Shown here piece by piece: positions 1-64,000 of a DNA stretch of 64,000 bases. The position numbers were made by a program, and so were the translations under genes. The stretch comes from Cyanobacteria bacterium M_surface_10_m2_119. GTDB taxonomy: Bacteria > Cyanobacteriota > Cyanobacteriia > PCC-6307 > Cyanobiaceae. The stretch lies in contig VGPU01000004.1 of the NCBI GenBank assembly GCA_016882525.1, positions 1-64,000 of the forward strand, in the 5' to 3' direction. Positions within the stretch are counted from its first letter, which is position 1. Each line of letters starts with the position of its first letter. Under the pieces are notes generated by a model. That model was not told the DNA's origin, searched no databases, and saw only the letters and a program-made list of their open reading frames with translations.

Positions 1-124
1 GTTCGGCAATTATATAGCAAGATTGGCATTGATGTCAATCTTTCGATGGCATGCATTCTTAGATTGAATGCCTAAGTAAATTTCTTTCAATGTTTTTATT
101 TATGCACTTTTCTAAACAGATTCT

Positions 125-706
125 CTACGTAGGAAGATTGGCATCTCTGAGGATTCGTTGAATGGTTGCAAGCGATAGACCTGTTTGATCGCGGATCGAC
201 CTGTAGGACTCCCCTTCCTCGCGTAGTCGGATCACCAGGCGTTCCTTCTTGTTGGAGGTTTTGGGGCGACCACCAAGGTTTCCCCCTGTCTTCCTGCGGT
301 GTTCCACTGACTCCTTGGTGCGTTCCTGGATCAGTGACCGTTCCACCTCGGCAAGACCCGTCAGGAGTCCAATGACCAAGGGGGCGAGTTTTCCCAGTCC
401 CCTGGTGTTGATCAGTCCATCGAGGGTCCTGACGTAGATCCCCTTGGTCTGCAGGTCGGATAGGCGGTTGATCACCTCCACCTGGGATCGACCGAGGCGA
501 TCCAGTTTGGAGACCACCAGTTCATCCCCCTCCTGGAGGGTCTCCAAGCACCTCCTCAACTGAGGTCGTTTCTCCAGGGGTGCACGGGAGGACACCTTCT
601 CGGCAAACACCTCCTGGCACCCTGCGGACCTCAGTTCAGTGACCTGGGCATCGGTGTCCTGATGGGTGGTGGAGCACCTGGCGTATCCGATAGACCGGGG
701 CGACAT
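125..706 (-). CDS. Serine recombinase (resolvase/invertase family)
   Basis: A small serine recombinase of about 193 residues that would cut and rejoin DNA through a phosphoserine link. The N-terminus reads IGYARCSTTHQD, where the usual catalytic serine follows YARxS (here YARCS). VSKLDRLGRSQ and the helix near GLAEVERSLIQERTKE are the conserved resolvase blocks, and the C-terminus (about residues 150-190, SYRSIRDQTGLSLATIQRIL) is a Hin-like helix-turn-helix. The frame is open further upstream to 943, but the homologous part begins at the ATG at 706, so that start is chosen; no strong ribosome site is visible. The gene diverges from the nuclease-like gene at 865 and lies beside an AT-rich edge, suggesting a mobile origin. 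Confidence 0.85.
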   Translation of the reverse strand: MSPRSIGYARCSTTHQDTDAQVTELRSAGCQEVFAEKVSSRAPLEKRPQLRRCLETLQEGDELVVSKLDRLGRSQVEVINRLSDLQTKGIYVRTLDGLINTRGLGKLAPLVIGLLTGLAEVERSLIQERTKESVEHRRKTGGNLGGRPKTSNKKERLVIRLREEGESYRSIRDQTGLSLATIQRILRDANLPT

Positions 707-864
707 TGAAAACCCACTGCGTTTGCGAACAAACCAACCGTAGACCGTTATTGATACGGGCAAGACCCCCTGGCGTGCAGCATTTTTTGGCGTCCAAGGA
801 ATCGAAGAGTTTCCGAACGCAGTGGGCAGCGGTTCGCATCCTTGGCGGACCGGTCCCCAGCACC

Positions 865-1323
865 ATGGGAAACAGGTCTGAAGCAATTCGTCACATCCTT
901 GCGACGGTGTTCTCGGCGCAGAACGCACTGCGGGGACTGGCACCTGAGTACCGATGGACGGGACTCGGGAACCTTCTGGGCGACTACGGGGAGTTCGTGG
1001 CGATCGACCACTACGGACTCACCAAGGCAGGGGCAAGCGGGTTCGACGCAACTACCCCTGACGGCAGGACCGTCCAGATCAAGGCGAACCACGCATCCCA
1101 GACCATCGGCATCAGAGGCGAGGCAGACCTCCTCTTGGTGGTCAGGGTGGAGGCAGACGGGTCATGGGAGGAGTTGTTCTACGGGGACTTCCAGGCAGCA
1201 TTGTCCCTAGCGTCCTGGAGCAGCAGGGACAGCAAGCACTCAATCAGCGTCAAAGCACTCACGTCACTGGGTCAGCGGATCCAGGCAGCGATGGGCAGGG
1301 ACTCAGGACAGGAGACCTTATGA
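865..1323 (+). CDS. Hypothetical protein with nuclease-like core (DUF6998-like)
   Basis: A 152-residue protein without a firm function. The frame is open from 706, but the upstream part looks non-coding and overlaps the recombinase start, so the ATG at 865 (MGNRSEAIRH) is preferred. The central block, with a glutamate in GEFVAIDHYGL, an aspartate in GFDATTPDG and then VQIKA, has the spacing of a PD-(D/E)xK nuclease core, as in restriction-like enzymes and the DUF6998 group. The nuclease reading is inference from this motif only. It is divergent from the recombinase, with about 158 bases between the two starts that must carry both promoters, and may be cargo of the same mobile segment. Confidence 0.6.
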   Translation: MGNRSEAIRHILATVFSAQNALRGLAPEYRWTGLGNLLGDYGEFVAIDHYGLTKAGASGFDATTPDGRTVQIKANHASQTIGIRGEADLLLVVRVEADGSWEELFYGDFQAALSLASWSSRDSKHSISVKALTSLGQRIQAAMGRDSGQETL

Positions 1324-1370
1324 CACCCTCGATTCCTGAGACCCCTTTCCCCGAAAGGACGCATCGACGT

Positions 1371-1407
1371 TTTGACACCTCTTTGACACCACCCCCTTTT
1401 GACACCC
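1371..1407 (+). repeat. Three short direct repeats TTTGACACC
   Basis: TTTGACACC occurs at 1371, 1382 and 1398, and a related TATGACACCC spans the stop of the preceding gene near 1319-1328. Copies are 11 and 16 bases apart. They lie in the 114-base gap between the nuclease-like gene and the 3' end of argJ. They could be recombinase or regulator binding sites, or remnants of an attachment site. Confidence 0.5.
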
Positions 1408-1437
1408 AAGAACCCAGTGATAGCAATGGTTTTGGGA

Positions 1438-2667
<1,230 letters not shown>

Positions 2668-2770
2668 GGGCAGGCGCTGGCGAGGGCGGGACGGTTTCCT
2701 GAGCTTCGGACAACGACGGCCGGCGGCGCCATTCTGGGAAGCGCATTCCCGTTCTCCCCAGGAGCACGCC

Positions 2771-3715
2771 ATGGACCTCTGGCAGCAGGCCCGGGGTGAA
2801 TTCGTTGACGTCATCGACTGGAGCGAGGACGGCAGCGAGACCCTGGTGTGGCGCTTCCCCCGCCAGGGCAACGCCATCAAGTGGGGGGCGCAGCTGATCG
2901 TGCGGGAGGGCCAGCAGGCGGTGCTGGTGAACGAGGGGCGTGTGGCCGACTGCTTCGCGCCCGGCCGCCACCGGCTGGAGACCCGCAACCTGCCGATCCT
3001 CACCAGCCTGCTGGCCCTGCCGACGGCCCTCGAGAGTCCGTTCAAGGCGGAGGTGCTGTTCGTGGCCACGCGCCAGTTCACCGATCGCAAGTGGGGCACC
3101 CGCCACCCCCTGATCCTGCGCGACCCGGAGCTCGGCCCGGTGCGACTGCGCGGCTTCGGCAGCTACTGCCTGCGCGCCAGCGATCCGGTGCGACTGATCC
3201 GGGAGCTGAGCGGCAGCAACGCCCGCTTCAGCGTGGAGGCGATCAGCGAGCAGCTGCGCAACCTGATCGTGAGCCGCCTGGCCGACCTGCTGGGCGAGAG
3301 TGAGCACCCCGTGCTGGATCTGGCCGGCCAGTACGACGAGCTGGCCGGAACACTGCAGGAACGGCTGGCCCAGGAGTGGGCCGGCTACGGCCTGACCCTC
3401 AGCCAGTTGCTGATCGAGAACCTCAACCTGCCCGCCGAGGTGGAGGCCGCCATCGACCGGCGCGCCGCCATCGGCCTCACCGGCGACCTGGCCGCCTTCC
3501 GCACCTACCAGGAGGGCATCGCCCTGGAGAAGGCCGCCGAGAACCCGGCCGGGGGGGCAGCCGCCGGGGCTGGCCTGGCGATGGGCTTCGGACTCGGTGA
3601 ACGGCTCGCTCCCCCACCGCCACCACCACCGCTTCCGCCCCCACCGGCTCCGGCTTCGGCTCCACCGGCGGATCCCGCCAGCGACGACGGCGCCAGCGGG
3701 GAGGGGCAGCGGTGA
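2771..3715 (+). CDS. SPFH domain protein (YdjI/virion-core-like family)
   Basis: A 314-residue protein of the SPFH superfamily (stomatin/prohibitin fold). The SPFH core spans roughly residues 25-250: QLIVREGQQAVLVNEGRV at the start, then GSYCLRASDPVRLIREL and the helix-rich SRLADLLGE part. There is no membrane segment, as in the soluble YdjI-like subgroup. The C-terminus is a proline/alanine-rich tail (about residues 275-314), probably flexible. It overlaps the next gene by GTGA, so the two are translationally coupled. In this subgroup, SPFH proteins are often paired with zinc-ribbon proteins, as here; the function is unknown. Confidence 0.85.
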   Translation: MDLWQQARGEFVDVIDWSEDGSETLVWRFPRQGNAIKWGAQLIVREGQQAVLVNEGRVADCFAPGRHRLETRNLPILTSLLALPTALESPFKAEVLFVATRQFTDRKWGTRHPLILRDPELGPVRLRGFGSYCLRASDPVRLIRELSGSNARFSVEAISEQLRNLIVSRLADLLGESEHPVLDLAGQYDELAGTLQERLAQEWAGYGLTLSQLLIENLNLPAEVEAAIDRRAAIGLTGDLAAFRTYQEGIALEKAAENPAGGAAAGAGLAMGFGLGERLAPPPPPPPLPPPPAPASAPPADPASDDGASGEGQR

Positions 3716-4407
3716 TCAGCTGCGCCAGCTGTTCGGCGCCCCTGCCGGCCCAGGGGGTGGTGTGCGCCTACTGCGGCAGTCGTGTGGACGTGGACCTGCA
3801 CGGCTGGAGTCACCTCCAGCCCAGCGGCCTCAGCGACCAGCTGCACTGTCCGGACGGCCACGGCGCCCTCGAAACCCTCGAGCTGCCCGGCGTCGACAGC
3901 ACGATCGAACTCGGCCGCTGCCCCACCTGCCTGGGCCTGTTCCTGCCGCTCGGCAGCCTCGAGCAGCTGCTGGATCAGGCCGTGGCCCCGGTATGGAGCG
4001 TGGACCGCCAGCTGCTCCACAGCCTGGCGGAGCGGCCCCGCGCTGACAGCGGGCCGGTGCGCTACCGCCCCTGCCCCAGCTGCGGTGACCTGATGAACCG
4101 CAGCCTGCACGGCAAACGCAGCGGCGTGGTGGTGGACCGCTGCCGCGACCACGGGCTCTGGCTCGATGCCGGCGAACTGCGCCAGCTGCTGGAGTGGGCG
4201 CGGGCCGGGGGCGCCCTGCTTGATCAGGAGTGGCGCGAGCAGGAGGCCCGGGAGCGGGCCGCGCAGGAGGAGGCCGAACGCCAGGACCTGGCGGGGCTGG
4301 AGGCCCGCTGGGAGCAGGAAGAGATGCTGCAGCGGCACCGCGGATCGCAGTCCGGAGGGGCGGATCTGATGACGCTGCTGGTGAAGCTGGCCCGACGGCT
4401 GGTCTGA
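3712..4407 (+). CDS. Double zinc-ribbon protein (TFIIB-type zinc finger)
   Basis: A 231-residue protein with several cysteine pairs: CASCSAPLPAQGVVCAYC at the N-terminus (a rubredoxin-like zinc knuckle), CPDGHGALE with CPTC, and CPSCGDLMNR followed by CRDHGLWLDAGEL, which is the zf-TFIIB signature. A charged, probably coiled-coil helix follows (about residues 170-215, EWREQEARERAAQEE). The start is a GTG overlapping the SPFH stop codon, so it is expressed with that gene and may act with it at a membrane or protein complex. The biochemical role is unknown. Confidence 0.8.
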   Translation: MISCASCSAPLPAQGVVCAYCGSRVDVDLHGWSHLQPSGLSDQLHCPDGHGALETLELPGVDSTIELGRCPTCLGLFLPLGSLEQLLDQAVAPVWSVDRQLLHSLAERPRADSGPVRYRPCPSCGDLMNRSLHGKRSGVVVDRCRDHGLWLDAGELRQLLEWARAGGALLDQEWREQEARERAAQEEAERQDLAGLEARWEQEEMLQRHRGSQSGGADLMTLLVKLARRLV

Positions 4408-4425
4408 GACCCGGCTCCCGGACCC

Positions 4426-5592
4426 TCAGAGCGGAGCCTCGGCGGGGAGCCCTGCCGTGGAGGCCCGGTGATCCGCCGGCCCCAGGCGGGTGTAGAGGGC
4501 CTCAAGGCGCAGGGCCAGCTGGGCCAGCAGCTCACGGCTGAACTCCGGTGCCATCAGCAGCAGCATCTCGAACTCATGGCCCTCGAAGCAGAGCAGGGTG
4601 GCCCCGCCGGCGGCGGCACGCACCTCGGAGCGGCGGGGGCTGCTGCTGAAGAACGCCAGCTCACCGATCGTCTCCCCCGGCTCCAGCTCCGCCACCGCGG
4701 TGAACACGCCATTGCCGAGGGCCCGGGGCACCTGGCAGCGGCCCTGCACGAGGATCGCCACCCCGTCGGCAGGGTCCCCCACCTGAAACAGGGGATCCCC
4801 GGGCCCGAGCCGGCGCTCGGAGCCGCAGCGCGCCATGGCCAGCAGGGAGGCCGGCGGCAGGCCAGCCAGCAGCGGCACCTGCAGCAACTGCAGCAGGCGC
4901 TGCTCCGGCTCCAGGGGTTGACCGGCCAGCAAGGCCTGCAGCTCGGGATGGCTGGGACGGCCCGGGCGGGCCTGCTGGCGCAGGGCCGCCGCCCGCAGGG
5001 GGTCGCGCTGGTCCTGCACCCACAGGACCCATAGGGCCGTGTCCGGATCGGGATCCAGCCAGAGGCTGTCGACCACGGCAGCAGGGGCCGGCAAGGGGAC
5101 ACTGGACGCCCAACCCTCAGAGGCAGGCGGGGATGGGGATGGGGATGGGAACAGCCCGGGCAGGCGACCGGCCAGCTGGCGCTGCAGGCGCAGGGGCAAG
5201 GCGGGCAGCAGGCCGGCCACCTGCCGGGGGAGGGGATCCTCCGCCGGCAGGGCCTGAAGGGGGGGGAGGAGGGTGGTGAGCAGGCTGGCCAGGGTGCGTT
5301 CCTGCACCGGCACGAGCGGCGCCAGCAGGGGATCCACCGCGGCGGCGCTGCGCAGACTCTCCAGACCCTCAAGGCGACCCTGCAGCTGCACGGCCGCCTC
5401 GACCAGCCAGCGGCGATGGACACCCGAGCCGGCCGTGAACCGCTCCAGCAGCTCCTGCCAGGCGTCGTCGTCGAAGCCCTGCTCGCGGCGGATGCGCTCC
5501 AGGGTGCTCTGCAGGCTGGGGCGGGCAAGCACCTGGGCAGGGGGTTCATCGGGATCGAGGGCGAGCAGGTCCTGCACCGCCTCCAGGGCCAC
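4426..5592 (-). CDS. Cyclic-nucleotide-binding protein, C-terminal part of a TAG-split frame
   Basis: The 388 residues end in a cyclic-nucleotide-binding domain (about residues 255-380): LGPGDPLFQVGDPADGVAIL, then the phosphate-binding cassette GETIGELAFFSSSPRRSEVRA with its arginine. The front is helix-rich and leucine-rich, with a SPSPSP linker near residue 150. Upstream of the GTG at 5592 the same frame continues as LAITERRLLELDDREEDLRE straight into the 4Fe-4S gene, separated only by one TAG at 5665-5667. This is therefore probably the C-terminal half of a protein of about 900 residues, either split by mutation or truly read as two proteins. No good ribosome site was seen before the GTG. 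Confidence 0.7.
   Translation of the reverse strand: MALEAVQDLLALDPDEPPAQVLARPSLQSTLERIRREQGFDDDAWQELLERFTAGSGVHRRWLVEAAVQLQGRLEGLESLRSAAAVDPLLAPLVPVQERTLASLLTTLLPPLQALPAEDPLPRQVAGLLPALPLRLQRQLAGRLPGLFPSPSPSPPASEGWASSVPLPAPAAVVDSLWLDPDPDTALWVLWVQDQRDPLRAAALRQQARPGRPSHPELQALLAGQPLEPEQRLLQLLQVPLLAGLPPASLLAMARCGSERRLGPGDPLFQVGDPADGVAILVQGRCQVPRALGNGVFTAVAELEPGETIGELAFFSSSPRRSEVRAAAGGATLLCFEGHEFEMLLLMAPEFSRELLAQLALRLEALYTRLGPADHRASTAGLPAEAPL
5129..5149 (+). other. G-quadruplex-type G tract inside the cyclic-nucleotide gene
   Basis: Four G runs (GGGG, GGGG, GGGG, GGG) separated by AT each time lie on the plus strand and encode the SPSPSP linker on the minus strand. The pattern fits the G3+N1-7 quadruplex rule. 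It may only be a by-product of the repeated Ser-Pro codons. Confidence 0.4.
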
Positions 5593-5664
5593 CGCCCGGC
5601 GCAGCTCCCTGAGGTCTTCCTCGCGATCATCGAGCTCCAGCAGGCGCCGCTCGGTGATGGCCAG

Positions 5665-7131
5665 CTACCGCAGCACGGTGTGGTGGTCGTCATCGGAGAG
5701 CTGCAGGGAGCGACGCACCTCCGTGAGCTGCAACAGGGCCGCCGCCCGGGTGAGGCGACCGCTGCGCAGCAGATCCGCCACCACCCCCCGATAGACGGCG
5801 AGCCGGGAAGCCCCCATCTGGGCCGGCAGCACCTTGGCCAGGGTGACCACCTCGTCGGCGCTCAGATCCTCCGGCTTGCGCCCGTCGAGATGGTGGGCCA
5901 GATCGGGCACCAGCTTCTGCAGCTGCAGGCGCAGGCTGGTGCTGATGCGCTCCCGGGCGTAATGCCCCTGATCGCGCCGCAGTCCGCGGTAGAGCCACAC
6001 GGCGCTCACCGCGAGCACCAGCATGCGCACCGGCGGCATGGCGGCGGCAGCCGCGGGCACCAGGTGGGGCTCACTCAGGCCGAAGAAGGCGTTCACCGCC
6101 ACGAAGGAGGCCAGCAGGCGGGTGATCTGATCGGCGCGCTGGCCGGCAGCAGCGCCCAGCCTCGGGCGCAGCCGCCGCAGCTGGGCGGCGCGGAAGGCCC
6201 GGCCCAGCAGCACGGACAAGCCCGCCACGGCCAGCAGCAGCAGGGGTGCCCAAGGCCGCTGGGTGGCCGGCAGGCGCTGGAGAAGCAGAAAGCCGACTAC
6301 CAGGCCGGGATAGGAGAACCAGGCCCAGGCCAAGCCGGGTTTGCCGCGCAGTCCCTCCCAGAAACTGAGCTCGGCGTCGATGTCGATGCAATCTTTCTGG
6401 CAGCCCACACAGGCCCGCTGCACCTGGCCGCTGGGCCCGATGCTCCGACAGGTGGACTGGGTGATCTGGCCGGAACCGGCCAGGTGGGCGGCGCTGCCCA
6501 GCAGGCTGCGGGGACCCACCAGGATCGACTGCACCGGGGCCATCGGGCAGATGTACTGACACCAGGCCTTGCCGGCCCAGGCCCAGCCCACCACCAGGGC
6601 CGCCGCCAGGGTGGCCAGCAGGAAGACCGCCAGCCAGCGGGGGCTGTGGTTGAGCAGCACCAGGCGCAAGCTGAGACCCGCCAAAAACAGCCCCCACTGC
6701 AGGCGCACGTGATGGCGGGCCAGCCAGCCGGCCGGTGCGACCCGGGCCACGCTGGGGCGGCCCCGGACGTCGGGCACGCTGCGCTGCCAGCCGATCGCAC
6801 GGGCCAGCTGGGAGACGAAGGCAAGCGGACAGAGACGGCGCCAGGCCTCATGGCTGAGGACGACGAGCACCAGCAGCACCAGGGGCACACCGACCTGCCA
6901 GAACAGCCCGAGGGCGGTGGTGGCAACCGCCGGATCGGGCAGGAACAGGGAGCCGATCAGCAGCAGCCAGGCCGCCAGCAGCAGCCAGCGCACGACGTGG
7001 GCCTGGCGTTCACTCCAGGCGTGGAAGGCCAGCACAGGGGCAGGCGGTTCCGCAGAGAGGCCCAGGCTAGGCAGCGCATGGAGGCGGCACCAGCGCAAAA
7101 ACGCAGGCCTTTCAGCCAGGGAGGATGGCAC
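5665..7131 (-). CDS. Membrane 4Fe-4S (NapH/FixG-like) protein, N-terminal part of a TAG-split frame
   Basis: A polytopic membrane protein of about 488 residues. It has an N-terminal hydrophobic pair (near VVRWLLLAAWLLLIGSLFL and VGVPLVLLVLVVLS), CPLAFVSQLARAIGWQ, a cysteine pair in GKAWCQYICPMAPVQS, and CVGCQKDCIDID, an iron-sulfur motif like those of NapH, NosR and FixG. More membrane helices follow, and the last 90 residues are soluble and helical. The frame ends at TAG (5665-5667) after HHTVLR and continues without any shift into the cyclic-nucleotide-binding frame, so the intact ancestor was a membrane redox protein gated or regulated by cAMP/cGMP. GTG at 7131 is taken as start; another GTG at 7173 is possible but overlaps the divergent gene. 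Confidence 0.7.
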   Translation of the reverse strand: MPSSLAERPAFLRWCRLHALPSLGLSAEPPAPVLAFHAWSERQAHVVRWLLLAAWLLLIGSLFLPDPAVATTALGLFWQVGVPLVLLVLVVLSHEAWRRLCPLAFVSQLARAIGWQRSVPDVRGRPSVARVAPAGWLARHHVRLQWGLFLAGLSLRLVLLNHSPRWLAVFLLATLAAALVVGWAWAGKAWCQYICPMAPVQSILVGPRSLLGSAAHLAGSGQITQSTCRSIGPSGQVQRACVGCQKDCIDIDAELSFWEGLRGKPGLAWAWFSYPGLVVGFLLLQRLPATQRPWAPLLLLAVAGLSVLLGRAFRAAQLRRLRPRLGAAAGQRADQITRLLASFVAVNAFFGLSEPHLVPAAAAAMPPVRMLVLAVSAVWLYRGLRRDQGHYARERISTSLRLQLQKLVPDLAHHLDGRKPEDLSADEVVTLAKVLPAQMGASRLAVYRGVVADLLRSGRLTRAAALLQLTEVRRSLQLSDDDHHTVLR

Positions 7132-7157
7132 CAACCCGGTGCTGCGGCAGGCCCGCC

Positions 7158-8601
<1,444 letters not shown>

Positions 8602-8612
<11 letters not shown>

Positions 8613-10095
8613 GCCTGGCGCTGAGGATCTGGTTGGCGAGCTTGGGGTCGGCCTTGCCACCGGTCTGCTTCATCAGCTGGCCCACGAAGAAGCCCTGCAA
8701 CTTGGTCTTGCCGCCGCGGAAGGCCTCCACCTCTTCGGGATGGGCCGCCAGCAGCTCCTCCACGATCGCCGTGATCGCGGCGGGGTCGCTGATCATGCCC
8801 AGGCCGCGTTCCTCCACGATCGCCTTGGGCGAGCCGCCCTGCTCCAGCAGCTCGGGCAGGATCTCCTTGGCGATCTTGCCGCTGATCACGCCGGCCTCGA
8901 TCAGCTGCACCATCTCCGCCAGCTGCTCCGGACGGAAGGGCAGCTCGGCATAGGAGAGCCGGTTGGCATTCACATGGGCGGCGATGTCACCGCTGATCCA
9001 GTTGGCCGCTGCCTTGGCGTCGGCGCCGGCGGCCACCACGGCTTCGAAGTAGTCGGCCATGGGCCGTTCATCGGTGAGCACCCTGGCGTCGTACTGCGAC
9101 AACCCGAGCTGCTCGGCGTAGCGATGCCGCTTGGCCGCGGGCAGCTCCGGCAACTCAGCCCGCCAGCTCTCGCGCAGCTCAGCGCCCACCTCAATCGGCC
9201 CGAGGTCGGGATCGGGGAAGTAGCGGTAGTCGCTGCTGCCCTCCTTGGAGCGCATGCTCTTGGTGAGCTGCTTGCCCTCGTCCCAGAGGCGCGTTTCCTG
9301 CACCACGGGCTCGCCGGCCTCATAGGCCTTGATCTGGCGCTGGATTTCGTACTCGCACGCCTTCTGGATGGCCGAGAAGGAGTTCATGTTCTTGATCTCC
9401 ACCTTCGTGCCGAAGGGGGCATCGGGGCCGCGGCGCACGGAGATGTTCACGTCGCAGCGCAGGGAGCCCTCCTGCATGTTTCCATCGCTCACCCCGAGAT
9501 AACGCATGATCCGGCGGACCTCCGAGGCGTATTCCGCCGCCTCCCGGCCGGTGCGCAGATCGGGCTTGCTCACGATCTCGGCGAGGGCCACGCCGGCGCG
9601 GTTGTAATCCACCAGGGAGTGGGTGGAGCCGGCCAGGCGATCGCTGCCGGCGTGCACCAACTTGCCGGCGTCCTCCTCCATGTGCAGGCGCTCGATACCA
9701 ATCGTTTTGGTATACGTTTGCTTGCCCTTCTCAGCGACCTCCACCTCGATCCAGCCGTCTTCGGCGATCGGCTCATCAAACTGGGAAATCTGGTAGTTCT
9801 TGGGCAGGTCGGGATAGAAATACTGCTTGCGATCGAACTTGCTGTGCTCGGCGATCTTCAGATTCAGCGCCATCGCCGCCTTCACCGCATACTCGAGCAC
9901 CTTCTGATTGAGCACCGGCAACGTACCCGGCAGCCCGCACACCACCGGATCGATGTGAGTGTTGGGGTCGTCGCCGAAGGTGGTGGAGGCACAGGTGAAG
10001 ATCTTGCTGGCGGTACCCAGCTGCACGTGGGTCTCCAGGCCGATCACGGCCTCCCATGCGGGGGACGCCGCCGCATCCTGCTGCCCTGCCGCCAT
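8602..10095 (-). CDS. gatB: Asp/Glu-tRNA amidotransferase subunit B (GatB)
   Basis: GatB is the kinase/tRNA-binding subunit of GatCAB, which amidates Glu-tRNA(Gln) and Asp-tRNA(Asn) in the cytoplasm. The 497 residues fit the family. Conserved parts visible: EAVIGLETHVQLGTASKIFT, PVLNQKVLEYAVKAAMALN, FDRKQYFYPDLPKNYQISQ, GIERLHMEEDAGKL, NRAGVALAEIVSKPD, the SLRCDVNISVR block and the C-terminal YqeY-like tail. The start at ATG 10095 gives a short acidic leader before PAWEAVIG, as in other cyanobacteria. Confidence 0.97.
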
Positions 10096-10147
10096 GGTGC
10101 TGTTCCTGACCGATCTGGGCCGATCCTATGGAAGGGAGGCCAGCCAC

Positions 10148-10804
10148 TCAGGAAGCCGGCTGACTGCTGCGGACCGGAAACCAACAGGCCTGCAGCCGGT
10201 CGAGGGCAGGCTGCTCCTCCCCGTCGCGGCCGGGCTTCACCTCCGCCAACGCCTCACAGAGCCCGTAGAGGCACCGCAGCTCATCCGGATCGCCGTTCAG
10301 GGCCAGCAGCTCCACGGCAGCAGCGAACTGCTCCGGGGTCGGGGCCTGCAGCCAGCGCAACTGGCTGGTGAGTTCGACCACGCTGAACGCAGGCCCAGCC
10401 TCCAGCTCCGAGAGGCGTCGACACAGATAGGTGGCGATCATCTCCTTCTCCCGTTGCTGGAACAGGCCGTCGGCACGGCCCAGGTGCAGCAGCACGGCCA
10501 ACTCGGCGGCGAACTCCCGCTCCAGCGCCTCCAGCCGCCCCGCCCGACTGTGGGCGTAGCGCTCCAGCAGCAGCGCCGGCAGATCGTGCACCGTCGCGCC
10601 GCTCACGAGATCAATGCAGCTCTCGATGCGCTCCGCCTCGAAGGCCAGGTACGCACCGCTGAGGCTGCAATGGGCCGACAGCAGGGCTGCGCCACCCTCG
10701 CCATCGAGCTGGAACTGCTTGACCGTGATCCGACGCTCACGGCAGCTGCCATCGCCCTCGCGGTAGACGATCGCCAGGTCCAGATGGATCGGCCGGGGAG
10801 GCAT
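10148..10804 (-). CDS. Conserved hypothetical protein, WYL-like and TerB-like parts
   Basis: About 218 residues. The first 85 residues (IHLDLAIVYREGDGSCRERR, then YLAFEAERIESCIDLVSG) have the beta-rich pattern of WYL domains that bind small ligands. The rest (RLEALEREFAAELAVLLHLG, then DGLFQQREKEMIATYL) resembles the helical TerB/DjlA fold. Both assignments rest on pattern only. Start choice is between ATG 10804 (MPPRPIHLDL) and ATG 10828 (MGVAALRP); the former is nearest the domain. The gene is divergent from thiO with about 90 bases between. Confidence 0.55.
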   Translation of the reverse strand: MPPRPIHLDLAIVYREGDGSCRERRITVKQFQLDGEGGAALLSAHCSLSGAYLAFEAERIESCIDLVSGATVHDLPALLLERYAHSRAGRLEALEREFAAELAVLLHLGRADGLFQQREKEMIATYLCRRLSELEAGPAFSVVELTSQLRWLQAPTPEQFAAAVELLALNGDPDELRCLYGLCEALAEVKPGRDGEEQPALDRLQACWFPVRSSQPAS

Positions 10805-10891
10805 GGGCCGCAGTGCTGCAACCCCCATCCTGCTGGGGGCCGGCGGCCTGGCAGCTGAAACACTGGAGTGCTGCCCGAAACCGACCCATCC

Positions 10892-12028
10892 ATGCCTGCC
10901 GCTGCCCCGCCAGCCGTGCTGATCCTCGGTGGCGGACTGATGGGCCTGGCCATTGCCCACCAGCTGGCCCGCCGCGGCCTGGCCGTGACCGTGGTGAGCC
11001 GCCGACGCCGTGAGGCGGCCGGCTTCGTGGCCGCCGGCATGCTGGCCCCCCATGCCGAGGGACTCAGCGGCGACCTGCTGGCCCTGGGCCAGGCCAGCCT
11101 GGAGCGCCTCCCCGACTGGGTGGCCCAGGTGGAAGCCGACAGCGGTCTCACCTGCGGCCTGCGCCCCTGCGGCATCGTCGTGCCCTTCGCGTCGGCTGCC
11201 GAACGGGACCTCTATCCCACCGCCGCCTGGGGGGAGCCGCTGGAGCGGGCAGCCCTGGAACGGGAAGTGCCGGGAATCGGCCCGCGCTGGCAGGCCGGAC
11301 TGCTGTTTGCCCAGGACGGCCAGATCGACAACCGCCGTCGGCTGATGCGGGCCCTGGAGCGGGCCTGTGCCGGCCTCGGGGTGTGCTTCCAGGAAGGGAG
11401 CGAGGTGGAGACGCTGGAGCGCGATGGCAGCGGGGCCTTGGTGGCCGTCCACCTGCGCACGGTGGAAGGGGAGCCGCAGCGGCTGCCGGCCCACCAGGCG
11501 GTGCTGGCCTGCGGCGCCTGGAGCGCCCGCCTGCTGCCGCAGCTGCCCGTGTTTCCGGTGAAGGGGCAGATGCTGTCGCTGCAGGGACCGCGCCAGGCCC
11601 TGCAGCGGGTGATCTTCGGCCCAGGCACCTATCTCGTGCCGCGGGCCGACGGGCTTCTGGTGGTGGGCGCCACGAGCGAGCCGGAAGCCGGTTTCGACCC
11701 CGGCCTCACCCCGGATGGACAGCGCTGGCTGCATGCGGGCATCGCCAGCCTGCTGCCCGAGGCCAGCAACTGGCCTCCGATGGAGCGCTGGTGGGGCTTT
11801 CGCCCCTGCACACCCGACGAAGGCCCCCTGCTGGGGGCCGGTCCGATTCCCGGGTTGTGGCTGGCCACGGGCCACCACCGCAACGGCGTGCTGCTGGCAG
11901 CGATCACCGCCGAGCTGGTGGCCGATGCCCTGGGCACGGGGCGACCAGGGCTGGGCACGCGCTGGCTGGACGCCTTCCGCTGGGATCGGTTCCCGCAGCC
12001 GGAGGCCGCCGCTAGCCCGGCGGGTTGA
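10892..12028 (+). CDS. thiO: Glycine oxidase ThiO / FAD-dependent amino acid oxidase
   Basis: A 378-residue FAD oxidase of the DAO superfamily. It begins with the dinucleotide fold VLILGGGLMGLAIAHQLARR; AAGFVAAGMLAPHAEG is the ThiO-type block near the flavin, and the C-terminus has WWGFRPCTPDEGPLLG and TGHHRNGVLLAAITAELV, typical of glycine oxidases that make the imine for thiamine thiazole. The ATG at 10892 fits the fold best; a GTG at 10868 in the same frame is possible. A second member of this superfamily lies at 57988 in the window. Confidence 0.85.
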   Translation: MPAAAPPAVLILGGGLMGLAIAHQLARRGLAVTVVSRRRREAAGFVAAGMLAPHAEGLSGDLLALGQASLERLPDWVAQVEADSGLTCGLRPCGIVVPFASAAERDLYPTAAWGEPLERAALEREVPGIGPRWQAGLLFAQDGQIDNRRRLMRALERACAGLGVCFQEGSEVETLERDGSGALVAVHLRTVEGEPQRLPAHQAVLACGAWSARLLPQLPVFPVKGQMLSLQGPRQALQRVIFGPGTYLVPRADGLLVVGATSEPEAGFDPGLTPDGQRWLHAGIASLLPEASNWPPMERWWGFRPCTPDEGPLLGAGPIPGLWLATGHHRNGVLLAAITAELVADALGTGRPGLGTRWLDAFRWDRFPQPEAAASPAG

Positions 12029-12036
12029 AGGCGCGC

Positions 12037-13957
12037 TCAGGCGCTGCTGCGACTGTCCTTGGGCAGGCCAAAGACAGGAACCTCCCCCGCCCCTTTCAAG
12101 GGCCAGTCCCCCATGAACTGCAAGGGAAGGGAGGCCTCCACCAGCGCAGCGGTGGCCCTGTCGCAGAGCACGGCGGCCTCCGGGAGCTGGCGGGTGAGGC
12201 TCTCCAGCCGGGCCGCCAGGTTCACCGTTTCACCGATCACGGTGAACTCCATCCGCCGGGGGCTGCCGATCTGGCCTGCCACCACCGTGCCGCTGGCCAA
12301 CCCGATCCCATTGGCCAGGGGCTCCTCGCCGTCGGCCTGCCAACGCGCATTGAGGCGGTGGAGCGCCTCTCCCATCGCCACGGCGGCCCGCACGGCGGCC
12401 ATCGCCTCCTCCTGCTCACCGCGGCTCACGGGGGATCCGAACACCGCCACCACGCAGTCGCCGATGAACTTGTCGATGGTGCCGCCATGGGCGGTGACCA
12501 CCTCGACCATCTCGGCGAGATAGGCATTGAGCTGGGACACCAGGGCAGCCGTCTGTCCCGCCTCCGCGCGCCGCCGGGTGAGCGCGGTGAAGCCCTGGAG
12601 GTCGCAGAACAGAACCGTGACCGGCAGCGACTTGCCGCGCAGGATGGTGTCGGCCTCCTCGGGAGTGGCCAGGATTTCCGACACAACGCTGGGAGCGACA
12701 TAGCGCTCGAAGGTGCGGCGCAGTCGGCGGCGCTCCCGGCCCTCCACGAGATAGGCGTCCACGCCATAGACCAGCGCCAGCGCCGCCAGGGCCGTGGCCG
12801 GCGCCAGCAGGGGCAGCCAGCGATGCCCCCAGCGCAGGGCGCCATAGCCAGCCAGCAGGATCAGGGTCAGCAGCCCGGCGAGCAGCCCCAGCCGCAGCCC
12901 CAGCGGCGTTGCCAGGCGCTGCATCCCCAGGACGGCCAGCAGCACCGGGGCCAGGGCCAGCAAGGCCCGGGACCACAGCCCTCCTGGCCAGGGGGCCAGC
13001 CCATCCCCGGCCAGGGAATTGGCCGTGGCGGTGGCCAGGGTCTCCAGGCCGGAGATCGGGCCAAAGGGCGTCGGCAGGCCCACGCCCCCCTGGTCCACCA
13101 CGGGGCCCACCAGCACCACGGCGCCGGCGATGGAGCCCCGCAGGGGATGGTCCCGCCAGCGGGCGGGGTCGAGCACCTCCCAGGCCGAGAGTCGGGGGAA
13201 CTGGGGTTCTGGTCCATAGACCTTGAGCTCCCGCTGGCGGTCGGGCTGCCGGCTGGGCAGGCCAGCCTGGCGGAGCACCGTGGTGCTCAGGGCCGGGAAC
13301 GGCGGCAGGTCCCTGGAGGGAAGGAGTTCCGCGCCGAAGAATTCCGGATGGCGGATCGCTTCGCCGCGGCCCGGGGGAAGGATGTTCGACAGTCCGAGCC
13401 CGGGGCGGTCGCCGGGGGGGGGCTGGCTGGGCGAGGGTCCCGCTGAAGCGCTCGGGGAGCACCAGAACAAGACCCGTGCCGAACTGGGCATCGTCCGGTT
13501 CCATGAACTCGGCCGCCAGGGCGATGTGGCCGCGGTGGCGGCCCAGAGCTCCCAGCAGGGCGGCGTCATCGGCCGGCCCCCGGGCACTGGCGCCCTCGAA
13601 GACGACATTGAGCGCCACCGCCCGGGCACCGGCCCCGCGCAACCGCTCGACCAGGTCGGCATAGCGGGCCCTGGGCCAGGGCAGGGTGCTGGTGCCCGCC
13701 GCCCAGGCCGGAGGGTTCGGCTCATCGGCGAACCAATGCCCCTGCTGCAGGCTGGCGTCGTCGATGGCCACCACCACCACCCCCGGCGGCACGGGTGCGG
13801 GTCCGCGCAGGCGCAGGAACTCGGCCTCAACGATCCGCTCCCAGCTCCGCCAGACCAGGGGGGGGCGGGCCACCAGCAGGGCCGTGGCGGCCAGGATCAA
13901 GGCCGAACACAGACGGAGCCGGGCGGGACGGCTCAGGGGGCAACGGAGCCAGGGCAC
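12037..13957 (-). pseudogene. CHASE2-adenylate/guanylate cyclase, frameshifted (module 1)
   Basis: Reads as one CHASE2-TM-class III cyclase gene only if the frame is changed near 13414-13422. Upstream of that point the minus-strand frame gives VVVVAIDDASLQQGHWFAD and LALAAEFMEP-type CHASE2 sequence; downstream the other frame gives WEVLDPARW, the membrane helices and an intact cyclase (LFCDLQGFTAL, IDKFIGDCVVAVFG, EFTVIGETVNLAARLE: both metal aspartates, lysine, threonine, asparagine and arginine present). The break coincides with nine consecutive C on the coding strand; eight would restore SGTLAQPAPPGDRPGLGLSN. The GTG at 13957 starts two bases after the natural FecR stop. It is closely related to the cyclase at 20381. 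Confidence 0.85.
13414..13422 (-). repeat. Nine-base homopolymer (C9 on the coding strand) at the cyclase frameshift
   Basis: A run of nine G on the plus strand lies exactly where the two halves of the module 1 cyclase change frame. Removing one base rejoins the halves without any other change. Such tracts slip during replication and are also common sequencing-error sites, so both phase variation and error are possible. Confidence 0.85.
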
Positions 13958-13959
13958 CC

Positions 13960-14711
13960 CTAGAAGGGGAGCAGCGGCAGGGGCACCAGCCCGCGGTTGC
14001 CACCGGTGCGCAGCAGCCCCAGCAGCAGACAGCTCCGGGGACGGACCCGAGCAGCATGGAGGTGAGAGCCTGCACCTTGGGCAAGGGGAAGAAAAAGCCC
14101 TGCAGCAGGTCACTGGCGAAATAGCGCCGGTAATCCGAGGACACGAGACAGCGCCGACTCTCCAGCTGGCCATCGGCCGCGAAACGAAGCACCTCCCGGT
14201 TGGCGGCCAGGGGAACCACCGAGGGCTTGCCGCTTTCGCCCAGGCTCGGTGAGAAGGTCATCATGCCGTCGAGCACGGCCACCTGGGTGGTCTGGTCGTC
14301 GAGCACTTCCACGACGTAATGGGTGCCCCGCACGCTCATCCGGATGCTGCCGACACAGGTGTCCTGCCTGCCCGAGACCAGCATCTGCCCATTCTGCAGA
14401 CGACCACAGTCGGCGCCGAGACGCAGCTGGGAGTTCTTGCTGATACGGGCCTGGGCGCCGTTGCTCAGGGCAAGGCTGCCCCGGCTGTTGCCGGTGGTGA
14501 TCACTTCGGGCCGGAAGGCCAGCTGATTCACCCGGGCCTGTTTGCGATCAATGAACAGCTCATTGCCGTCAAGGATCTCCTGCACGCGGGCATCGGGCCG
14601 GGGCCCCGCCACAGCCGCAAGCGGTGGAAGTGCTCCGCAGGACGCGGCCAGCAGGAGACCAGCCAGACAACCCCGCCGACCACCCCGGCACGTCGTTCAC
14701 GAAGCACGCAT
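13960..14711 (-). pseudogene. FecR-domain protein, decayed (module 1)
   Basis: The FecR core is clear (VQEILDGNELFIDRKQARVN, then SVRGTHYVVEVLDDQTTQVA). The frame is open from GTG 14612, but upstream in the same frame lies a good secretion signal (CLAGLLLAASCGALPPLAAVA) preceded by ATG CGT GCT TCG TGA: the natural start at 14711 is followed by a stop at codon 5 (14697-14699). Near 14038-14042 a one-base slip is also needed: the present frame turns cysteine-rich and runs to 13827, while the neighbouring frame ends LVPLPLLPF at TAG 13960-13962, two bases before the cyclase start. Translation from GTG 14612 (13827-14612) would lack the signal peptide. Confidence 0.65.
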
Positions 14712-14778
14712 CGAAGGAGAAGCGGCCACGACACAGCGGGGCAGACGCCCACTAGGCAAAGTGTCCGGACGGAACTGT

Positions 14779-16644
14779 TCACTGCTCACACTTCTGCAGT
14801 GGGCGGCGCAGGCCGCGCAGTCCGTAGACCGCCATGGGCTCGGCCCAGCCCTTGAGACGGTGCTCCCCCAGGGGATCTGCGTCGAGCTGATCCGCCAGCA
14901 GGGCATGCACATCGGCGCTGATCAACACCGGATAGTCGGGAAACTGGCGGGTGAGCCCCTCCAGCCGACTGGCCAGGTTCACGGCGGCCCCCACCACCGT
15001 GAACTCCAGCCGCTCGCTGGAGCCCAGGTTGCCGGCGATCACATCCCCCAGGTGGATGCCGATGCCCTGACGGAGGGTGGGCTCCCCCCGGGCGAGCAGC
15101 TCGGCGTTGAGCCGCTGCAGCGACGCCTGCATCGCCAGGGCGGCTCGCACCGCCGCCAGGGCTTCCAACGCATCACCGCGACTGCGGGGCACCCCGAACT
15201 CCGCCATCAGGGCGTCGCCGATGAACTTGTCGAGCAAGCCGTTCTCCGCCATCACGGCCGCCGCGATCGCCTCGAAGTAGCGGTTCAGGAGGGCGAACAG
15301 CGCCTGGGGTTCCAACTGGCCGCTGAGCACCGTGAAGCCCACCAGGTCGGCGAACAGCACCACACAGCGGGTGCGGGTTCCCCCGAGCTGGGTCCCGAGG
15401 GGGCCGGGCTCCCGCAGGATGTCGGCCAGCAGGGCGGGCGACACACGCCGGGCCAGCACCTGATGGAGGTAGGCCCGCTCCCGGCTTTCCACCAGCCACT
15501 GCCCACCGGCGCGCGTGCCACCACCCAGCAGGGGAGCGGCGACCAGGGCCGTCACCGGCAGCCACCAGCCCGCCAGCCAGGCCAGGGCCACCCCACCCAG
15601 CCCTCCTGCCGCCAGGGCGAGGGCCGTGGTTGCGGTGCCGGCCGCGGTGCCCGGCCGGGCCAGCCCCGCCAGGGCCACGAGCCCCCAGGCCAGAAGCAGC
15701 CCCGCACTGAAGGCCGGCTGCGGAGTCCGGAAACCGCGCCCCTCGAGCACCGTGGCCAGCGCCGCCGCCTGCAGCTCCACGCTGCTCAGGGGACCGAAGG
15801 GTGAGGGGCGCCGGTCGGCAAGCCGGGAGGGGGTATGCCCCAGCAGCACGATCCGGTTGCGCCAGAAGCCGGGTGGTTGCTGCAGCACCTGCCAGGCCGG
15901 CACCACGGGCACGGTGCCGCTGGGCCCGGGGAAGTCAATGCCCAGGCTGGCTGGCGGCGGCTGGCGACCGGCCGCCACCCAGGCCAGGGCCGGGGGATGG
16001 GGGAGGGGGAAGCCAGCGAGCGCCTGGCTCTGCCAGCGCTGGCCGGGGATGGCCTCAATGACCCCATCCGGGCCCTCCAGCAGGGCATCCAGACCAACCG
16101 CACCCAAGGAATTGACGGGCCGGCGCAGCTGCAACAGCTCGAGTCCGGAGACCGGATCGGGCTCCACGCCATAGCCGGCTGGCAGCACCAGGCGCTGCCG
16201 CCAGGGCTGCAGGCGACTCCGGAAGGCCCGATCGTCGGCGGGGCCAAAGCTGCTGGGGTGGGGATAGAGCAGCGTGAACACCACCCGTTGCGCTCCCTGC
16301 TCCAGCAGGAGAGCCGCCAGCTCCGCCTGCAGGCCCCTGGGCCAGGGCCAGGGAGTCCCCATGCGCCGCCACAGGGCAGAACGCTCGACCTCCTGCTTCG
16401 ACAACCGCTCGCCCAGGGTCAGGGAGGCCTCATCGATCTCCAGGATCACCAGCTCCGGCGGCGGACGGCGCGGGCCGCGCAGGCGAAAGGCCAGAGCCCG
16501 CCAACCGGCATCGAGCCTCTCCATCGCTGGACTGGCCACCAGCGTGGCCAGCAGCACGGCCGGCCAACCCCAACGCAGCAGCGGCGGGCCCCGCCTGCCC
16601 TCCTGCCCCACCAGGGTGCCAGGACTCTGCTGGGGGCTGGTCAT
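14779..16644 (-). CDS. CHASE2-class III nucleotide cyclase (module 2)
   Basis: A 621-residue membrane cyclase. It has an N-terminal helix (about 20-45), an extracytoplasmic CHASE2 sensor (about 50-320, with LVILEIDEASLTLGERL and VFTLLYPHPSSFGPADD), two or three membrane helices (about 325-400) and a cytoplasmic class III cyclase domain (about 430-610). Metal aspartates are in VLFADLVGFTVL and DKFIGDALMAEFG; the lysine in DKFIGD and threonine in LEFTVVG favour ATP; the VNLASRLE asparagine and arginine are present, so it should make cAMP. The start ATG overlaps the stop of the FecR gene upstream (TGATG type), showing tight coupling. It is the most divergent of the three cyclases here. Confidence 0.92.
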   Translation of the reverse strand: MTSPQQSPGTLVGQEGRRGPPLLRWGWPAVLLATLVASPAMERLDAGWRALAFRLRGPRRPPPELVILEIDEASLTLGERLSKQEVERSALWRRMGTPWPWPRGLQAELAALLLEQGAQRVVFTLLYPHPSSFGPADDRAFRSRLQPWRQRLVLPAGYGVEPDPVSGLELLQLRRPVNSLGAVGLDALLEGPDGVIEAIPGQRWQSQALAGFPLPHPPALAWVAAGRQPPPASLGIDFPGPSGTVPVVPAWQVLQQPPGFWRNRIVLLGHTPSRLADRRPSPFGPLSSVELQAAALATVLEGRGFRTPQPAFSAGLLLAWGLVALAGLARPGTAAGTATTALALAAGGLGGVALAWLAGWWLPVTALVAAPLLGGGTRAGGQWLVESRERAYLHQVLARRVSPALLADILREPGPLGTQLGGTRTRCVVLFADLVGFTVLSGQLEPQALFALLNRYFEAIAAAVMAENGLLDKFIGDALMAEFGVPRSRGDALEALAAVRAALAMQASLQRLNAELLARGEPTLRQGIGIHLGDVIAGNLGSSERLEFTVVGAAVNLASRLEGLTRQFPDYPVLISADVHALLADQLDADPLGEHRLKGWAEPMAVYGLRGLRRPLQKCEQ

Positions 16645-17342
16645 CAGCGCTGCAGTCCCAGCTCCCGTTCCAGCACCGGCAGGGTCTCCATCGGTGCGGT
16701 GAAGCCATTGAGCAGGATGCTCTGGGCCCGGCGTGTGCGGAGCTCGGCCTGACCCAGGCGTCGCGGCCCCTGCCAGGCCTGGGGCCCCTGCGAGCCGGCC
16801 GACGCCGCCCAGGTGAGCTGTTCCCCACTCCGCAACACGAAGCGCTCACCGGTCTCGGTGCGCACCTGCACCTCCCCTTCCCAGCTGAACACCTTCACCG
16901 CCGCCGCGCTGACCTCCAGGAACACCGTGGTGCCAACGATCGACGCGGTGCCGACACGGGTCTTGACCCGCAGGGGCGCCCCACCACCGGAGCCGGGATT
17001 CACCCAGGCGATGATCTGGCCCCGCTGCAGATCCAGCCCTGACGAAGCCAATCGGAGCAGGGCATCGCCGCCCAGCCTGAAACGGCGGCCGTCGGCGAGC
17101 TCGACCTGGAGACGGCCGGGCTTCTGGGTGCGCAGGACCGTGTCGGGCAGGAGGTTCTGGCCGATTCGGGCGTCGGTCTCAGTGCGACCGGGAAGACGCA
17201 CAAAGGCCGGACGGGTGGGGACGTCCACGATCCGGGGCAGGCTCCCCTGGCCAGCAGGAGGGGCTGACGGAGCGCAGCCCGCGAGAGCCACGGCCAGCAC
17301 CATGACCCTGAGCGGCCTGAAACGGTGCTGGCGAGACGACAC
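16644..17342 (-). CDS. FecR-domain lipoprotein (module 2)
   Basis: A 232-residue exported protein. The N-terminus is a lipoprotein signal (RVMVLAVALAGCAPS, lipobox LAGC, cysteine about residue 23). The FecR core follows (about 55-170): VLRTQKPGRLQVELADGRRF, ASSGLDLQRGQIIAWVN, VKTRVGTASIVGTTVFLEV and WEGEVQVRTETGERFVLRSG. FecR proteins usually relay signals across the periplasm, but no sigma factor or TonB receptor is here; the only partner is the CHASE2 cyclase that overlaps its stop. That it presents a cue to CHASE2 is inference. Confidence 0.85.
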   Translation of the reverse strand: MSSRQHRFRPLRVMVLAVALAGCAPSAPPAGQGSLPRIVDVPTRPAFVRLPGRTETDARIGQNLLPDTVLRTQKPGRLQVELADGRRFRLGGDALLRLASSGLDLQRGQIIAWVNPGSGGGAPLRVKTRVGTASIVGTTVFLEVSAAAVKVFSWEGEVQVRTETGERFVLRSGEQLTWAASAGSQGPQAWQGPRRLGQAELRTRRAQSILLNGFTAPMETLPVLERELGLQR

Positions 17343-17375
17343 GGGGAAAGCCGAAGCTTTCCCCAGGCTGCTGAC

Positions 17376-17834
17376 TCAGCCCTCGACGCGCCACACCTGA
17401 TCAGCGGGGGTCCAGTCGCTCAGCTCGGAGGGCTGGAACCAGAGGCCGATCTCGAACGCGGCAGTTTCGGGAGCGTCGGAGCCGTGGATCACGTTGCGGC
17501 CGATGTTCACGGCCAGGTCGCCGCGGATGGTGCCGGGTTCAGCCTCGAGGGGCTTGGTGGCGCCGATCAGCTTGCGGGCGCTGGCGATCACGCCGTCGCC
17601 TTCCCACACCATCGCCACCACGGGGCCGGAGGTGATGAACTCCACCAGACCGGCGAAGAAGGGGCGCTCGCGGTGCACGCCGTAGTGGCTCTCGGCCAGC
17701 TCACGGCTGGGGGTGAGCTGCTTGAGGCCCACCAGCTTGAAGCCCTTGCGCTCGAAGCGGCCGAGGATCTCCCCCACCAGGCCGCGCTGCACGCCATCGG
17801 GCTTGATGGCAACAAAAGTGCGTTCAGCAGCCAT
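17376..17834 (-). CDS. ndk: Nucleoside diphosphate kinase
   Basis: Ndk balances nucleoside triphosphates by a ping-pong phosphotransfer. The 152-residue protein has the usual length, starts [19 protein letters not shown], and has the catalytic histidine (about residue 117) in [12 protein letters not shown]. The frame extends upstream to 17987 but the ATG at 17834 is the family start. It shares a divergent region of about 158 bases with speA. Confidence 0.98.
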
Positions 17835-17992
17835 GGAAACAGAAGGTTCGGATCCGGCCCATCGTCCGCGGCGGGGCTGCCGCTTGGCAAGCACAACTCT
17901 GGCGGTGGTCGTCAGCCCTCTTCCCCAGCCCATGACCGCACCACCCCCCTGATGACGGCAGACTCCAAAATCAGGGCGTATCCGCACCTGCA

Positions 17993-19987
17993 GTGCCTGT
18001 GGTGACCGCTCCTTCCGCCAGCGCAGGCCAACGCCATGACTGGAGCGTCGCCGACAGCGCCGAGCTCTATGGCCTCAACCGCTGGGGGGATCCCTACTTC
18101 GCTGTGAACGCCCGCGGCCACGTGTGCGTGCAGCCCCAGGGGGAACGGGGCGGCAGCCTGGATCTGGTGGACCTGGTGCAGGGGCTGGAGGGCCGCAACC
18201 TGGGCCTGCCGCTGCTGATCCGCTTCGACGACATCCTCGAAGACCGGCTCGAGCGACTGCACGCCGCCTTTGAGCGCGCCATCGCCCAGTACGGCTACGC
18301 CGGCCGCTACCAGGGCGTGTTTCCGGTGAAGTGCAACCAGCAGCGCCATGTGGTGGAGGAGCTGGTGGCCTGCGGCAAGCGCTGGCATTTCGGCCTGGAG
18401 GCCGGCAGCAAAGCCGAGCTGCTGATCGCCCTGTCGCTGATCGACGACCCCGAGGCGCTGCTGATCTGCAACGGCTACAAGGATCAGCGCTACATCGAGA
18501 CGGCGATCCTGGCCCGCCGCCTCGGCCGCCAGCCGGTGGTGGTGATCGAGCAGGCCGACGAAGTGGAGCGAATCATCGCCGCCAGCCGTGAGCTGGGAGC
18601 CGCGCCGTTCATCGGCATTCGCGCCAAGTTGTCGAGCCGCAGCACCGGCCGCTGGGGCAGCTCCGTGGGCGAGAAAGCCAAGTTCGGCCTGTCGATTCCC
18701 GACGTGCTGGCCACGGTGGAGGCCCTGCGCGCCGCCGGGCTGCTGGACGACCTGCGCCTGCTGCACTTCCACGTGGGCAGCCAGATCAACGACATCGCCG
18801 TGCTCAAGGACGCCCTGCAGGAAGCCGGGCAGATCTACGTGGAGCTCACCAAGCTGGGCGCGCCGATGGGCTTTCTCGATGTGGGCGGCGGCCTCGGCAT
18901 CGACTACGACGGCAGCCGCACCGCCAGCGCCGCCTCCACCAATTACTCGCTGCAGAACTACGCCAACGACGTGGTGGCCACGGTGCGCGAGTGCTGCGAG
19001 CCCCATGGGGTGCCGGTGCCCACGCTGGTGAGCGAGAGCGGCCGGGCCCTGGCCAGCCACTTCTCGGTGCTGGTGTTCAACGTGCTGGGCTCAGGCAGTG
19101 TGCTGGGCGGTGGCTGCGCTGCAGGTGGCGGTGCTGCAGGTGGAGCGGCCGACGAGCCGCTGATCGTGCGCAACCTGCGCGAGACCCTGGGCGCCATTAC
19201 CGCCCTGGGCGCCGGCGACCCCGACAGCCTGGCCCGGTTGCAGGAGGCCTGGAACGACGCCATCAAGTTCAAAGACGACGCCCTGGCCGCCTTCCGCCTG
19301 GGCTACCTGAACCTGCCCCAGCGCGCCGCTGCCGAGCAGCTCACCTGGGCCTGCGCCGAGGCGATCGTGGCCCGCCTGCCCCAGGACGGCAGCCCCCAGA
19401 ACGGCCCCGTGCCCGATGAACTCAAGGCCCTGCAGGCCGCCCTGGCCGGCACCTACTACGCCAACCTCTCGGTGTTCCGCTCGGCCCCCGACACCTGGGC
19501 GATCGAGCAGCTGTTCCCGGTGATGCCGATCCACCGGCTCAACGAACGGCCCACCCAGCTCGGCCACTTCGCCGACCTCACCTGCGATTCCGACGGCAAG
19601 CTCGCCCGCTTCGTGGGCAACGGCCAGGTGAAGCCCCTGCTGGAGCTCCATGCCCTGCGCCCCGGCGAGCCGTACCTGATCGGCCTGTTCCTGGGCGGCG
19701 CCTACCAGGAGGTGATGGGCAACCTGCACAACCTGTTCGGCAGCACCAATGCGGTGCACATCCGCCTCACCAGCGGCGGTGGCTACCGGCTCGACCACGT
19801 GGTGCGGGGCAACACCAACGCCGAGGTGCTCGAAGCGATGGAACACGACCCGGAGCTGCTGCTGGAGCGGCTGCGCCTGGCCAGCGAAGCGGCGATCGGC
19901 CGCGGCGACCTGCGGATCAGCGACGCCCGCCGGCTGATGGACCACCTGGAGACCAGCCTGCGGCAGACCACCTACCTGCAGAACTGA
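17993..19987 (+). CDS. speA: Biosynthetic arginine decarboxylase
   Basis: SpeA makes agmatine from arginine with PLP, the first step to polyamines. The 664-residue length, the PLP-lysine block [46 protein letters not shown] and [17 protein letters not shown] identify it. A Gly/Ala-rich insert lies near residues 365-385 (between [12 protein letters not shown] and [10 protein letters not shown]). Either GTG 17993 or GTG 18002 could start it; no ATG is available. The 3' end nearly touches the convergent DUF3307 gene. Confidence 0.96.
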
Positions 19988-19990
19988 GCC

Positions 19991-20341
19991 TCACCACAAG
20001 GGCAGGTCGAGCCAGCTGCAGGCCAGGCCCGTCCACCCCAGCTTGCAGAGCAGATGCAGGGCCTGATCCGGCCCAAGGCGGAACCAGCCGCGGCACTTGA
20101 GGTGATCGATCAGGGCATGCACCAGCCATTCGGCCAGGCCCAGCTGGGGCAGGCCGGTGATCACGGCCACCAGGAACCCATGGATGCCGGCATGGGCGAC
20201 AAGCCACCACGGCCAGGGCAGGGTGTGATCGCGGCCGGCACACTTCTCCACCCCCATGCGATCGCTCTGCAGGCCGAAATCGCCGAGGAAATGCCCCATC
20301 GCCAGGAGAGCGAGCAGGGCGGCGCCCGAGGTGGTCGGCAT
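19991..20341 (-). CDS. DUF3307 membrane protein
   Basis: A 116-residue small membrane protein of the DUF3307 family: LLALLAMGHFLGDFGLQSDRM near the N-terminus, HAGIHGFLVAVITGL, AEWLVHALIDHLKCRGWF with its conserved histidine and aspartate, and a final hydrophobic helix. About three to four membrane segments. The function of the family is unknown. It sits between speA and cyclase module 3. Confidence 0.8.
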   Translation of the reverse strand: MPTTSGAALLALLAMGHFLGDFGLQSDRMGVEKCAGRDHTLPWPWWLVAHAGIHGFLVAVITGLPQLGLAEWLVHALIDHLKCRGWFRLGPDQALHLLCKLGWTGLACSWLDLPLW

Positions 20342-20380
20342 GGCGGCGGGACGAGGGGGCAGCGGGGGAGCTGGGCTTCC

Positions 20381-22291
20381 TCAGCTTGACGGTTCGGGCT
20401 GCCCCGCACCAGAGCCGGCCGCCGCCCACACCCCGAAGACCTCGGTGGGCTCGAGCCCCTTGATCTCCTGCACGCCGAAGCTGCGCAGGCTGAAGCCCGG
20501 CTCTCCAGCAAGCAGGCCGGCGGTGGCGGCATCGATGCACACCGCCGCATCCAGACGGCGGGTGAGGCCCTCGAGGCGGCTGGCCAGATTCACCGTGTCG
20601 CCGATCACGGTGAACTCCAGCCGCTGGGGGCTGCCGATCTGACCGGCGAGCACCTCCCCGGAAGCCAGCCCCACGCCGCTGGCGAGGGGGTCCAGCCCCT
20701 GTTCACGCCAGCTGGCATTGAGGCTGTCCAGCCGGACCCGCATCGCCAGCGCACAGCGCACGGCCGCCGCCGCCTCCTGTTCCACGCCGCGCCCCACCGG
20801 CGAGCCGAACACGGCCATCACCGCATCGCCGATGAATTTGTCAACCGTGCCGCCGTGGGCCGTGATCACCTCGACCATGGCGCCGAGATAGGTGTTGAGC
20901 TGGCGCACATGCACCTCGGTCTCGCCGGCGGCACTGCGGCGGCGGGTGAGCTCGGTGAACCCCTTGAGATCAGAGAACAGCACCGTCACCTTGCGCACGC
21001 GACCGCGCAGGATGCCCTGGGCCGCAGCGGGATCCGCCAGGATTTCGGCCACCACGCTGGGGGCCACGTAGCGCTCGAAGGTGCGGCGCAGGCGGCGCCG
21101 TTCCCGCCCCTCCCGCAGGTAGGCATCCCCGCCGTAGATCAAGCCCAGGAGCACCAGACCGCTGGCTGGGGACAGCAACGGCAGCCAGCGCTGCTGGCTG
21201 CTGAGCATCAGCCAGGCCGCCAGCACCTGGCCAGCCAGCACCGCCGCCACCACCCCCAGCCGCCAGGGCAGGGAAGAGCGCACCAGGGCCAGCCCGGCCG
21301 CCGCCGCCACGCCTGCAGCCGCCAGCAGGGCCCGGGACCAGGGGGTGAAAGGCCAGGGGGCCAGACCGTCGCCGACCAGGGAATTGGCAACAGCGGTGCC
21401 CAGCACCTCCAGGCCGGAGAGCGTGCCGAAGGGCGTGCTGTGGCCCGCCTCCCCCTGGGAGACGACGGGACCCACCAGCACCAGGGCACCACGCACGGCC
21501 GGCCGCAGGGGCTGGCGGGACCAGCGCTTGGGGTCGAGCACCTCCCAGGCGGGAATGCGGCGCAGCTGCCCCTCCGGGCCATAGACCTGCAACTCCCGGG
21601 CCGCATCCGGCTGCAGGCTGCGCCGGCCGGCCAGCTGCAGCAGACGTGCCGCCAGAGATGGGGGAGAGTCGACCCCCTGGGATTCGAGGGCGGCGGGATA
21701 GACCGCGGGATGGCGCAGGGGCTGGCCCGGGGAGGGGTGGAGGAGGTTGGTCACCCCCAGGGGCAAGGTGCTGGGCACAGCCGCCTGGAGAGCCTCAGGA
21801 CGCACGAGCACCAGCCCACCGGCCCCCTGGTTGTCCTGGGGCTCCAACCACTCGGCAGCCAGGGCGATCCGCCCCGAATGGCGGCGCAGCACGGCGACCA
21901 GGGCCGCATCATCGCCAGGACCCTGACCACTGGGGCCTTCGAAGACCACGTTGATCGCCACCGCCGCCGCCCCGGCCTGGAGGAGGGTCTCGCAGAGGCG
22001 GCCGTAGGCGGCGCGGGGCCAGGGCAGCCGGCCGATACCCTGGGCCCAGGGTGGGATCTCGGCCGCCCCGTCCTGGCCCTGCGCAAACCAGTCCCCCTGC
22101 TGGAGGGTGGCGTCATCAATGGTGACCAGCACCACGGCTTCAGGGGCAGGCCGTGGACCACGCCACTGGAGCAGCTGGGCATCGAGGTTGCGCTCCCACA
22201 CCCGCAGCCGCGGCCCCGGCCAACCCGCGGAGACCCCCGCCCAGCAGGCCGTCAGGGCGGAGAGCAGCAGCAGCACCCCACGGCGGCCCAC
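20381..22291 (-). CDS. CHASE2-class III nucleotide cyclase (module 3)
   Basis: A 636-residue intact cyclase. The CHASE2 part spans about residues 40-310 (VVLVTIDDATLQQGDWFAQ, AVAINVVFEGPSGQGPGDDA, WEVLDPKRW, VLVGPVVSQGEAGHSTPFG). Membrane helices lie about 325-400, a charged linker DAYLREGRERRRLRRTFERY follows, and the cyclase runs about 430-600. The aspartates in LFSDLKGF and DKFIGDAVMAVFG, the lysine, the threonine in EFTVIGD and the VNLASRLE asparagine and arginine are all present. It closely resembles the broken module 1 cyclase. The FecR gene ends 16 bases upstream. Confidence 0.93.
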   Translation of the reverse strand: MGRRGVLLLLSALTACWAGVSAGWPGPRLRVWERNLDAQLLQWRGPRPAPEAVVLVTIDDATLQQGDWFAQGQDGAAEIPPWAQGIGRLPWPRAAYGRLCETLLQAGAAAVAINVVFEGPSGQGPGDDAALVAVLRRHSGRIALAAEWLEPQDNQGAGGLVLVRPEALQAAVPSTLPLGVTNLLHPSPGQPLRHPAVYPAALESQGVDSPPSLAARLLQLAGRRSLQPDAARELQVYGPEGQLRRIPAWEVLDPKRWSRQPLRPAVRGALVLVGPVVSQGEAGHSTPFGTLSGLEVLGTAVANSLVGDGLAPWPFTPWSRALLAAAGVAAAAGLALVRSSLPWRLGVVAAVLAGQVLAAWLMLSSQQRWLPLLSPASGLVLLGLIYGGDAYLREGRERRRLRRTFERYVAPSVVAEILADPAAAQGILRGRVRKVTVLFSDLKGFTELTRRRSAAGETEVHVRQLNTYLGAMVEVITAHGGTVDKFIGDAVMAVFGSPVGRGVEQEAAAAVRCALAMRVRLDSLNASWREQGLDPLASGVGLASGEVLAGQIGSPQRLEFTVIGDTVNLASRLEGLTRRLDAAVCIDAATAGLLAGEPGFSLRSFGVQEIKGLEPTEVFGVWAAAGSGAGQPEPSS

Positions 22292-22307
22292 GGTGCGTCA
22301 GCCGGGC

Positions 22308-23084
22308 TCAGAAGAACCCGAAGCCGAAGCCCCGGAAGGAGGGCCCCGCCGGGCTCACCGGCAGGGAGGGAATGGGCACGCTGGGCAGATTGGAGCGCAG
22401 GAAGCTCTCCAGAGCTGCCTGGGCAGGGAGGGGCAGCTTGAAGCCCTCGAACAGCGGACCATTGAGGATCTGGGTGTAGTCGCCACTGCTGAGGGCCAGG
22501 ATCGTGAGCACCACCCCCTCGGGAGAGAGCCGTAGCCGTTGACCGGCCTGCAGGGTGGTGGCCGGCTTCTCGGGGATGGGCTCGCCCTCCCGGGTGGGCT
22601 GCACCTCCACCTCTCCCTCAAGGACGGAGATCTCGGTGTCGCCGGCCTCGTTCACCTCGATCACATAGTTGGTGCCACGCACGCTGAGGCGGGCGGAGCG
22701 GGTGCAGCCCGCCTGTTTGCCGGAAACCAGCACCTGGCCCTTGTCGAGCACGAAGCAGGCACTGCCGAGCCGCAGCTGCGACTGGCGGTTGAGCCGACCC
22801 ACCGCACCGCCATCGAAGGCGAGCTGGCCGCGACTCTTGCCGGTGGAGATCAGCTGGGGAGAGCGGGCCTTCTGCTTGACGCGGGCCTGTTCCCGATCGA
22901 TGAACAGCTCCTTGCCATCCAGGATCTCCTGCACCACGGCCGTCTGGCTCTGCTGCGCCGCAGCCGGCAGGGGCGTGAGGGCGGCGACCGCAAGCAGGGC
23001 GAACGCCCCCGGGAACAGGCCAGGGAGCGGCCAGGGCTTGAGACGCGGCCTGCCGCAGGCAGACCTCCGGCGGAGAGAGGGCAC
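22308..23084 (-). CDS. FecR-domain exported protein (module 3)
   Basis: A 258-residue exported protein. The GTG at 23084 has a GGGAG ribosome site upstream and leads into a basic start plus hydrophobic core (LFPGAFALLAVAALTPLPAAA), a Sec signal cut near AAA-QQSQ. The FecR domain carries VQEILDGKELFIDREQARVK, LRLGSACFVLDKGQVLVSG and LSVRGTNYVIEVNEAGDTE, and the C-terminus is glycine/phenylalanine-rich. It is the intact counterpart of the decayed FecR at 13960. The frame is open upstream to 23207 but without features. Confidence 0.87.
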   Translation of the reverse strand: MPSLRRRSACGRPRLKPWPLPGLFPGAFALLAVAALTPLPAAAQQSQTAVVQEILDGKELFIDREQARVKQKARSPQLISTGKSRGQLAFDGGAVGRLNRQSQLRLGSACFVLDKGQVLVSGKQAGCTRSARLSVRGTNYVIEVNEAGDTEISVLEGEVEVQPTREGEPIPEKPATTLQAGQRLRLSPEGVVLTILALSSGDYTQILNGPLFEGFKLPLPAQAALESFLRSNLPSVPIPSLPVSPAGPSFRGFGFGFF

Positions 23085-23139
23085 GACTGCTCCCAGCTCA
23101 GGTCGGGACCATTGTGACGCGAGGGTGCGGCACGGCCCC

Positions 23140-23880
23140 TCAGCTGGCACAGAAGCGCACAAACAGGGAGAGCCGGTCGGTGGGCTGGGGTAACTCGGCC
23201 GGATCAAAGGGGGCGGCCTCGGCAGCCATGCCGCGCAGCATCACCGGCCGGAGGTCATGACCCTCCTGCCGAACCTCCAGGGGCTCCAGCCGGCTGCGCC
23301 CCACGGCTGCGGCCAGCTCCCGCGCCTGGGCCAGCGCATCCTGGTAGGCCGCGCGCAGCAGGCGAGCCCGCACCGCGGGCACGGCGGCGGGATCGGCTTC
23401 CGCCGTCACGGGATTGAGGCGCACGCCCTCCAGCGCACCCACCCCACGCACGAAGGCCTGCAACCGGGCTGGTGCCAGCTGCCCGCTCACCTGCAGGTTG
23501 GCCACCACCCGTTCTCCGCTGGCAGGGGGCTGCTGGGACCGCTGCCAGGTGATCGGGGAGCTGACGCGCAGATCCTGCACCTGCAACGCCTGGAGGCGTT
23601 CGCGCACGGCCGCCAGCCGCCGCTGCAGGGCCGCCAGAGCACCATCGGCATCGGCGGCCTCGGCCTCCAGCCCCAGGGAGACGGCCAGGCGCTGGGTGTC
23701 GCGCTTGAGCTCCGCATTGCCGCGCGTCTCGAGCAGGGCTCCACGGCACTGCAGCTGCACCTGCACCTGGGACCTGGACGGGGTGAGCGCACCCGCGCCC
23801 AGCACCAGCCCCAGGGGGAGGAGCATCAGGGGCCGCAGCCTCGGCAGCCGGCAGGACGACAGGCGTGGAATGGAGGCCAT
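23140..23880 (-). CDS. SIMPL (DUF541) domain exported protein
   Basis: A 246-residue protein with an N-terminal signal or anchor (LRPLMLLPLGLVLGAGAL) and a SIMPL/DUF541 domain: GNAELKRDTQRLAVSLGLEA, LQALQVQDLRVSSPITW, and the helix LLRAAYQDALAQARELAAAV. Such proteins are periplasmic or outer-envelope oligomers of unclear role. The ATG at 23880 is the family start. It diverges from the MscS-type channel at 23938 with only 57 bases between, so the two may share control. Confidence 0.85.
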   Translation of the reverse strand: MASIPRLSSCRLPRLRPLMLLPLGLVLGAGALTPSRSQVQVQLQCRGALLETRGNAELKRDTQRLAVSLGLEAEAADADGALAALQRRLAAVRERLQALQVQDLRVSSPITWQRSQQPPASGERVVANLQVSGQLAPARLQAFVRGVGALEGVRLNPVTAEADPAAVPAVRARLLRAAYQDALAQARELAAAVGRSRLEPLEVRQEGHDLRPVMLRGMAAEAAPFDPAELPQPTDRLSLFVRFCAS

Positions 23881-23937
23881 GGCACCACGGGAGGTCTGGC
23901 TCCATGCTGGGGCCAGCTGGACAATTCGCCGCCGGCC

Positions 23938-25428
23938 ATGGCCCTGCTGCAACGGTTGCTTCCGGCGCTCCTGGCCGCTGCCCTCCTCCTGCTGCTGCAT
24001 CGCCTGGTGCAGCCCCAGCTCCGCCGCCGTGCCCTGGGGCAGCTACCGCTGGGCCTGATCGCCCTGGCTCTGCTGAGCTGGAGCCTGCTGCCCATCGTGG
24101 AGGCCCTCGGGCTGCCCGGCGAGTACCGGCGCTGGCTGGGCCTGGCCGATGAGCTGTTGATCAGCTACGCGGCGCTGCGCCTGGCGCTGTGGCTGGGCCT
24201 GGAGCTGCCGGGGGGCCTGGGGTGGTGGCGGCGACCACGGGAACTGCTGCTGCAGTTGCTGATGCTGGGGGGCGGGGCCCTGCTCACCGTGCTGGTGGTG
24301 CGGGAGTCGGCCCGTTTCGACCTGGTGGGACTGGTGACCACCTCCGCGGTCCTCACCGCGGTCGTGGGCTTCGCCGCCCAGGAAACGCTCAAGGATCTGT
24401 TCGCCGGCCTGGAACTGCAGCTGGGTGACGATTTCGCGGTGGGGGACTGGCTGGACGTGGGCCAGGGGGTGCAGGGCCTGGTGGAGACGATCACCTGGCG
24501 CGACACCCAGCTGCGCACCCTGGACGGCTGCCGGCTGATCATTCCCAACAGCCGGATCACGGCCGAAGTGATCAGCAACCGCTCGGCGAGCGGCGTGGCC
24601 AGCAACCGCTTCGAGATCGGCCTCGACTACGACTACCCCCCCGCCCAGGCCCGGTCCCTGCTGGAGGGGGTGCTGCACCAGCACCCGCTGGTGCTGCCCA
24701 CACCGGCACCCCGGGTGCGCATCAAGAGCTTCGCTGACAGCGCCATCACCTACGAACTGCAGGTGTGGCAGCGGGACATGGGCCAGCGGGCCGAGCTGGA
24801 CCTGCGCAGTGCCCTGCTGGAGCAGATCTGGTACGCCCTCCAGCGCGCCGGCCAGAGCATCCCCTTCCCGGTGCGGGAGCTCCAGCCCCGCCGGCGCCAC
24901 CACAGCCCGGCCCCTGCCGAGACCAACGGCGCTCTCGAACTCAGCGGGCTGTTCCAGGTGCTGCCGTTGCAGCAGCGGCAACAACTGGCGCTGGCTGGGA
25001 GGGTGCTGCGCTTCGGCCCCGGAGAAGCGATCGTCTGCGAAGGGGATGCTGGCGACTGCCTCTACCAGGTGCTGAGCGGGCGGGTGGAAGTGCTCAAGAC
25101 CATCGCCCCGGGCCGGCAGGTCTCGGTGCGGGAGCTGGAGTCGGGTGACCTGTTCGGGGAAATGACCCTGCTGCTCGACACCCCGCGCACGGCAACGGTG
25201 CGGGCCCTGGAGGAATGCCGGCTGCTGCAGCTCGACCGGGGGGCCCTCGCGCCCCTGCTGCAGTCCCAACCGGAACTGCTGGAGCAACTGGCCGAGCTGG
25301 TGAGCCACCGCCGCCAGGCGCTCGATCAACTGCAGCAGGTGGAGAGCGGGGCGCCAGACAGCAGCCTGCTGGGGACGATGCGCCGGCTGTTTCAGGCCGT
25401 CACAGGCAGCAGCTCGGCTGACGCATGA
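23938..25428 (+). CDS. MscS-type channel with cyclic-nucleotide-binding domain
   Basis: A 496-residue membrane protein. About four hydrophobic segments fill residues 1-150; the MscS pore and beta domain follow (about 135-300: AVVGFAAQETLKDLFAGLEL, GDWLDVGQGVQGLVETITWR, IPNSRI). The C-terminal cyclic-nucleotide domain (about 330-450) has RVLRFGPGEAIVCEGDAGDC and the cassette DLFGEMTLLLDTPRTATVRA with glutamate and arginine in place. Channels of this type are thought to be gated by cAMP/cGMP. With three cyclase pairs just downstream on the other strand, it is a likely local effector. The frame is open far upstream, but the ATG at 23938 starts the membrane part. Confidence 0.92.
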   Translation: MALLQRLLPALLAAALLLLLHRLVQPQLRRRALGQLPLGLIALALLSWSLLPIVEALGLPGEYRRWLGLADELLISYAALRLALWLGLELPGGLGWWRRPRELLLQLLMLGGGALLTVLVVRESARFDLVGLVTTSAVLTAVVGFAAQETLKDLFAGLELQLGDDFAVGDWLDVGQGVQGLVETITWRDTQLRTLDGCRLIIPNSRITAEVISNRSASGVASNRFEIGLDYDYPPAQARSLLEGVLHQHPLVLPTPAPRVRIKSFADSAITYELQVWQRDMGQRAELDLRSALLEQIWYALQRAGQSIPFPVRELQPRRRHHSPAPAETNGALELSGLFQVLPLQQRQQLALAGRVLRFGPGEAIVCEGDAGDCLYQVLSGRVEVLKTIAPGRQVSVRELESGDLFGEMTLLLDTPRTATVRALEECRLLQLDRGALAPLLQSQPELLEQLAELVSHRRQALDQLQQVESGAPDSSLLGTMRRLFQAVTGSSSADA

Positions 25429-25603
25429 GGCCCTCCGCGGCCTCCCGCGGCGAATCGGTGGGCTGCAGCCAGGCGTTGCAGCAGCCTTCCGCCCCCCAGC
25501 CATCGGGGCCATCGCACCAGCCCTCCAGCCGCAGGCGGCTCCCCATCAGCACCAGCTGAAAGGTCCAGTGACGGCGGGCATGAATCACAAAGGTGCTGGC
25601 CAT
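25400..25603 (-). CDS. Small conserved hypothetical protein
   Basis: A 67-residue frame starting MASTFVIHARRHWTFQLVLM, rich in tryptophan, glycine and aspartate (EGWCDGPDGWGAEGCCNAW). The reading looks protein-like and resembles small picocyanobacterial proteins I cannot name. It overlaps the 3' end of the channel gene by 29 bases on the opposite strand. The ATG at 25603 is chosen; an in-frame ATG at 25633 lies upstream. Confidence 0.5.
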   Translation of the reverse strand: MASTFVIHARRHWTFQLVLMGSRLRLEGWCDGPDGWGAEGCCNAWLQPTDSPREAAEGLMRQPSCCL

Positions 25604-25708
25604 GGCGCACCTCCATTGCATGGGGATACCCAAAGAGTTCCCCAGCTGTCCCCAACCGCCACAGGCTGGGAACAGTTGGCGGAGTGGTCGGCACCCCAGG
25701 GAGCCACT

Positions 25709-28447
25709 TCAGCCCTGGCCTGAAGCCCCCAACTCAGCCACCAGCTGCTCGCGCGCCTGGGCCAGCGCCCCATCCAGGGCCGCGCCATCGCGGCCACCGG
25801 CCTGGGCCAGGTTGGGCCGGCCGCCGCCGCCGCCGCCGCAGAGCTTGGCGATGCCACCGATGAAGGCGCCGGCCTTGGGCCCCGCCCCGATCACCGCCTT
25901 GCCGAAGGCCGCCACCAGGATCACCTTGGCCAGATCGGCCGGATCGGGCAGGCCGCCGAGCACCACCGCCGCCCCATCGCCCAGCTGGTCGGCCAGGCCC
26001 TGGGCCGCCGTCTGCAGGCCGGCCCCATCCACGCCATCGAGGCGGGTCACCAGGAGTTGGAACGACACACCGTCGGCGGAGGTGCCCACCGCTTCCGCCC
26101 GGGCCGCCAGCGCAGAGGCCTTCGCCGCGGCCAGCTCGCCGCGGGCGGCCGCCAGGGCTTTCTGGGTGACCTTGAGCTCGTCGGCCAGCTGGCCCACCCG
26201 CTCCACGATCTCGCCGGGCTGGGCCTTGAAGCGCTCGGCCAGGGGCTTCACCACCGCCTCCCGCTCCTTGAGATAGGCCAGCACCGCCGGGCCGGCCACC
26301 GCTTCGATGCGGCGGATGCCGGCGGCCACGCCGCTCTCGGCCACGATCTTGAACACGCCGATCTCGGCGGTGTTCGCCACGTGGGTGCCGCCGCAGAGCT
26401 CCATCGACACGCCGGGCACATCCACCACCCGCACCACATCGGCGTACTTCTCGCCGAACATCGCCACCGCCCCGGCGGCCTTGGCCTGCTCGATCGCCAT
26501 CTCCGCCACCTCAAGGCTGTGGGCCTCACTGATCCAACCGTTGATCAGGGACTCGATCGCCTCGAGCTCCTCAGCGGTCACAGCGCGGGGGCAGTGGAAG
26601 TCGAAGCGCAGGCGGTCGAAATCCACCAGCGAGCCGGCCTGGCCGATGCCCGGATCCACCACCTGCTTGAGGGCTGCCTGCAGCAGGTGGGTGGCGGTGT
26701 GGTTGGCCTGGGCGCGGCGCCGGCAGGCGGCATCCACCCGGGCGGTGAGCAGGTCGCCCACCGCAATCTGGCCGCGCTCCACCCGGCCGCTGTGCACAAA
26801 GACCGAGCGGTTGCGGCTCACCCCCTCAATGCTCACGATCACGCCCGCATCCACGCTGGTCTGATCGCCACCGCCCAGCAGCACGCCGCGGTCGCCCACC
26901 TGGCCGCCGCCCTCTCCGTAGAAGGGGGTCACATCGAGCACCAGCTGCACCTGATCACCGGCCGTCGCCCGTTGCGCCGGCTCGCCGTTCACCACCAGAG
27001 CCAGCACGCAGCTGGGGTGCTCCAGCGCTTCGTAGCCCTTGAAGGCGGTGGCTTGGGCGGCGGCGGCAACCTGGTCGATCGCCTCCTGCAGGGTGAGGTC
27101 GATGCTCACCGCCGCGGCCTTGGCCCGCTGGCGCTGCGCCTCCATCGCCGCCTCGAAGCCGGCGACATCCACCGTGAGGCCATGCTCCTCGGCAATCTCC
27201 TCGGTGAGCTCCAGCGGGAAGCCGTAGGTGTCGTAGAGCTCAAAGGCCTGCTCGCCTGAGATCTGCTTGGGCTTTGCCGCCAGCACCTCCGCCAGCAGCT
27301 TCTCGCCCCGCTCCAGGGTTTCCAGGAAGCGGGCCTCCTCGCGCTGCAGCTCCGCCAGGATCACCTCGCGGCGCTCCAGCAGCTGCGGATAAGCGGCCTG
27401 CATCAGGGCGATCGACGCCTCGCCCATCGCCGTCAGGAACGGCTTGTCGATGCCGAGGAGCCGTCCGTGGCGCACCACGCGGCGCAGCAGCCGGCGCAGG
27501 ATGTAGCCGCGGCCCAGGTTGCTGGCGGTCACGCCATCGCAGATCAGCTGGGTGATGGCGCGGCTGTGATCGCCGATCACCTTGAGGCTGGTTTTGCCCT
27601 TCTCCTCGAGGGCGCGGTAGTCGACCCCCGCCAGAGCCGCCGCCGTTTCGATCAGCGGGTAGATGAGATCCGTTTCGTAGTTGTTGGGCACCGCCTGCAG
27701 GATCTGCGCCATGCGCTCCAGACCCATGCCGGTGTCGATGTTGCGGTTGGCCAGCGGCGTGAGGGTGCCCTCCGCGTCGCGGTTGTACTGCATGAACACC
27801 AGGTTGTAGAACTCGATGAAACGGCTGTCGTCTTCGAGATCGATGCCGTCGTCGCCGCGTTCGGGCTTGAAGTCGTAATAGATCTCCGAGCAGGGGCCGC
27901 AGGGGCCGGTGGGGCCGGAGGCCCAGAAGTTGTCGGCCTCATCCATGCGGATGATCCGCTTCGGATTCACCCCCACAACCTCACGCCAGATCGCCTCGGC
28001 TTCGTCGTCCTCGCGGAACACACTCACCACCAGGTTCTTCGGGCTGAGGCCGAACACGCCTGTGCTCAGCTCCCAGGCCCACTGGATCGCCTGCTCCTTG
28101 AAGTAGTCGCCGAAGGAGAAGTTTCCGAGCATCTCGAAGAACGTGTGATGCCGCGCCGTGCGGCCCACGTTCTCAATGTCGTTGGTGCGGATGCACTTCT
28201 GGGAACTGGTGGCCCGGGGCGCCGGCCGCTCCGCCTGGCCCAGAAACACCGGCTTGAAGGGCAGCATGCCGGCGATGGTGAGCAGCACCGTGGGGTCGTC
28301 CGGCACCAGGGAGGCGCTGGCCATGGGTTTGTGGCCGCGCTGCTCGTAAAACGACAGGAAGGCCGCGCGGATCTCGGCGCCGCTGCGGGGGCGGCCGGCG
28401 CCGGCTGAGCCCCCTGCGGAGGAGGCGGCGGAGGGAGCGGCGGCCAT
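25709..28447 (-). CDS. alaS: Alanyl-tRNA synthetase
   Basis: AlaS charges tRNA(Ala). The 912 residues include the class II catalytic core (FLSFYEQRGHKPMASASLVP, RHHTFFEMLGNFSFGDYF, FWASGPTGPCGPCSEIYYDF), the tRNA recognition region, the editing domain (ANHTATHLLQAALKQV with HxxxH, then SMELCGGTHVANTAEIGVF) and a C-Ala tail ending GGGGGGRPNLAQAGG. An N-terminal Ser/Gly/Ala-rich leader of about 20 residues precedes the core. Confidence 0.98.
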   Translation of the reverse strand: MAAAPSAASSAGGSAGAGRPRSGAEIRAAFLSFYEQRGHKPMASASLVPDDPTVLLTIAGMLPFKPVFLGQAERPAPRATSSQKCIRTNDIENVGRTARHHTFFEMLGNFSFGDYFKEQAIQWAWELSTGVFGLSPKNLVVSVFREDDEAEAIWREVVGVNPKRIIRMDEADNFWASGPTGPCGPCSEIYYDFKPERGDDGIDLEDDSRFIEFYNLVFMQYNRDAEGTLTPLANRNIDTGMGLERMAQILQAVPNNYETDLIYPLIETAAALAGVDYRALEEKGKTSLKVIGDHSRAITQLICDGVTASNLGRGYILRRLLRRVVRHGRLLGIDKPFLTAMGEASIALMQAAYPQLLERREVILAELQREEARFLETLERGEKLLAEVLAAKPKQISGEQAFELYDTYGFPLELTEEIAEEHGLTVDVAGFEAAMEAQRQRAKAAAVSIDLTLQEAIDQVAAAAQATAFKGYEALEHPSCVLALVVNGEPAQRATAGDQVQLVLDVTPFYGEGGGQVGDRGVLLGGGDQTSVDAGVIVSIEGVSRNRSVFVHSGRVERGQIAVGDLLTARVDAACRRRAQANHTATHLLQAALKQVVDPGIGQAGSLVDFDRLRFDFHCPRAVTAEELEAIESLINGWISEAHSLEVAEMAIEQAKAAGAVAMFGEKYADVVRVVDVPGVSMELCGGTHVANTAEIGVFKIVAESGVAAGIRRIEAVAGPAVLAYLKEREAVVKPLAERFKAQPGEIVERVGQLADELKVTQKALAAARGELAAAKASALAARAEAVGTSADGVSFQLLVTRLDGVDGAGLQTAAQGLADQLGDGAAVVLGGLPDPADLAKVILVAAFGKAVIGAGPKAGAFIGGIAKLCGGGGGGRPNLAQAGGRDGAALDGALAQAREQLVAELGASGQG

Positions 28448-28482
28448 GGCGGAGCAGTTCAGTCCTGAAGGGGCATGATCGC

Positions 28483-29535
28483 TCAGCGCAGTGCCCGCGG
28501 CAGGCTGCGGCGGTAGGCCAGGAACAGGGCCCGAGCCTCATCGCGCAGCTCCTGATCCAGCACCAGTCCCCGATCGGCCGGCGGAGCCTGGGGGGCGAAC
28601 ACCTCCTGCCAGCGGCACCCCCAGACCCGCTGGGCGAAGCGCTCATTGGCCGGGCCCAGCCCCGCCTCCAGCCGCAGGAGCGCCCGGGGCTGCCAGCCGT
28701 TGAAGCGCTCCTCCACCCAGCCGCGCCGGCGCGCCAGGGCACGGATCTGCTCCACGAGGCGGTTGAGTCCCTGCTCGGCAATCAGGCGGTCGCGGCGGAG
28801 GGGGAGGGTGTCGAGCTCCCGGTTGAGCAGATAGGCCAGGCCCAACCCCCGCCGCCCCAGCTGCTCGTTGGCCTGGCTGGCCGGTGCCGGCCGCCAGGCG
28901 CCCACAGGCAGGCCGAGCAGCTCCAGCAGCTGCTCGAATGGATCCCGGCGGCGGGGCGCCAGCGGCAGAAAACTGGCGCGCACCCCGGCCTGCTGCAGCA
29001 GCGCCCCGTAGCGCTGTTCCGGATCCAGCACCAGCGGGGCCATCCGGATCCAGCGCCGCCGCGCCGGACCGCGCAGGCGGCGGCCGGCCAGCTGGGCGCG
29101 CACATAGGCCGGGAAGGAGGGGGCGCCGTAGAGGCGCCCGAGGCCATGGGCATAGAAGGAGTTGAGGAGCTCCGCCTGGGGACGCACCACACTGAGCACG
29201 TGAAGGGCAAAGCCCGCCTCTTGGCTCAGGCGCTGCAGCCGGGCGAGGGCCGTGCCATCCGACACCAGGGGAGCGAAGTGCTCGGCGCTGAGCAGCAGAT
29301 CGCCGTCCCAGCGGCGATGGCGGGCGAGGAGCTGCTCCAGCGCCTCAAAGCGACCCGCCTGCAGGGCCCGCGCCAGCTGGCGGTGGGAGTGCTCCCCCCA
29401 GGGGGTGGGGTAGCGCAGACCCTGGCGTTCCAGGGCCCGGCGGTTGGCCTGCAGGCGGGCCTGCAGATAGGTGCTGGCGGTCTTGTGGGGACCGGCATGC
29501 AGGTGCAGGGTGCGCCGCAACGGTCTCTCACGCAT
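28483..29535 (-). CDS. Sulfotransferase-like protein
   Basis: A 350-residue protein beginning with LHLHAGPHKTASTYLQARL, a phosphosulfate-binding (PAPS) loop like that of bacterial sulfotransferases of the HxGxxKTxS type. HVLSVVRPQAELLNSFYAHG in the middle fits the 3'-phosphate-binding block (R and S). The rest is arginine-rich. The substrate is unknown. The ATG at 29535 is taken; the upstream frame has no features. It lies 35 bases downstream of alaS on the same strand. Confidence 0.65.
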   Translation of the reverse strand: MRERPLRRTLHLHAGPHKTASTYLQARLQANRRALERQGLRYPTPWGEHSHRQLARALQAGRFEALEQLLARHRRWDGDLLLSAEHFAPLVSDGTALARLQRLSQEAGFALHVLSVVRPQAELLNSFYAHGLGRLYGAPSFPAYVRAQLAGRRLRGPARRRWIRMAPLVLDPEQRYGALLQQAGVRASFLPLAPRRRDPFEQLLELLGLPVGAWRPAPASQANEQLGRRGLGLAYLLNRELDTLPLRRDRLIAEQGLNRLVEQIRALARRRGWVEERFNGWQPRALLRLEAGLGPANERFAQRVWGCRWQEVFAPQAPPADRGLVLDQELRDEARALFLAYRRSLPRALR

Positions 29536-29601
29536 GGACCCGAACACGTGCTCTGCCAGGCATGATCGCCCAGCACAGGCCCAGCGTCCCAGGGTGCCCG
29601 C

Positions 29602-30027
29602 GTGAGTCAGGACTCCAGCCCGCCGTCCCGCCAGCAGCTGCGCCTGCAATCGATCGCCTGGGCCCTGGGGGCCGGCCTCACGGCCCTGGTGCTGGGCATC
29701 CCCCTGGGCCTGGAACCGGCCCTGCGGGCGGGAGGCTGCGGCTTCTTCTACGGCCTGCTGGCCTTCCACCTACAGCGGGTCGATCCGGATGACAGCCACC
29801 TGCAGGCGGGGCTGGTGGGGGCCGTCTGCGGCATCCACAGCCTGGGACTGCCGCCCGTCACCCCCTGGCCGGGGGGAGAGCCCCTGCCGGCCGCAGTGCT
29901 GAGCGTTGCGCCAACTGTGATGATGGGGCTCATCCGTGCCTGGCTGCCGCTGGTCGGCGCTGCCCTGCTGCTGCACCTCACGCGGCTGCTGCTGCCACTC
30001 GGTTCCCTGTCGGCCCGCCGGCCCTGA
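29602..30027 (+). CDS. Small membrane protein, unknown
   Basis: A 141-residue protein with four hydrophobic stretches (IAWALGAGLTALVLGIPLGL, LRAGGCGFFYGLLAFHL, GLVGAVCGIHSLGL and AWLPLVGAALLLHLTRLLLP). GTG at 29602 starts it. It precedes the SNF2 helicase by 10 bases, so it is the first gene of that operon. No family is recognised. Confidence 0.6.
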   Translation: MSQDSSPPSRQQLRLQSIAWALGAGLTALVLGIPLGLEPALRAGGCGFFYGLLAFHLQRVDPDDSHLQAGLVGAVCGIHSLGLPPVTPWPGGEPLPAAVLSVAPTVMMGLIRAWLPLVGAALLLHLTRLLLPLGSLSARRP

Positions 30028-30037
30028 ACACCCTGGG

Positions 30038-33000
30038 ATGACCCTGCTGCATGCCACCTGGCTGTTCCCCCCCGAAGGGCCCGGGGGACGCCTGTTTCTG
30101 TGGGGCGACACCTGGAAGGCCATCAGCCCGGTGCAGCCGGGCCGCAGCGCCCCCGAGCATCCCCTCGCCCTCACGCCGGACGAGGTGGCCGACTGGCTCG
30201 ACGACAACGGCTACTGGAGCGAGGCCCTGCGACCGGCCCGGGCCACCCTCACCCTCCCCAGCCGCACCCAGGCCGCCCGCGGCCGCCGCAGCGCCGGCGA
30301 TCAGCCCTGGAGTGGCCTGCCCCTGCAATCGGGCGAGCCCATCCCCCGCCAACTGGAATGGTGGCCCTGGCAGGTGGAGGGCTGGGCCCTCGACCCCGCC
30401 GGGGCCGCGGAATGGCTGAGCGGCCTGCCCCTGGCCAGCGGCCACCCGGACATGGGCGATGACCTGCGCTGGTGGACCCATCTGCAGCGCTGGGCCCTCA
30501 GCCTGATCGCCCGCGGCCGCTGGCTCCCCCAGATCGAGGACGGCCGGGCCCGCTGGCTGCCCCTGCTCAACCGCGAGGGCGACCGGCGCCGCCTGGAGGA
30601 ACTGGCGGTGGGGCTCCCCCAGGTGGCCACCTGCGCCCTGGCCGCGGGTCCGGAAGGCGATCCCGCCCTGGCCTGCCGGCGCCCGGGCAATGGCCGGCTG
30701 CGGGTGGCCAGCCTGCTGGAGGCCCTGCTCGATGGCCAGCTGCGGGCCGGCTTCAAACCCGACAGCGATGGCCTCGATCCCCTGCTGCTCGCCTGGCAGA
30801 AGGCCCTGGGCAAAGGGGATGGCCAGCTGCACCTCGACGAGGAGGAACTGGAACGCCTCACGATCGCCACCCACCACTGGCGGGAGGCGGTGGCGGGCCG
30901 GGTGGCGCCGGCGCGCGCCTGCCTGGAGCTGTTCACCCCCGCCGAGGGGGACGAGCTGTGGGACGTGCGCTTCAGCCTCCAGGCCGAGGCCGACCCCAGC
31001 CTGCGCGTGCCGGCGGCGGTGGCCTGGGCGGCGGGGGATTGGGGGCTGCAGCTGGGGGAAGTGGCCGTTCCCCAACCCAGCGAGCTGCTGCTGGAGGGCC
31101 TGGGCCGGGCTCTCACCGTGTTCGAGCCGGTCGAGCGCGGCCTCGATGCCACCACGCCGGAGGCGATGCAGCTCACCCCGGCCGAGGCCTTCGTGCTGGT
31201 GCGCACGGCCGCCACCCAGCTGCGCGATGTGGGGGTGGGCGTGGTGCTGCCGGAGAGTCTCTCCGGGGGCCTGGCCAGCCGGCTGGGCCTGGCGATCACC
31301 GCGGAGCTGCCGGAGACCTCCCGCGGCTTCACCCTCGGCGAAAACCTGGTGTGGAGCTGGGACTTCATGATCGGCGGGGTGACGCTCAACCTGCGCGATC
31401 TGGAGCGGCTCTCCGCCAAGCGCAGCCCCCTGGTGCAGCACAAGGGCGTGTGGATCGAGCTGCGCCCCAACGACCTGCGCAACGCCGAGCGCTTCTGCAA
31501 TGCCGACCCGGGGCTGAGCCTCGACGACGCCCTGCGCCTCACCGCCAGCGACGGCGACACCTTCCACCGCCTGCCGGTGCATGCCTTCACCGCCGGCCCG
31601 CGCCTGCAGGCGGTGATGGAGCAGTACCACCAGCAGAAGGCCCCCGATCCCCTGCCCGCCCCGCCGGGCTTCGCCGGCCAGCTGCGCCCCTACCAGGAGC
31701 GGGGCCTGGGCTGGCTGGCCTTCCTGCACCGCTTCGACCAGGGGGCCTGCCTGGCGGACGACATGGGCCTGGGCAAGACGATCCAGCTGCTGGCCTTCCT
31801 GCAGCACCTCAAGGCCGAGCAGGAGCTGAAGCGTCCCGTTCTGCTGGTGGCCCCCACCTCCGTGCTCACCAACTGGAAGCGCGAGGCGGCAGCCTTCACG
31901 CCGGAGCTGGCGGTGCAGGAGCACTACGGCCCTCGCCGCCCCAGCACGGATGCGGCCCTGAAGAAGGCCCTCAAGGGCGTGGATCTGGTGCTCACCAGCT
32001 ACGGCCTGCTGCAGCGCGACAGTGAACTGCTGGAGAGCGTCGACTGGCAGGGCGTGGTGATCGACGAAGCCCAGGCGATCAAGACCCCCACGGCGAAGCA
32101 GTCGATGGCGGCCCGCGACCTGGCCCGGCCGGGGCGGGGCAGCCGCAGCGGCCGTTTCCGCATCGCCCTCACCGGCACGCCGGTGGAAAACCGGGTCAGC
32201 GAGCTGTGGGCACTGATGGATTTCCTCAATCCCAAGGTGCTGGGGGACGAGCCCTTCTTCCGCCAGCGCTACCGCCTGCCGATCGAGCGCTACGGCGACA
32301 TGGCCTCCCTGCGCGATCTCAAGGCCCGCGTCGGGCCCTTCATCCTGCGGCGCCTGAAGACCGACAAGTCGATCATCACCGACCTGCCGGACAAGGTGGA
32401 ACTGCACGAGTGGGTGGGGCTCGCCCCCGAGCAGCGCAAGCTCTACAACCGCACCGTGGAGGAGAGCCTCGACGCCATCGCCCGGGCCCCCCTGGGCCAG
32501 AAGCACGGCCAGGTGCTGGCCCTGCTCACGAAGCTCAAGCAGGTGTGCAACCACCCGGCCCTGGCCCTGGGCGAGGACGTGCAGGCAGCGGTGGGCAACG
32601 GAGTGGGCAACGGGGCAGCCAGTGGCTTCGCCGCCCGCAGCGCGAAGGTGCAGCGGCTGGAGGAGATCCTCGAGGAGGTGATCGAAGCGGGCGACCGGGC
32701 CCTGCTGTTCACCCAGTTCGCCGAGTGGGGCCACCTGCTCAAGGCCCATCTCGAGCGCAAATGGCGCCAGGAGGTGCCCTTCCTCTACGGCAACACCAGC
32801 AAGACCGAGCGCCAGGCGATGGTGGATCGCTTCCAGGACGATCCCCGGGGCCCCCAGCTGTTCCTGCTCTCGCTCAAGGCAGGAGGCGTGGGCCTCAACC
32901 TCACCCGCGCCAGCCACGTGTTCCACATCGACCGCTGGTGGAACCCGGCGGTGGAGAACCAGGCCACCGACCGGGCCTACCGCATCGGCCAGCAGAACCG

Positions 33001-33172
33001 CGTGATGGTGCACAAGTTCATCACCAGCGGCTCGGTGGAGGAACGCATCGACCGGATGATCAAGGAGAAGTCGAAACTCGCCGAAGACATCGTCGGCTCC
33101 GGCGAAGACTGGCTCGGCGGCATGGACATGGGCCAGCTCAAGGAGCTGGTGGCCCTCCAGGAACCGGAGTGA
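30038..33172 (+). CDS. SNF2-family helicase (HepA/RapA-like)
   Basis: A 1044-residue SNF2 ATPase. The N-terminal 500 residues are the bacterial SNF2-associated region. The motor starts near residue 545: LRPYQERGLGWLAFL, Walker A ADDMGLGKTIQLLAFL (about 573), LVAPTSVLTNWKREAAAF, the Walker B box VVIDEAQAIK and LTGTPVENRVSELWALMDF. The second lobe has LLFTQFAEWGHLL, LFLLSLKAGGVGLNLTRA and the DRAYRIGQ arginine finger region. It probably remodels protein-DNA or RNA polymerase complexes. The SWIM protein downstream is a common partner. The ATG at 30038 starts after the upstream stop. Confidence 0.93.
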   Translation: MTLLHATWLFPPEGPGGRLFLWGDTWKAISPVQPGRSAPEHPLALTPDEVADWLDDNGYWSEALRPARATLTLPSRTQAARGRRSAGDQPWSGLPLQSGEPIPRQLEWWPWQVEGWALDPAGAAEWLSGLPLASGHPDMGDDLRWWTHLQRWALSLIARGRWLPQIEDGRARWLPLLNREGDRRRLEELAVGLPQVATCALAAGPEGDPALACRRPGNGRLRVASLLEALLDGQLRAGFKPDSDGLDPLLLAWQKALGKGDGQLHLDEEELERLTIATHHWREAVAGRVAPARACLELFTPAEGDELWDVRFSLQAEADPSLRVPAAVAWAAGDWGLQLGEVAVPQPSELLLEGLGRALTVFEPVERGLDATTPEAMQLTPAEAFVLVRTAATQLRDVGVGVVLPESLSGGLASRLGLAITAELPETSRGFTLGENLVWSWDFMIGGVTLNLRDLERLSAKRSPLVQHKGVWIELRPNDLRNAERFCNADPGLSLDDALRLTASDGDTFHRLPVHAFTAGPRLQAVMEQYHQQKAPDPLPAPPGFAGQLRPYQERGLGWLAFLHRFDQGACLADDMGLGKTIQLLAFLQHLKAEQELKRPVLLVAPTSVLTNWKREAAAFTPELAVQEHYGPRRPSTDAALKKALKGVDLVLTSYGLLQRDSELLESVDWQGVVIDEAQAIKTPTAKQSMAARDLARPGRGSRSGRFRIALTGTPVENRVSELWALMDFLNPKVLGDEPFFRQRYRLPIERYGDMASLRDLKARVGPFILRRLKTDKSIITDLPDKVELHEWVGLAPEQRKLYNRTVEESLDAIARAPLGQKHGQVLALLTKLKQVCNHPALALGEDVQAAVGNGVGNGAASGFAARSAKVQRLEEILEEVIEAGDRALLFTQFAEWGHLLKAHLERKWRQEVPFLYGNTSKTERQAMVDRFQDDPRGPQLFLLSLKAGGVGLNLTRASHVFHIDRWWNPAVENQATDRAYRIGQQNRVMVHKFITSGSVEERIDRMIKEKSKLAEDIVGSGEDWLGGMDMGQLKELVALQEPE

Positions 33173-33182
33173 GCTCGCAGGC

Positions 33183-33827
33183 GTGATCGACCTCTACTGC
33201 GAACGGCTTGGGCCAGGCCTGACGGCAGAGCCGATCAATGCCCTCACCAACGGGGCGTTCCTCGTGGCCGCCTGGCGGCTGGAGCAGCTGGCCCGCTGCG
33301 GCGAGAGGCGCGATCCAGGGGTGCTCACCCTGGCGGTGCTGGCACTGGCCATCGGGGTGGGCAGCGGCCTGTTCCACACCTTCGCCACCGGCTGGGCCCT
33401 GGCGGCGGATGTGATTCCGATCCTATTGTTCCAGCTCCTGGTGCTGCTGCTGTACCTGCGGCGTCGGGCCGGGGTCAGCACCGCTGGGGCGGTGGCCCTC
33501 TGCCTAGCCTTTCTCCTGGCCTGCCTGGCGGGCCGCAGTGTCCCAGGAGCACTCAACGGGTCGCTGGCCTACGCCCCCACCCTGGCGGTGCTGGCCGTGC
33601 TGGCCTGGCATCAGCGCCGCCGGAGCCTGCCGCCCTCCCTGGCCTGGGCCACCGGGCTGTTCAGCCTCTCCCTGCTCATGCGGAGCGTCGACAACGCGGT
33701 CTGCCCGTTCTGGCCGACAGGCACCCACCTGTTCTGGCATCTGCTGAACGCCGCCGTGCTGGTGCTGGGCGGAGTCGCCGTGCTGCCGGACCGGAATAAT
33801 GGAGCCACCGACGCGGGCCGGCGATGA
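33183..33827 (+). CDS. Ceramidase-family membrane protein
   Basis: A 214-residue protein with about six to seven membrane helices and the alkaline ceramidase/PAQR-like metal motifs: EPINALTNGAFLVAAW, GVGSGLFHTFATGWALAADV (serine, histidine and aspartate) and THLFWHLLNAAVLV. The GTG start lies 10 bases after the helicase stop, and its end overlaps the SWIM gene by four bases. Whether it cleaves ceramide in a cyanobacterium is unknown; such proteins may act on other amide lipids. Confidence 0.82.
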   Translation: MIDLYCERLGPGLTAEPINALTNGAFLVAAWRLEQLARCGERRDPGVLTLAVLALAIGVGSGLFHTFATGWALAADVIPILLFQLLVLLLYLRRRAGVSTAGAVALCLAFLLACLAGRSVPGALNGSLAYAPTLAVLAVLAWHQRRRSLPPSLAWATGLFSLSLLMRSVDNAVCPFWPTGTHLFWHLLNAAVLVLGGVAVLPDRNNGATDAGRR

Positions 33828-34723
33828 CCGTTTCCTCCGGCGCCATCACCACCCAGCTGGGCGATCAGGGCCTGGGGCACCAGCCCTGGTGGGTGGAGCA
33901 GTGGATGGAGTTGATCAACTCCTACCGCTTCAAGAAACGCCTCGAGCGCGCCTGGGAGTACGCCCGCAGCGGCAACGTCACCTCAATCCGCTTCGAGGGC
34001 CGGCGGGTGCATGCCCGGGTGCAGGGCAGCGGCGAAGACCCCTACAAGGTGAAGCTCTGGCTCGACGTGCTCAACGACGACGACTGGGGCTATGTGCTCG
34101 ATGCCCTCACCCAGAAGGCCCGCTGGTCGGCCCAGCTGCTCGCCGGGGTGATGCCCCAGGACATCGAGCGGGCCTTCGCGGCCAGTGGCAAGCGCCTATT
34201 CCCCTTCAAGCTGCAGGAGGTGCGCAGCGAGTGCAGCTGTCCGGACAAGGCCAACCCCTGCAAGCACGTGAGCGCGGTCTTCTACCTGATGGGAGACCGC
34301 TTCAGCGAAGACCCCTTCGTGCTCTTCCAGCTGCGGGGGCGCACCCGCGGCCAGCTGCTGGCGGATCTGGCCAAACGCCGCCAGAAGGCCCTCGCCAAGC
34401 AGGCCCGCCAGGCCCGGGCCCGCGGCCAGGAGCCGGTGATGGCGGACACGGCCGCCCATCCCCAGCACCCGGCCATCACCGACCCCAACCGCTGGTGGCG
34501 CTACGGCGCAGCCCTCGATCCGGACCTGGTGGTGATCACACCGGCCCTGGAGGGGGAATCAGGCCTGGATGCGGCGGGTCCCCTGCCCCTGGCGGAAGCC
34601 CCCCAGTTCCCCGAGGCCAATCAGCGCTTCCTGGCCCATGTGCGCCACCACGGCGAGAGCATGGCCGCCCTGGCCATGGCGCGGGCCATGGACAACGGCC
34701 TGAGCTCGCCCACGGATGCCTGA
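33824..34723 (+). CDS. SWIM zinc-finger protein
   Basis: A 299-residue protein with a SWIM finger near residues 128-145 (ECSCPDKANPCKHVSAVFYL, the CxCx(n)CxH pattern), preceded by the beta-rich VTSIRFEGRRVHARVQGSG and followed by a helical RGRTRGQLLADLAKRRQK part. SWIM proteins are often encoded next to SNF2 helicases, as here with one gene between. The start ATG overlaps the ceramidase stop (ATGA). Confidence 0.9.
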   Translation: MTVSSGAITTQLGDQGLGHQPWWVEQWMELINSYRFKKRLERAWEYARSGNVTSIRFEGRRVHARVQGSGEDPYKVKLWLDVLNDDDWGYVLDALTQKARWSAQLLAGVMPQDIERAFAASGKRLFPFKLQEVRSECSCPDKANPCKHVSAVFYLMGDRFSEDPFVLFQLRGRTRGQLLADLAKRRQKALAKQARQARARGQEPVMADTAAHPQHPAITDPNRWWRYGAALDPDLVVITPALEGESGLDAAGPLPLAEAPQFPEANQRFLAHVRHHGESMAALAMARAMDNGLSSPTDA

Positions 34724-35243
34724 TGCCCCCTGGCTGACGCCGGAAGCCATCGCCCTCGCGCGCTGCATTGCCGTATCCCACCTGAGGGCCTTCGGCAGGC
34801 CCCTGGCGACTGCCTCGCACCCTCCCAGGCTGCTGGCGCAGGAGCTCTTTGCCTCGGCCACGGTGGTGCTCGCCCACGACGGCGCCGATCCCGCAGGCGA
34901 TCCCGGACCCCGGCTGATCTACGCCAACAGCGCCGCCTTGCGCCTGTGGCATCGCCCCTGGAATGCCCTGGTCGGCATGCCTTCACGCCTCACCGCCTCC
35001 CCATCGGAGCGGGCCAGCCGCGCCCGCGCCCTGGACGCCGCGCGCCGCCAGCACGCCATCAGCGGCTACAGCGGCATCCGCGTCAACAGCCAGGGACGCC
35101 GCTTCTGGATCGAGAACGCCCGGGTCTGGTCGCTCTGGAGTCCTGATGCCAGCGACGGCGACAAGCCCTGCGGCCAGGCCGCCGCCTTCAACGGTTGGCA
35201 CTGGCTGGCGGACGGAGAGCGGCGCGGGCCGACGGATCCCTGA
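34716..35243 (+). CDS. MEKHLA (PAS-like) domain protein
   Basis: A 175-residue protein matching the MEKHLA domain: PRLIYANSAALRLWHRPWNA, GMPSRLTASPSERASRARAL, ISGYSGIRVNSQGRRFWIEN and ARVWSLW. The fold is PAS-like and probably binds a small ligand. The ATG at 34716 overlaps the SWIM gene by eight bases, making it the last gene of the helicase operon. Confidence 0.85.
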   Translation: MPDAPWLTPEAIALARCIAVSHLRAFGRPLATASHPPRLLAQELFASATVVLAHDGADPAGDPGPRLIYANSAALRLWHRPWNALVGMPSRLTASPSERASRARALDAARRQHAISGYSGIRVNSQGRRFWIENARVWSLWSPDASDGDKPCGQAAAFNGWHWLADGERRGPTDP

Positions 35244-35334
35244 CCCAAGTCATTCCCCCCTTGAATACCAGAAGGATTTGCATCTCACGCAAGAAATAGA
35301 CGCGCAATGCGCCTAATGCATAAGAGAGGCAAGT

Positions 35335-36045
35335 TTGGGCAAGGATCGCTTTAATATCCCCGAAATGGGGGTTTCGCGCATGGGGCTCCATGGCGCCAGA
35401 ACAGCACGTCATCAAGAGCCAACCGATTCCGCCCTCAAGCCCATCACGGGGAGCGCAAACGGCAAGAAGTTCTCCCAGCACAGCGCCCTCCAACTCATCT
35501 GCCTGGACTACCTGCAGTGGCTCCGGAACGGCAGAGATGTTGCCGAGAAACTGCACTGCAGCCAGAGCTGCGTGAGCCGTCAATCCAGAAGCTGCCTGGA
35601 CCTCTTTGCCCTGCAGGCCCGGAAACAACAGGGAGAACTGAAAATCGAGGGAGATTCATTCTTGCTCAGTGAGTCAAGACGACTGCACCAACTCTTTCGG
35701 ATTTCCGGGCTGGAAGCGATTCGCATGGAAGCGCCCGGCTCGATCATCCCAGCAACGGGGCCCCTCAGCAGCCGGATCCCGATCTGCTTCGCCTGCACGA
35801 CACCCAGAAACCCCATTGCCCTGACGCAGCTCTTGCTGGAACGGGTGATTGACATGTAGATCAGCCACACCCCACCCGAGCGCAACACCCTCGACACCCT
35901 TCCGGCAACCGACCATCAACTGATCACAATCTCCATCACAGGAACAAGGGGAGGAGATGGCTATCACAATCACCTCACATGTTTGCCGGAAGTTTCCGGC
36001 ACAGCCGCTTTCGAAGCCATTCTCACAGCCATCAATCAGGCCTGA
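35335..36045 (+). pseudogene. LysR-like HTH regulator, interrupted by TAG
   Basis: The frame 35335-35859 gives 174 residues with a helix-turn-helix-like stretch (LQWLRNGRDVAEKLHCSQSC, then VSRQSRSCLDLF) and a probable hinge and domain (ALTQLLLERVIDM). It stops at TAG (35857-35859), but the same frame continues protein-like as ISHTPPERNTLDTLPATDHQ to TGA at 36043-36045. A TGG-to-TAG change (VIDMW) would explain it. The first 50 residues look weak, so the true start is uncertain. Base composition is lower in GC than its neighbours. Also possible: a short functional DNA-binding protein ending at 35859. Confidence 0.5.
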
Positions 36046-36074
36046 GCAGAGCTGATCAGGCATTTTCGCGGCCC

Positions 36075-36117
36075 GGGTTAACCAATCAACCCAGCGCGAA
36101 ACCGCCGCGCCTACACT
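36075..36117 (+). promoter_or_regulatory. Possible flv3 promoter region with inverted repeat
   Basis: Within the 100 bases before flv3 there is an inverted repeat GGGTT...AACCC (36075-36092, with GGTTAACC inside) and a TACACT hexamer (36112-36117) that could be a -10 box. No convincing -35 box was found. Confidence 0.3.
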
Positions 36118-36144
36118 CTTCTGGACTTGAGAGGCCGGCACGTC

Positions 36145-37941
36145 ATGACGTCCACACGTTCTGCCGCCCCCCATGCCGCCCCACCCGCTGAGGGCAGTTC
36201 CACCCAGGCTCCCCGCCTGACCCTCCAGGTTGAGCGGATCGCTCCCGATACCACCGCGATCCGCTCCCTCGACTGGGACCGCAGCCGCTTCGACATCGAG
36301 TTCGGCCTGCGCAACGGCACGACCTACAACAGCTTTCTCGTGCGAGGGGAGCGCACCGCCCTGATCGACACCAGCCACCTCAAGTTTGAGAGCACCTGGC
36401 TGCCCCTGCTGCAGGAGCAGATCGATCCGGCGGCAATCGATTGTCTGATCGTGAGCCACACCGAGCCCGACCACTCGGGCCTGATCGGCCACCTGCTCGC
36501 CCTCAACCCCGAAATCGAGATCGTGGCCTCCAAGGTGGCGATCCAGTTCCTGGAGAACCAGGTGCATCGGCCCTTCAGGAGCCGCGCTGTCAAGAGCGGC
36601 GACGAACTGGACCTGGGCATCAACCCCGAGAGCGGCGTGCAGCACCGCTTCGAGTTCCTGAGTGCACCGAATCTGCACTGGCCCGACACGATCTTCTCGT
36701 TCGACCACGGCACCGGCATCCTTTACACCTGCGACGCCTTCGGCCTGCACTACTGCTCAGACGACCTCTTCGATGTGGATCCCGGCGCCATCGCCCCGGA
36801 TTTCCGCTTCTATTACGAGTGCCTGATGGGCCCCAACGCCCGCAGCGTGCTGCAGGCCATGAAGCGCATGGATGGGCTGCCCGCGATCAACACCATCGCC
36901 GTGGGCCATGGACCGCTGCTGCGCGAGCACCTCTCCCTCTGGCTCGACGACTACCGCAGCTGGAGCTCAGAGCGCAGCACAGGCGAGGCCTACGCCGCTG
37001 TGTGCTACGTGAGCCAGTACGGCTTCTGCGACCGGCTGAGCCAGGCCCTGGCCCGCGGCATCCAGAAGGCCGGTGCCGCGGTGCAACTGGTGGACCTGCG
37101 CGCCACCGACCCCCAGGAGCTCAACGCCCTGGTGGGCGAGGCCAGCGCCGTGGTGGTGCCCACCTGGCCCGCCAGCGCCGATGCCGACCTGCAGGCCTCG
37201 ATCGGCACCCTGCTGGCGGCCCTCAAGCCCAAGCAGTGGGTGGCCTGCTACGACGCCTTCGGCGGCAACGACGAGCCGATCGACACCGTGGCCGGCCAGC
37301 TGCGGGCCCTCGGTCAGAAGAGTGCCTTCGAACCGCTGCGCATCCGCCAGGTGCCCCAGACCGGCGACTACCAGCGCTGCGAGGAGGCCGGCACCGACCT
37401 GGGCCAGCTGCTCACCAAGGCCAAGACCATCGCCGCCATGAAGGCCCTCGATGGCGACCTCGACAAGGCCCTCGGCCGCCTGAGCGGCGGCCTCTACGTG
37501 GTGACCGCCCGCCAGAGCGATGGGGAAGGCGGAACGCGCTCCTCGGCCATGGTGGCCAGCTGGGTGAGCCAGGCCAGCTTCGAGCCACCGGGCATCACCG
37601 TGGCCGTGGCGAAGGACCGGGCCATCGAGGCCCTGCTGCAGGTGGGCGATCGCTTCGTGCTCAACATCCTGCGCGACGACAACCACCAGCAGCTGCTGCG
37701 CCACTTCCTCAAGCGCTTCCCGCCCGGTGCCGACCGCTTCGCTGGCGTCAGCACCCTCGATGGCGCCGCCGCCGGCGGGCCCGTGCTGGGCGATGCCCTG
37801 GCCTACCTGGGTTGCCGCGTGGCCCAGCGGATGGAAGGCCCCGACCACTGGATCATCTACGCCGAGGTGGAGGAGGGCAACGTGGCCGATACGGAGGCCA
37901 CGACAGCCGTACACCACCGCAAGGTGGGGAACCACTACTGA
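36145..37941 (+). CDS. flv3: Flavodiiron protein Flv3-type (A-type, complete iron ligands)
   Basis: Flv3 pairs with Flv1 to reduce oxygen to water with electrons from photosystem I, without making superoxide. The 598-residue protein has a diiron beta-lactamase-like part with complete ligands (SHTEPDHSG: H, E, D, H; then TCDAFGLHYC and VGHGPLLREH), a flavodoxin-like domain (about 270-410) and a C-terminal flavin reductase domain (about 435-598: SSAMVASWVSQASFEPPGIT). The complete HxExDH set marks it as Flv3 rather than Flv1. ATG 36145 is chosen. The stop overlaps the flv1 start (TGATG). Confidence 0.9.
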   Translation: MTSTRSAAPHAAPPAEGSSTQAPRLTLQVERIAPDTTAIRSLDWDRSRFDIEFGLRNGTTYNSFLVRGERTALIDTSHLKFESTWLPLLQEQIDPAAIDCLIVSHTEPDHSGLIGHLLALNPEIEIVASKVAIQFLENQVHRPFRSRAVKSGDELDLGINPESGVQHRFEFLSAPNLHWPDTIFSFDHGTGILYTCDAFGLHYCSDDLFDVDPGAIAPDFRFYYECLMGPNARSVLQAMKRMDGLPAINTIAVGHGPLLREHLSLWLDDYRSWSSERSTGEAYAAVCYVSQYGFCDRLSQALARGIQKAGAAVQLVDLRATDPQELNALVGEASAVVVPTWPASADADLQASIGTLLAALKPKQWVACYDAFGGNDEPIDTVAGQLRALGQKSAFEPLRIRQVPQTGDYQRCEEAGTDLGQLLTKAKTIAAMKALDGDLDKALGRLSGGLYVVTARQSDGEGGTRSSAMVASWVSQASFEPPGITVAVAKDRAIEALLQVGDRFVLNILRDDNHQQLLRHFLKRFPPGADRFAGVSTLDGAAAGGPVLGDALAYLGCRVAQRMEGPDHWIIYAEVEEGNVADTEATTAVHHRKVGNHY

Positions 37942-39773
37942 TGGATCGCCGTGTGATCCAGATCCCCCTCGACGAGGGGCTGCTCTGCCTGCGGGGCCTG
38001 AGCCCGAAACGCCTGCGCTTCGAGGTGGAGTACGGCCTGGAGCGCGGCACCACCGCCAACAGCTTTCTGTTCAGCGGCGGCCCAGCGCCAGATGGCCGGG
38101 TCCTGCCGCCCGTGCTGGTGCACCCGCCCGGTGCCTCCTTCGCCGAGCCCTACCTGGAGCAGCTCACGCTCCTGATCCCGGCAGATGCGCCGCTCAAGGT
38201 GGTGGTGGGCCATGTGAACCCCAACCGGGTGGCCCTGCTGCGCCAGCTGGCTGAGCGCTGGCCGGACCTGATGCTGGTGGCCTCCAACGCCGGCGCCAAA
38301 CTGCTGGCGGACCTGTGGAACCAGCAGAAGCCCCAGAAACCAGGGGAAGCCGGACCATCACCATCCGCCACCGACACCTCAAGCGCGGCGATCGCCCCCC
38401 TGCCGCCGATCGACGTGGTGAAGCAGGAGGCCAGCCGCCCCCTGGGCCATGGCCACGTGCTGCGGCTGATCCCGGTGCCCACGCCCCGCTGGCCCGGTGG
38501 CCTGATGGCCTTCGAGGAGAGCACGGGCCTGCTGATGAGCGGCAAGTTCTTCGCCGCCCACCTCTGCGCCGAGGCGTGGGCGGAGGCCAACCGCAGCAGC
38601 ACCGAGGAAGACCGTCGTTACTTCTACGACTGCCTGATGGCGCCGATGGCCCGCCAGGTGGAAGCGGTGGTGGACCGGCTGGAGGACCTGGACATCCGCA
38701 CGATCGCGCCGGGCCATGGCCCGGCCATCGCCCAGAGCTGGCGCAGCCTGCTGGCCGACTACCGCCGCTGGGGGGAGAGCACCGAGCGCTCCAGCCAGTC
38801 GGTGGCGCTGCTGTTTGCCAGCGCCTACGGCAACACCGCCGCCATCGCCGACGCCCTGGCCCAGGGCATCTCCCGCACCGGCGTGCGGGTGGAGAGCATC
38901 AACTGCGAGTTCACCCCGCCCGAGCAGTTGCTGGCGGCCATTCGCAGCTGTGATGCCCTGCTGATCGGCTCCCCCACCCTGGGCGGCCATGCCCCCACGC
39001 CGATCGTCTCAGCCCTGGGCACGGTGCTGGCCGAGGGGAACCGCAGCAAACCGGTGGGCGTGTTCGGCAGCTTCGGCTGGAGCGGCGAAGCCCTCGATCT
39101 CCTGGAGAGCAAGCTGCGCGACGGCGGCTTCAGCTTCGCCTTTGCGCCGATCAAGGTGAAGTTCAGACCGGATGCCACCACGATCAAAACCATCGAGGAA
39201 ACGGGCACCGCCCTGGGGCGCCAGCTCAAAGCCGCCCAACGCCGCCAGGAGCGGCGCAGCGCCGCCGGTGGCCTGAGCGAGAGCGGCACCGGCCCGGCGA
39301 TCCAGGCCCTCGGCCGGGTGGTGGGCTCCCTGTGCGTGCTCACCACCGAGAAGGGAGCGGGCGACAGCCACCTGAGCGGCGCCATGGTGGCCAGCTGGGT
39401 GAGCCAGGCCAGCTTCACGCCACCGGGGTTCACGGTGGCGGTGGCCAAGGACCGGGCGGTGGAAGCCCTGCTGCACGTGGGCGATCACTTCGCCCTCAAC
39501 GTGCTGGCCGCCGGGCGCGAGAGCGGGCCGATGAAGCAGTTCCTCAAGCCCTTCCCCCCCGGCGCCGACCGCTTCGCCGGCCTGGCGCTGGAGCGCAGCC
39601 CAGCCGGCCAGCCGATCCTGCCGGAGGCCCTGGCCTGGCTGGAGGCCCGGGTGCAGCAGCGGATGGAATGCGGCGACCACTGGCTGCTCTACGCCCAGGT
39701 GGAGCAGGGCGGCCTGCTCGATGCCGAGGGCGTGACGGCGGTGCACCAGCGCCGCAGCGGCGCCAACTACTGA
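37941..39773 (+). CDS. flv1: Flavodiiron protein Flv1-type (atypical iron ligands)
   Basis: A 610-residue partner of Flv3, with the same three-domain layout and a flavodoxin block LLFASAYGNTAAIADALAQG. The diiron site is altered: GHVNPNRVALL stands where Flv3 has SHTEPDHSG, so aspartate and glutamate ligands are replaced by asparagine and arginine, a known hallmark of Flv1. A Ser/Ala/Pro-rich insert (near QQKPQKPGEAGPSPSATD) sits in the first domain. The C-terminal flavin reductase part has GAMVASWVSQASFTPPGFTV. It is coupled to flv3 by overlapping stop and start. Confidence 0.9.
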   Translation: MDRRVIQIPLDEGLLCLRGLSPKRLRFEVEYGLERGTTANSFLFSGGPAPDGRVLPPVLVHPPGASFAEPYLEQLTLLIPADAPLKVVVGHVNPNRVALLRQLAERWPDLMLVASNAGAKLLADLWNQQKPQKPGEAGPSPSATDTSSAAIAPLPPIDVVKQEASRPLGHGHVLRLIPVPTPRWPGGLMAFEESTGLLMSGKFFAAHLCAEAWAEANRSSTEEDRRYFYDCLMAPMARQVEAVVDRLEDLDIRTIAPGHGPAIAQSWRSLLADYRRWGESTERSSQSVALLFASAYGNTAAIADALAQGISRTGVRVESINCEFTPPEQLLAAIRSCDALLIGSPTLGGHAPTPIVSALGTVLAEGNRSKPVGVFGSFGWSGEALDLLESKLRDGGFSFAFAPIKVKFRPDATTIKTIEETGTALGRQLKAAQRRQERRSAAGGLSESGTGPAIQALGRVVGSLCVLTTEKGAGDSHLSGAMVASWVSQASFTPPGFTVAVAKDRAVEALLHVGDHFALNVLAAGRESGPMKQFLKPFPPGADRFAGLALERSPAGQPILPEALAWLEARVQQRMECGDHWLLYAQVEQGGLLDAEGVTAVHQRRSGANY

Positions 39774-39892
39774 GCCCGGCCCAGCCGGGGCTGTTACAGA
39801 CCGCAAGCCAAAACGGAAGCAAACCGGTGCATCCGTTGCCCCCCCGTGCCGGGCAGCTGCAATGCATCTGCTCGCCTTGATCCAGCAGCCCC

Positions 39893-40093
39893 ATGGCGCC
39901 CCGACTGCGTGGCCACAACCACCCTGACGTGGTGCGCTATCGCGGGTTTGTGCTGATTCCTCAGGCGGATCTCAGCTGGCTGGTGCGGCCGGAACGCAGC
40001 CCCATGGACATCCTTCCCTTCCGCACCCCCACCAGCTCCCTGGCCGATGTGAAGGCCCTCGTCGACTGGCGACTGGATCGGCGCGCCTGCTGA
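39893..40093 (+). CDS. Small hypothetical protein (66 aa)
   Basis: A short frame beginning MAPRLRGHNHPDVVRYRGFV. The sequence (VLIPQADLSWLVRPERSPM, then LADVKALVDWRLDRRA) looks like a real small picocyanobacterial protein with a mixed alpha/beta pattern, but no family is recognised. It ends three bases before the convergent gene at 40097. Confidence 0.55.
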   Translation: MAPRLRGHNHPDVVRYRGFVLIPQADLSWLVRPERSPMDILPFRTPTSSLADVKALVDWRLDRRAC

Positions 40094-40096
40094 TTC

Positions 40097-40279
40097 TCAG
40101 GCGGCCTGCGGGGGCGGAGTGGGCTGGCCACCGCCCGCCTGGAAGGGGAGCACCAGCGTGGCCCAGCGCTCGGGACGCGCGGGGCGGCTGCGGCGGGGCC
40201 GACGCACACCGAAGGGCACCCGCACCACGTTGGTGCCCTCCACTGGGCCATTACCGCCGTTGTGATCGCTGGTGTTCAT
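40097..40279 (-). CDS. Small basic hypothetical protein (60 aa)
   Basis: A frame starting MNTSDHNGGNGPVEGTNVVR, with VPFGVRRPRRSRPARPERW and a proline-rich end. It is basic and low in hydrophobic residues. The ATG at 40279 fits better than 40288. It could be a small nucleic-acid-binding protein; nothing more can be said. Confidence 0.45.
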   Translation of the reverse strand: MNTSDHNGGNGPVEGTNVVRVPFGVRRPRRSRPARPERWATLVLPFQAGGGQPTPPPQAA

Positions 40280-40339
40280 GGTCCCCACACGGTATCGGAA
40301 AAGAGGCGGCTGGATGGTCCAACCAATCAGCAGAGCGGA

Positions 40340-40355
40340 CTGATCAGCTGATCAG
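40340..40355. repeat. Perfect 16-base palindrome
   Basis: CTGATCAGCTGATCAG is its own reverse complement, made of two copies of the palindrome CTGATCAG. It lies in the 223-base gap between the small gene at 40097 and gcvP, where no protein or RNA gene is evident. It could be a regulator site or chance. Confidence 0.6.
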
Positions 40356-40502
40356 AGGCTCGGAGATGGAGATGAACCTGGCCTGCGCTGCATTTGCAGC
40401 AGATTGTGCTGGAAAAGCAAGGTCTACAACACAAAGAAAAACTGAGACCTTGCCTGGCAGGCCTGGCTGGATGGCCCTGCCTGCTGGGCGGCTGCTGGAG
40501 CA

Positions 40503-43484
40503 TCAGGCCGACATCGGCGTGGGGAGGGCGGCCAGCTCTTCCACGCTGGGGCAGGTGCACACCAGATGGCGGTCACCATAGGCGTTGTCGATGCGGGCCA
40601 CCGCCGGCCATACCTTGTCGGCCCGCTGCTCCTCCCCGGCGGGGAAGGCCGCCACCTGGCGGCTGTAGGGGCGCTCCCAGCAATCGGCCGTCACGGCCGC
40701 CAGGGTGTGGGGGGCACCCTTGAGCGGGTTGTGGAGCGGATCGGCGTCGCCGCGCTCAATCGCTGCGGCCTCCTCCCGGATGGCGATCATCGCGGCACAG
40801 AACCGATCCAGCTCGGCCAGCGACTCACTCTCGGTGGGCTCCACCATCACCGTGCCGGCCACCGGCCAGCTCACGGTGGGGGCATGGAAGCCGTAGTCCA
40901 TCAGGCGTTTGGCCAGGTCATCGACCTCCAGCCCGGCACTGCGCTTGAGCGGCCGCAGGTCGAGGATGCACTCATGGGCCACCCGGCCGCTCGCCCCGCG
41001 GTAGAGCACGGGGAAGTGGGGGTCGAGCCGCTCGGCCAGCAGGTTGGCGGAGAGCAGGGCCACCAGGCTGGCCTGCCGCAGGCCGGAGCCCCCCATCAAG
41101 CGGATGTACATCCAGCTGATCGGCAGGATCGAGGCGCTGCCCAGGGGCGCTGCCGCCACCGGCCCCACACCCCCCTCGCCCAGCGGCCGGACCCCGGGCA
41201 GGAAGGGAAGCAGGTGCGCCGCCACGGCAATCGGCCCCACCCCCGGACCGCCGCCACCGTGGGGAATGCAGAAGGTCTTGTGCAGGTTGAGGTGGCACAC
41301 ATCGGCGCCATAGAGCCCGGGCTTGGCCAGACCCACCTGGGCATTGAGGTTGGCGCCATCGAGATACACCTGGCCGCCGCGCGCGTGCACTAGCTCGCAG
41401 ATGCGGCGGATGGCGGTCTCGAACACCCCGTGGGTGGAGGGGTAGGTGACCATCAGGGCCGCCAGCGCAGCGGCGTGGGCCTCAGCCTTGGCCTCGAGGT
41501 CGGCCAGATCGATGTTGCCCTGGTCATCGCAGGCCACCGCCACCACCCGCATGCCGGCCATCACGGCACTGGCCGGATTGGTGCCATGGGCACTGGTGGG
41601 AATCAGGCACACGTTGCGCTGCAGCTCGCCGCGGCTGTGGTGCCAGGCGCGGATCGCCAACAGGCCGGCGTATTCCCCCTGGGAACCGGCATTGGGCTGC
41701 AGCGACACGCCGGCAAACCCGGTGATCGCCGCCAGCCAGGCCTCCAGCTGGGCCGCCAGCTGGCGGTAGCCGGCCGTCTGGGCGGCCGGGGCGAAGGGAT
41801 GCAGCTGGCTGAAGGCGGGCCAGCTCACCGGCGCCAGCTCGGCGGCCGCATTGAGCTTCATGGTGCAGCTGCCCAGCGGAATCATGCCGTGCACCAGGGA
41901 GAGATCCCGGCTGGCGAGGCGCTGGATGTAGCGCAGCAGCTCGGTTTCGCTGCGGTAGCGCTGGAAGGGCTCCTGCTGCAGCCAGGGCCCCTCGCGGGTG
42001 GGAAGGCCAGTAGCCGTCCACGCTTGCGATGCACAGCCGCTCTTCTGGCTCGCGGAGTTCTGCATCGCTGCGGTGGGCAACACGGCACCACACCCCTGCA
42101 GGCCCCGCAGCAGACGCTCCAGCTCCTCGGCTGTGCTCAGCTCATCGAGACTGATGCCCACCCCGCCGGCCCCGGCGCTGCTCTCGGGGCAGTGCAAGTT
42201 GAACCCGGCTGCCAGCGCCGCCGCCAGCAGCGCCTCGGCCTGGGGCGGCTCCACGTCGAGCCACACCGTGTCGAAGGCCGGGCCGGGGCGCACCGGCAGA
42301 CCCAGGGCCTCCAGCGCGGCCGCCAGGGTCTGGCGCAGGTCGGCGATGCGGCGGGCGATCGCTTCCAGCCCGTCGGGGCCGTGGTGCACGGCATAGAAGC
42401 CGGCCATCACCGCCAGCAGCACCTGGGCGGTGCAGATGTTGCTGGTGGCCTTGTCGCGACGGATGTGCTGCTCGCGGGTCTGCAGGGCCAGGCGCAGGGC
42501 CGGCCGGCCCTCGGCATCGAGGGAGCGCCCCACCAGGCGCCCCGGGATCTGGCGCTTGAAGGCCTCGCGGGTGGCGAAGAAGGCGGCGTGGGGCCCGCCG
42601 AAGCCCATCGGCACCCCGAAGCGCTGGGCACTGCCGATGGCGATGTCGGCGCCGAGCTCACCCACAGGGGCCAGCAGCACCTGGGCCAGGGGGTCGACCG
42701 CCACGGCATTGATCACCCCTGCCGCCGCCGCCGCCGCCAGCAGGGGAGCGGGATCCCACAGCCCCCCCCGACGACCCGGCAATTGCAGCAGCAGACCAAA
42801 CGCATCGGCCGGCAGCAGGGCAGCGGGGTCGGCGCCAGCCGCAAGCTGGGCCGCCAGATCCTCGGCGGCCACCCCTTCAAGAACGATGCCCAGGGGCTCC
42901 GCCCGGGTCTGGAGCACCGCCAGGGTCTGGGGGAACACCTCCCGGTCGACCAGGAAGCGCCGCGCCCCCGCCCGGCGACTCACGGCCAGGGCCAGGGCCA
43001 TGGCCTCGGCGGCGGCCGTGGCCTCATCCAGCAGGGAGGCGTTGGCGATCGGCAGGCCGGTGAGCTCGCTGATCAGGGTCTGGAAGTTGAGCAGGGCCTC
43101 GAGCCGGCCCTGGGCGATCTCGGCCTGGTAGGGGGTGTAGGCGGTGTACCAGCTGGGATTCTCCAGCACGTGGCGCTGGATCAGGGCCGGCGTGGCAGTG
43201 CCGTAGTAGCCCTGGCCGATCAGGGAGCGCAGCACCTGGTTCCGGGCCGCCAGCTCCGCCAGCTCCGCCAGGGCGTCGGCCTCGGCGCAGGGCTGGGGCA
43301 ACCCCTCCTCGGCCGCCTCGGCGCTGATCAGAATGTCGGCAGGCACCACCTGCTCGGCGAGCTGCTCCAGGCTGCTGAGGCCCAGCTCCCGGAGCATGGC
43401 GGCCTGCTCGGCGGAGCCGGGGCCGATGTGCCGCTGCCAGAACGGCCCTGGCGCCGTGCCGGCGCTGATCCCACCAGGCTCCAT
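40503..43484 (-). CDS. gcvP: Glycine dehydrogenase (decarboxylating), P-protein
   Basis: GcvP decarboxylates glycine with PLP and passes the aminomethyl group to lipoyl-GcvH, as in photorespiration. The 993 residues show both halves of the fused P-protein: [20 protein letters not shown] at the start, [20 protein letters not shown], and the PLP-lysine motif [21 protein letters not shown] poorly conserved insert ([20 protein letters not shown]) lies between the halves. The ATG at 43484 overlaps the gcvH stop by one base (TGATG), so the two are coupled. No gcvT is in the window. Confidence 0.97.
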
Positions 43485-43873
43485 CACGCGCCCTGCACCT
43501 TGGTGGCGTAGGTGTCGGCATCCATCAGGGCCTCGATCTGGGCCGGATCGGCCGGGCGCACAAGGAGCAACCAACCCTCGCCGTAGGGATCGTTCTGGAG
43601 TTCCTCGGGGCTGGACAGCACCGCCTCGTTACGGGCTTCCACGGTGCCGCTGATCGGCGCCACCAGCTCCTCCACCGCCTTCACCGATTCCACGGTGCCG
43701 AAGCTCTGCCCCTGCTCCACGGCAGCTCCCACCTCGGGCAGCTCCACAAACACGATGTCGCCCAGCTGATCAACGGCGAAGGCACTGAGGCCCAGCCGGG
43801 CCAACGCCCCCTCGAGCTTGGCCGTTTCATGGCTGTCGGCGTAGCGCCGGTCATTGGGGAAGGAGAGCGCCAT
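43484..43873 (-). CDS. gcvH: Glycine cleavage system H protein
   Basis: The lipoyl carrier of the glycine cleavage system, 129 residues. The lipoylated lysine (about residue 65) is in [35 protein letters not shown] precedes it and [20 protein letters not shown] closes the fold. Start at ATG 43873; an in-frame upstream start (43897) would only add eight residues. It is transcribed with gcvP. Confidence 0.97.
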
Positions 43874-43903
43874 GGCGGAGGCGGAGCCCAGAAGCAATGG
43901 CGG

Positions 43904-45229
43904 TCAGTCTGCCGGCATCGGCACTGAAGCGGGCAGCAGCCCCGCCACCAGGCCCGCCTCTGCCAAGGCGACCAGGGCCCGCTCCAGGGCGATGGCGATG
44001 TGGGCCCGGTGGCTGCCGCCCTGCACGTAGAGCACGTAGGGCTCGCGCAGGGGCGCATCGGCGGAGAACTCGCTGGTGCTGCCGTCGATGAAGGTGCCGC
44101 CGGCCATCACCAGCTCGCTGGCGTAGCCAGGCATCGGCGCCGGCACCGGATCGAGGTAGGCACCGATCGGCGAGGCGGCCTGGAAGGCGCGGCACACCGC
44201 CTTGAGCAGCTCGGGCGAACCCAGCCGCACCGCCTGGATGCCATCGCTGCGCTCGCCCCCCGGCGCCGGATTGGTGGCAAAGCCCAGGTCGCTGAACACC
44301 TGGGCCACCAGCTCGGCGCCGATCAGGGCTTCGGCCACCATCTGGGGCGCCAGGAACAGCCCCTGAAACAGCAACCGGTTGAGATCGAAGCTGGTGCCCC
44401 CCTCACTGCCGATGCCCGGGGCCGTGAGCCGGCAGCAGGCCTGCTCCACCAACTCGACGCGGCCGGCCACGTAGCCGCCGGTGGGGGCGATGGTGCCGCC
44501 CAGATTCTTGATCAGCGAACCGGCGATCAGGTCGACCCCCACGGCTGTGGGTTCCTGCTCCTGCACCAGCTCGCCATAGCAGTTGTCGACGAACACCAGG
44601 CACGCGGGCTGGATCGCCTTCACCCGCGCAGCCAGCCGGCCGATCTCCGCCACCGCCAGCGACGGCCGCCAGCTGTAGCCGCAGCTGCGCTGGATCAGCA
44701 CCATGCGGGTGGGCACCGCCAGGGCCCCCTCCAGCCCCTCCCAGTCGATGCCGCCATCCGGCAGGAGCTCAAGTTCGTCGTAGACGACGCCGAACTCCGC
44801 CAGCGAGCCCCGGCCGCTGCCACGGATGCCGATCACCTCCTCGAGGGTGTCGTAGGGGCGACCGGTGAGGGCCAGCAGGCGGTCGCCGGGGCGCAGCACG
44901 CCGAACAGGGCCGCCGCAATGGCGTGGGTACCGCTCACGAACTGCAGGCGCACGGCGGCCGCCTCGGCCTCCAGCACCCGGGCGAACACCCGATCGAGCA
45001 CCTCCCGGCCCTGGTCGCCGTGGCCGTAACCGCTCACCGAGGCGAAGTGCTGCACCCCCACCCGCTCGGCGGCGAAGGCATCGAGCACCCGCTCAAGCCG
45101 CTGCTGCACCGCAGCGGTGTGGCGCGCCGCCAGGGGCGCAATCCGTGCCTGGGCGGCCGCGACCCGTGCGGCGGCCCAGGCGCGGCAATCAGGCGTGGGC
45201 ATTGCGCCGGTGGGAAAGGGCAGGGCCAT
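43904..45229 (-). CDS. PLP-dependent aluminium-resistance / methionine gamma-lyase-like protein
   Basis: A 441-residue PLP enzyme of the aluminium resistance family (related to methionine gamma-lyases). Visible motifs: VSGYGHGDQGREVLDRVFA, RLQFVSGTHAIAAALFGVLR, the PLP-lysine LIAGSLIKNLGGTIAPTGGY, QRSCGYSWRPSL, and PGIGSEGGTSFDLNRLLF. The true substrate is unknown. It is widespread in cyanobacteria, and here it lies just upstream of gcvHP on the same strand, 30 bases away, so it is probably co-transcribed with them. Confidence 0.9.
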   Translation of the reverse strand: MALPFPTGAMPTPDCRAWAAARVAAAQARIAPLAARHTAAVQQRLERVLDAFAAERVGVQHFASVSGYGHGDQGREVLDRVFARVLEAEAAAVRLQFVSGTHAIAAALFGVLRPGDRLLALTGRPYDTLEEVIGIRGSGRGSLAEFGVVYDELELLPDGGIDWEGLEGALAVPTRMVLIQRSCGYSWRPSLAVAEIGRLAARVKAIQPACLVFVDNCYGELVQEQEPTAVGVDLIAGSLIKNLGGTIAPTGGYVAGRVELVEQACCRLTAPGIGSEGGTSFDLNRLLFQGLFLAPQMVAEALIGAELVAQVFSDLGFATNPAPGGERSDGIQAVRLGSPELLKAVCRAFQAASPIGAYLDPVPAPMPGYASELVMAGGTFIDGSTSEFSADAPLREPYVLYVQGGSHRAHIAIALERALVALAEAGLVAGLLPASVPMPAD

Positions 45230-45301
45230 CCTGCTTGGGGGCCGGAGGGCAGAGCAGGTCTAGATTCCGTTGCTGCCTTGGCTGCCGCGGAGAGCTTCGT
45301 C

Positions 45302-46279
45302 TTGGTCTACAGCCCCGAATCCCCCGCCAGCGCGGTCTCCCAGGAGGCGGTCTCCCAGGAGGCGGTCTCCCAGGAGAGCCAGCCCCAGGAGCACCTGAGC
45401 CATGACCAGCGCATCCGCGCCCTGCTGCAGGTTCCCCGCGCGCCCCTGCCCCCGCGCCAGCGGCGGCTGAAGGCCGGCACCACCGGCTTCATGCTGGCGA
45501 TGCATGTGGGGGCGGTGGCGGCCCTGCTGCCCCGTTTCTGGAGCTGGCAGGGGGTGCTGGCCCTGGCGGTTCTCTACTGGACCACCGTGCTGGGGGTGAC
45601 GCTCGGCCTGCATCGCCTGGTGGCCCACCGCAGCTTCGAGGCCCCCCGCTGGCTGGAGCGCCTGCTGGTGCTGATGGGGGCCCTGGCCTGCCAGAGCGGC
45701 CCGATTGAATGGGTGGGGCTGCACCGCCACCACCACAAGTTCTCCGACCAGCCCACCGACCACCACGACGCCGCCCGGGGGCTGTGGTGGGCGCACAGCG
45801 CCTGGATGCTGCACGAGATCCCCGCCCTGGCCCACGTGCGCCGGCTGACCGGCGACCTCCAGGCTGACCCCTTCTACCGCTGGCTGGACCGCTGGTTCCT
45901 GCTGGTGCAACTGCCCCTGGGCGCGGCCCTCTACTGGATCGGCGAGCGATTTGGGGTGCACGGGGGCGGGCTGGGGCTGGTGCTCTGGGCCATCCCCCTG
46001 CGCCTGGTGCTCGTGTACCACGTCACCTGGCTGGTGAATTCCGCCACCCACGCCTTCGGCTACCGCAACTTCGACTGCCCCGACCTCTCACGCAACTGCT
46101 GGTGGGTGGCGATCCTCAGCTTCGGCGAGGGCTGGCATAACAACCACCACGCCTATCCCCACTCGGCCCGCCACGGTCTGCGCTGGTTCGAGTTCGACAT
46201 CACCTGGCAGCACATCCGCCTGCTGCGGGCCCTGGGCTGGGCGCGGCGCATCCGGCTGGCCCCCCAGCCCGGCCGCTGA
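45302..46279 (+). CDS. Acyl-lipid delta-9-type fatty acid desaturase (first copy)
   Basis: A membrane di-iron desaturase of about 325 residues. Three histidine boxes are present: HRLVAHR, HRHHHKFSD and HNNHHAYPHSARHG. Hydrophobic pairs lie near VGAVAALLPRF and VLALAVLYWTTVLGVTLGL. There is no ATG in frame before the core, so the start is probably TTG 45302, seven bases after GGAGAG; TTG 45278 is another option. The N-terminus carries three AVSQE units. A second desaturase follows at 47192. Confidence 0.87.
   Translation: MVYSPESPASAVSQEAVSQEAVSQESQPQEHLSHDQRIRALLQVPRAPLPPRQRRLKAGTTGFMLAMHVGAVAALLPRFWSWQGVLALAVLYWTTVLGVTLGLHRLVAHRSFEAPRWLERLLVLMGALACQSGPIEWVGLHRHHHKFSDQPTDHHDAARGLWWAHSAWMLHEIPALAHVRRLTGDLQADPFYRWLDRWFLLVQLPLGAALYWIGERFGVHGGGLGLVLWAIPLRLVLVYHVTWLVNSATHAFGYRNFDCPDLSRNCWWVAILSFGEGWHNNHHAYPHSARHGLRWFEFDITWQHIRLLRALGWARRIRLAPQPGR
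45332..45376 (+). repeat. 15-base tandem repeat, three copies
   Basis: GCGGTCTCCCAGGAG occurs three times head to tail without mismatch (45332-45346, 45347-45361, 45362-45376). It encodes AVSQE three times near the start of the desaturase and keeps the frame, so copy number could vary without breaking the gene. Confidence 0.95.
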
Positions 46280-46309
46280 GGCGCTGGTCCAGGCGGCCCT
46301 GCTGCCCCC

Positions 46310-47098
46310 CTAGGTCTGACCCCGCAACTGCTCCCGGATCGCCGCCGCCAGCTCACCGCTGGCCGGCACCCCCAACCCTTTGGCCCGCAGGGCCTTGGCC
46401 TTCCGGCGCAGCAGCTCGAGAAACTGATCGGGCTCCAGCTCCCCCTCGCCGGCGGCGCCGAGGGCGGCCAGGGTGCGACGGAGGTCGGGAAGCTCGGCAT
46501 CGAGTTCGGCGGCGCTGTAGTCGCGCTGGCCTGCCATCACCTCGGCGAAGCGCTCGCGCCGCTGGCGGCGGCCCACCGGATAGGCGGCCAGCACGGGCTC
46601 GCGGCAGAGACGCCAGGGCCGACCGGCGGTGAACAGCTCCGCCAAGGCGGCACTGAGGCCCACCGCCTCCGCCTCGGCGATGCGCAGATCGAAGGCCGCC
46701 GGCGGCTGGCGCAGGCCCACGAACACCTCCAGCAGTTCGCCCGGACCCAGCACCGGTTCACCGGGCGCCTGCACCGGCAGGGCCGAGGCCTCGAGGGCCG
46801 CCAGCAGTTCGGGATGGTCGAGGAGGCGCTGGCGCAGGCCAGGCGACAGCTGGCCCCCGCTGCCCTCGGCCGCCAGCAGCTGATTGATGCGGCCGAGGGC
46901 CAGAAACACCTCCGGCCCGGGGGAGGCCAGCTTGCCGTTGCGCAGCATCGAGAGCTGGGAATTGTGCACCCGGCCCAGGTCGAGCGCTTCGGCCAGGCCG
47001 GGCAGCACCCGGTGACTCCAGCCATTGCGGCCGTGCCACACCCGGATCAGGTGGGCAAAGGCCACCCGGCCAGCCGCAATGTCATCCCGATAGCCCAC
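46310..47098 (-). CDS. Conserved hypothetical protein with HTH-like N-terminus
   Basis: A 262-residue protein starting MGYRDDIAAGRVAFAHLIRV. LPGLAEALDLGRVHNSQLSM, followed by LRNGKLASPGPEVFLALGR, has the look of a helix-turn-helix DNA-binding unit. The rest is helical and charged, ending ELAAAIREQLRGQT. I do not recognise a family. It is divergent from the second desaturase, with 93 bases between, and could regulate it; that is speculation. Confidence 0.7.
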   Translation of the reverse strand: MGYRDDIAAGRVAFAHLIRVWHGRNGWSHRVLPGLAEALDLGRVHNSQLSMLRNGKLASPGPEVFLALGRINQLLAAEGSGGQLSPGLRQRLLDHPELLAALEASALPVQAPGEPVLGPGELLEVFVGLRQPPAAFDLRIAEAEAVGLSAALAELFTAGRPWRLCREPVLAAYPVGRRQRRERFAEVMAGQRDYSAAELDAELPDLRRTLAALGAAGEGELEPDQFLELLRRKAKALRAKGLGVPASGELAAAIREQLRGQT

Positions 47099-47191
47099 GC
47101 GCTCCTTTGACTGGGTGATCCGAACCCGATCAGCACCTGATCCGAATTCGTATTGCTACCATCGTAACGATTGATCAGGAGTCGGTCCGTC

Positions 47192-48187
47192 ATGACCGCA
47201 ACAACCCCGGCCTCGGGCCGCAACTCGGCCCAGCGCCCAGCGGCGGCCGGCCCCGCAGCCCGCGGCACCCGCCAGCCCGCCTTCATCAACGGCGGCGCCA
47301 ACGGCATCCGCCGGGCGGAAGCCCTGCACCGGCCCCGCGCCGGGGAACCGGCTCCGGCGATCAAGCGCGGCACCCGCTGGGGCACCATCAGCTTCATGGT
47401 GGCCATTCACGTGCTGGCGGTGGTGGCTCTGCTGCCCCGCTTCTGGAGCGTGCCGGCCGTCGCCAGCCTGCTCGTCCTCTACTGGGTGACAGCCTGCCTG
47501 GGGGTGACCATCGGCTACCACCGCCTGCTGAGCCACCGGGCCTTCCGCGTTCCCCACTGGCTGGAGCGCTTCTTCGCCACCTGCGGAGCCCTCAGCTGCC
47601 AGCACGGCCCGATCGACTGGGTGGGCCTGCACCGCCACCACCACAAGTTCAGCGACACCGAGGTGGACCACCACACCAGCCTGCGCGGTTTCTGGTGGAG
47701 CCATATGGGCTGGATGTTCCAGACCATTCCGGCCATGGGCGCCGTGCCCCGGCTCACCGGCGACCTCAGCAAAGACCCCTACTACCGCTGGCTGAACAAC
47801 TGGTTCCTGGTGCTGCAGCTGCCCCTGGCCGGCCTGCTCTTCTGGATCGGCACGGTCACCGGTGCCGGCGGCTGGGCCGTGGTGCTCTGGGGCATCCCCC
47901 TGCGCCTGGTGCTCGTGTACCACTGCACCTGGCTGGTGAACTCCGCCACCCACCTCTGGGGCGAGACCGCCCATGCCAGTGGCGATGGCTCCCGCAACAA
48001 CCCCTGGGTGGCCGCCCTCACCTTCGGCGAGGGCTGGCACAACAACCACCACGCCTTCCCCCACTCCGCCCGCCACGGCTTCGGCCGCCAGATCGACCTC
48101 ACCTGGCAGCACATCCGCCTGCTGCGCCGCCTGGGCCTGGCCACCGCCGTGCGGCTACCGGCCGCTGCAGCCCCGCGCCAGCGCTGA
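47192..48187 (+). CDS. desC: Acyl-lipid delta-9-type fatty acid desaturase (second copy)
   Basis: A 331-residue desaturase. Histidine boxes: YHRLLSHR, HRHHHKFSDTEVDHH and HNNHHAFPHSARHG. Membrane pairs lie near FMVAIHVLAVVALLPRF and SLLVLYWVTACLGVTIGYH. The N-terminal 70 residues are Ala/Pro/Arg-rich and probably disordered. It introduces a double bond at C9 of acyl lipids. It precedes rplI and dnaB, the usual picocyanobacterial order. The ATG at 47192 is chosen. Confidence 0.9.
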   Translation: MTATTPASGRNSAQRPAAAGPAARGTRQPAFINGGANGIRRAEALHRPRAGEPAPAIKRGTRWGTISFMVAIHVLAVVALLPRFWSVPAVASLLVLYWVTACLGVTIGYHRLLSHRAFRVPHWLERFFATCGALSCQHGPIDWVGLHRHHHKFSDTEVDHHTSLRGFWWSHMGWMFQTIPAMGAVPRLTGDLSKDPYYRWLNNWFLVLQLPLAGLLFWIGTVTGAGGWAVVLWGIPLRLVLVYHCTWLVNSATHLWGETAHASGDGSRNNPWVAALTFGEGWHNNHHAFPHSARHGFGRQIDLTWQHIRLLRRLGLATAVRLPAAAAPRQR

Positions 48188-48233
48188 ACTAGGGTGATCG
48201 ATCGGCTCGTGATCTGTCCTTTCCCGTAACTCC

Positions 48234-48692
48234 ATGGCCAAGCGCGTTCAAGTCGTTCTCAGCGAAGACGTCCTCAGCCTGGGCAAGGACGGCGATCTGG
48301 TGGAAGTCGCCCCCGGCTACGCCCGCAACTTCCTGCTCCCCACCGGTAAGGCCCTGCCCGTCACCCCCGCGGTGATGCGCCAGGTGGAGGCCCGCCGCGC
48401 CAAGGAGGCCGAGCGCCAGGCTGCCCTCAAGGCCGAGGCGGAAGCCTTCCGCACCGCCCTGGCCACCATCGGCCGCTTCACCGTGAAGAAGCAGACCGGT
48501 GGTGACGACGTGCTCTTCGGCACCGTCACCAATGGCGACGTGGCCGAGGCCATTGAAGCCGCCACGAAGAAAGAGGTCGACCGCCGCGACATCTCGGTGC
48601 CCGAGATTCATCGCACCGGCTCCTACAAGGTGCAGATCAAGCTGCACCCCGAAGTGACCGCCGAGATCAACCTCGAAGTGCTCAGCCACTGA
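48234..48692 (+). CDS. rplI: 50S ribosomal protein L9
   Basis: L9 binds 23S rRNA and limits frameshifting. The 152 residues have the N-domain ([36 protein letters not shown]), the long central helix and a C-domain ([20 protein letters not shown]). A terminator lies about 70 bases after its stop. Confidence 0.98.
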
Positions 48693-48761
48693 TCAGGCTC
48701 GCCTGACTCCAACAACGCTGATCCAACCCCTCCGCTCCGCCACCCAAAGGCAGCGATCCTG

Positions 48762-48788
48762 GCCACCCCATCCCTGGGGTGGCTTTTT
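48762..48788 (+). terminator. Intrinsic terminator after rplI
   Basis: A perfect nine-base stem (GCCACCCCA / TGGGGTGGC) with a TCCC loop is followed by five T (48784-48788). It is just upstream of the dnaB start region, so the desC/rplI transcript probably ends here. Confidence 0.9.
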
Positions 48789-48877
48789 CATGTCACCACC
48801 AGGGCTGGGGGCCGGGCTGCTGGTCAAGGCCCGCCGGCCCGGCGATGATGGATTCCCCTCCCCCCGGCAGCGACTCC

Positions 48878-50278
48878 ATGGTGAGCGTTCCTCTCAATTC
48901 CGCGGACCGGGAGGGCCGCCCGCTGCGCCGCAGTGCCGGCAGCGACCCCGGCTTCGAGGCCCTGCCCGATTCCGTGCCCCCCCAGAACCTGGAGGCCGAG
49001 GAGGCCGTGCTCGGCGGCATCCTGCTCGACCCGGACGCCATCAGCCGGGTGGCCGATGTGCTGCAGCCGGAGGCCTTCTACCTGGGGGCCCACCGGGAGA
49101 TCTTCCGCACCGCCCTGATGCTGCACAGCCAGGGCAAACCGACCGACCTCACCGCCATGACCGCCTGGCTGGCCGACACCGGCAGCCTGGAGAAGGTGGG
49201 CGGCAGCGGCCGGCTGGTGGAGCTGGTGGAGCGGATCAGCTCCACCGCCTCGATCGAGCAGGTGGCCCGGCTGGTGATGGACAAGTTCCTGCGCCGCCAG
49301 CTGATCCGCTCCGGCAACGAGGTGATTGCCCTGGGCTTCGACCAGAGCAAGCCGATGGAGCAGGTGCTCGACGAGGCGGAGCAGAAGATCTTCGCCATCA
49401 GCCAGGAAAAGCCGAGCACGGGGCTCACCCCCACCGCCGAGATCCTCACCTCCACCTTCGAGGAGATCGAGAGCCGGTCCGTGGGCACGGCAGTGGCCGG
49501 CATCCCGGTGAACTTCTACGACCTCGATGCCATGACCCAGGGGCTGCAGCGCAGCGACCTGATCATCGTGGCCGGCCGCCCGGCGATGGGCAAAACCGCC
49601 ATCACCCTCAACCTGGCCAAGAACGTGGCCCAGCTGCACGGCCTGCCGGTGTGTCTGTTCAGCCTGGAGATGAGCAAGGAGCAGCTCACCTATCGCCTGC
49701 TGGCGATGGAGACCGGGATTGAGAGCGGCCGGCTGCGCACCGGCCGGCTGCAGCAGGAGGAGTGGCCCCTGCTGGGCCAGGGGATCAACAGCCTGGGCCA
49801 GCTGCCACTGTTCATCGACGACAAGCCGAATGCCGGCGTGCTGGAAATGCGCTCCCTCTGCCGGCGGCTGATGGCCGAGAGCGGCAAGGAGCTGGGACTG
49901 GTGGTGATCGACTATCTGCAGCTGATGGAGGGCAATGGCAGCGACAACCGCGTGCAGGAACTCAGCCGCATCACCCGCGGCCTCAAGCAGATGGCCCGCG
50001 AGCTGAACGTGCCGGTGATGGCCCTCTCCCAGCTCAGCCGGGGTGTGGAGGCCCGCACCAACAAGCGGCCGATGCTCAGCGACCTGCGCGAATCGGGCTC
50101 GATCGAACAGGACGCCGACCTGGTGCTGATGATCTACCGCGACGAGTACTACAACCCGGAAACCCCCGATCGCGGCATCACCGAGGTGATCCTCACCAAG
50201 CACCGCAACGGCCCGGTGGGAACGGTGAAACTGCTGTTCGAGCCCCAGTTCACCCGCTTCCGGAATCTGGCGGCTTAA
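48878..50278 (+). CDS. dnaB: Replicative DNA helicase DnaB
   Basis: The ring helicase that unwinds DNA at the fork. The 466 residues have the N-terminal domain (PPQNLEAEEAVLGGILLDPD), the linker and a RecA-like motor: Walker A IIVAGRPAMGKTAITLNLA, SLEMSKEQLTYRLLA, Walker B LVVIDYLQLM, and ALSQLSRGVEARTNKRPMLS. No intein is present. Start candidates are ATG 48878 (MVSVPLNSADREG), ATG 48848 and ATG 48845; 48878 is preferred. Confidence 0.97.
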   Translation: MVSVPLNSADREGRPLRRSAGSDPGFEALPDSVPPQNLEAEEAVLGGILLDPDAISRVADVLQPEAFYLGAHREIFRTALMLHSQGKPTDLTAMTAWLADTGSLEKVGGSGRLVELVERISSTASIEQVARLVMDKFLRRQLIRSGNEVIALGFDQSKPMEQVLDEAEQKIFAISQEKPSTGLTPTAEILTSTFEEIESRSVGTAVAGIPVNFYDLDAMTQGLQRSDLIIVAGRPAMGKTAITLNLAKNVAQLHGLPVCLFSLEMSKEQLTYRLLAMETGIESGRLRTGRLQQEEWPLLGQGINSLGQLPLFIDDKPNAGVLEMRSLCRRLMAESGKELGLVVIDYLQLMEGNGSDNRVQELSRITRGLKQMARELNVPVMALSQLSRGVEARTNKRPMLSDLRESGSIEQDADLVLMIYRDEYYNPETPDRGITEVILTKHRNGPVGTVKLLFEPQFTRFRNLAA

Positions 50279-50550
50279 GGAGCAACCGTCGGCGCGCAAG
50301 CCCCACGACCACAGCCCAACTAAACTGCATTCCATCGAGAAGGAGTAGAGATGGTCAGACCAACTGGACTTGAACCCGATCTCATCTCTGACGGTCTGCG
50401 CGGTCGCGGAACAGCGATAACCAGCAGGGGCGAGAGCAATCCAGGAGGCAGGAACCGCCCACAAGGCAGAGGACCAAAGTTCGTCAGCAGTCCTTCAGCG
50501 ACAGGAGGACGGACCACTGGAGACGGGGAGTTCAACCCCGTGGCCAGCCA
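50279..50550 (+). other. Unassigned stretch downstream of dnaB, with a short doubtful frame
   Basis: A frame 50351-50623 (90 residues, MVRPTGLEPDLISDGLRGRG) has a good AAGGAG site five bases before its ATG, but its end crosses a gene remnant read in another frame. Near 50351-50380 the minus strand reads GGTTCAAGTCC then ends CCA, like the 3' end of a tRNA with two T-stem mismatches. PTGLEP-type peptides often come from antisense tRNA. The stretch may hold a tRNA-end scar; no intact gene is claimed. Confidence 0.35.
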
Positions 50551-50643
50551 GCTGCTCTCCAGACCTTCGGCAGTGGCGCCACCCCCGATGCCGCCGGTGC
50601 CGGCGCCGCCCTCACGGGCCTGATCGGTCCCCTGAGCATCTGA
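50551..50643 (+). pseudogene. Remnant of the lipoprotein gene found intact at 53974
   Basis: Thirty in-frame codons ending at TGA 50641-50643 read as AALQTFGSGATPDAAGAGAA and then LTGLIGPLSI. They match the tail of the intact copy (TNTFAKDTLSAADANAAIGG, then LIGPLSALAGK). GGCCTGATCGGTCCCCT is identical at DNA level in both. Only the last fifth of the gene is left, directly before the first radical SAM copy, just as the intact gene precedes the second copy. Confidence 0.7.
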
Positions 50644-50711
50644 TCGGCAAGTAGGCAGCCGCCCTGGCCAGGTGAGACGCTGGAGGCATCCCTGCCCCCG
50701 GCACTCCTGCA

Positions 50712-52172
50712 CCAGGAAACCCTGCTGTTTGAGCCCGCCGTGCCCCAGGCCGGGGCGCTGCGGGCCGTGCTCGCCTTCCCGAGCACTTATTCGGTGGGCA
50801 TCACCAGCCTGGGCTACCAGGTGGTGTGGGCCAGCCTGGCCCAGCGCAGTGATGTAGATGTGCGCCGGCTGTTCACCGACCGGAGCGATCCCCCCCATGG
50901 CGGCCAGCGCGGTCGCGGCCCTGCTCTCGACCTGTTCGGCCTGTCGCTGAGCTGGGAGCTCGATGGCCCCGTGCTGCTGGATCTGCTGGAGCAGCAGCGC
51001 ATCCCGATCTGGGCGGCCGAGCGCGGCGATGGCGATCCGATCGTGTTCGGCGGCGGGCCCGTGCTCACCGCCAACCCCGAGCCGCTGGCGCCCTTCTTCG
51101 ATGTGGTGCTGCTGGGAGACGGCGAACTGCTGCTGCCGGCCTTCCTCGATGCCCTGCAGGGGTGCCGCGACGCCCCGCGGCCCGAGCGCCTGCGGCGGCT
51201 GGCGGCCGTGCCCGGCGTGTATGTGCCGAGCCTCTATGCCCCCCGCTACGACGCCGAGGGCCGGCTGCTGGCCGTCGAGCCCACAGCACCCGGTATCCCG
51301 GCCACGGTGGCCAAGCAGACCTGGCGCGGCAACACCCTCAGCCACTCCACGGTGATCACCCCGGAGGCGGCCTGGCCCTCGATCCACATGGTGGAGGTGG
51401 TGCGTAGCTGCCCGGAGCTCTGCCGCTTCTGCCTGGCCAGCTACCTCACCCTGCCCTTCCGCACGCCCAACCTCGACGACGGCCTGATCCCGGCGGTGGA
51501 GAAGGGCCTCAGCGCCACCCAGCGCCTTGGGCTGCTCGGCGCCTCGGTGACCCAACACCCGCAGTTCGCCGATCTGCTGGCCTGGCTTGATCAGGATCGC
51601 TTCGAGGGCACCCGCGTGAGCGTGAGCTCAGTGCGGGCCGCCACGGTGACGCCCGAGCTGGGGCGGATCCTGGCCAAGCGCGGCAGCAAATCGCTCACGA
51701 TCGCGATCGAGAGCGGCAGCGAACGCCTGCGCCAGGTGGTGAACAAGAAGCTGGCCAGCGAGGAGATCGTTGCCGCTGCTCGCTACGCGAAGCAAGGCGG
51801 ACTCACCGGGCTGAAGCTTTACGGGATGGTGGGTCTGCCCACGGAGGAGGAGGCCGATGTGGAGGCCACCGCCCAGCTGCTGCTGGATCTGAAGACAGCC
51901 ACACCCGGCCTGCGGCTGAGCCTGGGGGTGAGCACCTTCGTGCCCAAGGCCCACACGCCGTTCCAGTGGCAGGGGGTGCGGCCCGAAGCCGAGAAGCGCC
52001 TGAAGCTGCTGGCCAAACGCCTCAAGCCCAAGGGCATCGAGCTGCGCCCCGAGAGCTACGGCTGGAGCGTGATCCAGGCCCTGCTCTCCCGCAGCGACCG
52101 CCGCCTGGCCCCGGTGATCGCCGCCGCCCGCGGCAGCCACGACAGCCTGGGGGGCTGGAAGAAGGCCTATCG
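50712..52172 (+). repeat. Direct repeat, copy A (radical SAM block)
   Basis: From CCAGGAAAC at 50712 to about the GGGGGCTGGAA stretch, this block matches the one at 54448-55908 with scattered differences and a constant offset of 3736 bases. The last 60 codons of the two genes differ more. Confidence 0.85.
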
Positions 52173-52374
52173 CAAGGTGCTGGAGCAGGCCGGCAGCCCG
52201 GGAGTGTCCCGCAGCGCGGACACGTCACCACCACCAGCCTGGGATGACGTCATCCACACCACCTGGCAGACCGGGCGGGTGCTGCCCTGGACTCACCTGC
52301 AAGGCGCGCTCACTCCGGAGGTGCTGGCCGGGCATGCCGCCAGCAGCCTGGCGGGGCAGGCCGATCAGCGATAA
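50740..52374 (+). CDS. Radical SAM protein with B12-binding-like N-domain, copy A
   Basis: A 544-residue radical SAM enzyme. The first 190 residues look like a B12-binding-type Rossmann unit ([40 protein letters not shown]). The cluster motif CPELCRFC (CxxxCxxC) is near residue 220, followed by a radical SAM barrel ([37 protein letters not shown]). GTG 50740 is the first usable start, although homologous, coding-like sequence ([10 protein letters not shown]) precedes it. The substrate is unknown. Its end overlaps the ligase fragment by 10 bases. Confidence 0.85.
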
Positions 52375-52640
52375 CAGCGCAGACCGGCCAGCAGGATCCA
52401 GCCGGCGATGTTGATGCGGCTGTCGTACATGGGGATGTCTGTGGCATGCAGTACCGCCAACACCAGCACCGCCGCCCACCAGGCCCGCTCGAACAGCGCG
52501 CCGGAGGCCATGCCGGCTCTGGCAGCGCGGATCAGCAACCCCAGCACCAGGGCCACCAGCAGCAGCGCCGCCGGCAGGCCATGGCTGAGGGCCAGGTCGA
52601 TCACGATGTTGTGGGGATGCCCGTGCCAGTGGCCGGTGCG
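52365..52640 (-). pseudogene. C-terminal fragment of an O-antigen ligase family protein
   Basis: About 90 residues of a membrane protein on the minus strand: [37 protein letters not shown] and [20 protein letters not shown]. This is the end of a Wzy/ligase-type protein, including the conserved HPHN and DSRIN parts. The rest of the gene is missing: at about 52640 it meets the acnB fragment head to head. It cannot be functional as it stands. Confidence 0.7.
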
Positions 52641-52643
52641 CAG

Positions 52644-53843
52644 CGCCCCGGCGACGGCATCATCCACAGCTGGCTCAACCGCATGCTGCTGCCGGACACG
52701 GTGGGCACCGGCGGCGACAGCCACACCCGCTTCCCCCTGGGCATCTCCTTCCCGGCCGGCTCCGGCCTGGTGGCCTTCGCTGCCGCCATCGGTGCCATGC
52801 CGCTGGACATGCCCGAATCGGTGCTAGTGAAATTCTCCGGTTCGCTGCAGCCGGGCGTCACCCTGCGCGATGTGGTGAACGCGATCCCCTACGTGGCGAT
52901 TCAGCAGGGCCTGCTCACCGTGGCCAAGGAGGGCAAGCAGAACGTGTTCAACGGCCGGATCATGGAGATCGAGGGGCTGCCCGATCTCAAGCTGGAGCAG
53001 GCCTTCGAGCTCACCGATGCCACTGCCGAGCGCTCCTGTGCCGGCAGCACGATCAAGCTCTCTGTTGAAACGGTGAGTGAATACCTGCGCAGCAACGTGG
53101 CGCTGCTCAGAAACATGATCGCCCGCGGCTACAGCGATGCCCGCACCCTGGCCCGCCGCATCCAGGCGATGGAGGCCTGGCTGGCCAATCCGCAACTGCT
53201 GGAGGCCGATGCGGATGCCGAGTACGCCGCTGTGATCGCGATCGATCTCCATGCGATCACCGAACCGATCCTGGCCTGCCCCAACGATCCCGACAACGTG
53301 AAAACGCTCAGCGAGGTGGCGGGTGAGCGCATCGATGAGGTGTTCATCGGCTCCTGCATGACCAACATCGGCCACTACCGCGCCGCCGCCAACGTGCTCG
53401 AGGGCCAGGGGCAGAATGCCGCCCGCCTGTGGGTGTGCCCGCCCACCCGCATGGATGAGGAGAAACTAAAGCAAGAGGGCTACTACGCCACCTTCGAGGC
53501 GGCGGGCTCACGCATGGAGATGCCCGGCTGCTCCCTGTGCATGGGCAACCAGGCCCGCGTGGACGACAACACCACCGTGTTCTCCACCAGCACCCGCAAC
53601 TTCAACAACCGCCTCGGCAACGGCTCGCAGGTGTACCTGGGCAGCGCCGAACTTGCGGCGGTGTGCGCCCAGCTGGGCCGCATCCCCAGCAAGGACGACT
53701 ACCTGGCGATCGCCGCCGAACGGATCGACCCCTTCGGCGCCGAGCTCTACCGATACCTCAACTTCGATCAGATCGAGGGCTTTGGCGACAGCGGCCGGGT
53801 GATCAGCGCCGAGGAGGAGGCGAAGGTGCTGGCGGCGGTGTGA
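52644..53843 (+). pseudogene. acnB: C-terminal part of aconitate hydratase B (5'-truncated acnB)
   Basis: About 400 residues from [20 protein letters not shown] and [20 protein letters not shown] to the stop. The iron-sulfur cysteines are in [14 protein letters not shown] and [18 protein letters not shown]. Full AcnB has about 860 residues, so the N-terminal half is missing. No start codon belongs to this frame at the break, where it meets the ligase fragment. A complete acnB must exist elsewhere if the TCA route depends on it, or the break is an assembly error. Confidence 0.85.
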
Positions 53844-53973
53844 TCAGCGGCGGGCCGCTGCGCTGCCCGCGCACACGTGCGCAGTTTAGTATCGGCTCTA
53901 ACAACAAACCAAAGAAATCGGTTGCTGCCGCTGGATTCCCTAGCGTCCAGACGTTGCCTTGCAAGCGTTTTCC

Positions 53974-54384
53974 ATGCGTCGCCTTTCTCTGATCGGCAGC
54001 GGGTTCGCCGTCGCCCTGGCTGGCGGTTTGGTGCTCACCGGCTGTGATCAGGCCAGCCAAAGCGTCAAAGACGCCGCCACAGGTGCCGTCCAAACGGCGA
54101 TCGGCCCAGCGGTGGCGCCTGTGCTGGATCTGCTCAAGCAAGGGCAGAGCAAGGTGGCCGCCGGCGACCTGGCCGGTGCCACCGCATCCATGGGTGGCTT
54201 CCAGGCCGTCTGGGACAAGGCCGCGCCGGTGATCAAGCCCCTGGCCGGCGACAAGTGGACCGGCATCGAAACCGCCGCTCAAGGCATCACCAACACCTTC
54301 GCCAAGGACACCCTCTCCGCTGCCGATGCCAATGCCGCCATCGGCGGCCTGATCGGTCCCCTCTCCGCACTTGCGGGCAAGTAG
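53974..54384 (+). CDS. Small lipoprotein of unknown function
   Basis: A 136-residue exported protein. MRRLSLIGSGFAVALAGGLV runs into a lipobox VLTGCDQ (cysteine about 25). The mature part is Ala/Gly-rich and helical (VLDLLKQGQSKVAAGDLAGA, WDKAAPVIKPLAGDKWTGIE). No family is recognised. A remnant of a second copy lies at 50551. The ATG at 53974 is chosen over an upstream in-frame TTG. A promoter may lie in the AT-richer 53880-53940 stretch. Confidence 0.7.
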   Translation: MRRLSLIGSGFAVALAGGLVLTGCDQASQSVKDAATGAVQTAIGPAVAPVLDLLKQGQSKVAAGDLAGATASMGGFQAVWDKAAPVIKPLAGDKWTGIETAAQGITNTFAKDTLSAADANAAIGGLIGPLSALAGK

Positions 54385-54447
54385 GGCAAGTAGGGCAGGT
54401 CGTCCGTGGTGAGACGCTGGAGTTCACCATCCGGCGTCTCACCTGAA

Positions 54448-55908
54448 CCAGGAAACTCTGCTGTTTGAGCCAGCCGTGCCCGAGGCCGGGGCGCTGCGCA
54501 CCGTGCTGGCCTTCCCCAGCACCTACAGCGTGGGCATCACCAGCCTCGGCTACCAGGTGGTGTGGGCCACGCTGGCCCGGCGCGCTGATGTGGATGTGCG
54601 CCGTCTGTTCACCGACCAGGGGGATCCGCCCCATGGCGGCAGCCGCAGCCGCGGGCCTGCCCTAGATCTGTTCGGCCTCTCGCTGAGCTGGGAGCTGGAT
54701 GGGCCGGTGCTGCTGGATCTGCTCGAGCAGCAGCGCATTCCCATCTGGGCGGCTGAGCGTGGCGACCGCGACCCGATCGTGTTCGGCGGCGGCCCGGTGC
54801 TCACGGCCAACCCCGAACCGCTGGCGCCGTTCTTCGATGCGGTGCTGCTGGGCGATGGCGAGCTGCTGCTGCCGGCCTTCGTGGATGCGGTACAGGAGCA
54901 CCGCGGGGCCCCGCGGGCCGAGCGCCTGCGGCAGCTGGCCCAGGTGCCGGGCGTTTACGTGCCCAGCCTCTACGCCCCCCGCTACGGCAGCGAGGGCGAG
55001 CTGCTTGGCGTTGAACCAACAGAAGCCGGCATCCCCGCCACGGTGGCCAAGCAGACCTGGCGCGGCAACACCCTCAGCCACTCCACGGTGATCACCCCGG
55101 AGGCGGCCTGGCCCTCGATCCACATGGTGGAGGTGGTGCGCAGCTGCCCGGAGCTGTGCCGCTTCTGCCTGGCCAGCTACCTCACCCTCCCCTTCCGCAC
55201 GCCATCCCTGGATGACGGCCTGATCCCGGCGGTGGAGAAGGGCCTGGCCGCCACCCAGCGCCTCGGCCTGCTGGGGGCCTCGGTCACCCAGCACCCCCAG
55301 TTCGCCGACCTGCTCAGCTGGCTGGATCAGGACCGCTTCGACGACACCCGGGTGAGCGTGAGCTCCGTGCGGGCCGCCACGGTGACGCCTGAGCTGGGGC
55401 GGATCCTGGCCAAGCGGGGCAGCAAGTCGCTCACGATCGCGATCGAGAGCGGCAGCGAGCGCATGCGCCAGGTGGTGAACAAGAAGCTCGCCACGGAGGA
55501 GATCTACGCCGCGGCCCGCTACGCCAAGGAGGGCGGCCTCACGGGTCTGAAGCTCTACGGGATGGTGGGCCTGCCCACCGAAGAGGAGACCGACGTGGAG
55601 GCCACCGCCGCGCTGCTGCTGGCCCTCAAAAAAGCCACCCCGGGCCTGCGACTGAGCCTGGGCGTCAGCACCTTCGTGCCCAAGGCGCACACCCCCTTCC
55701 AGTGGCAGGGGGTGCGTCCCGAGGCCGAGAAACGCCTCAAGCTGCTGGCCAAGCGGCTCAAACCCAAGGGCATCGAGCTGCGCCCCGAGAGCTATGGCTG
55801 GAGCGTGATCCAGGCCCTGCTGTCGCGCAGCGACCGCCGCCTGGCGCCCGTGATCGCCGCCGCCCGCGGCCGCCACGAGAGCCTGGGGGGCTGGAAACAG
55901 GCCTACCG
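54448..55908 (+). repeat. Direct repeat, copy B (radical SAM block)
   Basis: Counterpart of 50712-52172. The two copies give nearly the same protein for about 450 residues. Together they flank the ligase and acnB fragments, the layout expected after recombination or duplication. Confidence 0.85.
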
Positions 55909-56077
55909 GGCAGTGGTGGAGAGCAGCCACACCCCCAGCGAAACGCCTCCCGCCTGGGAGGAGGTGGTGCACGCCAGCTGGAGCGCCGAGCGGGTGCTGC
56001 CCTGGCAGCACCTGGAGGGTCCGCTTCCCGTGAAAACACTGGTGAGCCATCAGGCCGAGGCCCTCAGCCAAACCTGA
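54476..56077 (+). CDS. Radical SAM protein with B12-binding-like N-domain, copy B
   Basis: A 533-residue paralogue of copy A with the same CPELCRFC cluster motif, N-terminal Rossmann-like unit and barrel. Differences are scattered, with a shorter, different C-terminal tail (SSHTPSETPPAWEEVVHASW). The GTG at 54476 is again the first usable start. It lies in the probably original context: acnB and the lipoprotein gene upstream and purU convergent downstream. The substrate is unknown; the family is common in cyanobacteria. Confidence 0.87.
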   Translation: MPEAGALRTVLAFPSTYSVGITSLGYQVVWATLARRADVDVRRLFTDQGDPPHGGSRSRGPALDLFGLSLSWELDGPVLLDLLEQQRIPIWAAERGDRDPIVFGGGPVLTANPEPLAPFFDAVLLGDGELLLPAFVDAVQEHRGAPRAERLRQLAQVPGVYVPSLYAPRYGSEGELLGVEPTEAGIPATVAKQTWRGNTLSHSTVITPEAAWPSIHMVEVVRSCPELCRFCLASYLTLPFRTPSLDDGLIPAVEKGLAATQRLGLLGASVTQHPQFADLLSWLDQDRFDDTRVSVSSVRAATVTPELGRILAKRGSKSLTIAIESGSERMRQVVNKKLATEEIYAAARYAKEGGLTGLKLYGMVGLPTEEETDVEATAALLLALKKATPGLRLSLGVSTFVPKAHTPFQWQGVRPEAEKRLKLLAKRLKPKGIELRPESYGWSVIQALLSRSDRRLAPVIAAARGRHESLGGWKQAYRAVVESSHTPSETPPAWEEVVHASWSAERVLPWQHLEGPLPVKTLVSHQAEALSQT

Positions 56078-56093
56078 CTCGCGCCGGGTCGGA

Positions 56094-56996
56094 TCAGTCG
56101 AACACCGCCGTCCGGCCCCGGTAGACCATCACCTGGCGGCGCAGGTGCAGGCGCAGGGCCCGGGCCAGGGCCAGACGCTCGCAGTCGCGGCCCTTGCGGA
56201 TCAGGTCGTCCACGTCGTCGCGGTGGCTCACGTGCACGGTGGCCTGCTCGATGATCGGGCCACCGTCGAGTTCCTCGGTCACATAGTGGGCCGTGGCACC
56301 GATCAGCTTCACGCCCCGCTCCCAGGCGCGGTGGTAGGGCTGGGCGCCCTTGAAGGCCGGCAGGAAGGAATGGTGGATGTTGATCACCTGATTCCCCTGC
56401 ATGCCCGCACCGCGGAAGCGGCTGAGGAACTCCGGGCTGAGCACCTGCATGTACTTGGCCAGCACCACCAGCTCGATGCCGTGCTCAGCCAGCAGCGCCA
56501 GTTGCTGCTGCTCCGCCTCCTCCTTGCTGGCCGCGCTCACCGGCACATGCGCAAAGCTGGCCCCGAAGCCTTCGGCCACCGCCCGCAGGTCGGGATGGTT
56601 CGACACCACCAGGGGCACGGTCATCGGCAGCTCGCCGGCGCGGGTGCGCCAGAGCAGGTCCACCAGGCAGTGGTCCTGCTTGCTCACGAAGATCGCCACC
56701 CGCGGCAGCTCATCGGAGAAGTGCACCTGACCCTCCCCCCCCAGGCGCTCGGCCAGGGCCGCCACCGCCGGTGCGATGGCGCTGCGGGGCAGGCCGAAAC
56801 CCTCCAGGGCCCACTCGATGCGGCTGAGAAACAGACCCGCCCCCAGATCCGTGTGGTGATCGGCATGGCGGATGTTGCCGCCGTTGGCCGCCACCCAGCC
56901 GGAGAGCTCGCTCACCAGGGCAGGGCGATCCGGACAGATCACCTGCAGGATCGCCGTGGCCGATCCGGCCTGGGGGGTCGACGGAGAGGGAGACAT
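56094..56996 (-). CDS. purU: Formyltetrahydrofolate deformylase PurU
   Basis: PurU releases formate from 10-formyl-THF to balance one-carbon pools. The 300-residue protein has an N-terminal ACT domain (ILQVICPDRPALVSELSGWV) and a C-terminal formyltransferase-like domain: FVSKQDHCLVDLLWR, NIHHSFLPAFKGAQPYHRAW with its histidine, and GATAHYVTEELDGGPIIEQ with the aspartate. The ATG at 56996 follows an in-frame TTG at 56999. Confidence 0.95.
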   Translation of the reverse strand: MSPSPSTPQAGSATAILQVICPDRPALVSELSGWVAANGGNIRHADHHTDLGAGLFLSRIEWALEGFGLPRSAIAPAVAALAERLGGEGQVHFSDELPRVAIFVSKQDHCLVDLLWRTRAGELPMTVPLVVSNHPDLRAVAEGFGASFAHVPVSAASKEEAEQQQLALLAEHGIELVVLAKYMQVLSPEFLSRFRGAGMQGNQVINIHHSFLPAFKGAQPYHRAWERGVKLIGATAHYVTEELDGGPIIEQATVHVSHRDDVDDLIRKGRDCERLALARALRLHLRRQVMVYRGRTAVFD

Positions 56997-57016
56997 CAAC
57001 GACGGGCCAACACGGC

Positions 57017-57277
57017 CTACATCAGATGCATGCGTAGCACCTCGCGGTTGGCACGGCGCACCCGGGCCCGGATCGTGGTCATGCCCAGGCGCTCGTGGGC
57101 CGCCACCCGGTGACAGCCGTTGAAGCCCCAGAGCTGACCCTCCACCTCCAGCACATCGATGGGCTCCTTCTGGCCCTCGGCGGCGATCGCCTCCATCAGC
57201 CAGGCCACCTTGGCCTCATCCAGGCTGCGCTCCAGGGGGCGACGGATCGCCGCCAGGGGCACCACGGCCTCCCGCAT
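57017..57277 (-). CDS. srx: Sulfiredoxin
   Basis: Sulfiredoxin reduces over-oxidised 2-Cys peroxiredoxins with ATP. The 86-residue protein has the ParB-like fold and the signature GFNGCHRVAAHERLG with its single reactive cysteine. The N-terminal VPLAAIRRPLERSLDEAKV and EPIDVLEVEGQLW fit the family. It lies 20 bases upstream of purU on the same strand. Confidence 0.85.
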   Translation of the reverse strand: MREAVVPLAAIRRPLERSLDEAKVAWLMEAIAAEGQKEPIDVLEVEGQLWGFNGCHRVAAHERLGMTTIRARVRRANREVLRMHLM

Positions 57278-57324
57278 GCTCTCAACTCATAGCGATTCCG
57301 TTTTAGCGCCCATCCGGGGTCGGC

Positions 57325-57350
57325 AGGACTACAGAGCGGTACAGAGCGGG
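57325..57350. repeat. Short tandem repeat before psbQ
   Basis: TACAGAGCGG occurs twice head to tail near 57330-57350, in the 138-base gap between the divergent srx and psbQ genes. It may touch a promoter or be neutral. Confidence 0.5.
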
Positions 57351-57415
57351 CGGCGCCACAGCAGGGGAATCGGGGCCACCGATAAAGTCGCGGCCACGAT
57401 TCCCCCGTGGCGACG

Positions 57416-57907
57416 ATGTCTGCCCCCTTCTCCGCGCTTCAGCAGTTGCTGCGTCGCCTGGCCCTGGTGGCGCTGGCCGGTGTGCTCTGCTTCGGTCTCA
57501 CCGCCTGCGGCGAGGGCAAGGCGAAGGCGCCCACCCTCTCGGCCGATGACATCGCTGCCATCGAGCGCCAGGCCGAAGGCTTCCTCGCCGCCCGCGACCG
57601 CCTGCCCGAGCTCGCCACCCTGGTGAACGAGAAGGACTGGACCTTCACCCGCAACCTGATCCACGGCCCCATGCAGGAAGTGGGCCGGCAGATGCTCTAC
57701 ATCAACCAGCGCCTGCTCCCCGCCGAGCGTCCCGAGGCCACCAAACTGGCCAACCAGCTCAAGGCCGCCCTGGCCCAGCTCGATGAAGCCGCCCGCCTCC
57801 AGGACGGCGAGAAGCTGCGCAAGAGCTACATCGCCGTCGCCAGCGGCTTCGGCAAGTACGCCCAGATCCTGCCCGCCCAGGTGCAGGAAGACCTCAAGCA
57901 GATCTGA
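57416..57907 (+). CDS. psbQ: Photosystem II lipoprotein PsbQ
   Basis: PsbQ stabilises the lumenal side of photosystem II in cyanobacteria. The 163-residue protein has a lipoprotein signal (LALVALAGVLCFGLTACGEG, cysteine in LTAC) and a four-helix mature part: TFTRNLIHGPMQEVGRQMLY, INQRLLPAERPEATKLANQL, KSYIAVASGFGKYAQILP. Start ATG 57416 or GTG 57407. Confidence 0.92.
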   Translation: MSAPFSALQQLLRRLALVALAGVLCFGLTACGEGKAKAPTLSADDIAAIERQAEGFLAARDRLPELATLVNEKDWTFTRNLIHGPMQEVGRQMLYINQRLLPAERPEATKLANQLKAALAQLDEAARLQDGEKLRKSYIAVASGFGKYAQILPAQVQEDLKQI

Positions 57908-57987
57908 TCCGGTCACGGCCGCAGCGCTCCCTGGACTCCCTGAGCCCCACCGGCGCCCATCCGCCCAGTCCCCCCCTCCGCCAGGAG

Positions 57988-59088
57988 GTGGTGGTGGTGG
58001 GGGCGGGCCTGGTGGGGCTTTCGATCGCCTGGTGGCTGCTCCGCCGCGGCCATCAAGTGACCCTGCTCGATCCGAGCATCGACGGCCCGCCGCCCGCCGA
58101 TGGCGGCAGCTGGGCGGCCCTGGGGGTGCTGATGGCCCAGGTGTTCCACCGCTCCAGCGGGCGGGCCTGGCGGCTGCGCCAGCGCAGCCATCAGCTCTGG
58201 GGGTCCTGGATCGCCCAGCTGGCCGCCGAGGGCCTGGAGGTGCCGCGCCGCCAGGGCCTGCTGCTGTTGGCCGCCGATGCGGCGGAGCGGGCCCACCAGG
58301 AACGCCTGGTGGCCAGCCGGCAGGCCCAGGGGATGCCCCTAAGCCTGTGGTCTGACGCCCAGCTCGAGCCGCTGCGCCCCTGGATTCCCGCAGCCGCGAC
58401 CACAGGCCTGCACTCGGCGGCCGACGGCCAGCTCGATCCACCGGCCCTGATGGCTGCCCTGCTCACCAGTGCCCGCCGCCTGGGGCTGCACACCCTGCCG
58501 GAAGCCGCCCTGCGCCTGGAGCGAGGCGGTGGCCACGGCCGCTGGCGGCTGCAGACCAGCACGGGCCGTCGCCTGGAGACCCCCTGGTTGGTGCTGAGCG
58601 CCGGCGTGGCGACCGCCACCCTGCTGGCCAGCGCCGGCCAGCCGCTGGCCCTGGAGCCGGTGCTCGGGCAGGCCCTGGAGCTGGAACTGGCCGAGACCCC
58701 GCCCTGGGTCCAGGCCCCCGGCCCACCGGGCTCCGGCTGGCCGGGGGTCGTGGTGTGGCGTGGCCTCAACCTGGTGCCCCGCCCCGATCTGCCGGGGGGC
58801 CGGCGCTGCTGGCTGGGGGCCACCCTGGAGCCCGGTGCCCGGGCCGATGCCGCGGCCCTCACGCGGTTGCGCCACTGGGGCGAGGGGGGCCCTGCCTGGC
58901 TGGAGCGGGCCCGGGTGGTGCGCCAGTGGCAAGGGCACCGCTGCAAGCCGAGCCAGCAGCCCGCCCCCGTGCTCGAGCAACCCGAAGCGGGCCTGCTCGT
59001 GGCCAGCGGCCACTACCGCAACGGGGTGCTGCTGGCACCGGCCAGCGCGGCCTGGGTGGCGGAGCAGATCGAGGCCAGCCCGGCCTGA
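57988..59088 (+). CDS. FAD-dependent oxidoreductase (DAO superfamily)
   Basis: A 366-residue flavoprotein starting in the dinucleotide fold VVVVGAGLVGLSIAWWLLRR. DGGSWAALGVLMAQVFHRSS is near the flavin, and the C-terminus has ASGHYRNGVLLAPASAAWVA, as in glycine-oxidase-like proteins. It is a paralogue of thiO at 10892 but distinct. The GTG 57988 start sits inside AGGAGG, so the true start may be one of the next GTGs, or upstream, where coding-like sequence lacks a start codon. Substrate unknown. Confidence 0.8.
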   Translation: MVVVGAGLVGLSIAWWLLRRGHQVTLLDPSIDGPPPADGGSWAALGVLMAQVFHRSSGRAWRLRQRSHQLWGSWIAQLAAEGLEVPRRQGLLLLAADAAERAHQERLVASRQAQGMPLSLWSDAQLEPLRPWIPAAATTGLHSAADGQLDPPALMAALLTSARRLGLHTLPEAALRLERGGGHGRWRLQTSTGRRLETPWLVLSAGVATATLLASAGQPLALEPVLGQALELELAETPPWVQAPGPPGSGWPGVVVWRGLNLVPRPDLPGGRRCWLGATLEPGARADAAALTRLRHWGEGGPAWLERARVVRQWQGHRCKPSQQPAPVLEQPEAGLLVASGHYRNGVLLAPASAAWVAEQIEASPA

Positions 59089-59135
59089 TCCCTGCGGAGG
59101 GCGCGGCCGGGTGCGGCCATCCAGCGCCCCGCCAT

Positions 59136-59158
59136 GAAAAAGCCCCCTTGCGGGGGCT
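59136..59158 (-). terminator. Intrinsic terminator after dnaK
   Basis: Read on the minus strand: stem AGCCCCC / GGGGGCT with a GCAA loop, then TTTTT. It lies 46 bases past the dnaK stop, between the convergent dnaK and oxidoreductase genes. Confidence 0.88.
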
Positions 59159-59203
59159 CGACCAGAGGACGGGGTGCGCAGCGGGGCGCCCACCGGCCCG
59201 GGG

Positions 59204-61111
<1,908 letters not shown>

Positions 61112-61196
61112 GACTGTCCTCTGAACTGGAGGCATCCTCAACAGCGGCCCCCGGGTGGGGCTAGGTGTGGTTGCCGAACAGCGCCCGTACCGCCCC

Positions 61197-62099
61197 GTGA
61201 GCCAGGCCCGAGCCATCAGCGGCCACACCGCCCTGCTCGGGGTGCTGGGGGATCCGGTCCGCCACTCGCTCTCGCCGGCGATGCACAACGCCGCCCTGGC
61301 GGAGCTGGGGCTGGACTGGATCTACCTGGCCCTGCCGGCGGCGCCGGCCGAGCTGCCGGGGGTGGTGCGGGCCCTGGAGGCGATGGGCTGCCGCGGCCTG
61401 AACGTCACCATCCCGCACAAACAGGCCGTGGCGGCCCTCTGCCGCGAGCGCACACCGCTGGCCGAGCGGATCGGTGCGGTGAACACGCTGGTGCCGCTGG
61501 CCGAGGGCGGCTGGCTGGGCACCAACACCGATGTGGAGGGCTTCTGCGCACCCCTGCGTCGCGGCGGAGCCACCTGGGGCGGCAAGCAGGCGGTGGTGCT
61601 GGGCTGCGGCGGCAGCGCCCGCGCCGTGGTGGCCGGCCTGGTGGAACTGGGTTTCGGCAGCATCCAGCTGGCGGGCCGCAGAAGCGAGGCGTTGCAGGCC
61701 TTTCTGCAGGACTGCCAGGCCTGGGCCCCCCAGCTGCAGGCGCTGTCCTGGGCCAGCGACAGCCCCGAGCTCGCGCAGGCCCTGGCGGCGGCGGATCTGG
61801 TGGTGAACACCACCCCGGTGGGCATGGCCTCCGCCAGCCAGCCTGACGCCGCTCTGGCCTGCCCCCTGGCGGAGGCGGAACTGGCGGCCCTGCAGCCGGG
61901 GTGCTGCGTCTACGACATCATCTACACCCCACGGCCCACGGCCCTGCTGAAACGCGCCAGCGCCCTCGGCTGCCGCAGCCTCGATGGCCTGGAGATGCTG
62001 GTGGAGCAGGGAGCCGCCACCCTGCGGCTCTGGAGCGGCCGCAACGATGTGCCGGTGGAGGTGATGCGTGCCGCGGCCGAGGCGGCCCTGGCGGCCTGA
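61197..62099 (+). CDS. aroE: Shikimate dehydrogenase
   Basis: AroE reduces 3-dehydroshikimate with NADPH in the aromatic pathway. The 300-residue protein has [35 protein letters not shown] with the catalytic lysine, [15 protein letters not shown], and the NADP fold [37 protein letters not shown] is the family block. The GTG at 61197 is taken as start; an upstream GTG at 61155 would add a non-conserved leader. It diverges from dnaK with about 85 bases between. Confidence 0.95.
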
Positions 62100-62140
62100 G
62101 GATCCGGCCTGACTAGCGTTGGCGGCGAGATCCACCGACC

Positions 62141-62617
62141 ATGCCTGCGATGAAAGGCCCCCCGATCTGGCAGCGCCTGCTGGCGGCCCTCGCCTACCTC
62201 CTGCCCTGGAGCGATGCCCTGCCCTTCGGCCAGGGGCTGTTCGGCCTGTTCCCGGCGTTGCAGTGGCTCAGCCTGCCGGCCCTGCCCCTGATGCTCCTGC
62301 AGCAGGCGGTGCCCTTCGGTGGCTTCGTGCTCTTCCTGGTGCTGTTCCTGGCGGTGGTGCGCAACGGCCGGGTGCCCTACCTGATCCGCTTCAACGTGCT
62401 GCAGGCGATCCTGATCGACATCCTGCTGATCCTCATTTCACTGGTGTTCAGCGTGCTGCTCGCCCCCCTGGGGGCCGGCTTTGCCCTGCGCACCCTCAGC
62501 AACACGGTGTTCCTCGGGGCGCTGCTGCTAGTGGCCTTCGCGGTGGTGCAGAGCCTGCGGGGCCAGGAGGCGGAGGTGCCCAGCCTGTCGGAAGCCGTGC
62601 GCATGCAGCTCTACTGA
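62141..62617 (+). CDS. Tic20-like membrane protein
   Basis: A 158-residue four-helix membrane protein of the Tic20/YmF family: LLAALAYLLPWSDALPFGQG, VPFGGFVLFLVLFLAVV, RNGRVPYLIRFNVLQAILID and ILLILISLVFSVLLAPLGAG. In plants Tic20 is a plastid import channel; the cyanobacterial role is not known. It lies 41 bases after aroE. Confidence 0.87.
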   Translation: MPAMKGPPIWQRLLAALAYLLPWSDALPFGQGLFGLFPALQWLSLPALPLMLLQQAVPFGGFVLFLVLFLAVVRNGRVPYLIRFNVLQAILIDILLILISLVFSVLLAPLGAGFALRTLSNTVFLGALLLVAFAVVQSLRGQEAEVPSLSEAVRMQLY

Positions 62618-62731
62618 TGGGGCTCGACCCTGCTGCGATAGGTTGGCAGATCCGTCGCTGGTGAGCTGCAGCAGCCCACTGGCCAACGCCCTCATTCCTG
62701 CCGCACGGGCGGCTTTCCCAGACAGGCGACC

Positions 62732-63094
62732 ATGACGCAGCCCTATTACGAGACCATGTACATCCTTCGTCCGGACATCCCGGAGGAAGAGGTGGAGACC
62801 CATGTGGCCAAGTACCGCGACATCGTGGTGGAAGCCGGTGGGGAGGTGCTCGACTGTCAGATGCGGGGCAAGCGTCGCCTGGCTTACACCATCGCCAAGC
62901 ACCGCGAAGGCATCTACGTGCAGCTCAACCACAACGGTGACGGCCAGCAGGTGGCTCCCCTGGAGCGTGCCATGCGCCTCTCGGAAGACGTGATCCGCTA
63001 TCTCACGGTGAAGCAGGACGGTCCGATGCCGGCCCCCCGCACCCTGCCCTCCTCGATGCCCGAGGTGAACGCCGCCGAACCGGCCACCGTCTGA
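62732..63094 (+). CDS. rpsF: 30S ribosomal protein S6
   Basis: S6 binds 16S rRNA with S18. The 120-residue protein shows [20 protein letters not shown], the [20 protein letters not shown] block and [12 protein letters not shown] short Ala/Pro-rich tail follows, as in cyanobacteria. A terminator lies just after the gene. Confidence 0.97.
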
Positions 63095-63130
63095 GTTCCC
63101 ATCCGGCGGAGCAGACGCCAGTGACTGCAG

Positions 63131-63156
63131 CGGGGGCCTGAGGGTCCCCGTTTTTT
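63131..63156 (+). terminator. Intrinsic terminator after rpsF
   Basis: Stem CGGGGGCC / GGGTCCCCG (eight base pairs including one G-T) with a short TGAG loop, followed by six T (63151-63156). It lies 37 bases after the rpsF stop. Confidence 0.85.
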
Positions 63157-63216
63157 GTGCTGGCCGCCGCTCCCGCCAACTTGCTTTGCCGGGAGCCTGG
63201 GCGTAGGGTCCTCCCC

Positions 63217-63618
63217 ATGCAGCAGGAACCCTCCCCGCCCAGCGCCATCCCGGCCGACCGGATTCCGCCCCCGCCTCCCTGGCAGCCCGCTGCCGCGGAG
63301 GAGGCTTCGGTGCTGGCAGCTCATCAAGAGGCATGGCAGCGCGACTCCCTGCAGAAGGAGCTGGCGGCCACGCGCGATGAGCTGGAGGCCATGCGCGCCC
63401 TGCTCGACGAATTGCCCGCCATCTTCGAGAGCCGTTTCGCCAGCCGGATGGAACCGCTGCTGGCCCAGAAACAGCGGCTGCTGCTGGAGACCGATCAACT
63501 ACGCCAGCACTTGCTGAGCCTGCAGCCAGCCGGCAACCCCGGCAGTTTTCCGGCACTCCTGCCCGGCCGCCCCGTTCCCCAGGGCCAGGCCGGGGATGGG
63601 CCCAGGCAGGCGGCCTGA
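63217..63618 (+). CDS. Hypothetical coiled-coil protein
   Basis: A 133-residue protein with a proline-rich front (AIPADRIPPPPPWQPAAAEE) and a long helical, probably coiled-coil middle (QKELAATRDELEAMRALLDE, MEPLLAQKQRLLLETDQLRQ), ending in a proline/glycine tail. No membrane part or family is recognised; similar short proteins occur in picocyanobacteria. The ATG at 63217 is chosen, since upstream in-frame sequence overlaps the terminator. Confidence 0.65.
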   Translation: MQQEPSPPSAIPADRIPPPPPWQPAAAEEASVLAAHQEAWQRDSLQKELAATRDELEAMRALLDELPAIFESRFASRMEPLLAQKQRLLLETDQLRQHLLSLQPAGNPGSFPALLPGRPVPQGQAGDGPRQAA

Positions 63619-63624
63619 GCCGGC

Positions 63625-64000
63625 TCAGAGGCGGCGGTTGGCCCAGAGGCGGGTGGGCAGACCCCACACGTAGATGAAGCCCTCGGCGGCGCGGTGATCG
63701 AACTGGTCGCCGGCGTCGTAGGTGGCCATGGTGGGCACGTAGAGGCTGTCGGTGCTGCTGCTGCGGCCCACCACGGTGGCGTTGCCCTTGTGCAGCTTCA
63801 CCTTCACCGAGCCGTTCACCGCGGTCTGGGTGCGCTCAATGAAGCCATCGAGGGCATCCTTGAGCGGGCCATACCAGAGACCCTGGTACACCAGATCGGC
63901 CCACTGCTGCTCCAGCTGGCGCTTGCTGCGCAGCACATCGGCCGCCAAGGTGAGGCTCTCGAGCTCCTGATGGGCCTTGATCAGCAGCAGCAGACCGGGG
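63625..64000 (-). CDS. argG: Argininosuccinate synthase, C-terminal part (cut by window edge)
   Basis: The last 124 codons of ArgG, which joins citrulline and aspartate in arginine synthesis. Seen: [60 protein letters not shown] and the end [17 protein letters not shown]. The N-terminal three quarters lie outside the window. Confidence 0.95.

What the first reader, a model, noticed from the sequence alone, without database searches (positions are those of the whole stretch)
4426..7131. One long frame (4Fe-4S membrane module plus cNMP-binding domain) split by a single TAG
The 4Fe-4S protein ends at TAG (5665-5667) and the same frame continues for over 400 residues into a cyclic-nucleotide-binding domain, with no shift and coding-like sequence directly after the stop (LAITERRLLELDDREE). 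A CAG-to-TAG change would explain it. The intact ancestor would couple a membrane redox centre to cAMP/cGMP. It could now be two proteins, a dead gene, or an error.
Basis: partly seen in the sequence, partly recalled or inferred. Interest (0 to 1): 0.6.

Follow-up and report, generated by a model that had tools for sequence, protein, structure and literature searches.

The report
Recently broken cyanobacterial redox-cAMP sensor gene
In this picocyanobacterium, a gene that relatives read as one long protein (an iron-sulphur membrane part joined to a cAMP/cGMP-binding part) carries a single in-frame stop codon; it is most likely a recent loss-of-function mutation, sitting beside a cluster of cAMP-making enzymes that its relatives also keep nearby.

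Summary
Confirmed, on the minus strand (7131→4426): a 488-codon 4Fe-4S membrane frame ends at TAG 5665-5667 and continues 412 codons in phase to a cyclic-nucleotide-binding (CNB) domain. Most Cyanobiaceae relatives encode both parts in one frame (856-999 aa). The aligned residue is variable: Glu in the nearest clade, Gln rarely, so the proposed CAG ancestor is unsupported. The stop falls inside a predicted helix, no CTA-anticodon tRNA was found, and TAG ends the neighbouring argJ, so read-through is unlikely. The 3' half has an intact ligand cassette and is no faster evolving than the 5' half, so the stop is recent, an assembly error, or the 3' half is still translated. Best reading: a young nonsense mutation leaving a truncated membrane protein. 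The 5' half also lost two in-frame loops, including a conserved Cys pair. Relatives have independently lost the CNB end twice (once also splitting the gene upstream) or the 5' end once, so the halves can survive apart. New beyond the finding: a class III cyclase lies within 20 kb of the gene in 22 of 36 cyclase-bearing relatives (1.6 expected, phylogeny uncorrected), suggesting the intact protein is a cAMP effector.

The parts
5665..7131 (-). 5' frame: membrane 4Fe-4S module plus start of a helical domain, 488 aa, GTG start at 7131 (start uncertain; frame open to 7173 and beyond), ends at TAG
6388..6561 (-). Cys-rich 4Fe-4S motif (CQYICP ... C ... CVGCQKDC), cysteines invariant in 28 relatives
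5665..5667 (-). In-frame TAG; Glu in nearest relatives, variable elsewhere; falls in a predicted helix (model residues 480-493)
4426..5664 (-). 3' frame in phase: 412 codons, helical region then CNB domain, TGA stop
4426..5592 (-). First usual start for a separate 3' protein: GTG at 5592, 388 aa; not a conserved residue, starts mid-helix
4558..4815 (-). CNB domain (PF00027) with intact phosphate-binding cassette GETIGELAFFSSSPRRSEVRA
12037..13830 (-). CHASE2-class III nucleotide cyclase 1
14779..16644 (-). CHASE2-class III nucleotide cyclase 2
20381..22291 (-). CHASE2-class III nucleotide cyclase 3
23257..25428 (+). MscS-type channel with CNB domain (second predicted cNMP target nearby)

Best explanation
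The gene descends from a one-frame protein of about 900 aa: a multi-helix membrane protein with NapH/CcoG-like 4Fe-4S motifs, a cytosolic all-helical region and a C-terminal CNB domain. In the intact relatives it most likely senses cAMP (or cGMP) made by the CHASE2 cyclases encoded nearby and uses binding to modulate electron transfer through, or the redox state of, the membrane Fe-S centre (inferred from domains and neighbourhood, untested). In this genome a recent single nonsense mutation ends translation inside a helix, so the cell makes at most a 488-aa membrane fragment without its nucleotide sensor, and the CNB half is untranslated or nearly so. Shown: frame, stop, one-frame homologues, neighbourhood. 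Inferred: that the stop is real in the organism, that it abolishes the 3' product, and the function of the intact protein.
For: One-frame homologues in most Cyanobiaceae that have the gene. The stop lies in predicted helix 480-493 of a continuous helical region, not at a domain edge. No CTA-anticodon tRNA among the tRNAs read: ARAGORN named every one of 43 RF00005 hits except one fragmentary hit. TAG ends argJ at its normal C-terminus (YVRINADYTT) in the same window, so TAG is a working stop. The 3' half has no further stop, a canonical CNB cassette and GC3 equal to the 5' half (0.881 in both). On the window's terminal branch the 3' half is not accelerated relative to the 5' half (share of total tree 7.9% against 13.7%), so it was constrained as protein for most of that branch. 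Under neutrality an intact 412-codon frame is unlikely beyond roughly 0.03-0.05 substitutions per site (with an assumed indel rate). The 5' half looks relaxed: terminal branch about twice that of its neighbours, and two in-frame loop losses including a nearly invariant Cys pair.
Against: One assembly only, no reads: an error cannot be excluded. Intactness of the 3' half also fits continued translation. Free-standing versions of each half persist in relatives with dN/dS of about 0.26 (5' half without CNB, G017/G163) and 0.32 (3' half alone, G004 against G001). All Fe-S cysteines remain in the window copy. The deletions could be divergence rather than decay, and the window's place in its clade is unresolved (open fork, long branch).
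Confidence: 0.6

Rival explanations
1. The TAG is a base-calling or assembly error and the organism has an intact gene.
For: 3' half fully intact and constrained; a single base separates the frame from a sense codon; draft assembly in 118 contigs.
Against: The other long genes checked in the window (alaS, gatB, three cyclases, arginine decarboxylase, MscS-CNB) are unbroken, so the sequence is not visibly error-prone; the 5' half shows independent oddities (lost loops, long branch).
Confidence: 0.2
2. Functional gene fission: the two halves are now two proteins, a free membrane Fe-S protein and a soluble CNB protein translated from GTG 5592 by reinitiation.
For: Relatives show each half can persist alone; 3' half constrained; a GGAG lies about 12 nt before the GTG (sequence).
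Against: The GTG is mid-helix and not conserved; the GGAG spacing is long; natural splits in relatives use other junctions and have also lost the CNB domain.
Confidence: 0.11
3. Programmed or leaky read-through of the TAG still gives some full-length protein.
For: In-phase, conserved 3' half.
Against: No suppressor tRNA found; no relative has a stop at this site; TAG terminates argJ.
Confidence: 0.07

Closest known systems
Cyanobacterial 4Fe-4S/CNB membrane proteins (possibly Synechocystis slr0593, listed as 'cAMP binding membrane protein' in PMC3516471)
   Same: Relatives across the class have the same order of modules in frames of about 950 aa
NapH/CcoG-type polyferredoxins (Pfam Fer4_5; TIGR02745 ccoG)
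   Same: Membrane helices with CxxxCP-type Cys motifs; all 28 relatives hit Fer4_5
   Different: CcoG match far under its cut-off (20 against 316.7 bits); from general knowledge these lack the helical region and CNB domain
CNB-regulated membrane proteins such as the M. loti cyclic-nucleotide-gated K+ channel and SLC9C1
   Same: CNB domain fold (model residues 739-877 on the M. loti CNB domain, Z 16.6, rmsd 2.9, 131 aligned) placed C-terminal to a membrane module
   Different: Membrane module is an Fe-S protein, not a channel or exchanger; no PDB match for it with E below 1

Membership tests
One-frame 4Fe-4S/CNB membrane protein family of Cyanobiaceae | Homology over both halves in the same order | tested here: met
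One-frame 4Fe-4S/CNB membrane protein family of Cyanobiaceae | Uninterrupted reading frame | tested here: not met
   TAG at 5665-5667; the window copy is a broken homologue, not an intact member
One-frame 4Fe-4S/CNB membrane protein family of Cyanobiaceae | Fe-S-type cysteines conserved | tested here: met
   C101, C191, C195, C228, C241, C244, C248 invariant
One-frame 4Fe-4S/CNB membrane protein family of Cyanobiaceae | Inter-helix loop Cys pair (nearly invariant) | tested here: not met
   Absent in the window copy and in L105
CNB domain (PF00027) | Score above gathering cut-off | tested here: met
   54.7 against 27.5 bits
CNB domain (PF00027) | Phosphate-binding cassette with Gly-Glu and Arg | tested here: met
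   GETIGELAFFSSSPRRS
CNB domain (PF00027) | Binds cAMP or cGMP | not testable with these tools
   needs a binding assay
CcoG (TIGR02745) | Score above curated cut-off | tested here: not met
   20 against 316.7 bits
Stop-codon read-through gene | Suppressor tRNA, or a stop conserved at the site in relatives | tested here: not met

The most novel reading that the evidence does not exclude
The stop is adaptive gene fission, uncoupling a membrane Fe-S redox protein from its cyclic-nucleotide sensor while both halves stay expressed, inside a conserved cAMP neighbourhood (CHASE2 cyclases, FecR proteins, MscS-CNB channel) in which the intact protein would be a cAMP-controlled redox effector not yet described functionally.
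Probability: 0.1. Interest if true: 0.55.

Novelty: new member of a known kind. Interest (0 to 1): 0.32.

Why it matters
As a broken gene it is ordinary. The useful part is what the intact relatives imply: a membrane Fe-S protein with a cyclic-nucleotide sensor whose gene tends to lie by adenylate/guanylate cyclases in picocyanobacteria would be a direct route from cAMP to membrane redox chemistry, and repeated loss of one or other end in different lineages offers natural deletion variants for testing what the sensor does.

Tried and rejected
Plus-strand reading of the interval: shadow frames only. Suppressor tRNA: none found (a first ARAGORN run in Python printed nothing, and was repeated with the tool). 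CAG ancestor: not supported. Frame continuity as evidence by itself: rejected, common by chance at this GC content. PDB fold of the membrane half: no match with E below 1, best 1.2; the full-length model finds mainly CNB domains. Literature for a CHASE2/CNB/Fe-S neighbourhood: nothing describing it in the held papers. A Synechocystis chromosome record to test slr0593 is not in the collections.

Full report
Observation. The gene runs on the minus strand from a GTG at 7131 (frame open further upstream) to TGA 4426-4428, with one in-frame stop, TAG at 5665-5667. Read with TAG as a residue it gives 901 aa from the GTG. In-phase abutting long frames are frequent in this GC-rich window, so the case rests on homology.

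Homologues. Searches of the window's own genome, 60 relatives, all 13 held genomes of the genus and 300 genomes of the family found the gene in many Cyanobiaceae. Fetched loci mostly show one frame of 856-999 aa holding the Fe-S half (A), a helical region (B) and the CNB half (C). The genome also has an intact paralogue (open frame of 959 codons) on contig C29, of a class-wide family; the paralogues read here lack the CNB cassette Arg. At the TAG column relatives have E, V, I, T, L, K, M, W and, rarely, Q. In the tree the window falls in a 13-row starred clade whose other members carry Glu at the column, except one Val; the fork itself is open and the window branch is the longest (1.02).

Exceptions are informative. 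G017, G163 and G103 have frames of 618-622 codons that stop about 75-110 residues into C, with no CNB sequence downstream. G138, G254, G120 and a second copy in G216 have A and BC in separate frames, and their BC lacks the CNB domain. G004, of the window's own genus, has C alone with an intact cassette. Pairwise dN and dS suggest constraint on the A-B-only form (0.076/0.29 for G017/G163) and on the C-only form (0.114/0.36 for G004/G001).

State of the window copy. All Fe-S cysteines are kept but two loops are missing, one with a nearly invariant Cys pair. Branch lengths fitted on one topology give the window 13.7% of the tree for AB but 7.9% for C: AB is accelerated, C is not more so. C has no second stop, GC3 of 0.881 as in AB, and an intact cassette. 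With 30.8 stop-making substitutions expected per unit neutral divergence, survival of an intact C beyond 0.05 substitutions per site has probability 0.21 by stops alone and 0.01 if indels occur at 5% of substitutions (the indel rate is my assumption). So the stop is young, or false, or C is still made.

Stop function. The stop is inside predicted helix 480-493. No tRNA with a CTA anticodon was found, and TAG ends argJ correctly in the same window. The first usual start after it is GTG 5592, mid-helix and not conserved.

Neighbourhood. The window holds three CHASE2-class III cyclases, three FecR-domain proteins and an MscS-CNB channel at 12-25.4 kb. In 36 genomes with an A-B-C gene and any PF00211 cyclase, 22 have a cyclase within 20 kb of it, against 1.55 expected (coordinates; the window's own genome is one of the 36). 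This is not corrected for shared ancestry, contig ends hide some links, and part of it is plain synteny (the gene lies between coaE-gatB-DAO oxidase and argJ both here and in G117). Other relatives keep the link with other neighbours: MscS-CNB beside the gene in G078, FecR and arginine decarboxylase in G224. The three genomes lacking the CNB end have cyclases but none on the same contig; too few to test.

Mechanism. Inferred: cyclase-made cAMP or cGMP binds the CNB domain and, through the helical region, alters the membrane Fe-S module. Nothing here measures binding or redox activity.

Verdict. A probably real, recent nonsense mutation in a known type of cyanobacterial protein; ordinary as a mutation, moderately interesting for what the intact family and its cyclase neighbourhood imply.

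Noticed in passing
12037-25428: cAMP island: three CHASE2-class III cyclases, FecR-domain proteins (13827-14612, 16644-17342, 22308-23207) and an MscS-CNB channel, with an arginine decarboxylase gene on the opposite strand between them; linkage to the 4Fe-4S/CNB gene recurs in relatives.
   Followed up: partly
7158-8612 (+): Dephospho-CoA kinase (CoaE) is fused in one frame behind an MpaB/rubber-oxygenase-like domain (PF09995); in a relative (L111:4196-4807) coaE stands alone.
   Followed up: no
L087:3142-5007, L088:4696-6549, L089: Relatives' 4Fe-4S proteins ending at 618-622 codons without the CNB domain, with dN/dS well under 1.
   Followed up: partly
L091, L092, L093, L135, L136: Relatives with the Fe-S module and the helical region in separate frames (adjacent, about 30 nt apart, in L091-L093) and no CNB domain.
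   Followed up: partly
L133 (reverse complement 4655-5773): Same-genus genome G004 keeps only the CNB-bearing 3' part (372 aa) with an intact ligand cassette.
   Followed up: partly
L099 and L100: In G005/G001 the Fe-S half is far more conserved than the CNB half (94% against 75% aa identity).
   Followed up: no

Follow-up and report, generated by a model that had tools for sequence, protein, structure and literature searches.

FecR genes paired with CHASE2 receptor genes: three FecR-cyclase pairs in a cyanobacterial genome and a putative envelope receptor module found in many bacterial phyla

Findings

In many bacterial phyla, FecR and CHASE2 genes travel as a unit, regardless of which output the CHASE2 protein has. 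In the window, the 64,000-nucleotide stretch of cyanobacterial DNA analysed here, three FecR (PF04773) genes on the minus strand each lie directly upstream of a gene coding for CHASE2 and Guanylate_cyc domains in Pfam searches, bearing out what a sequence-only reading of this DNA had proposed. We favor, at a probability of roughly two in three, the interpretation that the two proteins constitute a conserved receptor module, with FecR as its envelope-side subunit, which in this organism controls cAMP. The genes under consideration are:

4426..7236 (approximate), minus strand: membrane protein with a cNMP-binding domain, interrupted at 5665-5667 by an in-frame stop
12037..13957, minus strand: CHASE2 and class III nucleotidyl cyclase 1 (Pfam, catalytic motifs), with a frame change at the C9 run 13414-13422
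13960..14687, minus strand: FecR1, type 3 (Pfam), whose C-terminal part runs to the stop 13962-13960 only with a change of frame
14779..16644, minus strand: CHASE2 and class III cyclase 2, type 2 (Pfam, catalytic motifs)
16644..17342, minus strand: FecR2, type 2 (Pfam), with a 1-base overlap with cyclase 2
19994..20380, minus strand: possible member, a DUF3307 protein flanked by speA and cyclase 3; 10 of the 20 fetched clusters have a relative
20381..22291, minus strand: CHASE2 and class III cyclase 3, type 3 (Pfam, motifs; CHASE2 part modelled)
22308..23207, minus strand: FecR3, type 3 (Pfam, PupR periplasmic fold match), lacking an anti-sigma domain and separated from cyclase 3 by 16 bases
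23938..25428, plus strand: MscS-type channel with a C-terminal cyclic-nucleotide-binding domain, candidate effector (Pfam; relatives, linkage)

Three FecR-cyclase pairs

The gene junctions agree with the spacing claimed earlier: a gap of 2 bases in pair 1 (FecR1 stop at 13962-13960, cyclase 1 GTG at 13957), the overlap in pair 2 and the gap of 16 bases in pair 3. Sequence motifs likewise confirm that all three cyclases retain the two Asp, Lys, Thr, Asn and Arg positions of the catalytic set. The CHASE2 and Guanylate_cyc domains occur in one protein in all three cases, in cyclase 1 provided that the change of frame is bridged: the N-terminal CHASE2 part and the remainder lie in two different frames, the switch falling at nine consecutive C (plus-strand G), and FecR1 attains its stop only through a further frame change identified by eye. 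For pair 1, then, the domain content proposed for the cyclase holds and the single open frame does not, the pair being frame-broken in this assembly. Across the whole 2.6 Mb genome, the only FecR and CHASE2 genes found are those of these three pairs. The expectation by chance is approximately 0.0009 adjacent CHASE2 genes per FecR gene, as against the three of three observed, and the unit survived this comparison, which had been set beforehand. Rfam and tRNA scans of the window returned no matches.

Conservation of the pairing within and beyond the family

Among 81 genomes of the family, 28 of the 29 FecR matches are followed within 2 kb by a CHASE2 domain on their own strand, and for 25 of them the distance is 270-618 bp. 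Pair types 2 and 3, represented by 31 rows (29 gene pairs), display no crossed partners. These pairs belong to a conserved gene block that also holds gatB, thiO, ndk, speA and alaS, and the co-variation of FecR and CHASE2 beyond shared descent, as gauged against SpeA, is weak (partial r 0.20, p 0.10; 0.35, p 0.05). The one FecR gene of the family without a CHASE2 neighbor, in genome G047, adjoins alaS; at three other places (G035, G005 and G048:C24) a second FecR gene sits between the FecR match and CHASE2.

We then considered 61 FecR matches from the phylum, a set that leaves out G091, G106:C23, G110:C24 and two rows of G000. Fifteen have a CHASE2 domain at most 700 bp downstream on the same strand, six have one 1.1-1.9 kb upstream on the same strand (domain to domain), and 40 have none adjacent on their own strand, six of the latter having a CHASE2 on the opposite strand a few kb away (L117, L121, L135 twice, L139 and L146). 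The 21 linked loci combine CHASE2 with diverse outputs: 8 class III cyclases, 4 GGDEF, 2 GGDEF-EAL, 3 HisKA and 4 HisKA_3 kinases; an HD-GYP output is found outside the phylum (L187). The draw from the phylum contains 370 CHASE2 matches as against these 21 loci, and CHASE2 therefore has no general need for FecR. In a set of 80 CHASE2 genome loci spread over many phyla, FecR is close by on the CHASE2 strand in 56 and on the opposite strand in none, a count biased towards linked loci by a query made of FecR-linked CHASE2 domains; in six of the 56 the FecR domain lies 2-3.1 kb from CHASE2. Gene order outside the family differs, FecR preceding or following CHASE2 in other cyanobacteria and phyla. 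The scan of ten FecR proteins for envelope anchors recovered LysM-FecR architectures in six and FecR-TPR proteins with a barrel signal in two. Fusions of FecR and CHASE2 were encountered neither in the 56 genome loci and 31 family rows nor among the matches listed for the 21 phylum loci. A 946-residue frame at L123, considered as such a fusion, was rejected as an overlapping frame. Thus, the repeated two-gene unit is strongly supported and extends more widely, through the family, the phylum and other phyla, than first supposed. Given that FecR stays with the CHASE2 sensor whatever the output, its role as a partner of CHASE2 is the simplest reading.

Relationship to known systems

In Sinorhizobium meliloti, signaling by CyaK needs the outer-membrane protein NsrA for signal perception, and NsrA, which bears a barrel at residues 600-1200, acts with the CHASE2 adenylate cyclases CyaK, CyaD1 and CyaD2 as an outer-membrane receptor ahead of the cyclase (PMC7529298). 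We found directly upstream of cyaK a gene for a FecR-TPR protein of 1197 residues, overlapping it by 1 base, whose product is probably NsrA. As in the window pairs, the CHASE2 cyclase of this system is immediately preceded by a FecR-domain gene; the system differs in that the partner adjacent to CyaK is about 1200 residues long, and NsrA has a barrel, whereas the FecR proteins of the window are short and lack one. In Campylobacterota, a CHASE2 adenylate cyclase is clustered with a FecR-domain outer-membrane protein and a single pathway was proposed; the authors suggest that transmembrane enzymes for cAMP or c-di-GMP in this phylum are targets of such FecR parts, and they refer to the NsrA paper for a model where a transmembrane cAMP enzyme is inhibited by "ECF modules" (PMC9239204). 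Unlike the window, that cluster adds a phosphodiesterase and a TPR gene, and the passages considered here mention no channel. Burkholderia contaminans BiofilmReg and a related operon of P. aeruginosa PAO1 place a LysM/FecR gene immediately before the gene for a CHASE2 protein (PMC5192318); their output is a histidine kinase, while the window has cyclases and no LysM. The sequence-only reading had suggested an undescribed system, which was overstated, because the pairing is in print for Burkholderia and Pseudomonas and the idea of FecR acting on a cyclase for Campylobacterota. New beyond these reports are the breadth of the pairing, the cognate pairing and the linkage to a channel.

The FecR fold and alternative explanations for the pairing

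The FecR domain is the sole Pfam match in the window FecR reading frames (232-299 residues), and the signal sequence of FecR2 shows, by eye, a lipobox-like LAGC. Sequence searches of the PDB gave nothing better than E 0.38 for these proteins, and PupR emerged only in a fold search, in which the predicted model of FecR3 matched the PupR periplasmic domain (E 2.1e-06). The fold shared with PupR and related anti-sigma regulators might suggest that these are ordinary regulators of the FecIRA kind, with their sigma factor and TonB receptor encoded elsewhere. However, DUF4880, the N-terminal anti-sigma domain of FecR, has no match in the genome, the three FecR proteins included, and the TonB-dependent receptor barrel (PF00593) has none either, which upholds genome-wide the earlier claim that a TonB receptor partner is absent. 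An anti-sigma role is accordingly disfavored, and we regard it as highly improbable; in this organism the FecR partner shows the periplasmic fold of FecR and lacks the anti-sigma part. The CHASE2 part of cyclase 3 was modelled with a pLDDT of 91; sequence searches of the PDB found no relative better than E 0.62, Foldseek no match at E <=0.001, and VIA-align a best Z of 3.4.

FecR might instead lie downstream of the cyclase, as a cAMP-controlled envelope protein or a feedback brake sharing an operon with the enzyme. The S. meliloti FecR gene SMc02177 is reported as a target of Clr/cAMP (PMC5498481), which could make FecR an output; yet FecR also adjoins CHASE2 proteins with GGDEF, EAL, HD-GYP or histidine kinase outputs, so that the constant element is the sensor and not cAMP, and the requirement of NsrA for perception with CyaK likewise speaks against this order of events, which we consider unlikely. 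Less likely still is that the adjacency reflects inherited synteny or operon convenience, with no direct functional link. The conserved block around the family pairs would fit such an origin, as would the weak co-variation beyond SpeA and the 40 of 61 phylum FecR matches that lack an adjacent CHASE2 on their own strand; against it, the pairing recurs in a different gene order outside the family, and the two genes share a strand in all 56 positive genome loci. The weak co-variation and unlinked FecR matches, together with the lack of fusions among the loci surveyed, were counted against the receptor module as well.

A linked MscS-type channel

The protein encoded at 23938 was correctly recognized as an MscS channel with a cNMP-binding domain: Pfam places the MscS beta and C-terminal domains ahead of the cNMP-binding domain, and 23938-25425 was matched in the search for relatives. 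We take this architecture to be that of the bCNG channels of the MscS superfamily, which combine the same domains; the window channel is set apart by its linkage to CHASE2 cyclases, and its gating by cyclic nucleotides is putative. CHASE2 is present in all 20 genomes with the channel as against 6 of 61 others, where presence was defined by a cut-off of E 1e-90 and weaker matches in G018, G047 and G059 were scored as absent. In genomes of at least 2.2 Mb, FecR occurs in 18 of 20 with the channel versus 1 of 12 without it (Fisher tests that ignore phylogeny), and in all 20 the contig with the channel also carries a CHASE2 match no more than 7.7 kb away from it. The suggested linkage of the channel to the pairs thus stands as co-occurrence with FecR, though part of its synteny is shared with the pairs.

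These genomic associations are consistent with a putative pathway in which the pairs make cAMP, which gates the local channel. With a chance only slightly below even, the channel could instead be unrelated to the cyclases and merely share their genomic island, cAMP acting through other receptors: it belongs to that same housekeeping block, next to alaS, G051 carries it and the FecR pairs on separate contigs, and the tests carry the dependence on phylogeny and on the cut-off given above. The co-occurrence with CHASE2 and FecR, and the constant proximity to a CHASE2 match, point the other way.

A second protein proposed as part of this set, a membrane protein joined to a cNMP-binding domain (about 4426-7236), does contain the latter domain, while the joining fails at the in-frame stop; Pfam names no domain in its membrane half, and its counterpart in G051 is one open frame. 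Its membership is doubtful because a relative is found in only 1-2 of the 20 fetched clusters.

A possible mechanism

In the receptor module that we favor, FecR would be the envelope-side subunit, attached by outer-membrane, peptidoglycan or lipoprotein anchoring according to lineage, and would meet an external ligand or an envelope change. It might then activate the periplasmic CHASE2 domain, or clamp it until release, and CHASE2 would in turn switch the enzyme on the cytoplasmic side of the inner membrane. In the window, three paralogous pairs, each with its own input, may set the level of cAMP (possibly cGMP), and one target, with less support, could be the neighboring MscS-cNMP channel.

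More broadly, we give about even odds to a general bacterial architecture in which exchangeable envelope-anchored FecR proteins (outer-membrane barrel, LysM or lipoprotein) signal to CHASE2 proteins whose cytoplasmic outputs are of six or more kinds. In that case FecR would lead two lives, with sigma factors and with CHASE2 receptors, much CHASE2 sensing would be protein-mediated, and in this lineage three receptors would deliver their signal to a cyclic-nucleotide-gated MscS channel retained next to them.

Conclusions

The occurrence of FecR and CHASE2 pairs with many outputs across phyla suggests a common, little recognized route for conveying signals from the envelope into the cell. The signals sensed by CHASE2 domains have been stated to be unknown (PMC5192318); if the general architecture is true, CHASE2, a sensor domain without known ligands, would take much of its input from proteins. 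If FecR proteins are the dedicated partners of CHASE2 in the envelope, a testable input would become available for many orphan CHASE2 enzymes, be they cyclases, diguanylate cyclases or kinases, the Sinorhizobium receptor would be one case of a general design, and cyanobacterial cAMP would gain candidate receptors along with a candidate channel target.

Three FecR-CHASE2 pairs and their linkage

Pfam searches revealed three genes on the minus strand of the window encoding CHASE2 and class III cyclase domains, each with a FecR gene directly upstream:

12037..13957 (-), cyclase 1; 13960..14687 (-), FecR1; spacing 2 bases
14779..16644 (-), cyclase 2; 16644..17342 (-), FecR2; spacing -1
20381..22291 (-), cyclase 3; 22308..23207 (-), FecR3; spacing 16 bases
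23938..25428 (+), neighbouring MscS-cNMP channel

The spacings bear out the gap of 2, overlap of 1 and gap of 16 bases of the sequence-only reading, and class III motifs are present in all three cyclases. Across the full genome, 2.62 Mb in 118 contigs, there are three FecR matches and four CHASE2 matches, the latter in three genes, all of them in these pairs.

As assembled here, cyclase 1 spans two frames, with the N-terminal portion of its CHASE2 domain in one and the remainder in the other. The switch falls exactly at a C9 run (G on the plus strand; 13414-13422); of the five homopolymers of at least 8 bases in the window, this run is the longest. FecR1 also changes frame near its end. Since the counterpart of cyclase 1 in a relative (locus L067) is in one frame, the break in pair 1 may reflect sequencing or assembly error or recent decay, or, at C9, a phase-variable tract. 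Elsewhere in the window, an in-frame stop (5665-5667) splits a membrane and cNMP-binding protein, whose counterpart in the relative G051 (fetched stretch L070) reads through in a single 872-aa frame.

The adjacency exceeds chance: with three CHASE2 genes in the genome, the probability that a given FecR gene is followed on its own strand by a CHASE2 start no more than 1.5 kb away is ~0.0009, and 28 of the 29 FecR matches in 81 Cyanobiaceae genomes (source genome included) have a CHASE2 domain within 2 kb downstream on that strand (exception: G047), 25 of the 29 at 270-618 bp. By score the family CHASE2 domains form two classes, and the FecR-linked genes all belong to the low-scoring one; the high-scoring class B (134-168 bits) has no Pfam FecR match within 10 kb upstream. 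A divergent FecR-like gene lies downstream of class B CHASE2 in four loci (L067, L080, L081, L157), and a Pfam scan of those from L081 and L157 did not find FecR.

Several further arrangements were seen in these genomes. By eye, L081:16194-18437 and L157:6836-8611, downstream of class B CHASE2 cyclases, combine a FecR-like domain with a long barrel-like region. At L086:1395-8074 a class B CHASE2 cyclase adjoins a ShlB-type transporter and a TPS + CHAT protein, which suggests another envelope partner for CHASE2. Two tandem FecR genes precede a single CHASE2 gene at L077:6816-8466, L084:8657-10670 and L073:6275-8553.

Cognate pair types and the MscS-cNMP channel

FecR types 2 and 3 of the family, represented by FecR2 and FecR3, are ~30% identical to each other, and the two CHASE2 types ~35%. 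Counting only FecR genes within 1.5 kb upstream, type 2 accompanies type 2 and type 3 accompanies type 3 in 31 of 31 rows, which represent 29 gene pairs because two genes each occupy two rows. As the partners are uncrossed throughout, the pairs descend as units. Distance matrices with SpeA as control add little signal beyond shared descent (partial r 0.20, p 0.10, 13 pairs; second set, 0.35, p 0.05, 9 pairs).

Relatives of the channel (E <1e-90) occur in 20 of the 81 family genomes. CHASE2 is found in all 20 of these versus 6 of the 61 others, and FecR in 18 versus 2; among the 32 genomes of at least 2.2 Mb the channel-by-FecR table reads 18, 2, 1 and 11 (Fisher 7e-06, phylogeny ignored). In all 20 a CHASE2 match shares the contig with a channel gene, the closest at about 7.6 kb or less; a second copy in G005 is on a contig without CHASE2. 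Together with alaS and speA the channel is also part of a housekeeping block, in which gatB, thiO, speA and alaS were named by eye and Pfam identified NDK and a DAO-type oxidoreductase. A functional link between the channel and the FecR-CHASE2 cyclases is plausible.

Distribution and output domains

In a set of 116 genomes from the phylum, 61 of 66 FecR matches were fetched. CHASE2 lies within 700 bp downstream of 15 of these, and for 6 (L103, L111, L115, L123, L126, L136) a same-strand CHASE2 gene lies upstream, the domains being 1.1-1.9 kb apart, which in some leaves space for an additional gene. No CHASE2 adjoins the remaining 40 on their own strand; for 6 of them the fetched stretch has CHASE2 on the opposite strand (L117, L121, L135 twice, L139, L146). 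The outputs of the 21 linked CHASE2 proteins vary, and FecR goes with the CHASE2 sensor rather than with the output domain.

Output domains of the 21 linked CHASE2 proteins in the phylum
class III cyclase: 8
GGDEF: 4
GGDEF-EAL: 2
HisKA kinase: 3
HisKA_3 kinase: 4

Genome contigs were then scanned with six FecR-linked CHASE2 sequences, and FecR was sought in the best 80 of 551 confirmed stretches with a profile built in this analysis. Same-strand FecR is present in 56 of these best 80 (49 upstream, 7 downstream only), a rate biased by the FecR-linked queries; strand serves as the internal control, none of the 80 having FecR on the opposite strand. The profile found none in 24; in 6 of those 24 the upstream sequence is shorter than 1.5 kb. 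Judged by their record titles, 24 of the best 80 stretches are cyanobacterial, and 15 of them are positive; of the remaining 56 stretches 41 are positive, and these include alpha-, beta-, gamma- and deltaproteobacterial, Nitrospira, Aminicenantes, Chloroflexi and Rokubacteria records. A distance of 2-3.1 kb separates the two domains in 6 of the 56 loci with same-strand FecR, and the FecR frame exceeds 1100 aa in three of these six (L202, L213, L223). No FecR-CHASE2 fusion was found in the 56 loci or the 31 family rows. The CHASE2 partner in L187 has an HD-GYP-type end (HD_5).

The nature of the FecR proteins

FecR is the only Pfam match in the window FecR proteins. The predicted structure of FecR3, of high confidence at residues about 90-280, resembles the periplasmic signalling domain of PupR (6ovk, E 2.1e-06) and a Parabacteroides anti-sigma factor. 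The whole-genome search found neither DUF4880, the N-terminal anti-sigma domain, nor TonB receptor barrels. FecR2 has a lipobox-like LAGC (by eye). A C-terminal motif is kept in each type (NGFxxPM in type 2, PLFxGFxxPLP in type 3), and in FecR3 it falls within the confidently predicted part of the model. The tails of type 3 FecR proteins (window 22308-22400 and homologs) are proline-rich and mostly Phe-ended (RFF, RLF, GLF). Pfam detected FecR in all ten proteins scanned from the cross-phylum loci, with LysM added in six (L185, L187, L192, L199, L200, L225) and TPR repeats in three (L202, L213, L233); a match to a TonB-receptor barrel passes the Pfam cut-off in L213 and falls short of it in L233.

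Earlier descriptions and a Sinorhizobium precedent

The pairing had been thought possibly undescribed; this holds only in part. Two papers describe a LysM/FecR + CHASE2-kinase operon (PMC5192318) and a Campylobacterota cluster of a CHASE2 cyclase with FecR, for which a common pathway was proposed and extended to c-di-GMP enzymes (PMC9239204); a third mentions FecR and CHASE2 in separate passages (PMC5498481). In the literature searched, which covers few subscription journals and, for most papers, less than the full text, we found no report of the pairing across phyla with six types of output, in cyanobacteria or with a channel.

On plasmid pMl9 the gene upstream of cyaK overlaps it by one base and encodes a protein of 1197 aa with FecR (66-160) and TPR, ending in Phe. 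Barrel proteins are often Phe-ended. CyaK and CyaD1/D2, cyclases of the inner membrane, work in S. meliloti with the outer-membrane receptor NsrA (PMC7529298; also PMC13001267), whose barrel spans residues 600-1200 (PMC7529298); given that extent, the pMl9 gene is probably nsrA. PMC9239204 cites the NsrA paper as a model in which 'ECF modules' inhibit a transmembrane cAMP enzyme, which fits an NsrA bearing FecR. It also points to FecR as a possible restraint on the enzyme, lifted when a signal arrives.
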